This document shows positions 1 to 64,000 of a stretch of DNA of 64,000 nt, one piece after another (position 1 is the stretch's first letter; each line of letters begins with the position of its first letter). This stretch comes from Mercurialis annua (taxonomy: Eukaryota; Streptophyta; Magnoliopsida; Malpighiales; Euphorbiaceae), in contig NC_065571.1 in NCBI RefSeq assembly GCF_937616625.2, forward strand, positions 21,712,201-21,776,200. Direction: 5' to 3'. The notes under the pieces were generated by a model. It was not told the origin of the DNA and ran no database searches. It worked only from the letters and a program-made list of their open reading frames with translations. A program made the position numbers and the translations under genes.

Positions 1-2271
1 AGGATTTGTTTCGCTTTAAACGTTTGAATTTTTTTCGTAATATTTGAAACGTTTGGCTTAAATCGCTAAAAAGGTGAATTATTTTAAATGTTTTGGCTTA
101 AATCGCTAAAAATGTGAAAAGTTAGGATTTGTTTCGTGACGTTTTAAACGTTTGGCTTAAATCGCTAAAACAATAAAACATTAGGATTTTTTTCCTAACG
201 TTTTCAACGTTTGGCTTAAATCGCTAAAAAGGTGAAACGTTAATATTTTTTCGTATTGTTTTAAAAGTTTGGATTGGTTTCGTAACGTTTTAAACGTTTG
301 GCTTAAATCGCTATAAAGGTGAAATGTTAGGATTTGTTTCGTAATGTTTGTAAATGTTTGGCATAAATCGTTAAAAAGGTGAAACGTTTTGATTTGTTTC
401 GTAATTTTTTAAACGTTTGGCTTAAATCGCTAAAAAGGGAAAACGTTCGGATTTGTTTTGAAACATTTTAAATGTTTGGCTTAAATCATTAAAAAGGCAA
501 AACGTTAGGATTTGTTTCGTTACATTTTAAACGTTTGGCTTAACTCACTAAAAAGGTGGCACGTTAGGATTTTTTTTATAACGTTTTAAATGTTTGGACT
601 GGTTTCATAACGTTTTAAATGTTTGGCTTAAATCACTAATAAGGGGAAACGTATGGATTTGTTTGGTAACATTTGATATCATTTGGCTAAAATTGCTAAA
701 AAGGTGAAACGTTTAGATTTGTTTCATAACGTTTGGTAACGTTTGGCTTAAATCGCTAAAAAGATGAAATGTTTGGATTTGTTTCGTAACGCTTTGAAAT
801 GTTTGGATTGGTTTCGTAACGTTTAAATATATGGATTTGTTTCGTAGCATTTGTAAACATTTGGCTTAAATCGCTAAAAAGGTGAAACGTCTGTTTCGTA
901 ACGTTTTAAACGTTTGGATTTGTTTCGTAACGTTTTAAACTTTTGTCTTAAATTTATAAAAAGGTGAAACGTTTCGATTGGTTTTATAGCGTTTGTAAAC
1001 CTTTGTCTTAAATCGCTAAAAAGGTGAAACGTAAGGATTTTTTTTCGTACCTTTTTAAATGTTTTGATTAGTTTCGTAACGTTTTAAGCGTTTGGCTTAA
1101 ATCTCTAAAAAGGTAAAATATTTGGATTTGTTTGTAACGTTTAGATTGGTTTAGAAACGTTTTAAACGTTTGCCTTTAATCATTAAAAAGGTGAAACGTT
1201 GGATTTATTTCGTAATGTTTGTAAACTTTTGGCTTAAAACGCTAAAAAGGAGAAACGTTTGGATTTTTTGCATAACGTTTTAAACATTTGGATTGGTTTC
1301 GTAAAGTTTTGAACGTTTGGCTTAAATCGCAAAAAAGGTGAAGCATTTGGATTTGTTTCGTAAATTTTTTAACGTTTGGCTTAAATTGCTAAAAAGCAGA
1401 AACATTAGAATTTGTTTTGTAACATTTTAAAAGTTTGGCTTTAATCGCTATTAAGGTGAAACGTTAGAATTTTTTTCGTAACGTTTTAAATGTTTGGATT
1501 CTTTTCGTAACGTTTTAAACATTTGGATTAAATCACAAAAAAGTAAAACCTTTGGATTTGTTTCGAAACGTTTTAAATGTTTGGCTTAAATCGCTAAAAA
1601 GGGGAAACGTTAAGATTTGTTTCGTAGCGTTTTAAACGTTTGGCTTAAATCGCTAAAAAGGTGAAACGTTTGGATTTTTTTGTAACGTTTTGGCTTAAAT
1701 CCCTAAAAAGGTTAAACGTTAAGATTTGTTTGGTAACGTTCTAAACTTTTGGATTGGTTTCGTAACATTTTAAACCTTTGGCTTATATCGCTAAAAAGGT
1801 GAAACGTTTATATTTTTTTGTAACGTTTGTAAATGTTTAGCTTAAATCGCTATAAAGATTAAATGTTTGGATTTGTTTCTTAACGTTTTAGATGTTTGGT
1901 TTAATTTTCTAAAAAGGGGAAACGTTTGGATTTGTTTCGAAACATTTTAAACGTTTGACTTACTTCTCTAAAAAGGGGAAATGTTTGGATTTGTTTCAAA
2001 ATGTTTTAAACTTTGTGATTAAATCACTAAAAATGAGAAACATTAGGATTAGTTTTATAATGTTTCAAACGTTTGGCATAAATCGCTCAAAAGGCGAAAC
2101 GTTAGGATTTGTTTCGTAACGTTTTAAACGTTTGGCTTAAATCGCTAAAAAGGTGAAATGTTTGTATTTGTTTCGTAACGTTTTAAAGATTTGGATTGGT
2201 TTCGTAACGTTTTAAACGTTTGGTTAGATCGCTAAAAAGGTGAAACGTTTGGATTTGTTTCATAATGTTTG
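1..2271. repeat. Tandem satellite array, segment 1 (60/90-bp units)
   Basis: Continuous tandem repeat. The basic unit is about 60 bp made of two half-units of about 30 bp. Half A contains GTTTGGCTTAAATCGCT followed by AAAAAGGTGAAAC. Half B contains GGATTTGTTTCGTAACG followed by TTTTAAAC. Many units carry an extra B-like half (GGATTGGTTTCGTAACG), giving 90-bp units. The B half ends in a near-palindrome, AACGTTT/AAACGTT. Units differ by scattered substitutions, many of them C/T or G/A at CG sites. No coding potential: short ORFs here are repeat read-through. The segment is interrupted at 2272 by a solo LTR. Confidence 0.95.
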
Positions 2272-5242
2272 TGTAATATCAAGTAAAATTTTACATTTTT
2301 TTTATAAATTTCCGGTAGTTTTCTAGTCGTTTCCGGTTTTGAGGTTTGATTCGTGACTAGTTAGAATTTGGGGATACTCGGTTCGGTTTGTGGTTCAACC
2401 AAAAGGGTTGAACCCCACTTTAGAATCGGGTCTCAAAAGAGACCTGATTCAAAAGAAAGGTTTCGTACGAGACCAACAAGTCTCGTACGAGAACCTCGTT
2501 TGTTTGGCCTGGTCTCGTACGAGACAAGGCATTCTCGAACGAGAACCAGGCCAATTTGGCTGGTCTCGTTCGAGACGTGTTTTACCGAGGGAGGGGGCAA
2601 CTTCGTCTTTCATTTTAACCTAATCGACCTACTTAAATACCTAAATTCAACCCTAATCCATTCTCCACATTACAAGCAAACCCTAGCCATCTTTAACATC
2701 CATTTTGATTGAGAAACATTACTGCAATCATCCCTCAAAGTTGATGTTCTGGTAAGCTTCATTATTCATTAAATTTCAATTTTGGTTTATGAACGGCGTT
2801 CCGTATTTTTGATCGTTCTCCTTCGTTTCTAGATCGAAATTGATTCCGTTTGATCCCGGAGATTCTAGACTCGCGTATCTACGTTTTCCTATCTCGTTTT
2901 CGCAAAACGGTACGTAATGGACCTCGTTTCAATCGCCGTACAGTTTCCGTTTTAAGCTTGCAAAACCTATTTCTTGTGGAATTCATTACTGCCGAATTCC
3001 TTTACCTTATTTGGCTATGATTTTGCTATATTAGAGATCATAAATCACTCTTGTATGTTTGGTTGTTATTTGATTAAGCTCGGTTAGGAATCCTTAGCTC
3101 GTTCTTATGATTATACTTCGTCATTCTAGGAACGAATGGTTACTATGATTACCATTATTCCGTTCTTGTCTTGGTTCATGATTATGATTTACTGAAACTA
3201 AATAATTGATTGATTGGGTATTTAAGGTTTGTGAAGATGGTTGTTTGGAAATTGTGATACTTGCTTCATGATTCTGTAACTCGTCCGTGAAGAAGATGAT
3301 GCCTTGGAGGGATTTTGATTTTAAATGAGAGGGGTGGCTAATTGGCATAGTGGTTATCTAAGTAAATTGGTTTAAGCAAATAAATCCTTTAAGTTAACTT
3401 TACCTATCATTTTGATAATAACTAGGATTTCAATTTGATTTGAATATAGTGAACGTTAGCAAATTATTTAATTAATTGAATATAATCACTCGGGCAATTA
3501 TATTAATTCGAATGTCAAAGTAGCTAAATTACAATTTAGCCCCTGAACGTTTTTAAACTTATTTGACTAAGTTGTTGGGTATAACTTTATAGTTCATTTT
3601 AAATTATAATAATTATATTAGTTTTCAAATATCAAAGTGGCTAAATTACAATTTAGCCCCTGATCGTTTTTATAACTTATTTAAGTAAGTTTTTGATTAG
3701 TAGCTTTACATTTTGTTTTTATTTATAAACAAAAGTAATTAATTTGATTTCGATTATCAAATTGGCTAAAGTACAGTTTAGCCCCTAAAATGGCTAAAGT
3801 ACAGTTTAGACCCTAAACATTTTTAAATTTAAAATGGTTAAGTTTTGTTTGTAACTTGGGTTACTTGAAAATGAAGTTATTGAGTTCGGCTTTTAATGTG
3901 GATTATTATTTTATCAAAATTAATTTATAAATATAAATTCGGGTTTGTATTCGATAAACGTTTCGAGTCGGGTTAGACTTGAGTCACCCGACAAGTGAGA
4001 TTAGCTTGGTAGTTATTGGTAACTCGGCTAGCCCACTATTTGGAAATTATTTTTATTTAAAGATTTTTAAATAATAATTGTAAATTGGATTATTAAGCGA
4101 GAACTCAATAAACTTGTATTAATTGGGCTTTATTACCTATTGGGTATTTTTGTGTTGTTCTGGATTGTTTTATCCCGATGTTTTATTTGAGCTAGTCCTA
4201 TGTGGTGTCTAGTACTCTCTAGAGTTAGGGTCTGTTTTTAATAATTATTTTATTTGTCTAGACCCGTCTACTGTTCGTGCTTCAGAGGCGAACCAGGGTT
4301 AGTTGCTTGCCGGTTATCACGTGGATTAGCAAGCAGTGAGTTTGTACTTATTATTTACCGCTTTATTAAGTAAATTGTTATTTTAGTATTAAATATATAT
4401 ATTGTACGTATATTTCAAACTGTTTTTATATTATGGCTCTTAGTTGGTACATGCTACCTAATGGGCATCAATAGGACTGCGTGCGCACCGGTAATGATCT
4501 GAGTAAGGTATTGTGTAAATGTGGTAACTCGGTGTGAGCATAGCTCTCGGGACCAAATAGAGTAACTCGGTGTAGCACAGCTCTCGGGACTCTACATATG
4601 GTAAAAGTGTGGTCAGTGGTAACTCGGTGTAGCTCAGTTCTCGGAACCAGGCCTATTGGATTATGTCATTATTTAGAATTGTAAATTAGGGTTCCAACTA
4701 ATATTCGTAATATCGTTATTAAATGTTTTAAATGGTTTTAAAGGTTTTCCACTTGATAAATATAAATAGTGGTATAAACTCATCTCAGTATATCTAACCC
4801 CGTTGTTTTCCCAATTTTTCTAAGGGTTATGATCTTAGAGAGTCTTGTGATCTCCGTATTTACTTTTCCTCGGAGGTTCCATTTATTTTAGTAGAACTAT
4901 CAAACTGTTTTATTCTTAGACCGCAGTAGTTGACTAGACGTCTTTATTTTTATTATAGTTGTTTGTCGGATTGGTCCGACTGGATATATTGCTTTGGCAT
5001 GTTACATTATTTACGTTGGTTTATGCTATGTCTATTTTAGACTCAGAATTGGATAAGCATGTTATATTAACTGTTGAATATTATAACTGCTAGAATTAGG
5101 CTGATGTCTCGGTTGCCCCCGAGCATTGGTTTTCTGCAGGTTTAATTGAATTGTATGATATAAGAAAGGCTAGCTACAGGTGTTGGTACTACATTACTCA
5201 TATCCTAGCGCCGGTCACGATTCATGAAAATGGGTCGTGACA
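2272..5242 (+). mobile_element. Solo LTR 'A' (family 1, Ty3/gypsy, Tekay/Del-like)
   Basis: The LTR begins TGTAATATC and ends GGGTCGTGACA. It is flanked by a perfect 5-bp target-site duplication, GTTTG, at 2267-2271 and 5243-5247, and the satellite resumes in phase on the far side. Its 2971 bp match the long LTRs elsewhere in the window, and no internal region follows, so this is a solo LTR left by LTR-LTR recombination. Landmarks in order: palindrome cluster 2429-2576; GTAAG donor-like site 2752; G-box hairpin 4305-4334; TATA-like run near 4390-4405; short hairpin 4457-4475; hairpin array about 4530-4655; branch/acceptor-like site 4794-4824; GACCGCAGTAGT 4918-4930. Confidence 0.93.
2429..2576. 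repeat. Palindrome cluster in LTR A (GTCTCGTACGAGAC type)
   Basis: Six inverted repeats lie close together, all variants of GTCTCGTACGAGAC. The first, at 2429-2444, is GGTCTC-aaaa-GAGACC extended by AATC/GATT. The others are near 2459, 2480, 2511, 2531 and 2562. They precede the GTAAG donor-like site at 2752. They could be dimeric factor sites or RNA hairpins; the sequence alone does not decide. Confidence 0.8.
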
Positions 5243-8200
5243 GTTTGCAAACGTCTGGCTTAAATTGCTAAAAAGGTGAAATGTTTGGATATGTTTCATA
5301 AAGTTCTAAAGGTTTGGATTAGTTCCGTAACGTTTTAATCGTTTGGTTAAATCGCTAAAAAGGAGAAACGTTTGTATTTGTTTTGCAACGTTTGTAAACG
5401 TTTGGCTTAAATCTCTAAAAAGGAGAAACGTTTGGATTTTTTCGTAAAGTTGTAACGTTTGGATTTATTTCGAAACGTTTTAAATGTTTGCTTAAATAAC
5501 TAAAAAGTGGAAACGTTTGGATTTGTTTCGTAATAAATTAAACTTTTGGCTTAAATCGCTGAAAAGGTGAAATGTTTGGATTTATTTTGTAAGATTTTAA
5601 ACGTTTTGGCTTAAATCGTTGAAAAAGGGAAACGTTTTATACTTTTGGCTCGAATCGCTAAAAAGGTGAAACGTTAGGATTTGTTTTGTAACGTTTTAAA
5701 CGTTTGGATTTGTGTCGTAACGTTTTAAACGTTTGGCTTAAATTGCTTAAAAGGTGAAACGTTAGGATTTGTTTCGTAAAGTTTTAAACGTTTGGCTTAA
5801 TTCGCTAAAAAGGTGAAATGTTAGGATTTGTTTGGTAACGATTTAAACGACTGGCTTAAATTGCTAGAAAGGTTAAACGTTTGGATTTGTTCCGAAATGT
5901 TTTAAACGTTTGGCTTAAATCGCTAAAATAGTGAAACCTTAGGATTTGTTTCATAACATTATAAAAGTTTTACTTAAATCGATAAAAAGGTGGAAAGTTA
6001 GAATTTGTTTCGTAACGTTTTCAACGTTTGGCTTAAATCGCTAAAAAGGTGAAACGTTAGGATTTTTTTCGTAACGTTTTAAACGTTTGGATTTGTTTCG
6101 TTACTTTTTAAAAGTTTGGCTTAAATTGCCATAAAGGGGAAACATTTGGATTTGTTTCGAAACGTTTTAAACGTTTGGCTTAAATCGCTAAAAAGGGGAA
6201 ACGTTAGGATTTGTTTCGTAACGTTTGGTTTAAATCGCTAAAAAGGTGAAACGTTAGGATTTTTTTCGTAATGTTTCAAACGTTTGGCTTAAATCACTAA
6301 AAAGGTTAAACGTCAGGATTTGTTTCGTAACGTTTTAAACTTTTGGATTGGTTTCGTAACGTTTTAAAAGTTTGGCTTAAATCGCTAAAAAGGTTAAACG
6401 TTTATATTTGTTACGTAACATTTGTAAAAGTTTGGCTTAAATCGCTAAAAAGGTTAAACGTTTATATTTGTTACGTAACATTTGTAAATGTTTGGCTTAA
6501 ATCGCTGAAAAAATTAAATGTTTGGATTTGTTTCTAAACGTTTTAAACGTTTGGCTTAATTCGCTAAATAGGGGAACGCTTGGATTTGTTTCGAAACATT
6601 TTAAACGTTTGACTTAAATATCTAAAAAGTGGAAATGTTTGGATTTGTTTCAAATTGTTTTAAACATTTGGCTTCAATCGTATAAAGGAGAAACATTAGG
6701 ATTTGTTTCATAACGTTTTAAATGTTTGGCTTAAATCGCTAAAAAGACGAAACATTCAGATTTGTTTCGCAACGTTTCAAACGTTTGTCTTTAATTGCTA
6801 AAAAGGTGAAATGTTTGGATTTGTTTCGTAACGTTTTAAATGTTTGGATTGGTTTAGGTTAGATCGCTAAAAAGGTGAAACGTTTGGATTTGTTTCATAA
6901 CGTTTGTAAACATTTGCCTTAAATTGCTAAAAAGGTGAAATGTTTGGATTTAATTCATAACGTTTTAAACGTTTTCATTGGTTTCCTAATGTTTTAAATG
7001 TTTGGTTAAATCGCTAAAAAGGTGAATCGTTTGGATTTGTTTGGCAACATTTGTAAACGTTTGGCTTAAATCTCTAAAAAGGAAAAACGTTTGGATTTGT
7101 TTCCGTAACGTTGTAACATTTGGATTAGTTTCGTAAAGTTTTAAACGTTTCGCTTAGATCGATAAAAAGGTGAAATGTTAAGATTTATTTTGTAACGATT
7201 TAAACAATTGGCATAAATTGTTAAGAAGGTTAAACGTTTGGATTTGTTCTGAAATGTTTTAAACGTTTGGCTTAAATCGCTAAAACAGTGAAACGTTAGG
7301 ATTTGTTTCGTAACTTTTTTAAACGTTTTGCTTAAATCGATTAAAAGGTGAAATGTTAGGATTTGTTTCGTAACGTTTTAAACGTTTGGCTTAAATTGCT
7401 AAAAAAGTGAAACGTTAGGATTTTTGTCGTAACGTTTTCAACATTTGGCTTAAATCACTTAAAATGTGAAACGTTAGGATTTATTCATAAAGTATTAAAC
7501 GTTTGGATTGGTTTCGTAACTTTTTAAACGTTTGGCTTAAATTGCTATAAAGGTGAAACGTTTGGATTTGTTTCGTAACGTCTGTAAACGTTTAGCTTAA
7601 ATTGCTAAAAAGGTGAAATTTTTGGATTTGTTTTTACGTTTTAAACGTTTGGCTTAAATCGCTAACAAGGTGACACATTTGTATGTGTTTCATAACGTTT
7701 TAAACGTTTGGATTGGTTAAGTAACGTTTTAAATGATTGACATAAATGACTATTAAGGTGAAATGTTTGGATTTGTTTCGTAATGTTTGCAATCGTTTGG
7801 CTTCAATCGCTAAAAAGGTGAAACATTTGGATTTGTTTCGTGACGTTATAAACGTTTGGATTGGTTATGTAACGTATTAAATGTTTGGCTTAAATTTCTA
7901 ATAAGATGAAATGTTTGGATTTGTTACGTAATTATTGTAATCGTTTGGCTTAAATCGCTAAAAAGGTGAAATGTTTGGATTTGTTTCGTAACGTTTCAAT
8001 CATTTGGATTGGTTTCATGAGATTTTAAACGTTTGGTTAAATCGCTAAAAAGGTGAAACGTTTGGATTTGTTTCATAACGTTTGTAAACATTTGGCTTAA
8101 ATCTCTAAAAAGGAGAAACGTTTGAATTTTTTTCGTAACGTTTTTTTAAAATGTTTGGATTGGTTTCATAACGTTTCAAACGTTTGGCTTCAATCATTAA

Positions 8201-11200
8201 AAAGGTGAAACGTCTGGATTTGTTTCGTAACTTTTTAAATGTTATTGCTTAAATAGCTAAAAAGGTGAAACGTTACCATTTGTTTCGAAATATTTTAAAG
8301 GTTTGGCTAAAATTGCTAAAAAGGGGAAACGTCGGGATTTGTTTTGTAATGTTTTAAATGTTTGGCTAAACTCATTAAAAAGGCAAAACGTTAGGATTTA
8401 TTTCGTTATGTTTTAAACGTTTGGCTTAAATCATTAAAAAGGTGAAACGTTAGGATTTGTTTCGTAACGTTTTAAATGTTTGGCTTTAATGGCTAAAAGG
8501 TGAAATATTAGGATTTGTTTCGTAATGTTTTAAACGTTTAGATTGGTTTGGCAACGTTTTACAACATTTTGGCATAAAATGCTAAAAAGGTGAAACATTT
8601 GGATTTGTTTCGTGACATTTGTAAACGTTTCGCTAAAATCTCTCAAAAGGTGAAACTTTGGATTTGTTTCATAATGTTTGTAAACTTTTGGCTTAAATCG
8701 CTAAAAAGAACAAAAGTTTAGATTTTTTCGTAACAGTTTAAACGTTTGGATTGGTTTTGTAACGTTTTAAACGTTTGGCTTAAATCGCTAAAAAGGTGAA
8801 ACGTTTGGATTTGTTTCGTAACATTTTAAACGTTTGACTTAAATCGTTAAAAAACTGAAACGTTAGGATTTGTTTCGTAACATTTTGGCTTAAATCACTA
8901 AAAAGGTGAAACATTAGGATTTTTTTCCTGACGTTTTAAACATGTGTATTGGTTTCATAACATTTTAAACGTTTGGCTTAAATCGCTAAAAAGGGAAACG
9001 TTTGGATTTGTTTCGTAATGTTTGTAAACGTTTATCATAAATCGCTATAAAGCTGAAACGTTTGGATTTAATTCGTAATGTTTTAAACGTTTGGCTTAAA
9101 TCGTAAAAAAGGTGAAACGTTTGACTTTGTTTCATAATGTTTTAAACGTTTGGATTGGCTACGTAACATTTTAAATGTTTGGCTTAAATTGCTAAAAAGG
9201 TGAAATGTTTGGATTTATTTCATAACGTTTGTTAACTTTTGGATCAAATAAATAAAAAGGCGATACGTTTGCATTTGTTTCATAACGTTTTAAATGTTTG
9301 TATGGGTTTTATAACGTTTTAAACGTTTGGATTAAATCCTTAAAAAGGTAAACGTTTGGATTTGTTTCGTAACGTTTTAAATGTTTGGATTGGTTTCGTA
9401 ACGTTTTAAACGTTTGGCTTAAATTGATAAAAGGGAGAAATGTTTGGATTTGTTTCTTAATGTTTGTAAACCTTTGGCTTAAATCGCTAAAAAGGTGAAA
9501 CGTTTGAATTTTTTTCGTAAGTTTTTAAACCTTTGAATTGGTTTCATAACGTTTTAAACGCTTGGCTTAAATCTCTAAAAAGGTGAAACGTTTGGATTTT
9601 TTTTGTAATGTTTTAAACGTTTGAATTGGATTATTAAACGGTTTAAACGTTTGGCTAAAATCGCTGAAAAGGTGAAACATTTGGATTTGTTTCATAATGT
9701 ATGCAAACTTTAGGCTAAAATCGCAAAAAAGGAAAAATATTTGGATTTTTTGGTAACGTTTTAAACGTTTGGATTGGTTTCGTTACATTTAAAACATTTG
9801 GCTAAAATCGCTAAAAAGGGGAAACGTTTGGATTTGTTTCGTAACTTTTTAAACGTTACTTAAATCGCTAAAAACTTGAAAAGTTAGGACTTATTTCGTA
9901 ACGTTTTACACTTTTAGCTTAAATCGCTAAAAAGGTGAAACGTTAGGATTTGCTTCGTAATGTTTTAAATGTTTGGATTGGTTTTATAACGTTTAAACGT
10001 TGGATTAAATCACTAAAAAGGTGAAACGTTTTAAATGTTTGGCTTAATTCGCTAAAAAGGGAAAATGTTAGGATTTGTTTCGTAACGTTTTTAAACTTTT
10101 GGATTGGTTTCAAAACGTTTTAAACATTTGGTTTAAATCAATAAAAAGGTGAATAGTTTGGATTTGTTTCGTAACGTTTGTGAACGTTTCGCTTAAATCG
10201 CTAAAAAGGTGAAATGTTTGGATTTAATTCGCTAAAAAGGGGAAACTTTTGGATTTACTTCGAAATATTTTAAACGTTTGGCTTCAATCACTAAAAAGGG
10301 GACACGTTTGGATTTGTTTCAAAATGTTTTAAATGTTTGTCTTAAATCGCTAAAAAGGAGAAACGTTAGGATTTGTTTCATAACGTTTTAAAAGTTTGGC
10401 TTAAATCCTTTAAAAGGCGAAACGTTAGGATTTATTTCGTAACGTTTTAAATGTTTGGCTTAAATCGCTAAAAAGGGAAACGTTTGGATTTGTTTCGTAA
10501 CGTTTTGAACGTTTGGATTGGTTTCGTAATGTTTTAAACGTTTTGGTTATATCACTAAAAAGGTGAAACCTTCGGATTTGTTTCGTAGCGTTTGTAAACG
10601 TTTGGCTTAAATCGCTTAAAAGGTGAAACATTTGAATTTGTTTCATTACGTTTTTAACATTTGGATTGGTTTCGTAACGTTTTAAATGTTTGGTTAAATC
10701 GCTAAAAGGGTGAAACATTTGGATTTGTTTCATAACGTGTGTAAATGTTTGTCTTAAATCTCTAAAATGGAGAAATTTTTGGATTTGTTTCGTAACGTTT
10801 CAACGTTTGGCTTAAATCTCTAAAACGGTGAAACGTTTGGATTTGTTTCGTAAGTTTTGAAATGTTCGGCTTAAATCGCTAAAAAGGTGAAACATTAGCA
10901 TTTGTTTCATAACGATTTAAACGTTTGGCTTCAATAACTAAAAAAGAGAATCGTTTGCATTTGTTTCGAAACGTTTTAAACGTTTGGCTTAAATTGCTAA
11001 AAAGGGAAAACGTTAGGATTTTTTTGGTAACGTTTTAAATGTTTTGCTTAAATCATTATAATGGCGAAACGTTAGGATTTGTTTCGTTACGTTTTAAACG
11101 TTTGGAATAAAAAATTAAAAAGGTGGAACGTTAGGATTTGTTTCGTAAAGTTTTAATCGTTTGGCGTAAATCGCTAAAAAGGTGAAATGTTTAGATTTAT

Positions 11201-14200
11201 TTCGTAACGTTTCAAACGTTTGGATTGGTTTCATGACGATTAAACGTTTGGTTAAATTGCTAATAAGGCGTAATGTTTGTATTTATTTCGTAACGTTTAT
11301 AAACGTTTGCCCTAAATCTCTAAAAAGGAGAAACATTTGGATTTTTCGTAATGTTTAAAAGTTTGGATTGGTTTCGTAACGTTTCAAACGTTTGGCTTAA
11401 ATCCGTAAAAAGGAGAAGCGTTTGGATTTGTTTTGTAACGTGTGTAAACGTTTGTCTTAAATCTCTAAAAAGGAGAAATGTTTGGATTTGTTTTGTAATG
11501 TTTTAACGTTTGGCTTAAATTGCTAAAAGGATGAAACGTTTGGATTTGTTTCGTAACTTTTTAAATGTTCGGCTTAAATCGCTTAAAAGGTGAAATGTTG
11601 GCATTTGTTTCATAACGATTTAAACGTTTGGCTTCAATCGCTAATAAGGTGAAACGTTTGAATTTGTTTCGAAACGTTTAAAACGTTTTCCTTAAATTGC
11701 TAAAAAGGGAAAACGTTAGGATTTGTTTTGTAACGTTTTAAATGTTTTGCTTAAATCATTAAAATGGCGAAACGTTAGGATTTGTTTCGTTACATTTTAA
11801 ATGTTTGGTATAAAAAATAAAAAAGGTGAAACGTTAGGATTTGTTTCGTAAAGTTTTAAACGTTTGGATTGGTTTCGTAACGTTTTAAACGTTAGGCTTA
11901 TATCGCTAAAAAGCAGAAAGGTTTGGATTTTTTTCGTAATTTTTTAAACGTTTGGCTTAAATTGCTAAAAAGATGAAACGTTTGGCTTTGTTTCTTAACA
12001 TTTGTAATAGTTTCGCTTAAATCGCTAAAAAGTCTAAACGTTTGGATTTGTTTCGTAACGTTTGTTAATGTTTGGCTTTAATGGCTAAAAAGGTGAAAAT
12101 TTAGGATTTGTTTCCTAACGTTTGGATTGGTTTAGTAACGTTTTAAATGTTTGGCTTATTCGCTAAAAAGGGGAAACGTTTGGATTTTTTCGAAATGTCT
12201 GTAAACATTTGGCTTAAAACGCTAAAAAGGTGAAACATTTGGATTTGTTTTGTAATGTTTGTAAATTTTTAGCGTAAATCGCTAAAAAGGACAAATGTTT
12301 GGCTTAAAACGCTAAAAAGGTGACACATTTTGATTTTTTTTCGTAACGTTTTAAACGTTTGGATTAGTTTCGTAACGTTTTAAACGTTTGACTTAAATCG
12401 ATAAAAAGGTGAAATGTTTCGATTTGTTTTGTAACTTTTTAAACGTTTGGCTTAAATTGCTAAAAAGATGAAACGTTAGGATTGCTTTCCTAACGTTTTA
12501 AACGTTTGGTTTAAATCGCTAAAAAGGTGAAACGTTAGAATTTTTTTCGTAATGTTTTAATCATTTGGATTGGTTTCGTAGGGTTTTAAACGTTTGGCTT
12601 AAATCAGTAAAAAGGTGAAACATTAGGATTTGTTTCGTAATGTTTTGAACTTTTGGATTGGTTTATTAACGTTTTCAATATTTTGGTTAAATACTTAAAA
12701 AGGTGAAACGTTTGCATTTCTTTCGCAACGTTTGTAAACGTTTGGCTTAAATTGCTGAAAAGTTGAAATGTTTGGATTTGTTTCGTAACGTTTTAAACGT
12801 TTCGCTTAATTCGATAAAAAGGGGAAACGTTTGGATTTGTTTCGAAATGTTTTATACGTTTGGCATAAATCACTAAAAAGGAGAAACATTAGGATTTGTG
12901 TTGTAACGTTTTAATCGTTTGGCTTAAATCGTTAAAAAGGCAAAACGTAAGGATTTGTTTCATAACGTTTTAAACGTTTCGTTTAAATCATTAAAAAGGT
13001 GAAACGTTTGGATTTGTTTCGTAACATTTTAAACGTTTGGATTGGTTTCATAACGTTTTAAACGTTTGGGTTAAATCGCTAAAAAGGTAAAACGTTTGGA
13101 TTTTTTTTGAATCGTTTGTAAACGTTTGGCTTAAATCGCTAAAATGGTGAAACATTTGGATTTGTTTCGTAATTTCTGTAAACATTTGGCTTAAATCACT
13201 AAAAAGATGAAACATTTGGATTTGTTTTGTAATGTTTGAAAACTTCTGGTTTACATCGCTAAAAAGGACAAACATTTGGCTTAAATCGCTAAAAAGGTGA
13301 AAAGTTTGGATTTTTTTGTAACGTTTTAAACGTTTGGATTGGTTTCGCGACGTTTTAAACTTTTGGCTTAAATTGCTGAAAAGTTGAGATGTTTGTATTT
13401 GTTTCGTAACGTTTTAAACGTTTGGCTTAATTTGATAAAAAGGGGAAACATTTGGATTTGTTTCGAAATGTTTTAAACGTTTGGCATAAATCACAAAAAA
13501 TGAGAAACATTAGGATTTGTTTTGTAATGTTTTAAACATTTGGCTTAAATCGTTAAAAAGGCAAAACGTTAGAATTTGTTTCATAACGTTTTAAACGTTT
13601 CGTTTAAATCATTAAAAAGGTGAAACGTTTGGATTTGTTTCGTAACGTTTTAAACGTTTGGATTGGTTTCATAACGTTTTAAACGTTTGGGTTAAATCGC
13701 TAAAAAGGTAAAACGTTTGGATTTTTTTGAATCGTTTGTAAACGTTTGGCTTAAATCGCTAAAATGGTGAAACGTTTGGATTTGTTTCGTTATGTCAATA
13801 AACGTTTGGCTTAAATCGGTAAAAAGATGAAACATTTGGATTTGTTTTGTAATGTTTGTAAACTTCTGGCTTAAATCGCTAAAAGGGACAAACATTTGGC
13901 TTAAATCGCTAAAAAGGTGAAAAGTTTGGAGTTTTTGTGGAACGTTTTAAACGTTTGGATTGGTTTCGTAACGTTTTAAACTTTTGGCTTAAATCGCTAA
14001 TAAGGCGAAATGTTTCGATTTGTTTTGTAACGTTTTAAACGTTTGGCTTAAATCGCTAAAAAGTTGAAACGTTAGCATTTATTTCATAACGTTTTAAATC
14101 GCTAAAAAGGTGAAACGTTAGGATTTGTTTTGTAATGTTTTAAACATTTGGATTGGTTTCGTAACGTTTTAAACGTTTGGCTTAAATCACTAAAAAGGTT

Positions 14201-15245
14201 AAACGTCAGAATTTTTTTCGTAATGTTTTAAACTTTTGGATTGGTTTCTTAACATTTTAAATGTTTGGCTTAAATACCTAAACCATAAACGTTTGGATTT
14301 GTTTTGTAACGTTTGTAAACGCTTGGCTCAAATCGCTGAAAAATTGAAATGTTTGGATTTGTTTCGCAACATTTTAAACGTTTGGTTTAATTCGATAAAA
14401 AGGGGAAACGTATGGATTTGTTTCAAAACGTTTTAAATGTTTGGCATAAATTACTAAAAAGGAGAAACATTAGGATTTATTTCGTAACATTTTAAACGTT
14501 TGGCTTCAATCGCTAAAAAGGATAAACGTAAGGATTTGTTTCATAACGTTTTAAACGTTTGGTTTAAATTATTAAAAAGGTGAAACGTTTGGATTGTTTC
14601 GTAATATTTTAAACGTTTGGATTGGTTTCGTAACGTTTTAAACGTTTGGGTTCAATCTCTAAAAAGGTAAAACGTTTGGATTTGTTTTGTTATCTTTGTA
14701 AACGTTTGGCTTAAATCGCTAAAAAGGTGAAACGTTTGAATGTGTTTCATAACATTTTAAACATTTGGATGGGTTTCGTAACGTTTTAAACGTTTGGTTA
14801 AATCGCTAAAAAGGTGAAACGCTTGATTTGTTTCATAACGTTTGTAAACGTTTGGGTAAAATCTTTAAAAATGAGAAATATTTGGATTTTTTGGTAACAT
14901 ATTAAACGTTTGGATTGGTTTCGTAACGTTTGACTTAAATCGCTAAAAAGGGGAAACGTTAGGATTTGTTTCATAATGTTTTAAACGTTTGGATTGGTTT
15001 CGTAACGATTTAAACGTTTTGCTTCAATCACTAAAAAGGTGAAACATTTGGATTTGTTTTGAAACGTTTTAAACGTTTGGCTTAAATTACTAAAAATGCG
15101 AAACGTTAGGATTTGTTTCGTTACGTTTTACACGTTTGGCTTAAATCATTAATGAGGTGAAACGTTAGGATTTGTTTCTTAACGTTTTAAATTTTTGGAT
15201 TGGTTGTTTTAAACGTTAGTCTTAAATCGCTATAAAGGTGAAACG
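5243..15245. repeat. Tandem satellite array, segment 2, with longer-range duplications
   Basis: Same 60/90-bp unit as segment 1, uninterrupted for 10 kb. Some neighbours are almost identical (units from about 6366 and 6426), showing recent local duplication. Larger blocks are also repeated: about 12745-13365 recurs at about 13367-13985 (shift about 620 bp), with a weaker third copy around 14320-14700; and about 10740-11150 recurs at about 11440-11850 (shift about 700 bp). These are higher-order units of the kind produced by unequal exchange. No gene, RNA gene or mobile element was seen inside. Confidence 0.93.
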
Positions 15246-16223
15246 TGTAATACCCCGTACTTTTAAAGTACCAACTAAGATGCCACGAGGCACGAGTGCG
15301 AGAATTTAATCAAGAACATCAGAATTAAGATCGAGAAATAAGAATTTAGACCGAAGCGGGTCTATTAATATTATCGTAAAATAATAAATTAAGTGGAATT
15401 TATTATTTGATAAATTGGAATTTAGCGGGACTAAGAAAAATAAATAAATTAAAATAAAATAAATGGTAAGTCCCGAAATAGTAAATTTTACGATAAAGTT
15501 CGTAAAATAAAAACAAGGAGCTAAGATTAGATCTTATTAATTTGGACAAAAGTGTTTAATTAAACGGAATTTTATTATCGGAATAATGAAAATAATATAA
15601 ATAATTATTTGGACCCGAATAAATAAATAATGCGACGGAGTTCATTATTTATCGATAAATCAAAAATTATCAAAGTTCTTTTTTAATTATAAAAATTAAT
15701 TGGAAAGAAATTGGAGAAGTAGAAAGTTGAGGGATTAAGCTATAAGAGGTGTAAAACTCAAGCACTTATATGGACTTATGTCCCTACAAAATCAATAAGC
15801 AAAAGACGCATGACCCACTACTTATCCTTTATATCTAGCAAAACCAACAAGCAGATATGGAAATTAATCAAACCAAACCCTTATTTCCTAAGCATGCCGA
15901 AGCTTCATCTCCTTTGTCTTCACCATGAGCGATCATCATGGCGGCATCAAGAACTCAACCATCCGGCCACCAATTGATGTGATTTCAGCTCGGTTGTGAA
16001 GCTAACACCTAAGGTAAGCTCTTAATCTTTGTATTTGATTAGGAATTGGGGCCATTTGCTAGGGTTAAAGTGTATGAATTCTGTTTGTGTGTAATTGCTG
16101 GAAATTGCAGAAATTAAAGGATTTGCGATGTGTTTGAGTGAGGTTTGAGAGTTGTGGTTAATGGACATGCTAGGGGTTTGTTTGGGTGTCGAGGTATGAG
16201 TAGCGAGATGAACCGAGGAGCTC

Positions 16224-16354
16224 GGTTCTGCTCTAAAGGAGCAGAACCAACTCTGCTCGTGTGAGCAGAATCTATTCTGCTCACAAAGAGCAGATGAACT
16301 CTGCTCACAACGAGCAGAGTTAAGCCCCCAAAGGGGACTGTTTGAGCAGTCCCC
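16224..16354. repeat. Inverted-repeat cluster in LTR B (CTGCTC/GAGCAG)
   Basis: A row of hairpins. 16224-16248 is GGTTCTGCTC-taaag-GAGCAGAACC. Two copies of TCTGCTC/GAGCAGA and one of AACTCTGCTC/GAGCAGAGTT follow. Then comes GGGGACTG-tttgag-CAGTCCCC at 16333-16354. It lies about 200 bp after the GTAAG site, the same place as the palindromes in F, but with unrelated sequence. Confidence 0.8.
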
Positions 16355-18078
16355 GACCAGCCAGGAATGGCGTTTTTGAACGTACCTCGGGTTTAAGTTA
16401 ATACATAATTGTCTTGAGGTTATATCATAGCATTTTATGGGGTTTAAAACTCATTTAAGGGACTGCAGAATCGCAGCCCCAAAACAGTCTAAGACACTAA
16501 GTTTAGACCAAGAAACGAAGGACTTTGTGCGATGTTTTTCGAAAAGGCTTGAGTAGCATATCGTTAGGGATATACGTAGAGTACATTGTGATAATCGGAT
16601 TAGGATTTGACCAATTAAATATGGCTGGGATAATTGAAATAGATTGGGTGTTGGAAGTACGAAATTCTAGAAATAAATGGATCAAGCCATGAAGGCTACT
16701 TCGCCTATAAGAACGGACCCCGAACCATAATAGTTTTAACCCGGAAATGTGTGGAGTATATAGACGGTATTGCATAGATGAGTTTTAAGCAAAATGATAG
16801 TATTGTTGTTAAGATAGATTAAAAGTTATCGCGGTTTAAAGTTGAGTCAAAAACAACAAGTTAAGGAAAATAATTCAAACATATTAAAGACTCAATTTTA
16901 GGAATTTATTGTGAACAAACGATAAGTCGAAACTAGTTGAAGTCTTCACGGATATTGTAGATGGGATTACGGAGTTTATGAATGTTGGATTTGTTTTTGG
17001 ATATAACCGCTGTAGGTACCCTGTTCTGCTGTCTGAAAACAGCAGCCTTGTGGACTGTTTTGCAGCCTTAGAATGTTTAAATCAGGGAACCAACTTCCGA
17101 GCTAGTTTCCGACATATTCGAATTTTATTTTGAGTCCGAGGTCTGAACGAAAATTGTAGAGGACGTTGTGAACTATAGGAATGTCAAATTTGTTTTGTAT
17201 TATGACTAGTTTACATGCTCTGTTTCTAAGCCCGAAACAGCAGCTATAGTGAACTGTCTTGCAGGTCAAAGCTGCCAAATTTTAAGAAGTCGACTTCAGG
17301 ACCAATTTCCGACACCTTAGGACGATAATTTCAGTTTAGAATCTAAACAAAAATTTTAGAAGAGATTACGAACTATAAAGACGTCAAATTTTTTTGGGAG
17401 TCGGGCCGTATTAAATAAACGTTTTAATAGCCCAAAGTCGGCTAGTTAATTAGTTTTGGGAAAACTAGTTTTAATTAACGAAATGTAAAGTCATTTATTA
17501 ATTGAGTTATAAATTGACATTTTGAGATAATATCAATTATAAATTATGGAAAAGTGACTTATTAAATTAATTATCGATTTAGCTCGATAATTAATTTAAT
17601 TTAGCTAAATTGAATAGCTAATAAATAACATTTGGAGTAATGTTATTTATTAAACGGGATTATAATTTTAAAACGTTATCAATTTATTCCGAGGCAGAAT
17701 AAATTGATTTATTCGCTAAGTATTCTATATCTAGAACACCTTTGGATTAGGATCCATTTTAATTACGATTCATTATCGTATTTTCGTAGACTCGGCGAGG
17801 CGACTATCAATGGAACGCGGAACTTAATGAACGCGACATCGCTTTGATATGACCGTAGGTTTTAGGTAGAAAACTGTGAGTTTTGCAATTTACTTTCGTA
17901 TATTATTACTATAAGTTGTTAAATTATGTGGTAATCCATTAATTGCATTGCATATAAATTATTAGTTGGGTAATCATGTGAATACTTTGTTCATAATATC
18001 GCTTGCATACATTATTTGACATAGTGTTGTTATTTGTAAATTGTGATGTTTTCTTTAATGATCCGAGGAAACGAGCTA

Positions 18079-18097
18079 CCTATTGGGCGTCAATAGG
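18079..18097 (+). other. Conserved LTR hairpin CCTATTG-ggcgt-CAATAGG
   Basis: A perfect 7-bp stem with a 5-nt loop, preceded by GAGCTA and followed by ACTGTGTG. The same hairpin occurs in every LTR that covers this zone, with different but complementary stems (CCTAATG/CATTAGG in E and D, CTCGATA/TATCGAG in G and H). Confidence 0.75.
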
Positions 18098-18209
18098 ACT
18101 GTGTGATCACCAGTGTTGGTCGAGTCTAGGTAGTTGTGCCTATATGTAATTTAATTTAATCCTTACTCGTACGGTTTGATGATCGAATCGAAGGAGGATT
18201 ATGTTTAGC

Positions 18210-18388
18210 AGATACAAGGTAACTCGGTTGAACTATCTCGGGACCTGTATCTGGTGAGTAACTCGGTTGAACTATCTCGGGACTCACAACTTGGGACTAA
18301 GTGTGGCATGAGTAACTCGGTTGAACTATCTCGGGACTATGCCACGTGGTAGCGGTAACTCGGTTGAACTATCTCAGGACCGTACCAC
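18210..18388 (+). other. Four tandem hairpins with a shared apical sequence
   Basis: Four units contain AACTCGGTTGAACTATCTC between arms that differ from unit to unit but stay complementary. They are AGATACA(a)GGT/ACCTGTATCT (18210-18252), GTGAGT/ACTCAC (18254-18287), GTGGCAT(g)AGT/ACTATGCCAC (18303-18345) and GTGGTA(g)CGGT/ACCGTACCAC (18346-18388). Three of the four have the same plan: 3-4 bp, a single bulged base in the 5' arm, then 6-7 bp. The last two abut directly. This pattern indicates selection on a folded RNA or cruciform rather than on primary sequence. Confidence 0.75.
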
Positions 18389-19006
18389 TCAGATTAAAGT
18401 GATTTGATATAATATTAATGGATACAATATGAGTAGGATACAGATAGGAAATAGTATGAATTTAAGATTAAGGTTTCATCGGATCAAATATTGTTGTTTG
18501 TTTTAACATATGTTTATGCAATTTATATTCATAATATCTTAAGTAAATGCGAACTCACTCAGCGTTGTCTGACCCCCCCAATAGTGTTATGTTTCAGGTG
18601 TATAGTATCAGATGTAACAGACTTCTATCCTTGTTCCAGAAGTCCGCGAATACATAAAGAAGGAATAAATTAGTAGTGCTGCAGTAGTCGAGTCCTAGAG
18701 TGTAATTATGTTTTGTCAAACAGTTTTAAATATTTTGTTTATACTCTGACATGTATAAAGATTTTAGACTGCGCTTTTAAACCGTTTGTATATATGTGAG
18801 AAACAGGGCATTGCTTGATATGAGATATCGCTTTGTAAGACCCTGATTTCTAATGATCGTGTTGTATCGTTTAAATAAGTTTTATAAAAACGTTTTGTGA
18901 ATGTTTCGCGAAAAATTTATAGTGATTTTTAGGCTTGCTACGGGTTTCGGAGCTACCACTCCTATTCCCTAGCGCCGATCGCGGCCCTCAATTTTGGGTC
19001 GTGACA

Positions 19007-19181
19007 AAGGTGGTATCAGAGCAATGGTTAGATTCATAGGCCATTGCTTATAGGTGATCGTCTGTACCTAGGTTTGACATTGTCACTAGGTTAAGCTAGG
19101 AACTACTGCAGCTATAGGACTCGAGTCATGTCATTGATAGGTCCTCGTTTTAATTAAGTTATTGAGAGTAATGACATCTTT
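19007..19181 (+). mobile_element. Primer-binding site and leader stump of element B
   Basis: TGGTATCAGAGC at 19011-19022 is complementary to the 3' end of initiator tRNA-Met, four bases after the LTR. The leader continues through ACTACTGCAGC (19102-19112), complementary to U5 at 18678-18688, and stops near 19181, where reverse-strand LTR sequence of element G begins. The rest of B (gag-pol or non-coding interior and 3' LTR) is absent from the window. Confidence 0.85.
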
Positions 19182-19400
19182 ACCCGTAGCAAGCCTTACG
19201 GAAAACAACCAATCATATTAACCTGCAGAAAATCCAATGCTCGGGGGAAACCGAGACTCCAACTTAAACAAACAATTTATATGATGATATTTCCATTAAA
19301 TAATAAATAACCAGAGTTAAACAATTTAATATGTTAAAGCATAAAATAAGTAAGTCAGACCCAATCCGAGAACAACTATAATAATATAGACTTCTATTTT
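19182..19400 (-). repeat. 3' LTR of element G, outer fragment (truncated)
   Basis: Reverse-strand LTR end starting ACCCGTAGCAAGCC. It matches the intact 5' LTR of G from about 49588 up to CTTCTATTTT. The terminal TGTCATGACCC portion present at 49527 is missing. The LTR resumes at 42343 after the nested block, with ATTTT duplicated on both sides (19396-19400 and 42343-42347). Confidence 0.88.
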
Positions 19401-22400
19401 TGTCACGACCCATTTTCATGAATCGCGACCGACGCTAGGGTTTGAGTAATGTAGTACCAAACCCGTAGCTAGCCTTTCAATTTACATTCAAAAACATAAA
19501 CCTGCAGAAAACCAATGCTCGGGGGCAACCGAGACTTCAGCGTAAATCTAGCAGTTATAATATTCAAGAGTTAATATAACATGCTTATTCAGTTCTGAGT
19601 CTAAAATAGATTTAACATAAACCAATGTAAATAATGTAACATGCCAAAGCAATATATAATCAGTCAGACCAATCTGACAACAAATAAAATAAAGACGTCA
19701 AGTTACTACTGCGGTCTAAGAATAAAACAGTTTTACAGTTTATCAAAAATAAATGGAACCTCCGAGGAAAAGTAAATGCGGAGATCACCAGACTCTCTCA
19801 GATCATAACCCTGGGAAAAATTGGGAAAACAACGGGGTCAGATATGCTGAGATGAGTTTATACCACTATCTACATTTATTAAGTGGAAAACCTTTAAAAC
19901 CGTTTAAAACATTTAATAACGATATTACGAATAATAGTTGGAACCCTAATCCACAATTCTAAATAAATAATATAATCCAATAGGCCTGGTCCCGAGAGCT
20001 GAGCTACACCAAGTTACCACTGACCACGCTTTACCATATCCAGAGTCCCGAGAGCTGTGCTACACCGAGTTACTCTATTTGGTCCCGAGAGCTATGCTCA
20101 TACCGAGTTACCACATTACCATAAATACCTTACCCAGATCGTTACCGGTGCGCACGCAGTCCTAATGATGCCCATTAGGTAGCATGTTCCAACTAAGAGC
20201 CATAATATAAAAACAGTTTGAAATATACGTACAGTATATATATTTAATATTAAAATAACAATTTACTTAATTAAGCGGTAAATAGTAAGTACAAACTCAC
20301 TGCTTGCTAATCCACGTGATAACCGGCAAGCAACTAATCCTGGTTCGCCTCTGGAGCACGAACAATAGACGGGTCTAGACAAATAAAATAATTATTAAAA
20401 ACAGACCCTAACTCTAGAGAGTACTAGACACCACATAGGACTAGCACAAATAACACGTCGGAATAAAACAAGCCAGAACACACAAAAATACCCAATAGGT
20501 AATAAAGCCCAATTAATAAAAGTTTATTGAGTTCTCGCTTAAAATCCGATTTACAAATATTATTTAATAATCTTTAATTGATAATTAATTTCCAAATAGT
20601 GGGTTAGCCGAATTACCAATAACTACCAAGCTAACCCCACTTGTCGGGTGACCCAAGTCTAACCCGACTCAAAACGTTTATCAAATATAAACCTGAGTTT
20701 ATATTTATAAAAAAATTCAATAAAATAATAATCCATTTTAAAAGCGGAACTCAATAACTTCAATTCCAAGTAACCCAAGTTACATCCCAAAATCTAACCA
20801 TTTTAAGTTTATAAAAGTTTAGGGACTAAAATGTACTTTAGCCAATTAGGGACTAAACTGTACTTTAGCCAATTAGGGACTAAACTGTACTTTTGCCAAT
20901 TTGATATTTAAAATCAAATTAATTACTTTTGTTCATAATCAATACAAAATATAACATTACTAATCAAAAACTTACTTAATTAAGTTATAAAAACATTTAG
21001 GGACCAATTTGTAATTTAGCCAAATTATACGTCAAAAGATATTCGAAGTCAAATATAATTACCCGAGTAATTATATTAATTAAATTTCTGAATTTGCTTT
21101 GGTTTATAACATTTAATTACAATTCAAAACGAAATCCAAATTATTAGGTAATATTTAACTTTAGGGATTTACTTGATTTAACCTAAACAATTAAATGATC
21201 AAAATGTATATTTGACCATCTTCAAGATTTCAAAACAAAAGAAATCAAACAGACCCGCCAAACATGAACTCCCTATTTCACCATTTTTTTTAGTTTCTGA
21301 TCATAACTTTAACTCTCAATCATGAATTCACTTAAATTCTAAAGCAACCTGTCAATCATAATCCTAACCAGTCTTTTAAAAACCGAACCAGTAACTGAAC
21401 CGGAAGAGACAACGGTTTACGGTTCGACCGGTTCAACCGGTTTAATTGTCGGTTGAACCGGTTCATAACTTTTTAATAGAAAAAAGTAAGCACAGGTTGG
21501 CTTTATATTTTTCTGACACACACTATGCCCAATATTGACTATTCCAACTATGTTTTATCTTTTCTGACACTCTACACTTAGCCTAATCTCTATGTTTTCA
21601 TTATAATTAACTTTTACCATTTTATTATTAGTGTGATAATTGCCTACATTTTTTATTACACGTTACTTATTTGCTTTTTCTTCTTTTTTCATCATTTCTT
21701 CACTATTCTTCGAAAAACAAGCAAAACAAATGATAAATTATTTCTCCATTTTTTCTTCTTTTTGATTTGATGTATAAAATAATGAAGTAAATATTAATAT
21801 TGGTTTTAGAAAATGGTTTCTATACAAACGGTGAATTTCAATCTCATGAATGTTCTTCAACTTGAGCTCTTCTTCAAGGTTCCATAAAAGTTTCAAATAA
21901 AAAAACTAAGCTTAAATTTATTTAAGAAAGACAAGTTTGGCTTCATTATAAGGATTCCATCTTCTCTACGCGGAGATCTAGCAAATTATTCTTTATGATC
22001 TTGGAAATTTTTTCAAAACTGCAGAAGAGTTTTATCTTTCATTTTCTGTATCCCAGCAAACCCAAATGAAGATTCAAGATAATTATTTGAACCGGCCGGT
22101 TTCACATGTCCTATCCGGTTCGGCGGTTTTACCGGTTTTGCCGGTTTTATCCGGTCTAGTCCGGTTTGACCGGCTTTCCGGTTTAAATAGGTTAATCGGA
22201 CCGGACAGCATGCCGGTTACCGGTTGAACCGGCCAGTCCGATCCGATTTTTAAAACACTGATCCTAACTAATAACAATTCAATCATTCATTCCCCATAAC
22301 TTAGCCGTAGCAATCGAAATATTATTGAAATTCCATTGTTCCAAGAACGACGCATAACAAATTGGAAACGATGGATCAAAAACCATTGAAATCTTCAACA

Positions 22401-22543
22401 ACAACCAACTCAAGAGATTTATACTCATAAATGAAATCAAAATCTTAACCAAGGAAAGAAAAGATATCGGCAGTAGGTAATTCACCTAGGTAGCAGCTTT
22501 TAACAACAAAAACGATAAACCGAACGTCGATTGAAACGAGATC
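19401..22543 (-). repeat. Solo LTR D, major part (family 1), interrupted by hAT and E
   Basis: Starts TGTCACGACCC on the + strand (the LTR 3' end). It is closely related to solo LTR A read backwards: G-box at 20313-20318, CCTAATG/CATTAGG hairpin at 20161-20179, and three GTCCCGAGAGCT/GAGTTAC units at about 19985-20115. An hAT element sits at 21369-22260. LTR sequence stops at 22543, where E begins, and its far end is 42151-42342. Compared with A, several hundred bases around the E insertion are missing. Confidence 0.87.
21369..22260. mobile_element. Non-autonomous hAT-like DNA transposon
   Basis: Terminal inverted repeats begin CAGTCTTTTAAAAACCG on the left and end as the inverse of CAGTGTTTTAAAAATCGG on the right. 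The 892-bp element is flanked by a perfect 8-bp target-site duplication, ATCCTAAC (21361-21368 and 22261-22268). Dense CCGGTT/AACCGG repeats lie just inside both ends, as is common for subterminal transposase sites of hAT elements. The centre is A+T-rich with no transposase reading frame. Mobilisation in trans by an hAT transposase is inferred. Confidence 0.9.
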
Positions 22544-25500
22544 TGTAATATCTCGTGTTTTCAAACTTGTTTTGATGGTTTGGTTGTTCGTTTAAATTTG
22601 GTTTGTGATGGACTTTGGTTGTGTTTTCGCTTCGACGTGTTCTCGTTGTGATTCCGACTTATTTTCGGATTGATATATGTTGGGATTAGCATATGTGGTA
22701 CCTTGGTTGTGTTATGTTGAGCGACTTATGTGTACCCCTTGAGCCTCTAAGTATTTGATGTTGAATTGATGTATTTCCGGGTTGTTATCGAAACAATGTT
22801 TGCATGTTTTCCAAATCTGCCATGCTGTAGTAAAACGTACATATCTCCCAATTGAACCGTTGGATCGGGCTGCCCTTTGGATATGTTGTACATAAGAGGA
22901 TTATCTTTCATTTGACCATTCGGATCGTCGTTTCGATCCGTTTTCGGGTCAACCGGACCTATGAACCGGACCTGCTGGGTAGATCAAGCCATAGGTCCGG
23001 TCCACTTAGTTTTTGGTTAGAGCAGTGGGTCAACCGGCCCTATTACCGGACCTGCTGGATAGAACCGGCCGTAGGTCCGGTCAGCTTCGTTTTTGCATAT
23101 TTAAACTCCGTTTCTGCGACCTAATCAGCCCCCTTTCAATTTTAGAAACCTAAACTCATTCTAAACTCTTTCTAAACGTTTCTCACTCGATCTTTGGTGC
23201 CTCAATCAATTGGTAAGTGATTAATCCATCTCTTTTCATTCCAAAACTTTGAATCATCTTTTGATTCGATTAGTGGTTCATCTTGTCTTTTGATTTCATT
23301 CTTGTTGCGTTGGATCTACCTTGTTTCTGAGATTTTCTTACTCTTTGGATTGACAAGGTATCTAATCCTTTTACTCAATTTGATTGTTGTGTTGTGGTGT
23401 TATTGTTCATGTTTTGTGATGTTGTTTGTTGTGACTATGGTTTGAATGAATAGTGGCTGTTCTTACATGTTCTAGGGTTGATTTATTATGTTGATATTAT
23501 TGTTATCATCCATTGCATGTTTATTGAATCAAATCAAGTATCGGTTACCTTAGATTCACAATTTCATATTGCTTTATGTATAAACTGTTTTGAATTGATT
23601 AGGGCTGCCCATAACTAAATTATCATGTTATTAATAATTGGATTTTATTATTTTTGATTCATATTATGAGGATTATGTATAACGCCGATTGATGCATCAA
23701 TTTGTCATTTATTGTAGTAATTGACTCATATGTTCTTGGTTGGTTAATTTGAATCAGAATTGAGTTATCCAATTGTTAGTTCATGTGTGGTTTAGAATTA
23801 TGGATTCATTTGGATATTATAAATTGTTTGGTTGCCTAGATTTGTCCAAGCATGATTATAGGGCTTATTTGCATGTCTTTGCGATTCATAATTGTTGGGC
23901 TATCTATTGTTGTTTCGAATCCAAGTTTGGTGATTGTTAAATGAGTTGGTATGTTGATGAATGCATGTAAACTGTTTTTGCTTAATTTAAATGTTTAGGG
24001 CTGTTTTGTATAATGTTTTTAGGATAATGTTATACTTGGATTGTGGTGGTTAGTTTGGTTATTGACATTGCTTGGGCATGAGGAATACGCTTATTGTTAA
24101 TTTCTTTGCTAAGGCATGTTTTGACTTGTGTTGTCTATTAAAGCGTGTTGGTTCATTATGGATTTTATCAAACACTTTGTCACGTGTTGATTAATTGGTT
24201 AGTTAAGCGATATTGAGTTCCTTGTTTTTCAAACTCGGGTTTTGGAATATTAATTGATTCTGGATTTTTAAACATTGGTTTACAACTTGGTTATGTTGAA
24301 TCGGATTAGACTTGGGTCGCCCGACATGTGAGTTAAGCTTGGAAGTCTTGGTTGACTCGGCTAAGTACAATGTTGGCTTTTGAAATGTTTTACCAAATAG
24401 TTTGAAAAGGTTTCCGGATTATGTTTTCAAATGGAACTCAATAGGGCTTAACCTGTTTTGCGGTTTTGGCATATGGTTGGTGTTTGTGTAATCAATCTAT
24501 TTTAGTTTGTGCTTTGGCTTTGTTGTGTTGTGCTAGTCCTATGTGGTGTTTAGTACTCTATAGAGTTAGGGTCCGTTTTTAATTTATTATTTACACATTG
24601 TTAGACTTGTCGACTGTTCGTGTTCCGGAGATGAACCAGGATTAGTTGCTTGCCAGGTTATCACGTGGATTAGCAAGTTGTGAGTTTGTACTTACTATTT
24701 ACCGCTTTATTAAGAAAATTGTTATTTTAATATATAAATATATACTGTATGTATATTTCGAATTGTTTTTCCATTATGGCTTTTAGTTGCAACATGCTAC
24801 CTAATGGGCATCATTAGGACTGCGTGCGCACCGGTATTGATCTAGATAAGGTATGTGAAATGTGGTGGTAACTCGGTGTGAGCATAGCTCTCGGGACCAG
24901 TAGAGTAACTCGGTGTAGCTCAGCTCTCGGGACTCTGGATATGAATTAAGAGTGGTTGGTGGTAACTCGGTGTAGCTCAGCTCTCGGGACCAAGCCTACT
25001 GGATTATGGAAATTATTTAGTATTGTGGATTAGGGTTCCAACTATTAAACGTAATGTTGTTATTAAATGTTTTAAATGGTTTTAATGGTTTTCCACTTGA
25101 TAAATGTAAATAGTGGTATGAACTCATCTCAGTATATCTGACCCCGTTGTTTTCCCAATTTTTCCAGGGTTATGATATGAGCGAGTCAGCTGCTCTGCAA
25201 TTCTTTATTTCCTCGGAAGTTTTACTTTATTTTATAAAGTTTATTAAACTCATTTTATTCTTAGACCACAGTAGTATTTAGAAGTCGTATTTGTCTAATA
25301 CTTGTTACCAGAATTATTCTATTGATTTAATTGTTTTGGCTTTAATATAATAACTTGGGTTATTAAATATTTATGCTATGTTGGAGACTCGGTATTGATC
25401 GAGCATTTATTATATAAATGTTGTATTTTATGAACTGCTAGAACTAGGCTGAAGTCTCAGTTGTCCCCGAGCATTGGTTTCTTGCAGGTTTATGTAATTG

Positions 25501-25589
25501 TTGGTTATCCGCAAGGCTAGCTACGGGTTTTGGTACAACCATACCCATACCCTAGCGCCGGTCGCGATTCATAAAAATGGTTCGTGACA
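22544..25589 (+). repeat. 5' LTR of element E
   Basis: Runs from TGTAATATCTCG to TTCGTGACA, 3046 bp. Contents: inverted repeats CGGATC/GATCCG (22921-22940) and two ACCGGACCT...AGGTCCGGT hairpins; a TATA-like CATATTTAAA near 23095; donor-like TTG/GTAAGTG at 23211-23219; G-box 24662-24667; hairpin 24800-24818; three GGTAACTCGGTG...CTCTCGGGACC units at about 24870-24992; branch CTGAC 25138-25142 with TTCCAG ending 25167; CAGTAGT 25269-25275; terminal hairpin 25525-25552. Confidence 0.92.
22951..23081. repeat. Inverted-repeat cluster in LTR E (ACCGGACCT/AGGTCCGGT)
   Basis: Two 9-bp inverted repeats, ACCGGACCT paired with AGGTCCGGT. The first has arms at 22965-22973 and 22993-23001; the second at 23045-23053 and 23073-23081. 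They occupy the same zone as the unrelated palindromes of A and H. The copy in the 3' LTR (about 30300-30420) lacks a short piece of the first unit. Confidence 0.75.
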
Positions 25590-27604
25590 AACTTGGTATC
25601 AGAGCTTTGGTTTCAAACCAAGGCCTTATGCATGTTATGTGTTTATTAGTTTGGCATGATATTTTGATGTCGTGTCATAGGAACTACTGCGAATTAGGAT
25701 TCATGTCTTGTCTTTTAAAACGTCATCTTTTGTTTTCAAACTTTCAGCCTACATCCTATAGGTGATGTCTGTCAATATTTATTTGGTGTTGATTCTATGA
25801 TTGATAATTAATTTCACTTGGATGTTGCTTGCTGTGTTTTATCATGTTGAGGTTATTTCACTTGGGTGATTATAATTGCTTTTGGTTTCTCGGGAAATCT
25901 TAGGTTTGTAAATTTTTCTAAACTCATACCTGTGTATGATGTTGTTTGATAAATTTTGGTGTTTATGCTTGATAGGATTTAGAATATATGGTATGGTTAC
26001 GGTTATTTTACATGATGCTTGAACTGCTTTTGCCTCATTAATAAAGTACATCTTGGCTTTGGCCTCTATTGTTGATTTTAAATGTGATCGTATGTTAGGC
26101 GTTAGCCTTGTCTTTCTATTAAAGAGATTTTGGGTTAAACCTTAAAACGTGTTTTGATGGTCATGCACTGTTTGACCACATGTTGATTTAAAGGTTTTCA
26201 TTGAGAATATTGTTTTATCCGATTTGTGTTTCGACACAAAATCATAAGAGAAGTTTGATTTTAAATTCTTAAAAAGTTTGATTTTGGTTGAGTTACCAGT
26301 AAAAAGAAATTCTTGTATTTTGAAATATTATGTTTGGTTTTGTGTTAACAAGCGATGATTTCAAAATGATATTTTATGAGATGAGCCATTGTTTTAAGAA
26401 TTTAACGTTGAAGTTATTTTATCATGTTGTAGTATGTCAACATTTTAAATTTTTGGGATTTACGGAATAGATGTTGGAGATTAAAGATTTCTCACTTGAG
26501 TTTTTAAATTACTGTTTAGCGGTTGCGTTAAGTTGAGCTCCCAAAGTTGAAACGGTGGAAATTTGATTAAAATATATTTCTGAATTTACAAATATTTTGA
26601 ATACGTTTTATAAATTGTTGTTTTGAGTTCGACTTGGGTCACTCAAATTTAGGAGTTGAGCTTGATAGTTGTAATAACTCGGCTAGCTTGATGATTTTAT
26701 GGTTTGAGATACTTGGGTATCCGTTTTAAATAAATTGATAAATAAGAAGAGACTTTTACAAATTGTGATTTTGTTTTAACCGTGGGGTTCAACTAAAATT
26801 TGGAAGTTTTCGTAATTGACTTTAAGATTTCAAAATAAATTTTGAAGCGTATTCTTGAAAGATTATATATTACAGAATGATTTTGTTACGAAAATTCAAA
26901 GCTTGTTGTGGCATGTCCTGATTTTGTCTTTTAAGTATGCTTTGATTAATTGTTTTCAATGGTTATGCTTATGTGGTTTATGGATTGTAGGAATCATAAT
27001 AGCTTTGGTTTTAATTTGTGTTGTATAACTCGATTGTCTGTTGGACTAAGTTGATTGTACATGTTTTTCTCTTCGTGCGGAGCAGCACATGGGAAGATTT
27101 ATTCACGTGGTCAAGGTTGGCTTACCTTGATGTATGATTCGTGGATCGAAATCTTTGGGGTTCGATATCAAAGAAGACAAGGGAAATATTCCCTTGTAAT
27201 GGTTGATGATTTCTGAATATCTTATAACAGATATTGGAAATTCTGACCGAGAAGTTAGATCAGTGTATTAATACACTGATTCTTTCATCAAGTATGCTGA
27301 TGCGATGCGGGAACTGGCAGTAAATTTTGTAGGAACGTATGTGACATGGTATTTTCGTTGGGTATAAGTTTCAATTAGGGTTGAGGTTAGTTGGATATTT
27401 ATGCGGAAAAGTTGTAACAGAATTATTAGGTTGAGTTGTTATATAGCATCGAATGTTGCTAGGTTGCAAGTGAGGAATTTGAGAAATATTTTGAGGTTAT
27501 CGAGTGCACATCTCACAGAGTGTAACGTCTAGCAAACATTTTTTTTTTGAGAAATTGATTTCAAAGGTTTAATTGTTAAAATATTTGAAATATTTTCAAT
27601 ACGC

Positions 27605-27804
27605 AATTGTGCCCAGACATATCATGAACATGCATTTTGAATGTCACGAATAGGATTGCATTGAGTACTCAGTATGTTCACTAAATAAAAGATAAACAAA
27701 AAATTAATACATGCATAATAGTACATTCATCACGTGCATAGAAATGATTAGGGTTGGATGCAACTCTTTGGGGATGAGAGATGTCATCACCCTGGTGCAC
27801 AATT
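27605..27804 (+). ncRNA. Conserved structured domain, copy in E
   Basis: A basal stem of 12 bp pairs AATTGTGCCCAG (27605-27616) with CTGG-t-GCACAATT (27792-27804), with one bulged T. On its 3' side is a hairpin, GATGA-gagatg-TCATC (27773-27788), preceded by GCAACTCTTTGG. Copies in F, G and I keep the pairing while changing bases. It lies about 2.0 kb after the 5' LTR. Function unknown; RNA packaging, dimerisation or translation control are possible. It is not an annotated RNA family that I recognise. Confidence 0.6.
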
Positions 27805-29343
27805 ATTTAAAATGGATTTTTCGATAAAGTGTTTTGAGAAAGATGTTTTGCAGCGAGCTCGCGAGTCAAATTGTGATATATTTATAAAGTTGTCGGACTT
27901 GAAATGATGTGAAATTGTTACCGAAAGGTAGCTAGACAAATACTCTGTGATGATGGTGGCAAATTTTGGACGATTACATTGAAATGGATCAGTCTGTATT
28001 GTCAGAATCATGTGTTTCATAGGAAGTGAAAATAAATTTGAGGTTGCGCTCGAGATATAGTTGTGCCAAGTGCGGTGTATGGTTAGATTCAAATTAGGAA
28101 GTGTTTTGACAATTTCCGATTTGTGATTTAAGGATTTATGGATTAAGGATGTTGGTCATGCTCCATGTGTGTGTATACACTATATTTTTGTTTTAACGAA
28201 ACTTTATTTTTCAGATTTGAAATTTTCCAAGTATTTTGGTGTATTGGTGTAAAGGTATTTCCATAAAAAGGAGATTTACATTGCTAATTTTACCTTTCTG
28301 AGGAAAGGAAGAAATTTTGTCAAAATTGATTCAAAAGGGATAATAAATTTTTCTCTTGAGCGATTTGTTCAATTGTGTTTTTTTTTTGCAGTTGAACTGT
28401 TTCATAAATCTGCAATTTCTTTTTAAAAGTAAAGAGAAATTGTGGATTTCAAGTGCGAGTAATTTGAAAATTTTCAAGGGTTTACAAAACCGATGGTTTT
28501 TCAACGGTAAAGGTATTTTGATTTTGAATGCAAAATGAGGTGTAAGACGTAGAGTCTTTTAAATAGGACTGGAAAATTTTGTATATAAAATATTTTTTAT
28601 TAAAAGATTTTATACCCCTAGGGGTTGGTTTTTAGCATACCTAACAATCCGGTCGTGGTGTTGTATATGAGATTATAGTCATTTGATTGAATAATTTTGT
28701 GAATTTGAGTTTGATTTGAATATATGTGTTAGAGAATCGAGGATCGCGCTATATAGGTTTCGACAACCAGTATTAGTTGATCGATTTTGTTGATCGATGA
28801 TATTATAATAATTTTTGGATATCGTTCGGGTCAATAGCTGAACCCTTAGTGTGGGCGGAAATTTTTTAAGTTGTGCGATATAAGTGAAATGCAGTCGATG
28901 CTCAGTTTAGTTGTGGCGTTATATTTCTGAATGATCGAAGGAGTCATTGTGTATGGGACTATTTATTACTAATCTAGAGATTCTATTATTATGAGTTCAT
29001 ATTTCCTTAGGAATAATGGTATGCATTTTTGTGTTTCATAATTCACGAAGTTGATTGTATTATCGAATTTGATGTTAGTCATTGGATTGGATGATCCTAG
29101 TAGTGTTGTATTTAGATATCGAGGTCATTATAATTGTTAAGATTCGAGCTGGTTTTGGAAGCCACTACGGTATAGAATAATTGTGACTCTCAGTTGGATA
29201 ATTGTTGATTATTCACATTGGGTTGATCGAGTAATCGTTAGAGCACCTGGTCGTTAGAATTAGATTTTTGCGCGTATGTGTGTTGTGACGGTTATAGTAC
29301 AAATAAGTTCATATTTGAAATTCGAGGTCGAATTTTTCATAGG

Positions 29344-29880
29344 TTGGGGGAAATGTAATACCCCATATGTATTTTTGGCGTGTTTCGTCTTGTGTTGACC
29401 TTCTCTAGGTGGAAATTTAAATTAGAGTCATCATTGAAAAAGATTCAAGGTTCGTTCTTGATTATCCTAAGTATTTAAGTCGAGGTTTATGTGGGAGAGT
29501 TGCATTCCTTCGTTTGATTTTACCTAGAAAGGGCATTATCATTTTATGTTAAATGGAAGTTAGTATTAAGGCTTTTGTGACCTTTTCAAATTGTTCGATT
29601 TATGAAAGTGGTGGTTTTTTTTTGATATCGTTCGGGGAACAACCTGTTGATGAATAAAAGAATTCCTATGATTACAGTTTCAGTTGGTTACTTGAGGAAT
29701 GTTCTTAAGAGACAGAGTTTGTTATGCAAATTTGTTATTTTGCTTTCCTTAATTCCTTTGGGTAACATATTTATGTGTTTTCACGTTTGTTACGTGTATT
29801 TTTGTTCAGCCGACAAATAGTTTTATGATATGTTTTACGTGGATTGTTTTGTTTTAAATTCGAGGACAAATTTTTATTAA
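29344..29880 (+). other. Internal second polypurine tract with LTR-like fragment
   Basis: ATTCGAGGTCGAATTTTT, then TTGGGGGAAA (29344-29353), directly precedes TGTAATACCCC at 29354. This is a complete PPT/LTR-start junction inside E. About 530 bp later the same arrangement repeats (TTCGAGGACAAATTTTT, GTTGGGGAGAA) at the real 3' LTR. The stretch between is not recognisably the E LTR. It is probably a remnant of another element's LTR start captured by template switching or recombination. Confidence 0.65.
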
Positions 29881-29891
29881 GTTGGGGAGAA
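29881..29891 (+). promoter_or_regulatory. Polypurine tract of element E
   Basis: GTTGGGGAGAA immediately before the 3' LTR start (29892). It is preceded by TTCGAGGACAAATTTTT, the block that recurs before the PPTs of F and G. It would prime plus-strand DNA synthesis in this retrotransposon class. Confidence 0.85.
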
Positions 29892-31251
29892 TGTAATATC
29901 CCGTGTTTTCAAACTCGTTTTGATGGTTTGGTTGTTCGTTTAAATTTGGTTTGTGATGGACTTTGGTTGTGTTTTCGCTTCGACATGTTCTCGTTGTGAT
30001 TCCGACTTATTTTCGGATTGATATATGTTCGGATTAGCATATGTGGTACCTTGGCTGTGTTATGTTGAGCGACTTATGTGTACCCCTTGAGCCTCTAAGT
30101 ATTTGATGTTGAATTGATTTATTTCCGGGTTTTTATCGAAACAATGTTTGCATGTTTTCCAAATCTGCCATGCTGTAGTAAAACGTACATATCTCCCAAT
30201 TGAACCGTTGGATCGGGCTGCCCTTTGGATATGTTGTACATAAGAGGATTATCTTTCATTCGACAGTTCGGATCGTCGTTTCGACTCGTTTTCGGGTCAA
30301 CCGGACCTGCTGGGTAGATCAAGCCGTAGGTCCGGTGCACTTCGTTTTTGGTTAGAGCAGTGGGTCAACCGGCCCTATAATCGGACCTGTTGGGTAGAAC
30401 CGGTCGTAGGTCCGGTCAGCTTCGTTTTTGCATATTTAAACTCCGTTTCTGCGACCTAATCAGCCCCCTTTCGATTTTAGAAACCCTAAACTCATTCTAA
30501 ACTCTTTCTAAACGTTTCTCACTCGATCTTTGGTGCCTCAATCAATTGGTAAGTGATTAATACATCTCTTTTCATTCCAAAACTTTGAATCATCTTTTGA
30601 TTCAATTCGTGGTTCATCTTGTCTTTTGATTTCGTTCTTGTAGCGTTGGATCTACCTGGTTTCTGAGATTTTCTTACTCTTTGGATTGACAAGGTATCTA
30701 ATCCTTTTACTCAATCTGATTGTTGTGTTGTGGTGTTGTTGTTCATGTTTTGTGATGTTGTATGTTGTGACTATGGTTTGGATGAATAGTGGCTGTTCTT
30801 TCATGTTCTTTGGTTGATTTATTATGTTGATATTATTGTTATCATCCATTGCATGTTTATTGAATCAAATCAAGAATCGGTTACCTTAGATTCACAATTT
30901 CATATTGCTTTATGTTTAAACTGTTTTGAATTGATTAGGGCTGCCCATAACTAAATTATCATGTTATTAATAATTGGATTTTATTATTGTTGATTCATAT
31001 TAGGAGGATTATGTATAACGCCGATTGATGCATCAATTTGTCATTCATTGTAGTAATTGACTCGTATGTTCTTGGTTGGTTAATTTGAATCAGAATTGAG
31101 TTAACCAATTGTTAGTTCATGTGTGGTTTAGAATTATGGATTCATTTGGATATTATAAATTGTTTGGTTGCCTAGATTTGTCCAAGTATGATTATAGGGC
31201 TGATTTGCATGTCTTTGCGATTCATAATTGTTGGGCTATCTATTGTTGTTT
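29892..31251 (+). repeat. 3' LTR of element E, first part
   Basis: Begins TGTAATATCCCG and follows the 5' LTR of E closely up to TATTGTTGTTT, where F is inserted. Bases 31247-31251 (TGTTT) are the target-site duplication of F. The LTR continues at 40470. Confidence 0.92.
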
Positions 31252-31715
31252 TGTAATACCCCAAAATATTTAATTGTTTAATTGGACTACGTGTCCAGTT
31301 TAGAGTCGCAGAAGTGATGATATTGGAAAGTTTTCCGATAAATAAGTTTTAGTAGGTCGGTTTTAGAAAAGATTATTACGGAGAAAATTTATATTATATT
31401 TCAATTCTAAAGTTAGAATTGGAATTAAAAGGAAAAATGGCAAGAAAAGTCAAAAAATAAGTACAGGGACCCAAGTGGTAATTTAGCCACTTTGTGTCAG
31501 AAATGGAAATTTTAGATTTTTGACGGAAAAGTATTAATATCGAGTTTCGTATTATTTATCGGGGATAAATAATACGTATAAGTCATAATAAAAGAATTTA
31601 TCGATTTAGTTATGGGCTAAATCGTACGAAAGGAAAGTTTAAAAGATAAATGATAGTAAGCAAAAAGAACAAGGACCAAAGTGAGCTTTTAACCTTAATA
31701 TATAAGGTTTTGAAT

Positions 31716-31874
31716 ATGAAACAGAAGATGAAGAAGAAGAATCGAGAGAAAGCAAGAATCATCGAGCGATACCGTCGTTTCGCCGCCGTTTCTCCGATCG
31801 ACGTCCGATTCAAGCGATTCAAGTGGCGATTTCTTAAGAATCGAAAGCTCTATCATCTCCGGCCATTAAATTAA
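31716..31874 (+). CDS. Small basic ORF in the F LTR, function unknown
   Basis: A 52-residue reading frame, rich in Lys and Arg in its first half (MKQKMKKKNREKAR) and again near the end. It begins about 10 bp after a TATA-like TAATATATAAGG and stops at TAA, directly followed by a donor-like G/GTAAG. The same frame is open in the 3' LTR (about 38440-38599) with only minor changes, but the two LTRs are recent copies, so that says little about selection. It may be a short upstream ORF in the leader, or merely open by chance. I do not recognise a domain. Confidence 0.25.
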   Translation: MKQKMKKKNREKARIIERYRRFAAVSPIDVRFKRFKWRFLKNRKLYHLRPLN

Positions 31875-32043
31875 GGTAAGAGGTCGGGTTTGGCTTGAAA
31901 ATGATGGGTTTGATGGCTGTTTTGAGTTTTATAGCGTATTGGTTTGAATTTGACGTTTTTGAAGTTATTATGCCGTTTTTTGAAGAAACCGAGATTTGGG
32001 TATTGAGTGTGGGTGTGTGAAGCACGTCGGAATGGTGGTAGAA

Positions 32044-32275
32044 CCCCGGAAATCGACTTCCGGGGGGCTGTGCACGTGGTGCACGAACGTGCACTAAAAG
32101 TGCACGAACGTGCACCTCGCAAGGTGCACGAACGTGCACCTGAAGTGCACGAACGTGCACTCTTCATGGTGCACGAACGTGCACTAGAGGTGCACGAACG
32201 TGTACCCCTAAGGTGCACGAACGTGCACTTGGTTGCACGATCGTGCACCCACCGAAGGGCACGCCCGTGCACCCC
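32044..32275. repeat. Palindrome array GTGCACGAACGTGCAC in 5' LTR of F
   Basis: It opens with CCCCGGAA-atcgac-TTCCGGGG. Nine units then follow, mostly GTGCACGAACGTGCAC, each an inverted repeat of 7 bp with a 2-nt centre, with spacers of 5-8 bp. Late units are TGCACGATCGTGCA and a degenerate GGCACGCCCGTGCACC. Some spacers are themselves palindromic (CTTGCAAG in the other LTR). The reading frames seen across it (repeated VHERA or VHVRA) are repeat read-through. The array sits about 170 bp after the GTAAG site. Confidence 0.9.
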
Positions 32276-33780
32276 GACTCACCCCCACGCATATGTGAAC
32301 TGTATTCGACCTAGGTATTTGACGTTTTTGAGTACTTGACTCTAAAGGACGAGTTTCGGACTTTAATAATCATAATCTCAAGATTAGCTCGGCGTTTTAG
32401 GTAACTAATAATAATAGAAACGTCAAGGAAGTTAAGCGATTCTCAATTATGAGAAATAGTATTCGCTAAGTCGTTTATACGACTAAAGTTATTGAATACG
32501 TAAATAAGTATAAGATGAAACCAAACCCTAAAACATAGAAGTATTATATATAAAAAAGCATAAGTTTCACGTCTAACTACTAAACAATTTATCAGACGTG
32601 TCAGCGAATAGTGGGGTCAGTAGAAGCGGACTAGCGAGAGCGTACTATCAGATCGATCACATCATTACTTGGATAGCGGTCTCTGTGAGTTGCATTTTAC
32701 TTTCGTGTATTATATATATAAAGTTATTTTATATAAATATGTGTACTGTTTTTTACGCATCGCATGTTATATGATTTGATTAAATGTCACATATTTCTAT
32801 TAAGTTTATTTACGAGAACTAGTATGCGATCCGAAGAAACTAGCTACCTATTGGGTGTCAATAGGCTGTGTGATCATCAGTATCGAGTCAGTCTAGTATG
32901 TTTGCATTTGAGAAATGACTTGACACAGCTGGGAGCTGATGATGATTATGAAATTTACGATTGGGTATATGATTTGATACGAGTGAGTACTCGGCTACGG
33001 TGTAGTCCGGAGTCCCCGTATCTAGTGGCTGGGCCACCAGCGAGTTGGACTCGCGATTGATATTTACGATTGGGTTGAATGATAATGATTATTCGAGAAA
33101 TGTGTCGCATGCTAGGATATTAATTTCGTACGGATCAAATACATGTTTATATGTTTCATATTATTGTTTTCTTGAGATGCGATGCTATGTTACTATATTA
33201 ATATTGTCGGTAAATGTCAACTCACTCAGTATTTCCCCAAATACTGACCCCTCACCTTTGATGTCTTTCAGGTGCTTAGTTTGTCGACCTAGCTAGAGGC
33301 CAATTTTGAAGTCCAGAAGTCAGCTGTGTATGTATAGTTTCTGACTTCTGAGAATGCTGCAGTAGTGGTCCTGTGTCGACGGAATAATAGCCTAGACAAC
33401 AATTCCTTTTGATTGTATATATTAACTGCTGTCATTGTTTTATATGATTTTTGGTAGGCTACGTGTTTGGTATATGGTCCACGGCCCCAGGTGCCGGTGA
33501 GATGTTTTGAGACACTAACTGATGTATATAGTACCGCGAGGCCAGATCGTACAGGGTACGGTAATTAGAGCCCACGAGGTTTTGAAACAGTTAGTGTACA
33601 TGTTTGATTATATGATATATATAAATGTGTTGCTTCCGTTGTTTAATGTTAATTGTTTAATGTATTCATTTATTATTTGCGAAAAATTAATAGTGATTTT
33701 AGGCTTGCTACGGGTTCCGGAGCTACCACTCCCGTTCCCTAGCACCGGTTGCGGCTCAATATTTTGGGTCGTGACAATGT

Positions 33781-33792
33781 TGGTATCAGAGC
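33781..33792 (+). promoter_or_regulatory. Primer-binding site of element F (tRNA-iMet)
   Basis: TGGTATCAGAGC, four bases after the LTR end, is complementary to the 3' end of plant initiator tRNA-Met. The leader then contains ACTACTGCAGCA (33872-33883), complementary to U5 of the same element. From there to about 34178 is leader sequence with no clear ORF. Confidence 0.9.
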
Positions 33793-34178
33793 AGTTTGGT
33801 CTAGTTACCACTGCTAGATTTGTCTGATTGTCTGTTTGACTGAAAGTATTTGTCAGTAAGTATACCTAGGAACTACTGCAGCAATGAGTCAGACCTTAGT
33901 TGTCTGTAACTGTGTTATATGTGCATTAGTAGTAAGTGACGTGGCACGCGCAAATCAGGGTTATTATGATAACACATAATTAGCATATGTATATATGAAC
34001 GACTGAGATGACTAAGTGAATATTACTTGCGCTGAGGTTATTAAGTGGATATATGCTTGCGAATTACGTGCGACGGGATTAAATGCTAAATGTTTACAGC
34101 GTTTTATAAACTGATATTGGAATTGCGTGTGAAATGGGCTCAAATGGTCGCTTACGTTTGAAATTGTTTCTTTTCAGC

Positions 34179-35261
34179 ATGTCTGGGCAAAATGGAGCTC
34201 AGTCGCATGCTGAGGAAGAACGGGAGGAAGCGCCTCCTATATTTCAAAACGGATTTCATAATGAAGTAGGCGAACCATCTGGGGTCCATCAGAATGGATT
34301 CCACGCAAATATTAGAGCATCGCCAGAGATATATCAAAATGGTTTTATGTCTTTGACGGAGATAGGTAGTTCTTCTGGAAACAGAGTTAGAGTGCATTCG
34401 CCGGAGATAGAATACAGCGAAGAAGAGGAAGAGGAACCGAAGGAGGATCCGGAAGAGGATCCTGAAGAAGACCCTGAGGAGGATCCTGAGGAGGATCCAG
34501 AAGAAGAATTAGAAGAGGAAGCAGAGGAGGAAAATCCTCAGGAGGAAGAGTATGAAGAAGAAGAACAGTTAGATGAGTTAGACGTCGAAGATTACAGAGG
34601 TGACTATTTCTGGTCTAGTGTGCGGAGATACCGCAATTTGGGGGAAGATGCAGACATAGCCAACGGTCAGGCGCAGATAGCCCTAAATCAGGTTAGGAGG
34701 TAGATGCGTTCTTTTTCTAGAGGGATGTTAACTGTAGGAGCGTACTCTACTGATTTTCTGCGGATGGCTGAAGGAGTCCCTGACCTGAATGAAGACAATA
34801 GAACCATTAATCGTAGATATGTCAGGGGTTTAGGACCTCAGTTTGATGAGCTGTATGAGCACGTGGACGAACATTTTAGCACACTTACTACAATGGCCCG
34901 TAGGATTGAAACAGAGCATGAATGGACGGGCGATCCGGTACGACCCTATTACTTTAGACGTGAGTACCACCCAGACTACGTCAGTACGTCCTCCAGAATT
35001 ACAACTAACCCCTATTTTGTGCAAAGAGGTGGAAGAAACTCCGGTAGAACAGTTAGGGGCCGACACACAGGCGTAGTTATTAGGAACATAGCGTTCCGCA
35101 TCAGGCACCTCCTGGTATTAGTGATTTACATGCTTTACGTAATTGTGATTATATGTTTGCATGATTGTGTTCATATATTTGCTGCATTGCATGATAGAAT
35201 AGGATATGCCTATAGGATAAAGCCTCGGAAAGCGAGAACCTATAGGAAGCATTGTAGTTAA
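34179..35261 (+). pseudogene. Shortened gag of element F with one in-frame stop
   Basis: Reads as one frame of about 360 codons with a single TAG at 34701-34703. The start is taken at MSGQNGAQ (34179), right after an acceptor-like TTCTTTTCAG; an upstream in-frame ATG at 34134 is also possible. The N-terminal part has three QNGF-containing repeats (about 17 residues apart), then a strongly acidic stretch with EEDP repeats. After the stop, residues resemble the end of a Ty3/gypsy Gag domain (MLTVGAYSTDFLRMA, then RRYVRGLGPQF and ARRIE); compare H at 56840-57030. The middle of Gag and the CCHC zinc knuckle are missing. The tail is hydrophobic (LLVLVIYMLYVIVIICL) then basic, and is probably not gag-derived. 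The protein may be made as a truncated product, by read-through, or not at all. Confidence 0.65.
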
Positions 35262-37966
35262 ACACACGCCTAATAAAAGAACATATAAATATAAGTCACA
35301 AAAACAATAATATAATATATACTACACAATACATTTGTAGTGAACGTAATTCTTATATTACGTTCTAAACGTAGTAAAGAAAAGATATATTACGAGAAAA
35401 AGAGAAATTAAGGTAGAACATCGGCACTTGCGTTTGTATCTGATGTGGTACAGAGTGTCGGAGAAGTGAATATGGTGATTATAGCAATAGAAAATTTTGA
35501 ATTTAACTGAGATGTTGGAGATATGAAGAGAGAAAGGATATGACAGAAAAACAGTCTATAAATGACAGAAAATGGCAGCAATACAAAAATTTGAAATATA
35601 TCCGTTAAGTATAAAAAAAGCCGTTAATAATTGCAGAGCGTATAATCTAGAGTAAACTTACGATTTTATAAAAATTTTGAAAGTTTTTATGATTTTTAAG
35701 GTACAATTGTGCTCAGACATCGCATATGATACTGCATAATCCGGTAGGAATGCATAAGAAAATGATTTTCAAAATGTAGATCATGCATCATATCTTTATA
35801 ATGACAAAGAAAATGCGATTTCGAGCAACTCCTTGGTGATGAGAGATGTCATCACTCTGAGCTACAATTGTACTAACGATTTCAAGCGATTTATGAAAAG
35901 TGGTTTAGAAAGAGCTGCGCTGCCAAAAGAAGTTTTAAAATCGTTTTGTTCAGTGAGTAAACTCTGATATAAAGCCCTGCGACAAATAGTAAAAGATTCT
36001 TAACAAATAAGAATAAAAATTGTAAAAGAAACTCTAATAACAAAATAAAGCCATATTAATAATTATTGCAACGAAACTAATGAAGCTAAAGGAGTTATCG
36101 TCGGAAAGCATACGCAGATAAGCTGCGATGCACTGGCAATATTTAAGGATACAGTATTTATCTTTATGCAAGAGTAAAGGGTGGAACGACAGGGAGTCGT
36201 GCAAGACGAAAAAAACGTAACAAATACGTAAGGACGAAGAATATAACGATTATTCTTATGGTGAAATAAGTAGCATAGCAAACGAGGAACACAATAGAGA
36301 AAAGAAATTGAAAGTATAAAGGACGAGAAGATGATACTATAAATGATGAACATGAAGTGATATTTAAAGGATAGAACTTTATCAATGTCAGTGTTCGAAG
36401 ATACAGAAGTAGAAAGAGAAAGGTTACGAAATGATGAAGCAGACGATTTTGCAAAATGTGAAGGTGATTTTGCAAGATATGAAAGTTAGAAATTTGATAG
36501 ATCAAGAGAGATAATAATGCTATATGACTGATATTAAGCGAAGTCACTAATATCAACATTAAGAGCTATAGATCGCGTTAACAGAAAGGAGAAAAGTTAA
36601 GTTGTAAAATTCTAGTATAATTACGTATCGGTAAATGTAAGAATTATGGATATTATGAAAGAAATTAATGAGTAAATTCATATGCCCTCAAAATTTTACA
36701 AGATGATTAGAGACATGAAAAGTTTTAGAGATGTGTCAGAAGGATTATCAGAAGGAAGCAGCAATCCCAGAACTATTATAAACAAAGGAAAAATGTAATG
36801 AATACAGTAAGTAAAGGATAAGATGATACTTCATTGCTATCGAACAGATAGAAGTAAATTTTATCCAAGAGACCATGATGTCATAAGGACGAGAGTTGGT
36901 GCTAGTGCAGAGAAATCAACTTATTTAAAAAGAATAATTAGGATCATAATATAAGTACTACGGAAACACTTCGAGAAGAATTCTCGAAACAGCAAGACGA
37001 TAAAGAAACATATGAAATTCTTATGGGGTTACCATAAATATGGAATAGTGACGTAAAGGGAAGACAACTTTGACTAAAAAGTCAATAAGAAATTCAAAAT
37101 GAAATTCAAAAGAGTAATTAGAGGAAAGGTGAAGAAGATAAGAAAATGAGGATACGAATAGTATCGGTCAAAGAAGAAGGTTGTACAAGTTACACAATTA
37201 AGGTAACGTAAAATGGAACGTTTAGGGTAACGGAAAAAGGAATGAAGGATCGTAGTCAACAAATGAAATGAAATACACAATAGTTCGGAAGAGTAAAGGA
37301 AGGAGAAATAGAAGATAGTAAAGAATGTATCAGGTTTAGCTATGTTAAGAGACAGTGAAAGTATTTAACATAGTTCAAGTTGAGAAAGATTGGTTAATGA
37401 AGAATGAAGTGTCAGACAATGATAGAAAGAAGTGAAAAATGACAAGAACCAGTAAGAAAGGAAAGTGATAGTTACAGATGACAGTAAAGATCATAACTGC
37501 AAGTTATGATTACAAGAGAGACTATTCGTAGGAATATGCATAAGGTAAGTACATCATTAAGATGAAATTAACACGTCGTGACTATTCACGTACAAAGAAA
37601 ACTAGTAGCAACCTATAGCTACTAAGAATGAAATGAGATGGGAAAGCATTAGGTTATGATTAGTTATAACCAAGTAGAAATGACGCAAAGATTATGATGT
37701 TAAGGATGCATCTACAGCTACATTATTCTGGAAAAACGACAGATGAAACAAAGATGACAACGAGAAGATTCTCAACTAAACAGCAGTAAGAAGCTACGGT
37801 GAGCAAAATAGAAAGTCGATTAATGAGATCACAGCCATACGTAGAAAGTTAGTAGTTTAAGTAAAAAAATAAGCTGCGATCAAAACGTATTAAAGGACGT
37901 CAAAGAAATTGTAAGGACAATTTAAGATTCCAACAAGATTTATGAAAATTCGAGGACGAATTTTTA
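35262..37966 (+). mobile_element. Purine-rich non-coding interior of element F
   Basis: About 2.7 kb without recognisable coding sequence. The structured domain lies at 35705-35869. After it the + strand is dominated by A and G (many AGAAAG, GAAGA and GATAAG runs); the long reverse-strand ORFs here result from that bias. A shared TCTGATATAAAG...GACAAATAG motif near 35960 parallels E. Element I has the same type of region on the opposite strand (60083-62110). Confidence 0.75.
35705..35869 (+). ncRNA. Conserved structured domain, copy in F
   Basis: AATTGTGCTCAG (35705-35716) pairs with CTGAGC-t-ACAATT (35857-35869): 12 bp with one bulged T. The hairpin GATGA-gagatg-TCATC is at 35838-35853, extended to GTGATGA/TCATCAC, and is preceded by GCAACTCCTTGG. 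Relative to the E copy, the changed base in the left arm (C to T) is matched by G to A in the right arm. It lies 1.9 kb after the 5' LTR and downstream of gag. Confidence 0.6.
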
Positions 37967-37967
37967 T

Positions 37968-37980
37968 AAGGGGGGAAGAA
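37968..37980 (+). promoter_or_regulatory. Polypurine tract of element F
   Basis: AAGGGGGGAAGAA immediately before the 3' LTR, preceded by AATTCGAGGACGAATTTTT. This is the classic plus-strand primer layout of plant Ty3/gypsy elements. Confidence 0.93.
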
Positions 37981-40469
37981 TGTAATACCCCAAAATATTT
38001 AATTGTTTAATTGGACTACGTGTCCAGTTTAGAGTCGCAGAAGTGACAATATTGGAAAGTTTTCCGATAAATAAGTTTTAGTAGGTCGGTTTTAGAAAAG
38101 ATTATTACGGAGAAAATTTATATTATATTTCAATTCTAAAGTTAGAATTGGATTTAAAAGGAAAAATGGCAAGAAAAGTCCAAAAATAAGTACAGGGACC
38201 CAAGTGGTAATTTAGCCACTTTGTGTCAGAAATGGAAATTTTAGATTTTGACGGAAAAGTATTAATATCGAGTTTCGCATTATTTATCGGGGATAAATAA
38301 TACGTATAAGTCATAATAAAAGAATTTATCGATTTAGTTATGGGCTAAATCGTACGAAAGGAAAGTTCAAAAGATAAATGATAAGCAAAAAGGACAAGGA
38401 CCAAAGTGAGATTTTAACCTTAATATATAAGGTTTTGAATATGAAACAGAAGATGAAGAAGAAGAATCGAGAGAAAGCAAGAATCATCGAGCGATACCGC
38501 CGTTTCGCCGCCGTTTCTCCGCTCGACGTCCGATTCAAGCGATTCAAGTGGCGATTTCTTAAGAATCGAAAGCTCTATCATCTCCGGCCATTAAATTAAG
38601 GTAAGAGGTCGGGTTTTGGCTTGAAAATGATGGGTTTGATGGCTGTTTTTGAAGTTATTATGCCGTTTTTGAAGAAACCGAGATTTGGGTATTGAGTGTG
38701 GGTGTGTGAAGCACGTCGGAATGGTGGTAAAACCCCGGAAATTGACTTCCGGGGGGCTGTGCACCACGAGTGCACGAACGTGCACTAAAAGTGCACGAAC
38801 GTGCACTAAAAGTGCACGAACGTGCACCTTGCAAGGTGCACGAACGTGCACCTGAAGTGCACGAACGTGCACCCTTCATGGTGCACGAACGTGCACTAGA
38901 GGTGCACGAACGTGTACCCCTGAGGTGCACGAACGTGCACTTGGTTGCACGATCGTGCACCCACCGAAGGGCACGCCCGTGCACCCCGACTCACCCCCAC
39001 GCATATGTGAACTGTATTCGACCTAGGTATTCGACGTTTTTGAGTACTTGACTCTAAAGGATGAGTTTCAGACTTTAATAATCATTAATCTCAAGATTAG
39101 CTTGGCGTTTTAGGTAATTAATAATAATAGAAACGTCAAGGACGTTAAGCGATTCTCAATTATGAGAAATAGTATTCGCTAAGTCGTTTATACGACTAAA
39201 GTTATTGAATACGTAAATAAGTATAAGATGAAACCAAACCCTAAAACTTAGAAGTATTATATATATAAAAGTATAAGTTTCACGTCTAATTATTAAACAA
39301 TTTATCAGACGTGTCAGCGAATAGTGGGGTCAGTAGAAGCGGACTAGCGAGAGCGTACTATCAGATCGATCACATCATTACTTGGATAGCGGTCACTGTG
39401 AGTTGCATTTTACTTTCGTGTATTATATATATAAAGTTATTTTATATAAATATGTATACTGTTTTTTACGCATCGCATGTTATATGATTTGATTAAATGT
39501 CACATGTTTCTATTAAGTTTATTTACGAGAACTAGTATGCGATTCGAAGAAACTAGCTACCTATTGGGTGTCAATAGGCTGTGTGATCACCAGTATCGAG
39601 TCAGTCTAGTATGTTTGCATTTGAGAAATGACTTGACACAGTTGGGAGCTGATGATGATTATGAAATTTACGATTGGGTATATGATTTGATACGAGTGAG
39701 TACTCGGCTACGGTGTAGTCCGGAGTCCCCGTATCTAGTGGCTGGGCCACCAGCGAGTTGGACTCGCGATTGATATTTACGATTGGGTTGAATGATAATG
39801 ATTATTCGAGAAATGTGTCGCATGCTAGGATATTAGTTTCGTACAGATCAAATACATGTTTATATGTTTCATATTATTATTTTCTTGAGATGCGATGCTA
39901 TGTTACTATATTAATACTGTTGGTAAATGTCAACTCACTCAGTATTTCCCCAAATACTGACCCCTCACCTTTGATGTCTTTCAGGTGCTTAGTTTGTCGA
40001 CCTAGCTAGAGGCCAATTTTGAAGTCCAGAAGTCAGCTGTGTATGTATAGTTTCTGACTTCTGAGAATGCTGCAGTAGTGGTCCTGTGTCGACAGAATAA
40101 TAGCCTAGACAGCAATTCCTTTTGATTGTATATATTAACTGCTGTCATTGTTTTATATGATTTTTGGTAGGCTACGTGTTTGGTATATGGTCCACGGCCC
40201 CAGGTGCCGGTGAGATGTTTTGAGACACTAACTGATGTATATAGTACCGCGAGGCCAGTTCGTACAGGGTACGGTAACTAGAGCCCGCGAGGTTTTGAAA
40301 CAGTTAGTGTACATGTTTGATTATATGATATATAAATGTGTTGCTTCCGTTGTTTAATGTTAATTGTTTAATGTATTCATTTATTATTTGCGAAAAATTA
40401 ATAGTGATTTTAGGCTTAGCACTCCCGTTACCTAGCGCCGGTTGCGGCTCAATATTTTGGGTCGTGACA
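37981..40469 (+). repeat. 3' LTR of element F
   Basis: Near-identical to the 5' LTR. Differences: the palindrome array (38757-38985) has ten units against nine, through an extra TAAAA-spaced unit; about 24 bp are deleted near 38650 and another stretch (GCTACGGGTTCCGGAGC) is lost near 40420, removing half of the terminal hairpin. The LTR ends GGGTCGTGACA at 40469 and is followed by the TSD TGTTT. Confidence 0.93.
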
Positions 40470-42150
40470 TGTTTCGAATCCAAGTTTGGTGATTGTTAAA
40501 TGAGTTGGTATGTTGATGAATGCCTGTAAACTGTTTTAGCTTAATTTAAATGTTTAGGGCTGTTTTGTATAATGTTTTTAGGATAATGTTATACTTGGAT
40601 TGTGGTGGTTAGTTTGGTTATTGACATTTCTTGGGCATGATGAATACGCTTATTGTTAATTTGTTTGCTAAGGCATGTTTTGATTTGTGTTGTCTATTAA
40701 AGCGTGTTGGTTCATTATGGATTTTATCAAACACTTTGTTACGTGTTGATTAATTGGTTAGTTAAGCGATATTGAGTTCCTTGTTTTTCAAACTCGGGTT
40801 TTGGAATATTAATTGATTCTGGATTTTTAAACATTGGTTTACAACTTGGTTATGTTGAATCGGGTTAGACTTGGGTCGCCCGACATGTGAGTTAAGCTTG
40901 GAAGTCTTGGTTGACTCGACTAAGTACAATTTTGGCTTTTGAAATGTTTTACCAAATAGTTTGAAAAGGTTTCCGGATTATGTTTTCAAATGGAACTCAA
41001 TAGGGCTTAACCTGTTTTGCGGATTTGGCATATGGTTTGTGTTTGTGTAATCAATCTGTTTTAGTTTGTGCTTTGGCTTTGTTGTGTTGTGCTATTCCTA
41101 TGTGGTGTTTAGTACTCTTTAGAGTTAGGGTCCGTTTTTAATTTATTATTTACACATTGTTAGACTTGTCGACTGTTCGTGTTCCGGAGACGAACCAGGA
41201 TTAGTTGCTTGCCAGGTTATCACGTGGATTAGCAAGCTGTGAGTTTGTACTTACTATTTACCGCTTTATTAAGTAAACTGTTATTTTAATATATATAAAT
41301 ATATACTGTATGTATATTTCGAACTGTTTTTCCATTATGGCTTTTAGTTGGAACATGCTACCTAATGGGCATCATTAGGACTGCGTGCGGACCGGTATTG
41401 ATCTAGATAAGGTATGTGAAATGTGGTGGTAACTCGGTGTGAGCATAGTTCTCGGGATCAGAAGAGTAACTCGGTGTAGCTCAGCTCTCGGGACTCTGGT
41501 TATGAATTAAGAGTGGTTGGTGGTAACTCGGTGTAGCTCAGCTCTCGGGACCAAGCCTACTGGATTATGGAAATTATTTAGTATTGTGGATTAGGGTTCC
41601 AACTATTAAACGTAATGTTGTTATTAAATGTTTTAAATGGTTTTAAAGGTTTTCCACTTGATAAATGTAAATAGTGGTATGAACTCATCTCTGTATATCT
41701 GACCCCGTTGTTTTCCCAATTTTTTCAGGGTTATGATATGAGCGAGTCAGCTGCTCTCCAATTCTTTATTTCCTCGGAGGTTTTACTTTATTTTATAAAG
41801 TTTATTAATCTAATTTTATTCTTAGACCGCAGTAGTAATTAGAAGTCGTATTTGTCTAATACTTGTTACCAGAATTATTCTATTGATTTAATTGTTTTGG
41901 CTTTAATATAATAACTTGGGTTATTAAATATTTATGCTATGTTGGAGACTCGGTATTGATCGAGCATTTATTATATAAATGTTGTATTTTATGAACTGCT
42001 AGAACTAGGCTGAAGTCTCAGTTGCCCCCGAGCATTGGTTTCTTGCAGGTTTATGTAATTGTTGGTTATCCGCAAGGCTAGCTACGGGTTTTGGTACAAC
42101 CATACCCATACCCTAGCACCGGTCGCGATTCATAAAAATAGATCGTGACA
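40470..42150 (+). repeat. 3' LTR of element E, second part
   Basis: Continues the E LTR from TGTTTCGAATCC to GATCGTGACA. It contains G-box 41221-41226, hairpin CCTAATG/CATTAGG 41361-41379, three GGTAACTCGGTG units about 41425-41555, and CGCAGTAGT 41828-41836. The last is fully complementary to ACTACTGCG in E's own leader at 25683-25691. Confidence 0.92.
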
Positions 42151-42342
42151 AGTTAACCCACTCACGAACGAGAATTAACATTTTTTTCTTTTTTTTTTCT
42201 TTTTGATTTTAAAATATTAAATGGTTGAACCACAAATTAACCCACTCATGAACCAACACGAACCAGACCATTAACTTCAATTTTACTTCAAACCGATCGG
42301 AAAATTTGTCGGAAAAACACTGAAAATTTACGGGGTATTACA
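42151..42342 (-). repeat. Solo LTR D, terminal part
   Basis: Ends CGGGGTATTACA on the + strand, the inverse of an LTR start TGTAATACCCCG. It is followed by ATTTT (42343-42347), matching ATTTT before 19401, which proves that everything from 19401 to 42342 entered G's 3' LTR through the single insertion of D. Only 192 bp of this side remain. Confidence 0.85.
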
Positions 42343-43481
42343 ATTTTACTACTGCGGTCTAAAAATAAAAATTTAGTTTGACAATTTGTTAAAATGAAAT
42401 AAACCTCCAAGGAATAAAGAATCAGAGATCAGTAGACTCGTTCAAAATAATAAACCTGGAAAATGGGGAAAACAACGGGGGTCAGATATACTGAGATGAG
42501 TTCGCAATACTATTTACATTTATTAAGTTTAAAACCCTTAAATCAAAACCCTTTTACACTAATATAATATATACGATTATGTAATAACAGTATTGAAATG
42601 ATCCCAGCGTAAGTATGACATAGCATACTGAAAAACACAAAGTGTACGGGAACAAATCCTCGTCATATACCAGCGTAAGCAAGACCTTAGTCTGCCGATC
42701 CCAGAGTACTTACCGGTGCACACAATCTCGATACAAGCCTATCGAGTAGCTCGTTCCAATCCAGATCCATAATCGCCTAAAACAGTTCGAAAACATTTAT
42801 AATACTAAATAAATTGCGGTACTTAATAAAGCGGTCAATAGCACTACAAACTCACTGCTTGCTAATCCACGTGAAAAAACCTTGGCAAGCGACAAAACCT
42901 GAATCGACTACGAAGCACGCACAGTTCTAAGGACATGGTAAAAACCAATATTAAAATAAACCTCTAACTCTAGAGAATACTAGACGCCACATAGGACTAA
43001 CACAAATAACAAGTCAGGTAAAGCATACAGAGTAAACACAATACGTACTCAGACAAATAGAAATGCCATAACAAAACAAGTCTATTGAGTTCTCGCTTTA
43101 AAATCCATTTCGGAAAATATTATTTAAATACTATTTAAATAATAAATTAATTTAAATTCAAAAACAATAATGGGTTAGCCGAGTTATCGATAACTAACAA
43201 TCTAACCTCAAATGTCAGGCGATCCAAGTCTAACCCGACCCACACTTTATCCAAAATTATAAACCAAGTTTATAATTTTACAAAATACCCATTTGATAAA
43301 ACAATAAATTAATGCTTAAAACGGAACTGAATAACTTAAAACTCAAGTAACCAATAATTACTAACAATTTACTTGATTAAAATAAATTTAAAAAAAATGT
43401 TTAAAATCTTAAACGTCAAATTGACACGTCTAGTCAATAATTCCATAATTTAATAATTACCGAGTAATTATAATTTATTGG

Positions 43482-43531
<50 letters not shown>

Positions 43532-45011
43532 TATATATATAAAATTACCGCTCTTCATTATAATTATAAAAATAAATTAAATTATAATGAAGCGAATATT
43601 ATTTTGAAATTTAAAATAATGCTATCGAATTGTAAATTTAGAACTCAAACAAAATTCAAAAATTCAAAATAAAGATCAATAAAAATAATAAGTATAATAA
43701 ATCAATATCCTTTAATAACACAACCAATGGAAAATAAGGAATGATACATGGCCCATCATTTTGAAAAAATGATCAATACAGTACATATGTCCCAAACGTA
43801 ATTAACAATTAAGCCCAACATAATTCAGTAATTTAAGTAACCTTTTAACCATCTTCCTCAATTCCAATAACACCCGCCAAACACATTCAAAAGCTATAGA
43901 TTATAACAACACACAGACCAAACTTCCAAAGCTAAGACTCAACAAAAATACCAAGCAATACCCAAGCAACTCTCATCAAAGCTAACTGAGATGATACCTC
44001 AACAAACAAGAATGAATTTACAACAATCTTGAATCAATTATTTATGCTAATAACTCGCAGCAAGGAAATTTAGAATCTGAGGACAATGATGAAAGCAATT
44101 TGAATACTAAACCTAGTAGATTCAGTTATAGCCTAACTAAACAAGAGGTAACAGATATCCAACACAAAATCATACTCCAAAGGAATAATAGCAAATTGAC
44201 AGAAGCTTTGATACCAAACAAAGGAACCATAACACGTAAAAATACGAAGAAACGACGGCGACTATAGCGGAATGATTTAAGTACCGTTTGGCAAAAACGA
44301 AGATGAGAATCGTAGAGGCATGTGTCTACTACGGCTGAGACAAGACGGATCTCAATTTGATGCTATAACGAATGAGATATCGGTTAAGAGCGGAAGTATC
44401 AATTTTTAAACAAAATCTAAGAATAAGAAAACGGTGAAACGACGGCAATCATAACGAATTGAGTAACGTACCAATTTACATTTCGAAGTTTAGGGATTGT
44501 AGAGGATTAAGTCTACTACAGGTGGGACAAAACGGCTCCCAATTTGATGCTACAACAATTAAGATCGAGCTAAGGAACGAAGGTATTGATTTATAACCCA
44601 AACTGAGAAACTGAGATTTGAACTCACCGATTTTGCAGCGAGATTTTTAGAGAATATTAAGATGTAATGACCGTTAGGGTTTGCTAGAATTGGTAGGGAT
44701 AATTTAGGGTTTGAAACGAGTTTAAATAGGAAGGGAAACGTAAGGAAAAACGGAAGAAAAAGGAACTCAAACTGTAACTTTCAAATTATACAGTGTCTCG
44801 TTAATTTTGAATAGGAAATGCATGGGCAGCCATCCAAGGAAAAGGAAATTTGATCTTGGGCCAACCAAATGGGCTTAATCAAAATAATCAAACTAAAAAC
44901 CAACCAAACATTTAATTTAAACCACGAACTGAACCAAGAATCCACACGCGATTTCAATTATTATTACCGAAAATTCATCACAAAAATTAAAAAAAATTAC
45001 GGGATATTACA
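42343..45011 (-). repeat. 3' LTR of element G, main part
   Basis: Resumes at ATTTTACTACTGCGG and ends GGGATATTACA (45011). It aligns over its whole length with the 5' LTR of G (49804-52431). Hairpin CTCGATA/TATCGAG is at 42727-42746 and G-box at 42868-42873. A (TA)n run at about 43484-43530 is far longer than in the 5' LTR copy. Donor-like sequence (sense TTG/GTGAGTTC, inverted here as GAACTCACC) lies near 44620. Confidence 0.92.
43484..43540. repeat. (TA)n microsatellite
   Basis: About 27 TA dinucleotides with one interruption. The homologous site in the other LTR of G (about 50943-50960) has about nine, so it has changed length since insertion. The apparent ORF with repeated IY residues is an artefact of this run. 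Confidence 0.9.
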
Positions 45012-45024
45012 TTCTCTCGAACTT
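45012..45024 (-). promoter_or_regulatory. Polypurine tract of element G
   Basis: The complement reads GTTCGAGAGAA before TGTAATATCCC. It is weaker in G runs than the tract of F, but the upstream TTCGAGGACGAATTTTT block (inverse at about 45030-45050) is intact. Confidence 0.75.
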
Positions 45025-46922
45025 ATTAAAAATTCGTCCTCGAATTTACCACAAAACCAAAGAAATATAAAATCAATTATAGCGCGCACAAAACCACACG
45101 TAACACACAAAATACGGATCAACGCATCCCCTGCAGAACGAAAGAAAACAACAACGCATCTAGATATTCGATTTTCCATATCACTCTACGATCGAGTGAC
45201 AAACCCAAACAAAAACAAAATAAAAACCGCATAATCAACCTTTTGAAAACATCACTGCAATCTCAACAAATTTCTCGTGAACGACAACTTCAACGAACTG
45301 CTCACTCACTTCAAGCAAAACCAAACCGGCCAAACTATTATCTGCTTAACATTACCGATAAAACCCGTCTTAGTGAAATCTTAAGGAAAGAAAAATCTCA
45401 CCAAAAGATAATCCTACCGCAATGAAGTTCGAGAAAAGTCAAAACAAAACTGAACCTAAAATTGAATCGAAAACTCGAAAGGTCACCACACGCTTATGCG
45501 AAAAATTTGGAATTCAACAATTTGGTACCTCAAACGACTTCTCAAACACCACGAGTGGACGAATTAATTTTTTATTTTTTTTACACCGGGAATAACCAAC
45601 ATGCTATACAAGAAAAATTTCGAAAATAACAGGCTCAAATCTCAAAGACTACCAAAGCAACACTATAAGTGTAGGAAATGTCCAAAATTCAAATCGTAAC
45701 CTTACTAAGCCAAACTCCAATGCTATAAAACGAAACATACAGACGCTCTCACTGAAACTAATCTTACATCTCTTAACGTCTATGCACTATATTATTCCGT
45801 GATCACAACACCGAATAACTCATGAGAATCTTAAAACTCCTGTTAACAAGCATATAACAACCCAAAATGTCGTCCTGATTATATAAGCTCTCACAACTAA
45901 TGGCTGAAAATTAAACACCACTAAAATCGTCTTCGTTCAACTAACAAAAATCAGTTTAACAATATCATCAACTTCGCAAACCAAGATGTACGAAAACACA
46001 TAAATTTCAAAGGAAATCCTGATTTAAACTCCTGACAACAAAATTTTTCATCCTCTACATTTATTTTAAATCATTAAAACATCGAATCCTACCGAAGATT
46101 ATTTAGATCAATTCGCAATCAATCGGATTATTGGTTATGCTGAAAACGAAATTTTTCTAGAGAATGCTTTCCGCAAATATAAATATATAAATAACACCAT
46201 CCCCCTTTAACTTTTGAAATTACTAGCACCTCCAGTTAAATTTCATTTTCAACCTAAAATAATTAACCCATTGAAAAATCATTTTGTTCGTAAATGCATC
46301 AAGATAATAAAATACTCTCAATCTGAAATCTCCATAGAACTTTACTTTAAAAATAAATTCACGATTTTTATAAAATCGTTCATTATAAAAAAAATTTAAA
46401 TCTACTTTTAAATCAAGCTGATAAAATTTCATCACTTTCCCAGAAAATAAATTATGTAAATAAGAACCCCCTTTGTTTACGAAATAATTTCCATACCGGT
46501 ATCAAAACTTTTTAAACAGATATTGAATCTGTAAAAACAAAATTTCCTTTAAGTTTTTTTTTTTTTTAAAAAAAACACACGCAGAGCATAACCAATGTTC
46601 TTAAAACAAAACTCTTTAAATTATATACTCTAAGCTGACACAATTCTTTAATCTGAACGAAACCTCGAGTGTAACCTTATATCCATAGCTCCTATTTACC
46701 AAATACTGATACTCCAACAATATTGAATAAATTCTTACACTGCAATTTCTCTTAAATCACCACCATCATCACAGAGTATTTGTCTAGTTTCCAACCACAT
46801 AAAAATTTCAAAACCGTTTGAATTTTAATAACCTTTTAAGCACTATTTTCACAATATAATTCGCGAGTTTATAACAAAACATTTTTTTTGAAAAAGTCCT
46901 AATGATAAAATTTATTTTACAT

Positions 46923-47117
46923 AATTGTGCGCCAGGGTGATGACAGCTCTCATCCCCAAAGAGTTGCATTCAACCCTAATCATCTAATGTCGTGATGAAT
47001 GTACTAAATGCATGTATTATTTATTTCTCTTTTAATTAGTGATCATACTCAATGCTCAATGCAGTTTCCTATTCGTGGCATTCCAAATGCATGTTCATGA
47101 CATGTCTGGGCACAATT
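46923..47117 (-). ncRNA. Conserved structured domain, copy in G
   Basis: Minus-strand sense: AATTGTGCCCAG (complement of 47106-47117) pairs with CTGG-c-GCACAATT (complement of 46923-46935), 12 bp with one bulge. The hairpin GATGA-gagctg-TCATC is the complement of 46939-46954, preceded by GCAACTCTTTGG. It is about 2.4 kb from the 5' LTR. Confidence 0.6.
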
Positions 47118-49510
47118 ACATGATAAAAAAATTTCAATTACTTTACAAGTTAACATTTGAAATCAATTTTCTTTCGAAACATTTTCTAGACATTACACTC
47201 TGTGAGACGTGCACTCGTCCATCTTGACATATTTTCCCATCTCTATTATCCTAGTCCACCAGCCATTAACGAAAATATCCAATTTAAAAAATAAAACTAT
47301 AATTTACCTAACAACGAATCTCCCCTCAAATCAAATTAATTTTTTTTTCCCAAAAGGCATCAAAGTAACACGACCGCCTTCACAGCTTCACTATCTGTTT
47401 TGGCATATCACCTCTCTACCTGATGAAAAACACCAGTGTAATTATTACACTAATCAACCTCGAACAGAGTTTCTATATTCTTTTTCAGAATGCCAAAAGT
47501 CAAAGAACTTTAATACTCCAATTTACACAACGAACACGATCTAGAAATGCATAACGCTCGAAATTCCACGCACGAGGTAAACACTCACGAATAGAATTAT
47601 TCCACCGGTGCTGAGTAATATAACTCAAATCGCCTTTCTCTGACCAGGACAGATTCAGAATTCGAATCTGCGAACATCTCTTGAGAATCGCTCCTCAAAT
47701 TTATTGATAAGAAAATTAATCACTTCGATTCCCAGGGTCAAACGTTCGATCCGGCTAAACCATTTAGAACATCTAAACTAATTGCAGGGTCAAGACAAAG
47801 GTTCGAATCGCACATTGTCACCAACGCCAAAGTTAAGCCAAAGAAAAACTGGCGAGGAATCCCTCACGTGCTACTCCACACAATGAGGTCAACAAGGACA
47901 AAAACAGATAAGGCTTAACTTAATCAAACATAAGAGACAAGAATAATAACATAGTAATATAGGTCAAGAATTGATCACACATCCGAAAAACACTTAAGCA
48001 TCTTGCAGTAAAACAATTACTCATTTGGATGGTTAAACAATATAAATATCAAATGATTGAGCATAGAACATCTTATATGATCAACGAATTTCCTATCGAC
48101 ATGGTAACAACTCAAACAACCCGGAAATGATTAAAATATTAAATCATATAATAACATATTCAAAACGTCAATTCAGAATAAAACGAATTGTGATACTGAT
48201 CAAAAGTACGCATTAGAAACAATTTTGAAAGATAAAATTTATAAAATAGATTTCAAGTTCATGTTGAACCCCACAGTTTTAAAATCATTTTCCGGAAAAC
48301 CTCTTTATAAAACTCTGGTAAAAAAAAAATTGATTCCCAAATGCTCCAAATTAAAATCATCGAGTTAGCCGAGTAATTACAACTTCCAAGCTCAAGTCCA
48401 AGTTTGGATAACCCAAGTCAAACCCGTAATAACCATTTGCAAAAACATACACAACGCTGTTTTAAATCCGGAAAATACGCATTTTAAAATAAACCCCAAT
48501 TCTTTTCAAAATAGGAAGCTCGACGCCACCCAACAACAACATCAAACCCATCACTAAAGTGAGGAAAATATTTAATCTTTAACAATCTTTTTGGAAGCAC
48601 ATACTTCGGTCAATACTAGCAAATCGAGCATAAAACCAACAACAACAAAGTGTTGACAAACCAAAATATGGTAAAATTATAAAAGTAATACTAAATTGCC
48701 AAAACTGTAACACCTTTCAAAATAACTTTTATTTTCAAACGATCACTTGAAAATAACAAGTTAGACATAACATTCTAATTTTAAGAATTTGAGAAATTCA
48801 TTTTATTTCAAAAGAACAAACCCTTTTTCAATCCTTAGTCAAATGTAAATTTTTTGAAATATATGAATTTCATTTTTATTGACAAGATACTGAAAATGAT
48901 ATTTTAGGGTGTTGTATCCATACTACCCATTTGACTTTTTGCATAAAAACACCGGTTAGGCCAAAAATAATTTTCTTATAGTAATTTAAAACCAATACAT
49001 GGCCAATAACGTAATTGATAAAACGTGAAAAAAAATTCGGTCAAAATCATTTAAACCCAAAACAATGTCAAAGCCTGACAAAATATTAATTTTTTAGAAA
49101 TCAAAGCTCACAGCCAAGTCAGAAGTACTCACAAAACAATTGAACATCCACAACATCATTAAAGCATAACAACTAAAATATATCACCCAAGTGAAAAGCA
49201 ACATCATCAAGATAAGGCAATTAACATCATACCCAAGTATGACATAAAGAAAATTACCTACATCAGTTTTTCCTAGAAATCAAAAGCAATTAAATCATCC
49301 AAGTAAAATAACATCAATAAAAGCATCAAATCAAAGTATAAATAATGACTGACTTGACGCAATCCTATCGGTGTAGGAAGAAGGTTTTAAAATCAAAAGA
49401 TGACGTTTCAAAGACAAGACATGAACCTAATTCTGCAGTAGTACTTATGACTCAATAACAACTTAACAGAGTAAACACATAACAAGCAATGACCTTGGTT
49501 TGAAACCAAA

Positions 49511-49522
49511 GCTCTGATACCA
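49511..49522 (-). promoter_or_regulatory. Primer-binding site of element G
   Basis: GCTCTGATACCA on the + strand, i.e. TGGTATCAGAGC in element sense, four bases after the LTR end. It matches initiator tRNA-Met. Confidence 0.88.
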
Positions 49523-49526
49523 AGTT

Positions 49527-52431
49527 TGTCATGACCCAATTTCATGGATCGCGACCGGCGCTAGGGTATGGGTATGGTTGTACCAAAACCCGTAGCAAGG
49601 CTTATGGAAAACAACCAATCATATTAACATGCAGAAAATCCAATGCTCGGGGGCAACCGAGACTCCAACTTAAACAAAAAGTTTATATAATGATATTTCC
49701 ATTAAATAATAAATAATCAGAGTTAAACAATTTAATATGCTAAAGCATAAAATAAGTAAGTCAGACCCAATCCGAGAACAGCTATAATAATATAGACTTC
49801 TATTTTACTACTGCGGTCTAAAAATAAAAATTTAGTTTGACAATTTGTTAAAATGAAATAAACCTCCGAGGAATAAAGAATCAGAGATCAGTAGACTCGC
49901 TCAAACTAATAAACCTGGAAAATGGGGAAAACAACGGGGGTCAGATATACTGAGATGAGTTCGCAATACTATTTACATTTATTAAGTTTAAAACCCTTAA
50001 ATCAAAATCCTTTTATACTAATATAATATATATGATTATGGAAAAACAGTATTGAAATGATCCCAGCGTAAGTATGACATAGCATACTGAAAAACCCAAA
50101 GTGTACGGGAACAAAGCCTCGTCATATACCAGAGTAAGCAAGACCTTAGTCTGCCGATCCCAGAGTACTTACCGGTACACACAGTCTCGATACAAGCCTA
50201 TCGAGTAGATCGTTCCAATCCAGATCCATAATCGCTTAAAACAGTTCGAAAACATTTATAATACTAAAATAAATTGCGGTACTTAATAAAGCGGTAAATA
50301 GCACTACAAACTCACTGCTTGCTAATCCACGTGAAAAAACCTTGGCAAGCGACAAAACCTGAATCGACTACGAAGCACGCATAGTTCTAAGGACATGGTA
50401 AAAACCAATATTAAAATAAACCTCTAACTCTAGAGAATACTAGACGCCACATAGGACTAGCACAAATAACAAGTCAGGTAAAGCATACAGAGTAAACACA
50501 ATACGCACTCAGACAAATAAAAATGCCATAATAAAACAAGTCTATTGAGTTCTCGCTTTAAAATCCATTTCGGAAAATATTATTAAAATACTATTTAAAT
50601 AATAAATGAATTTAAATTCAAAAATAATGGGTTAGCCGAGTTATCGATAACTACCAAGCTAACCTCAAATGCCAGGCGACCCAAGTCTAACCCGACCCAC
50701 ACTTTATCCAATATTATAAACCATAGTTTATAATTTAAAAAAATACCCATTTGATAAAACAATAAATTAATTCTTAAAACGGAACTCAATAACTTAAAAC
50801 TCAAGTAACAAATAATTACTAACAATTTACTTGATTAAAATAAAGTAAAAAAAACGTTTAAAATCTTAAATGTCAAATTGACACGTCTAGTCAATAATTC
50901 CATAATTTAATAATTACCGAGTAATTATAATTTATTGGTTAATATATATATATATATATAAAAAATTACTGCTCTTCATTATAATTATAAAAATAAATTA
51001 AATTATAATGAAGCGAATATTATTTTCAAATTTAAAATAATGCTATCGAATTGCAAATTTAGAACTCAAACAAAATTCAAAAATTCAAAATAAAGATCAA
51101 TAAAAATAATAAGTATAATAAATCAATATCCTTTAATAACACAACCAATGGAAAATAAGGAATGAAACATGGCCCATCATTTTGAGAAAATGATCAATAC
51201 AGTACATATGTCCCAAACGTAATTAACAATTAAGCCCAACATAATTCAATAATTTAAGTAACCTTTTAACCATTTTCCTCAATTCCAATAACACCCGCCA
51301 AACACATTCAAAAGCTATAGATTATAACAACACACAGACCAAACTTCCAAAGCCAAAACTCAACAAAAATACCAGGCAATACCCAAGCAAATCTCATCAA
51401 AGCTAACTAAGATCATACCTCAACAAACAAGAATGAATTTACAACAATCTTGAATCAATTATTTATGCTAATAACTCGCAGCAAGGAAATTTGGAATCCG
51501 AGGACAATGATGAAAGCAATTTGAATACTAAACCTAGTAAATTCAGTTATAGCCTAATTAAACAAGAGGTAACAGATATCCAACACAAAATCATACTCCA
51601 AAGGAATAATAGCAAATTGACAGAAGCTTTGATACCAAACAGAGGAACCATAACACGTAAAAATACGAAGAAACGGCGGCGACTATAGCGTATGGATTTA
51701 AGTACCGTTTGGCGAAAATGTAGATGAGAATCGTAGAGGCATGTGTCTACTACGGCTGAGACAAGACGGATCTCAATTTGATGCTATAGCGAATGAGATA
51801 TCAGTTAAGAGCGGAAGTCTCAATTTTTAAACAAAAGCTAAGAATAAGAAAACGGTGAAACGACGGCGATCATAACGAATTGAGTAACGTACCAATTTCA
51901 ATTTTGAAGTTTAGGGATTGTAGAGGATTAAGTCTACTATGGATGGGACAAAACGGCTCCCAATTTGATGCTATAACAATTAAGATCGAGTTAAGGAACG
52001 AAGGTATTGATTTATAACCCAAACTGAGAAACTGAGATTTGAACTCACCAATTTTGCAGCGAGATTTTTAGAAAATATTAAGATGTAATGACAGTTAAGG
52101 TTTGCTAGAATTGGTAGGGATAATTTAGGGTTTGAAACGAGTTTAAATAGGAAGGGAAATGTAAGGAAAAACGAAAGAAAAAGGAACTCAAACTGTAACT
52201 TTCAAATTATACAGTGTCTCGTTAATTATGAATAGGAAATGCATGGGCAACCATCCAAGGAAAAGGAAATTTGATCTTGGGCCAACCAAATGGGCTTAAT
52301 CAAAATAATCAAACTAAAAACCAACCAAACATTTAATTTAAACCACGAACTGAACCACGAATCCACACGCGATTTCAATTATTATTACCAAAACTCATCA
52401 GAAAAATTAAAAAAAATTACGGGATATTACA
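49527..52431 (-). repeat. 5' LTR of element G
   Basis: 2905 bp, TGTCATGACCC at 49527 to GGGATATTACA at 52431 (both inverted). Contents: TACTACTGC (49806-49814), hairpin CTCGATA/TATCGAG 50186-50205, G-box 50328-50333, and two related units around 51725-51785 and 51910-51970 with hairpins whose arms differ compatibly (sense GAGA/TCTC and GGGA/TCCC). Satellite continues at 52432. Confidence 0.93.
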
Positions 52432-52824
52432 AAAAAGGCGAAACATTAGGATTTGTTTCGTACCATTTTTAAGGTTTGGCTTAAATCGCTAAAACGGTGG
52501 AATGTTAGGATTTTGTTTCGTAATATTTCAAACGTACGCTAAAAAGGTAAAACGTTACGATATGTTTCATTATGTTTTAAACGTTTGGATTGGTTTCGTA
52601 AAGTTTTAAACGTATGGCTTAAATCGCTAAAAAGGGGAAACGTTTGCATTCTTTTCGTAACATATTAAAGGTTTGGCTTGCAAAAAAGGTAAAATTTTAG
52701 GATTTGTTTCATAACGTTTTAAACATTTGGCTTAAATCGCTCAATAGGTAAAACATTTGGATTTGTTTCGCAATGTTTTAAACGTTTGGATTTGTTTCGT
52801 AACGTTTTAAAGGTTTAACTTAAA
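52432..52824. repeat. Tandem satellite array, segment 3
   Basis: Resumption of the 60/90-bp satellite beyond the nested block, showing that B/G entered the array. It ends at 52824, where H begins; TTAAA (52820-52824) would be the left copy of H's target-site duplication, but the right copy is not in view. Confidence 0.93.
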
Positions 52825-55772
52825 TGTAATACCCTGTACAAAATTCTGACAACTTCCGATAGTATTTGTTTCGTTTGCGAATAATTGGTTCGATTTAAGG
52901 GTTGTTTATTTTGTTTGTTGCTTCCGTTGTGGGTCAACAAACATTGTACATTGCTGAAATGGACAGGTCTCGTTCGAGACCTGTCCCTTTGATTCACAGG
53001 TCTCGAACGATACCTGTAAAAAGGTGATGTGGTCTCGTTCAAGACCATTAGGTCTCGAACGAGACCTTTGTTTTTTGGCCGGTCTCGTTCGAGACCAACA
53101 AGGTCTCGAACGAGACCCTTCGAATATTCAGCTGGTCTCGTTCGAGACCAACGTGGGATTTCAGGGCTCACTTAGCCCTTATTTTTCTCCTCTCTGATAA
53201 CCGATTTCACCTGGATTCTTGCACTACTTAAATCGTTTTCTAAACCCTAATCTTTTCTTCAAACTTTCATCAGACTCTAGCCGCTCTTTCCTTTTCATAT
53301 TCTTCGTGATTTTATCGCCAACTCGCTGTGTAAATCAGTAAGCTTCAAGTTATAAATTCTGTTTTTTTAGCTGAAAACGACACTTGCGTATTCTGATTCA
53401 TTCTTCCTCGTTTCAGCATCAAATTTCATTCCGTTTGATTCCTTAGATTGAAGAATCAGTCCTCTACAAGTCCGAGTTTAGTTTTCATAAAACGGTATGT
53501 TATATTTCTCGCTTTAGCTGCCGCCGTATTACCGTTTTTAAGTTATTGTTATTTCAATTCTAAAACGATACTTTCGTTTTTTTTGATCTATTCGCAGACG
53601 TTTGGAGATCGAATCCAGTTCCGTTTCTTTTCCGCGTCAGTAGACTCGTTCCTCTACGATTTCCTATCTTGAATTATCCAAACAGTACGTTATTAATCCC
53701 GTTATAATCGCCGCTGTTTCACCGTTTTGTTTTGTATTTGACTGTGAACGTTTATAATTGTTGCTACCAAATCTCTTTTATTTCCTTTGGCTATCATTCT
53801 GTTATTTTAGGGATTATAATGTTTTGAATGTTAGTCGTTAATCATTTAGCCTTAACTTGTATTTTTCCCATCGATTTTGCGTTTATAGTTTTGGGTTTTA
53901 AGTCGGTTTATTAGTTTCAGTTTATAGTGTTATGATGGGTGTTAAGAAAGATATTTTTTAGTTGGTTTGATTAAGAATGGTGAGTATTTGTTAATTGAAA
54001 GCAAAAGGTTCAAGTATATAATTTTTGAAATTTGAATTGTTGAAGATAAATTGGTTGGCTGGTATATTCTGGGCATGAGATGTTGAATTTGTTATGAATG
54101 GTTGGTAGTGGTGGAGAAAAGACATGAATTATCCTTAAGATATTTTGTTTTAAACTAATTGATTTCTTAAGTTAAATATTATCAATTCTCTAATTGATTT
54201 TGATTTCATTTAGGGATTTCATTTAAGCTGAAAGTTTGACAATTTGTTAATATTAATTTTATAATGATTCAATTATAATTAAATAAATAATTATTATTTC
54301 TATATACAGTAAAGGGAATAGTATTATTTATTTATTTTGACTATTATAAATGGGTATTGGGTATTATTATTATTTAATTACTATTTTAAGATTTTGGCTT
54401 ATCGGGCCAATGTGATTTATAATTTAGCTTTTTTATTTTTTATGTTGGTTTATTTAATGAAATATTTTGCCAGTCTATTTTAATTACTTGGGTTTCAAGA
54501 TATTGAGTTCCGTTTTGATATTAATTAATATTTTATTTAATTATAATTATAAACTATGGTTTATAATTTTGGAATATCAATTGGGTCGGCATAGACTTGG
54601 GTCACCGACATATGAGTTTAGTTTGGTATTTTTAAAAAATTCGGATAAACCACTATTTGAGGAATTTAATTAAGTTATCATTTAAATATTATTTTAATAA
54701 TATTTTCGGACTGGATTTAAAGTGTGAACTCAATAGTCTTATATTATTACGACATTATAATTTATTTGAGAATTGTGTTTCTCTGTGATTTTATCTAACT
54801 TATAAATTGTGCTAGTCTTACGTGGTGTCTAGTATTCTTAGATTTAGGGGTTGGAGTGATTTTAACTTATGATTTATTTTTAGACTCTTCGTCTACTCGC
54901 GCTCCAGAGTCGAACTAGGGTTAGCTGTTTGCCGAAGTTTCACGTGGATAAGCAAGCAGTGAGTTTGTAGTGCTATTTACCGCTTTATTAAGTATCACAA
55001 TTTATTTTAGTATTATAAATGCTTTTGAACTGTTTTAAGCGATTATGGATCTGGATTGAAACGAGCTACTCGATAGGCTTGTATCGAGACTGCGTGCACC
55101 GGTAAGTACTCTGGGATTCGGCAGACAAATGTCTTGCTTACGCAGGTATATGACGAGGATTTGTTCTCGTCCACTCTGGGTTTAATCAGTATGCTATGTC
55201 ATACTTACGCTGGGATCATTTCAATATTGTTATTCCATAATCATATTATATTAGTATAAAAGTGTTTTGATTTAAGGGTTTTAAACTTAATAAATGCAAA
55301 TAGTATTGCGAACTCATCTCAGTATATCTGACCCCGTTGTTTTTTCAAATTTTCCAGGTTTATAATTTGAAATCTGGTCCACTCCGATTCTGATTCCTCA
55401 GAGGTTTTATGTTATTTAAACTAGTCTCTGTTTTTCGAACTCTTAGACCGCAGTAGAACTAGTTTATATATTACTTTAGTTATTGCACATTGAGATTGTC
55501 ATTTTTTCCGATTGATTATTACTGGCATGTTTTACTCTGGATAATTTTATTATTATATATAAGGCATGATGTTGATCATTTCAGAGATTAAGTTATTTAT
55601 ATTAGAACTGTATTATAAATTGCTATACTTAGGTTGGAGTCTCGGTTGCCCCTGAGCAGTTTTTCTGCATGTTTATATGTTTAGTGGTTTTCCGCGAGGC
55701 TTGCTATGGGTTTTGGTACGACCATACCCATACCCTAGCGCCGGTCACAATTCATGAAATTGGGCCGTGACA
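52825..55772 (+). repeat. 5' LTR of element H (family 1)
   Basis: TGTAATACCCTG to GGGCCGTGACA, 2948 bp. Palindrome cluster 52963-53152; donor-like CA/GTAAGC at 53336-53342; G-box 54941-54946 in the loop of GTTTGC/GCAAGC; hairpin CTCGATA/TATCGAG 55069-55088; further hairpins AGACA/TGTCT, GACGAG/CTCGTC and AGTATG/CATACT between 55115 and 55215; branch CTGAC 55328-55332 with TTTCCAG ending 55357; CAGTAG 55451-55456. Closest to G in its 3' half. Confidence 0.92.
52963..53152. repeat. Palindrome cluster in LTR H (GGTCTCGTTCGAGACC)
   Basis: Seven inverted repeats of GGTCTCG/CGAGACC type within 190 bp. Outer bases vary but mostly stay paired: ACAGGTCTCG/CGAGACCTGT (52963-52984), TGGTCT/AGACCA (about 53029), AGGTCTCG/CGAGACCT (about 53050), TGGTCTCG/CGAGACCA (about 53134). 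Related in sequence to the cluster of A, unlike those of B, E and F. Confidence 0.85.
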
Positions 55773-55776
55773 AAGT

Positions 55777-55788
55777 TGGTATTAGAGT
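55777..55788 (+). promoter_or_regulatory. Degenerate primer-binding site of element H
   Basis: TGGTATTAGAGT matches tRNA-iMet complement TGGTATCAGAGC at 10 of 12 positions. Both differences are C to T, in keeping with the general decay of this copy. Leader follows to 56129, with CTACTG at 55875-55880 and an acceptor-like TTCATTCTTAG just before the gag ATG. Confidence 0.8.
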
Positions 55789-56129
55789 TTTAGTTTCGAA
55801 CTAAGGCCAAATTTTTGCATGTTATGTGTTTATCGCTTTAAGGCATGTTAAGTGTTGTTGTTGTGTCATAGGATCTACTGTCGAATTAGGATTCAAGTCT
55901 TGTCTTTTGAAACGTCATCATTTGTTTTCAAAACTTTCTACCTTCACCTTTAGGAGTGTTTGCGTCGGTCTTATTTATTATTGATGCTTTATTTTTAAAA
56001 AGTTTATGTTTTACTTTGGAATGTTGTTGTTAGTACTTTGGGTGAATTGTTAATTTTTGAGCTATTTAAGTTATACTGTAAGTGTTGCCATGTGGACATT
56101 GTTTGAAATTTGTTGTTTCATTCTTAGGA

Positions 56130-57585
56130 ATGAACACTCATGGGCGTGCTGCAGCTCAGGCTGAGGCTGACGACGCTATGTCGATTGAGGTTGATCAGCA
56201 TGAACCGGAAGTTCAAGCTGGTAGGGGACGTGCAGGCGGAGTTCAGGCTAGCAGAGGCCGAGCTGGCAGAGGTCAGACCGGCAGAGGTCAGGCTACTGGA
56301 GGCAGAGGTAGGGGACGTGTTTGTGTAGGCGTTCAGGCACCCGGTGTACCACAAGTTCCTATGGATCCATTTGATTTCATAACGTTTCTGGCTTGAATCA
56401 CTGCACTCCAGGATAATCAAGTGCAACTGCAGGCGAGACAGATCGCCATTCAGAACTAGTATGCTATGCTGGGACAAATTGTACAGCAGTAGGTACCACA
56501 AGCTGGTGGTGTTGCGGTTGGTGGTGTTGGAATCACTAACAGGGATTTGGTGTTGGCTTATTCGAGGCTAAAGCCGATTGAGTTTGCGGGCGATGGTGAT
56601 GCCCTAGACTTTCTGGAGGAGGTTGAGCGGAATGCTCAGAGGTTGCAGGCTTCTGAGAGGCAGACAGTTTTCTAGTGGAGTTGTCCTTGAAGGGTCCTGC
56701 AAATGACTTGTTTCGCAGGGAAATTTGTGCAGATATGACTACTATTACTTGGGCGGATTTTCCGACTCGATTCACGGATTTTTACTTGCCTTTTTCAGTG
56801 ACGGAGGATCACAGGGATAGATTGCTGGTTCTGAAGAGAGGAGACATGTCGGTACATGAGTATACTACTACGTTTGTGAGGCTGAGTCGCTTTGCCCCAG
56901 ATCTGCAGACTGAACAACAGAGGGTGAACGACCGGTACGTGAAGGGTCTAGGCGCTGACTTTATTAGTCTTCTGACTGAGACGTACAGAGACTTCACCAG
57001 TGTAGTGGACAGCGCTCGTCGTATGGAGAGTACGTTATTGCATTTTGGGAAAATAACTGAGACCAAGACGGTGGCGGTGTTGTTCAGAGTAGTGGGCTGC
57101 AGAGTGGTAGCACCAGCTATCAGTACAAGCCTTCCCAGTACAAGAGTCTGAAAAGGGGTGGTCGAAAAGGGTATCATCCGTATTCTCACAGTTCTGGTTA
57201 TAGTGGGAGTAGCCGTGGATCTGGTCGCGGTTAAAGTGGTACTTCTAGTGTTCCATTTTGTCAGAATTGCAGGCGCAGACATCCGGGACAGTGCCAAGTC
57301 GCACCAGGTTGTTGTTATGCTTGTGGCCAGCAGGGTCATTTTGTTAGGGAGTGTCCGGCGTCTGGGCAGAAGATGTCGTCGACTAGTGTTGCTCAACCAT
57401 TCTTTCAGCAGCAGAGACCTGTTTGCACTCCTTCGCTGGGGTATTCTCAACCTGCCACTTCGTTTGATGTCTAGCGGGGCCGTGGTTCAGGAGGGCGTGG
57501 TTTTGGTGGCCATGAAAATGGTAGTAGAGGCTCGAGTAGTTACAGTTCTTCTCAGGCAGCGCTGTAGGGACAGGGTTAGGCTAGA
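56130..57585 (+). pseudogene. gag of element H (degenerate)
   Basis: Starts MNTHGRAAAQAEADDAM after TTCTTAG. An N-terminal Arg/Gly/Gln-rich repeat region follows (about residues 30-70). The Gag domain comes next (LKPIEFAGDGDALDFLEEVE, WADFPTRFTDFYLP, then VHEYTTTFVRLSRFAP and NDRYVKGLGADF). A CCHC zinc knuckle CYACGQQGHFVREC lies at 57313-57354, preceded by CQNCRRRHPGQC. Disruptions: stops at 56394, 56457, 56490, 57232, 57472, 57565 and 57577; a frameshift near 56670; and another between 57030 and 57150. Gag would form the particle and bind element RNA. Length before damage would be about 480 residues, usual for this group. Confidence 0.9.
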
Positions 57586-57939
57586 GTGTTTGCTTTGACT
57601 CCTCAAGATGCTCATGCATCAAATGCCGTGGTGCAAGGTACTAGTCCCATTTTATTTGTAGATGCTTTGGTCTTATTTGATGCGATTGCAACCCACTCTT
57701 TTGTTTCTTCGAGTTTTGCTGCTAAGTTAGGTGCGACACCATCTAGGTTATTAGAGCATTTATCTGTATCTACACCTATGTCTGACTGTGTTGTGGTGGA
57801 CGTGGTTTATCCATCTTGTTCTGTGGTTATACATGGTAGAGATCTTAGTGTTGATTTGATTATGCTTGACATGTTATCTTTTGATGTCATCTTGGGGATG
57901 GATTGGCTTTCACGCCATTTTACTTCTATCGACTATTGA
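57586..57939 (+). pseudogene. Retropepsin-like protease of element H (active site altered)
   Basis: An uninterrupted stretch of 117 codons, in frame with the upstream zinc knuckle: FALTPQDAHASNAVVQGT, then LFDAIATHSFVSSSFA, and ILGMDWLSRH near the end. Plant Ty3/gypsy proteases have D-S/T-G-A-T-H at this site; here the Asp is kept but the next two residues are A-I, so the catalytic triad is lost. A TGA at 57937-57939 closes the frame. In an intact element this enzyme cleaves the Gag-Pol polyprotein. Confidence 0.9.
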
Positions 57940-58990
57940 GGGCAGTCGGCTGTATTTGGGATTCCTGGTGATATTCCTTTTTCTTTCCAAGAGGAGAAGG
58001 CGGAGACACCTAAGAATCTAATTTCGGCGATCAAGGCCAAGCGTATGATGGGCAAAGGTTTCCAGGATTTCTTAGAGGTGGTTCGTGATTTAGAGGCTGG
58101 CAGTGGTGATGTGCATAGTGTTTTGATATTTAATGAGTTCACTGATGTGTTTCTAGAGGAGTTGCTTGGATTACCACCTGATCGTGACATTGAAATCTAT
58201 ATCGATGTTGCTCCTGGAACAACTCCTATTTCGATACCTCCGTATCGGATGGCTCCTGTAGAGCTGAAAGAGTAGAAGGAACAGTTACAGGAATTGCTGG
58301 ATAGTGGTTTTATCAGACTGAGTACTTCTCTGTGGGGTGCTCTTGTGTTGTTTGTCAAGAAGAAGGATGGTTCTTTTTGGTTGTGTATCGACTACAGGCA
58401 GCTAAACAAGGTTACTATCAAGAACATATATCCTCTTCCTCGCATTGATGATTTGTTCGACTAGTTGGAGGGTGCTAAGTGCTTTTCGAAGATTGACTTG
58501 AGATCCGGGTATCATCAACTTCGGATTCGAGACATCGATGTGCCTAAGACTGCTTTCAGAACGCGTTATGGGCATTTCGAGTTTCTGGTCATGTCATTTG
58601 GGTTGACTAACGCACCAGCAGCGTTTATGGATATGATGAATCGGGTATTCAAGCCGTTTCTAGATCAGTTCGTTATTGTGTTTATTGATGACATACTGAT
58701 TTACTCTCGTAGTGAGGAGGAGGATGCTTTCAACTTGAGGAATATAATGCAGACTTTGCGTTAGCATCAGCTGTATGCTAAGTTCTCGAAGTGCAAATTA
58801 TGGCTGGATCAAGTTACTTTCTTAGGACACGTGGTGTCAAAGGATGGGATCAAGGTTGATCCGACGAAGATTAAGGCGGTTATGGATTGGCAGAGGCCGA
58901 GGTCAGTTATCGGGATCAGAAGTTTTCTGGGGTTAGCTGGCTATTATCGTCTGTTCGTGCAGGATTTCTCCAGAATATCTGCACCGTTAC
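57940..58990 (+). pseudogene. Reverse transcriptase of element H (degenerate)
   Basis: Same frame as the protease. Recognisable motifs in order: FLEELLGLPPDRDIE (about 58150), [39 protein letters not shown] (about 58490), [15 protein letters not shown], the catalytic box [10 protein letters not shown] with F-I-D-D at 58681-58692, [17 protein letters not shown], and [20 protein letters not shown] stops at 58273, 58462 and 58762. A small deletion near 58990 shifts the frame at the linker to RNase H. The active-site aspartates are intact, so damage is by stops rather than loss of the core. Confidence 0.93.
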
Positions 58991-59440
58991 TAAACTAACA
59001 CAGAAGGGTTTTAAGTTTGAGTGGACTAACAAGTGCGAGTTGAGCTTTCAGAAGCTCAAAGAGATTTTGACTTCAGCTCTTGTATTGGCTTTGCCATCTG
59101 GCATTGAGGGGTTCACTATGTATTGTGATGCTTCTCGTATCGGTTTGGGTTGTGTGTTGATGAAACATGGTAAAGTGATTTCCTATTGTTTTCGCCAGTT
59201 GAAGAAGCATGAGGTGAATTATCCTACTCATTATCTGGAGCTGGCAGCTGTGGTTTTTGCTCTTAAGATTTGGAGGCACTATTTGTACGCTGCGACTTGC
59301 GAGATCTGTACTAGTCATAAGAGTCTGAAGTACATCTTTGATCAGCGTGAGTTGAATTTGAGGCAGCGGAGATGGTTGGAATTACTGAAGACTACGATTG
59401 TTCTATTCAGTACCATCCGGGTAAGGCTAATGTGGTAACT
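58991..59440 (+). pseudogene. RNase H domain of element H (degenerate)
   Basis: Reads in a frame shifted from the reverse transcriptase: [37 protein letters not shown] with the first catalytic Asp, [18 protein letters not shown] with the Glu, then [17 protein letters not shown]. The usual motif is TDHKSL; here Ser replaces the catalytic Asp. A further frameshift near 59400 joins to the next segment. It would degrade the RNA strand during reverse transcription. Confidence 0.88.
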
Positions 59441-60076
59441 GATGCGTTGAGTCGCAAGTCTTCGAGCAGTTTGGCCCATATTTCTGAGGTTGGGCGGAGA
59501 CCCATGGTTTGTGAGTCGCATAGTTTGTTAGCTTCGGTATACGGATTTCAGGTTTCACAGAGAGGTTGTTTGTTGGCACAGTTGCAGGTGCAACCGGTTT
59601 TGATTGATAGGATCAAAGCTTCACAAGCTGAGGATCCACAATTGAAACGGATTATGGATGAGATCCATTTGGATGGGAATTTTGAGTTTGTTCTGGCGGA
59701 TGGAGTTCTCAGGTACGGTTCTCAACTGTGTGTTCCGGATTCGAATGATTTGAGACACCAGATTCTGGAGGAAGCGTACAAGTCAGCTTATAGTGTTCAT
59801 ATGGGATCTACCAAGATGTATCATGATCTCAAGGGTACGTACTGGTGGAGCGGAATGAAAAAGGATGTTGCAGAGTTTGTGTGTAAGTGTTTGACTTGCC
59901 AGTAGGTAAAGTTAGAACATCAAAGACCATTTGGATATCTGCAACCGCTACCTATTCCAGAGTGGAAATGGGAGCGGATCGCTATGGATCTTGTGGTTGG
60001 TTTGCCACGTACCCGACAGAGGTATGATTCGATTTGGGTGATAGTTGACCGTTTGACCAAGTCAGCTCACTTCTTA
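59395..60076 (+). pseudogene. Integrase of element H, truncated
   Basis: After [20 protein letters not shown] (end of RNase H/linker) the zinc-binding region follows: EEAYKSAYSVHMGSTKMYHDL (the first His of the HHCC motif is replaced by Tyr), YWWSGMKKDVAEFV and CKCLTCQ. A TAG stop interrupts at 59903. The catalytic core begins with WERIAMDLVVGLPRT, carrying the first Asp of D,D-35-E, and runs to VDRLTKSAHFL. Homology stops near 60076. The second Asp, the Glu, the C-terminal domain and any chromodomain are absent, so clade assignment from a chromodomain is not possible. Confidence 0.92.
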
Positions 60077-60082
60077 CGTTCT

Positions 60083-62797
60083 TGATTACTTGCGTCTTAT
60101 CGTACTCTTACTGACACCTTGACTGTCAGTGAAACCGATCCTATGTGGAAATCACTTTTATTCCTTTCCGTTTCTATGTGTCCGCGACTACATAGAGTTC
60201 CATTTATTTAATCTCCTTGTCCGTTCTCCACGTAATTTCTCTTTTCCTTACCTCGATCTCTCTTATGGAGTTCCTTGCGACATACACAGGCTATTCACAC
60301 TTTCTTAATGCTTATCATCTTGAATGATTTCTTAATATCCTTAATCCCTTCTTAATTCTCATCGAATGTATATCTTATACCTTTAGCATACCTTACTTTC
60401 ATATCTTAATTTCTCGTTCGATTTATCTTATATTACTTTCTTTCGTAAGGCTCAATTCCAATATTGAGTCTCTGCTTTACATTCTATCACTTATTTCAAC
60501 ATACTAAACTTTAATCGTATATCTGACATGTTCGATGTCACATACCATCTCTTAACCGTTCATATATTATATCTACATCTTCTCATTAGGGTTACTATTA
60601 ACCTTTTAGATCAATCACACTATTCACTTTACTCCTTATTAGTCAAACTCGAACTTAGTATTCCGTGCTTCGCGTACATCTATCATACTTATATTTATTC
60701 TACTCTTTCATTTGCTTTATAATCACAACCTGTGGTGGAGATTCTAACTTCTAGTTCACTTATTACAACACTTGTCGTCCATCTCTTGATCTTTCTTATC
60801 GTGTACCTCCAACTATTCATTCTCATACAGGGTTGGTGTTGGCTATACTTAGCAAGCCAAATCTTACACTTCAAACTATTCAATCTCATGTAACTCTGAC
60901 GTTAACTGTACCTAGTTAATTACATTCTATGCTCTGTCTTTTGTATTCTCGTCATACGCCCTCTTGGCTCATCATTCTTATCCATATATATCTTCCATTG
61001 ATACTCCTATTAAACTAATCCAAGCCCTTAATTCAACGATCGCAGCGATTAATACTTAGGTAATCGTCTTATAAACGTCATATCCCTATATTAGCTTGCT
61101 CCAACGGCTTAATTCAAAGTCATCACAGTTTTACTAAACCTTCATAGGTATCTCTTTTTTCACGCTAATATTGTCTTTATATCCATTGTCTTAATTGGCA
61201 CACAATTCCTTATATCAGTTGCTTTTTCGGCTAACTGATTCATAATGACGTTGGGCTACGGCGGCACTTCCGATGCCTGTATGTTCCCACTTTACTTTGC
61301 TAAGTTTCCGCTATCCTTTATCTTGTCTCTGGCCGTCACTGGCCAATTGGAGTAAATTGCATTGGCTTTGGTTACCTCGATCTTCTTCTCGCGCCTCATA
61401 TACTTGCTGTGCAACAGCGCGCGTTCGCGCAGTTCTTTATTCATAGTATGGCGAATACATAAAGGAATCCTGATGAATTCCTTAAAATATAACATCTACT
61501 AGTCATCGCAACTGACCGCTGTCCACGTAAGTTGGACTTTAGGAACGTCTCCTTCCCTTAGGCTTTCTAGAGTCAGGTATCTTATTGCAAGTCTTCTGAG
61601 TGCTCTGACTCATTGTAGACTTAGCAAGTTATCAAAACATATACTCGCGTTGTATATGTTATACGTATATTACTATCGTAGCTATAGCATCTATATTGAC
61701 CGAATTCAAGAAAACCAGTGTTCCCTAGATTTTCTTGATTACGTATCATAACTTAAGTCTTGTGAGCATTCCTCTCACACAGACTTAATCAAACATCAAG
61801 AGTATTAAAACATAACATACATGTCATACGTTAATCAGATATGTTTTACTATCCGAACACATATCTACTATCCTAGTCGTATACTAGTCTGTCTAATCAA
61901 GGCTAAGTTCATTAGCTTGAGGCACAAATCCTATGTTCTCACAACTATACGTATTCATTCGCCCCATAGCCTAGATCACAGCTTGCTCGCGAGCACTTTA
62001 ATTCCGTCACAGAGTTCTGGTCTAGGTATACTCACATTAAAAACAAAACTTCTTGAAAAACTCTTTCAAATAAAACGACTCATTTGAAAATTCCATTTAA
62101 ATCTTAGAAAAATTGTGCACTAGGGTGATGACGTCTCTCATCCCCCAAAGAGTTGCCACATCTCACCGCTTCATCTGAACATAATGCATGTGATGCATGT
62201 CCTATTAATGCATGTATTGATGTATGTAGTGATGCATTTCTATCAATGTCGTGGCAATTATCAATGACTATTACGGGTCTAGGCACAATTATGCTTTTAG
62301 AATCGTTAAACAAATAACTTTAACAAGATATAAACTTTATGTTTTGTGAGTTCTCTAGACCTTAAAACTCTGTCTCCGGCAAGTTTCTCCCACTTCCATA
62401 ACTTTGCATTTCTTCTTCACACTCTTTCTAAAAATTCGATCGATCGAATCCTATAGCATCTATCACGTTATCTGATGCTAAGCACACATATATATGACAT
62501 CAAATCGAAATCATATCAATTATATTCTATTCATAGGAGGCAATACCTCTCCTAAAAGCTTCATCTCAAAAAACATATCATGTATGCCTGTCTCATCGAA
62601 ACAACATATACGTATATACCTCGTATATACGTGTCACAAGAAACAAATAAGCATTTCACAAATCAATCTGTCATACCGATCACAAAGCAAATCACACTAA
62701 CAACTTGGATCAGACAAACCTCAACTCTAAAGCTGCAGTAGTTCCTAGGTTACTTAACTGACAAACGCATCATAGCAGAGGTGACTGGACCAACTGC
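60083..62797 (-). mobile_element. Non-coding interior of element I (LARD-like, family 2)
   Basis: Reverse-strand interior between the break in H and the LTR of I. On the minus strand it is purine-rich, like the 3' half of F. From the LTR inward: leader with ACTACTGCAGCT (complement of 62731-62742), the structured domain only about 520 bp from the LTR (so gag is absent), GCTCGCGAGC near 61990 shared with E, then about 2 kb with no coding signal. The ORFs here are short and show no recognisable motif. The left limit is where integrase homology ends; no 3' LTR is present. Confidence 0.7.
62111..62290 (-). ncRNA. Conserved structured domain, copy in I
   Basis: Minus-strand sense: AATTGTGCCTAG (complement of 62279-62290) pairs with CTAG-t-GCACAATT (complement of 62111-62123), 12 bp with one bulged T. 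The hairpin GATGA-gagacg-TCATC is the complement of 62127-62142, preceded by GCAACTCTTTGGG. The CTAG/CTAG pair replaces the CCAG/CTGG pair of E and G. Confidence 0.6.
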
Positions 62798-62809
62798 TCT
62801 GATACCACA
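62798..62809 (-). promoter_or_regulatory. Primer-binding site of element I
   Basis: GCTCTGATACCA on the + strand, complementary to TGGTATCAGAGC, four bases from the LTR end at 62814. Confidence 0.88.
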
Positions 62810-62813
62810 ATTG

Positions 62814-64000
62814 TCACGACCCAATTTATTGAGCCGAGACCGGCGCTAGGGAATGGGAGTGGTAGCTCCGAAACCCGTAGCAAGCCTAAAACCACTAATA
62901 ATTTTTTGCATTTAAAACATAATATTATATATAACACATTTTTAGGAAACTCTTTTAAATAATACTATTATAAATATAGAAATATTATATTAAAGTTTAC
63001 ATTAAGAATTAACCATTTAAAATCAAATCATAGGTTTTCTATTGACGCCTACTGACTACTGCAGCTCTAGGAATTCATACTTATGCAAGTCCAACGACTT
63101 CTGGCACAATGGAGATGGTTTGTGTTATCCGACTCCGGCTACCTGAAAACATTAGAGTGAGGGGTCAGTATTTGGGAAAATACTGAGTGAGTATGCAACT
63201 TATTATCGGTATTACGAAAATATATATCGCATACTCAAACATATGTACAATTATTCCAATATAATATGAAAATAACATAATATTCGCAAATAGCAGATCC
63301 GACCGAAATCCTAATCTTAAACTCTTAATTTATCTTACTCTGAAAATTCAAATCAAACTGATCCAAATGGTCTGACCCGGGAGTGTTCACACTCAACCAC
63401 ATCAGCCGCGACCAATCTCTTAATCTCCAAGTGTGAGTCCAACTCACTGGTGGGTCCAACCCACTAGATACGGGGCTCAGGATACACCGTAACCGAGTTC
63501 TCACGCGTAACACATTTATATCATATGCGCATCTCATAATCTCATAGACAATCTAGACACGCTAGACTGACTCAAATACTGGTGATCACACAGCCTATTG
63601 ACACCCAATAGGTAGTTGATTTCTTCGGATCGCACACTAGATATTTATATTCAAAACAATGAATATAACAGCATTCATATAATCAAATTCACCGAACATA
63701 ACATCTTATACGAGCAAATCATGTAAATGCGATGGATTAATAATAATATTCATAATATATGAGAATAACATTAATAATAATAATACGCGAAAGTAAATTG
63801 CCACTCAGAGTGACCGCTATCCAAAACTGCATTATCGCCACCCGAATACGTAAGCTCCGTGCATCGTTTGATCTCGTAGCTACTCTAGCTCGACGGCCTG
63901 GTAGCTTAACGATACGTCCAGTTCCTATTCAAATCATATGTACGTTTGATCATAAACATAGACTTAATCTCAAAACCCTAAGTTATAAACTTAGGTTAAT
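62814..64000 (-). repeat. 5' LTR of element I, partial (runs off the window)
   Basis: Starts TGTCACGACCC (the LTR 3' end, inverted). It resembles F: terminal hairpin GGAG-ctacca-CTCC (62860s); sense TGACCCCTCACTC...TTTTCAG acceptor-like site near 63145-63175; ACTACTGCAGCT at 63055-63066; hairpins GTGAGT-cca-ACTCAC (63433-63447) and GTGGGT-cca-ACCCAC (63450-63464); and CCTATTG/CAATAGG (63594-63612). It continues past the window edge. Confidence 0.9.

What the first reader, a model, noticed from the sequence alone, without database searches (positions are those of the whole stretch)
35705..35869. A covarying 165-200-nt RNA-like domain shared by four non-coding or gag-only retrotransposons
Seen: copies at 27605-27804 (E), 35705-35869 (F), complement of 46923-47117 (G) and complement of 62111-62290 (I). 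Each is closed by a 12-bp stem with one bulge: AATTGTGCCCAG/CTGGtGCACAATT, AATTGTGCTCAG/CTGAGCtACAATT, AATTGTGCCCAG/CTGGcGCACAATT and AATTGTGCCTAG/CTAGtGCACAATT. Changes in one arm are matched in the other. All hold GATGA-GAGANG-TCATC near the 3' arm after GCAACTCYTTGG, while the middle diverges. The copies lie in two LTR families. Inference: a cis-acting RNA element that lets protein-less elements use gag-pol in trans, for example packaging or dimerisation. Established: LARD interiors have been proposed to be under structural rather than coding constraint.
Basis: partly seen in the sequence, partly recalled or inferred. Interest (0 to 1): 0.86.

Follow-up and report, generated by a model that had tools for sequence, protein, structure and literature searches.

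The report
RNA domain of pol-less retrotransposons
Thousands of jumping elements in this plant genome that seem unable to make their own copying enzymes share a folded RNA segment whose paired bases change together, while the complete elements examined lack it, so it is probably a signal that helps such elements get copied by others.

Summary
The four copies are exactly where stated. The window's genome (probably Mercurialis annua, inferred) has 2,364 exact matches to the core motif, the reversed-pattern control none. The described stem is the inner part of a larger domain, about 350-520 nt, closed by an outer helix 60-250 nt further out. Both helices covary across 13 hand-picked representatives of five groups: a structured RNA. 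In four between-lineage comparisons the core is the best or near-best conserved stretch. 36 of 40 copies show no 5-bp duplication around it; four copies of one group do. None of 46 domain loci shows RT, RNase H or integrase nearby. None of 100 listed copies lies within 3 kb of an RT motif. None of 6 gag-pol elements, examined from PBS to PPT, contains it. Carriers are non-coding or encode only a Gag-like protein under purifying selection, with an RGG-rich tail. One young non-coding carrier has a 1.4-kb interior. Best explanation: a cis-acting RNA signal of pol-less elements, most likely for packaging or dimerisation; NMD evasion or stability is a serious rival. Function is untested. LARDs with structured interiors and gag-only partners are known; this domain has no Rfam match.

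The parts
27605..27804 (+). Inner domain, copy E (closing stem, divergent middle, GCAACTCTTTGG, hairpin, 3' arm)
27513..27950 (+). Extended domain, copy E: outer helix arms 27513-27521 and 27942-27950, second helix GTCTAGC/GCTAGAC just inside
35705..35869 (+). Inner domain, copy F
35631..35982 (+). Extended domain, copy F: outer arms TTGCAGAGC and GCCCTGCGA, located by hand because the script picked another place for both arms
46923..47117 (-). Inner domain, copy G
46769..47205 (-). Extended domain, copy G with outer helix
62111..62290 (-). Inner domain, copy I
62007..62375 (-). Extended domain, copy I with outer helix ACAGAGT/ACTCTGT
22544..42151 (+). Element E: 5' LTR 22544-25589, internal 25590-29891 without recognised coding sequence, 3' LTR 29892-31251 continued after the nested F to about 42151
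31252..40469 (+). Element F nested in E: LTRs about 31252-33778 and 37981-40469, TSD TGTTT at 31247-31251 and 40470-40474
34110..35261 (+). Gag-like remnant of F as two open frames (34110-34703, 34704-35261) separated by a stop
42343..52431 (-). Element G (LTR copies 49525-52431 and 42343-45011, internal about 45013-49524), no recognised coding sequence
60244..63824 (-). Element I: LTR end and PBS near 62813, LTR remnant up to 63824; lower boundary not fixed (sequence similar to I-type relatives reaches 60244)
54449..59905 (+). Element H: degenerate gag-pol element (gag, RNase H, integrase zinc domain by Pfam), leader 82% identical to E, without the domain

Best explanation
Shown: the segment is a structured RNA domain about 350-520 nt long, carried inside LTR retrotransposons that lack pol in every sample examined. 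An outer helix and an inner 12-bp stem with an outward extension keep pairing through compensatory changes. Between them lie strongly conserved motifs: GCAACTCYTTGG, a GAGANG hairpin loop and an ATGCAT palindrome. Inferred: it works on the sense RNA as a cis signal that lets RNAs without their own pol enter particles made by others, as a packaging and/or dimerisation signal. It may be read by the small RGG-tailed Gag of the gag-only members (F and J types), with RT and integrase supplied by autonomous elements. Non-coding members (E, G, I and L017 types) would then exploit both partners. The fold and the restriction to pol-less elements were tested; the recognition step was not.
For: Structure: 13 hand-picked representatives of five groups. 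Outward extension 59 of 65 cells paired against 48.3 (sd 2.6) when 3' arms are dealt out anew; inner pairs 9-12 47 of 52 against 41.7 (sd 1.4); outer helix 84 of 90 against 78.8 (sd 1.2) in the 10 with confident arms, or 102 of 117 against 95.5 (sd 1.6), p 6e-4, in all 13. Sliding the arms drops pairing to 0.10-0.67. On 16 inner copies the covariation score 0.150 exceeds all 500 shuffles, and slid versions pair in 31-50% of cells against 94%. Selection: 60-nt windows in the core are 92-95% identical for F/L011 and up to 92% for E/G, 92% for J/L017 and 87% for I/L019, most surroundings lower; F-group against L011/L035 has dS 1.4-2.1 in gag, while the L037 and L011 cores are 95% identical. Restriction: no PR, RT, RNase H or integrase match in 46 domain loci at 41 places; 0 of 100 listed copies within 3 kb of an RT motif; no model match in 16 RT-bearing loci at 10 places, 6 of them complete from PBS to PPT. 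Mobility: LTR distances of E, F, G 0.020-0.034; an I-type element with TSD ATATG keeps the domain in a 1.44-kb interior without an ORF of 150 codons. Gag link: gag-like ORFs in F and J types, dN/dS 0.09-0.13 between L011/L035 and the F group; L017 is J-like with a gap where J has gag.
Against: No RNA-protein contact, packaging or dimerisation was tested. The gag-pol family whose leader resembles E's lacks the domain, so it is not a signal shared with that family's own RNA. Helpers of the F, I and J types, whose leaders do not match that family beyond the PBS, were not identified. Inner pairs 1-8 and the 3' hairpin hardly vary and give no covariation support (p 0.51). The number of pairs with a double change (2) is reached by 364 of 500 shuffles, and further pair types (6) are fewer than the shuffled mean of 8.0. 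The outer helix was not found in L044 and is degenerate in L045 and L080. G.U against A.C counts favour the sense strand in representatives (13 to 5, counted) but not clearly over 41 copies (48 to 38). The palindrome is mostly predicted paired in single molecules. Within the F group some gag pairs have dN/dS up to 0.46.
Confidence: 0.42

Rival explanations
1. An RNA stability or NMD-evasion element, working like the RSE of Rous sarcoma virus: RNAs whose ORF stops early (gag-only) or that have no long ORF would be degraded, and the domain shields them. Autonomous elements, whose ORF runs nearly to the PPT, would not need it.
For: In 13 of 13 gag-bearing loci the ORF ends 539-826 nt before the domain's 3' end, leaving a long 3' UTR, while in the six PBS-to-PPT gag-pol loci the last frame ends 116-117 nt before the PPT. 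This explains presence and absence without invoking Gag. The RSE is a 400-nt element just downstream of the gag stop (PMC4764554, passages). An ENE in Evade raises RNA stability and mobility (PMC12501189, abstract start in listing and passages).
Against: RSE action depends on closeness to the stop codon; here the gap to the outer helix is about 300-600 nt, and E, G and I have no gag. No CU-rich cluster was looked for.
Confidence: 0.27
2. A nuclear export element like the RTE of IAP or the MTE of MusD, recruiting export factors to intronless RNA.
For: RTE and MTE are structured elements in LTR retrotransposon RNAs (PMC12786077, section 2.2). A GTRAGT helix strand in I and F types could also involve U1.
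Against: Autonomous elements would also need export of unspliced RNA and the six examined lack the domain; I do not see the GTRAGT strand in E and G, and J has GTAAGC.
Confidence: 0.13
3. A former MITE or other TIR transposon inserted in the ancestor; the stems are its terminal inverted repeats.
For: Inverted repeats at both ends; the middle diverges. Four of 40 copies, all of the F group, have a 5-bp direct repeat within 4 nt of the outer helix, where re-dealt flanks give 0.76.
Against: 36 of 40 copies, including the E/G, I, J, L017, L019 and L068 types, have none. The repeats covary pair by pair, two nested repeat pairs exist, and the core outlasts most of its flanks.
Confidence: 0.03
4. The domain acts on DNA, or as a source or decoy of small RNAs, rather than as a packaging or stability signal.
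For: Paired arms would also form in antisense transcripts; the G.U excess is weak over 41 copies.
Against: Conserved unpaired motifs and imperfect, bulged helices are not needed for that.
Confidence: 0.08

Closest known systems
LARD elements such as Sukkula (PMC7215508, passages; the original LARD paper is not held)
   Different: Here a delimited domain with tested covariation, shared between non-coding and gag-only groups and absent from the RT-bearing elements examined. What the original LARD paper showed could not be read.
Gag-only partner elements: RLG_Quinta with RLG_Cereba (PMC11302176, abstract and passages); pol-less Athila (PMC2410132, passages); TR-GAG (recalled, paper not held)
   Same: Gag kept while pol is lost; for Quinta an autonomous partner sharing LTR ends, PBS and PPT; for Athila purifying selection on gag and env
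   Different: In the Quinta paper the terms 'secondary structure' and 'RNA structure' do not occur; here a covarying RNA domain accompanies the gag and is also found in elements without gag
ENE triple-helix element of Evade (PMC12501189, passages)
   Same: Structured cis RNA in a plant LTR retrotransposon that raises mobility
   Different: The Evade ENE has U-rich tracts and lies in the 3' UTR; 5 of 14 representatives have no T run of 5 or more in the domain, and it lies 0.66-3.2 kb before the next PPT-like motif in the 9 loci where one was found
RNA stability element of Rous sarcoma virus (PMC4764554, passages)
   Same: About 400 nt, downstream of gag
   Different: Several hundred nt from the stop, also present without any gag
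MusD transport element and IAP RNA transport element (PMC12786077, section 2.2)
   Same: Structured RNA element in LTR retrotransposon RNA
   Different: No sequence comparison made; the gag-pol elements examined here lack the domain
Retroviral packaging/dimerisation signals (recalled)
   Same: Multi-helix cis RNA with conserved loops and a palindrome
   Different: Normally shared with the autonomous element and placed in or near the leader; here about 0.5-2.4 kb inside and absent from the gag-pol elements examined

Membership tests
Structured (covarying) RNA family | Compensatory base changes beyond chance in named helices | tested here: met
   caveat that shuffles ignore relatedness and that inner pairs 1-8 and the 3' hairpin barely vary
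Known Rfam family | Score above the gathering threshold of a family | tested here: not met
   No match in the window; only sub-threshold matches (5, E 0.79-4.6; 1, E 0.33, five loci)
LARD / non-coding LTR retrotransposon (E, G, I types) | Paired LTRs, PBS, PPT, TSD, no coding capacity | tested here: met
   TSD shown for one I-type element and for F, not seen for E
Gag-only LTR retrotransposon (F, J types) | Gag ORF under selection, no pol | tested here: met
   Pfam Retrotrans_gag only weak for J (E 0.0064, below cut-off) and not found for the two F pieces; similarity to H's gag by tblastn
TIR transposon / MITE | Target-site duplication outside the inverted repeats | tested here: not met
   No direct repeat of 5 bp in 36 of 40 copies; 5 bp in 4 copies of the F group, 0.76 expected; 10 of 61 rows left out because arms were not confidently placed
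ENE triple-helix element | U-rich internal-loop tracts, in Evade in the 3' UTR | tested here: not met
   No T run of 5 or more in 5 of 14 representatives; description from passages of PMC12501189
RSE-type NMD shield | Lies close behind the stop codon and blocks UPF1-dependent decay | tested here: inconclusive
   Distance several hundred nt; decay not testable
Packaging/dimerisation signal | Needed for encapsidation; bound by Gag | not testable with these tools
   ATGCAT palindrome in 14 of 14 representatives, 0.24-0.77 expected, is only suggestive

The most novel reading that the evidence does not exclude
A three-tier partnership: the RNA domain is the dedicated packaging tag of a gag-only retrotransposon guild whose Gag has an RGG-rich tail instead of a zinc knuckle. 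Non-coding elements free-ride on the tag, and autonomous elements that supply RT and integrase neither carry nor need it.
Probability: 0.25. Interest if true: 0.87.

Novelty: new variant of a known kind. Interest (0 to 1): 0.72.

Why it matters
How protein-less plant LTR retrotransposons get their RNA into foreign particles is open. A delimited domain with mapped helices, present in thousands of copies and missing from the RT-bearing elements examined, gives a concrete target: point mutants that break and restore pairing, a candidate Gag to test for binding, and a covariance model that can be run on other plant genomes.

Tried and rejected
Thermodynamic scan: 200-nt windows did not single out the domain (a first version timed out). 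Rfam: nothing at threshold. Viral contigs and genome contigs: no match. A second genome pattern had a gap set too short and gave 1 match, uninformative. Weak hit at 61750-61909(-): E 0.074, its hairpin does not pair, rejected. Splice-site idea: GTRAGT in I and F types is paired, not seen in E and G, left open. Chance is rejected; the MITE reading is kept at 0.03 because of the F-group repeats (that rival stood at 0.02 before this check). Searches for earlier print (listings only, except where passages are cited); none listed a report of this domain that I could see. The library lacks most subscription journals, and the LARD, ENE-survey and TR-GAG originals were not held.

Dropped rows: L002, L005, L007 do not match the 3' pattern and were not in the helix counts. 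L067 has no 5' arm by the motif rule. Five 7-kb loci that repeat places of 3-kb loci were skipped; copy E counts twice there (window and L001) before identical rows were merged. L044, L045, L080 were left out of the first outer-helix test and put back. One search left out rows with far-off arms. One search left out 10 rows. Representatives were chosen by hand. In one search the script placed outer arms wrongly in some copies (the window's F among them), and the totals include these.

Full report
What is there. The four copies are present as written. Three sit in LTR elements with both LTRs in the window. E has LTRs of about 3.0 kb and an interior of 4.3 kb. F is nested in E with a 5-bp duplication (TGTTT). 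G is on the minus strand with an interior of 4.5 kb. I, also minus, is cut by the window end. LTRs begin TGTAAT and end TGACA, followed by the primer binding site TGGTATCAGAGC; a purine tract precedes the 3' LTR. LTR distances of E, F and G are 0.020-0.034, about 0.8-1.3 Myr at 1.3e-8 per site and year (the rate is recalled). E, G and I have no recognised coding sequence; F holds a gag remnant. Element H beside I is a decayed gag-pol element.

Genome. The window lies in a 451-Mb assembly. One of two protein hits for the F gag is an uncharacterised protein of Mercurialis annua, 93% identical over 58% of the query, on a 50,031,057-base contig, close in length to contig C54 (50,028,627); hence that species or a near relative, by inference. 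The core pattern matches 2,364 times, the reversed control 0. A degenerate reverse-transcriptase motif matches 1,658 times. The two patterns differ in strictness, so the numbers compare only roughly.

Anatomy. Of 62 pattern copies, 61 had a recognisable 5' arm and 49 rows were distinct. Going inward there are: an outer helix (E: TCACAGAGT/ACTCTGTGA); a second helix (GTCTAG/CTAGAC in E, G, L009 and L068, GTTTGAA/TTCAAAC in L017); in I, F and J types a third (CTTAC/GTAAG or CTCAC/GTGAG); then the inner 12-bp stem with a bulge that changes place, extended outward by 4-5 bp (GTAC/GTAC, GTAT/ATAC, AACAT/TTGTT and others). The region of the second and third helices sums to 72 Watson-Crick pairs in longest helices of 11 representatives, against 64.3 (sd 2.7, largest 74) in 2,000 re-dealings, so this part is suggestive only. 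Inside are GCAACTCYTTGG, the GAGANG loop (mean unpaired probability 0.73-1.00 in 14 of 14) and at least one ATGCAT (14 of 14, 0.24-0.77 expected).

Covariation. Inner pairs 9 and 10 occur as C-G or U-A on both sides: 7 and 6 of 16 sequences have the double change. The representatives fall into five groups at 55-68% core identity, and changes also occur inside groups, for example AGCAT/TTGCT, AACAT/TTGTT and AGTAT/ATACT within the I group. Permutation results are given under the best explanation. The shuffles ignore relatedness; sliding controls fall from 0.93 and 0.91 to at most 0.67. Over the 49 distinct rows 369 of 441 outer, 207 of 245 extension, 363 of 392 and 179 of 196 inner cells pair. 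Weak points: inner pairs 1-8 and the 3' hairpin hardly vary; L044 has no outer helix; strand asymmetry is not clear over 41 copies (48 G.U to 38 A.C).

Selection. Profiles along four pairs of lineages: for F/L011 the core windows (92, 93, 95%) are the highest; for E/G the core has the highest window (92%), most surroundings being between about 30 and 70%; for I/L019 the core reaches 87%, only the PBS region being higher (90-92%); for J/L017 the core reaches 92%, but stretches downstream reach 93-95%, so the core is not unique there. Gag-like ORFs of the F group and L011/L035 differ at near-saturated synonymous sites (dS 1.4-2.1) with dN/dS 0.09-0.13; within the F group it is 0.07-0.46, and 0.15 between two J copies. 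L037 and L011 cores are 95% identical. Transfer of the core between lineages by template switching is not excluded.

Who carries it. tblastn (E 1e-3) with pieces of H's Gag, CCHC, PR, RT, RNase H and integrase found no PR, RT, RNase H or integrase match in 46 domain loci (38 of about 3 kb, 8 of 7 kb; 41 distinct places). Gag matches occurred in F- and J-type loci, and near an end of L039 and L015. A distant pol could be missed. F and J types have a gag-like ORF 5' of the domain with an RGG-rich tail; no C..C....H....C motif occurs in any sense frame of these 13 loci, whereas H has one. L017 aligns with J except for a gap over gag. The I-type element at C1:5387519-5394001 has LTRs identical over 1,605 aligned bases and 97.5% over a further 928 columns, duplication ATATG, and a 1.44-kb interior, of which the extended domain takes about a quarter, with no ORF of 150 codons.

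Who does not. Sixteen RT-bearing loci at 10 places, the window's H among them, have no model match up to E 10. Six of them run from PBS to PPT, three with a single frame of 1,637-1,642 codons, and have none with filters off up to E 1. All are one family, found by similarity to H. The same model recovers 20 of 20 domain loci not used to build it, E 5.5e-18 or better; those were picked by the core pattern, so this is a generous control. On the first 19.7 Mb of contig C1, none of the 100 listed domain copies lies within 3 kb of one of 67 RT motifs and 3 lie within 6 kb, where 4.1 (sd 2.0) are expected for random points; RTs without the exact motif are not counted. The leader of E matches the family at 80-82%, of the domain-bearing L043 at 85-87% and L046 at 77-78%; those of L020, J and F do not match beyond the PBS. 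So this family is a plausible helper only for the E/G group; helpers of the others are unknown.

Transposon test. Flanks of the outer helix have no direct repeat of 5 bp in 36 of 40 copies; four F-group copies have one of 5 bp, where 0.76 are expected. A shared repeat in one lineage does not make the domain a transposon, but it is told here.

Function. Required cis parts of an element moved in trans are LTR ends, PBS, PPT and a packaging signal (established knowledge). A young I-type element has little more than these plus the domain. That, and the presence in gag-only elements, is why I put packaging or dimerisation first (0.42). The strongest rival is RNA protection: pol-less RNAs have an early stop or no long ORF, the gag-pol elements do not, and the Rous sarcoma virus RSE is a precedent (PMC4764554, passages). 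Export elements (PMC12786077, section 2.2) explain the absence from gag-pol elements less well.

Known and new. Gag-only partners of autonomous elements are known (PMC11302176; PMC2410132), as are LARDs said to specify conserved RNA structures (PMC7215508) and a structured RNA raising mobility (PMC12501189). New here, as far as the listings show, is a covarying domain shared by non-coding and gag-only groups and restricted, in the samples examined, to elements without pol.

Noticed in passing
1-2272, 5243-15246, 52426-52825: Arrays of a satellite with about 59-bp spacing, interrupted by LTR sequence at about 3638-5242
   Followed up: no
26606-26699 (+) and 48352-48444 (-): A second conserved block between E and G (80% over 94 columns) upstream of the domain in otherwise hardly alignable interiors; function unknown
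   Followed up: partly
about 27092-27291 (+): Window of E folding much better than shuffles (z -6.1 sense, -5.6 antisense, 25 shuffles each), not part of the shared domain
   Followed up: no
L012:108-1004(+), L034:1-846(+), L011: Gag-like proteins with an RGG-rich C terminus and no CCHC motif; two database searches gave only 3 hits in all
   Followed up: partly
3' strand of the third helix in I- and F-type copies (F: 35953-35958): GTAAGT/GTGAGT, like a 5' splice site, paired with ACTTAC/ACTCAC; J has GTAAGC
   Followed up: no
L043: G-like domain element whose leader is 85-87% identical to the gag-pol family, more than E's 80-82%
   Followed up: no
L011, L031, L037, L064: A 5-bp direct repeat within 4 nt of the outer helix in these F-group copies only
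   Followed up: no
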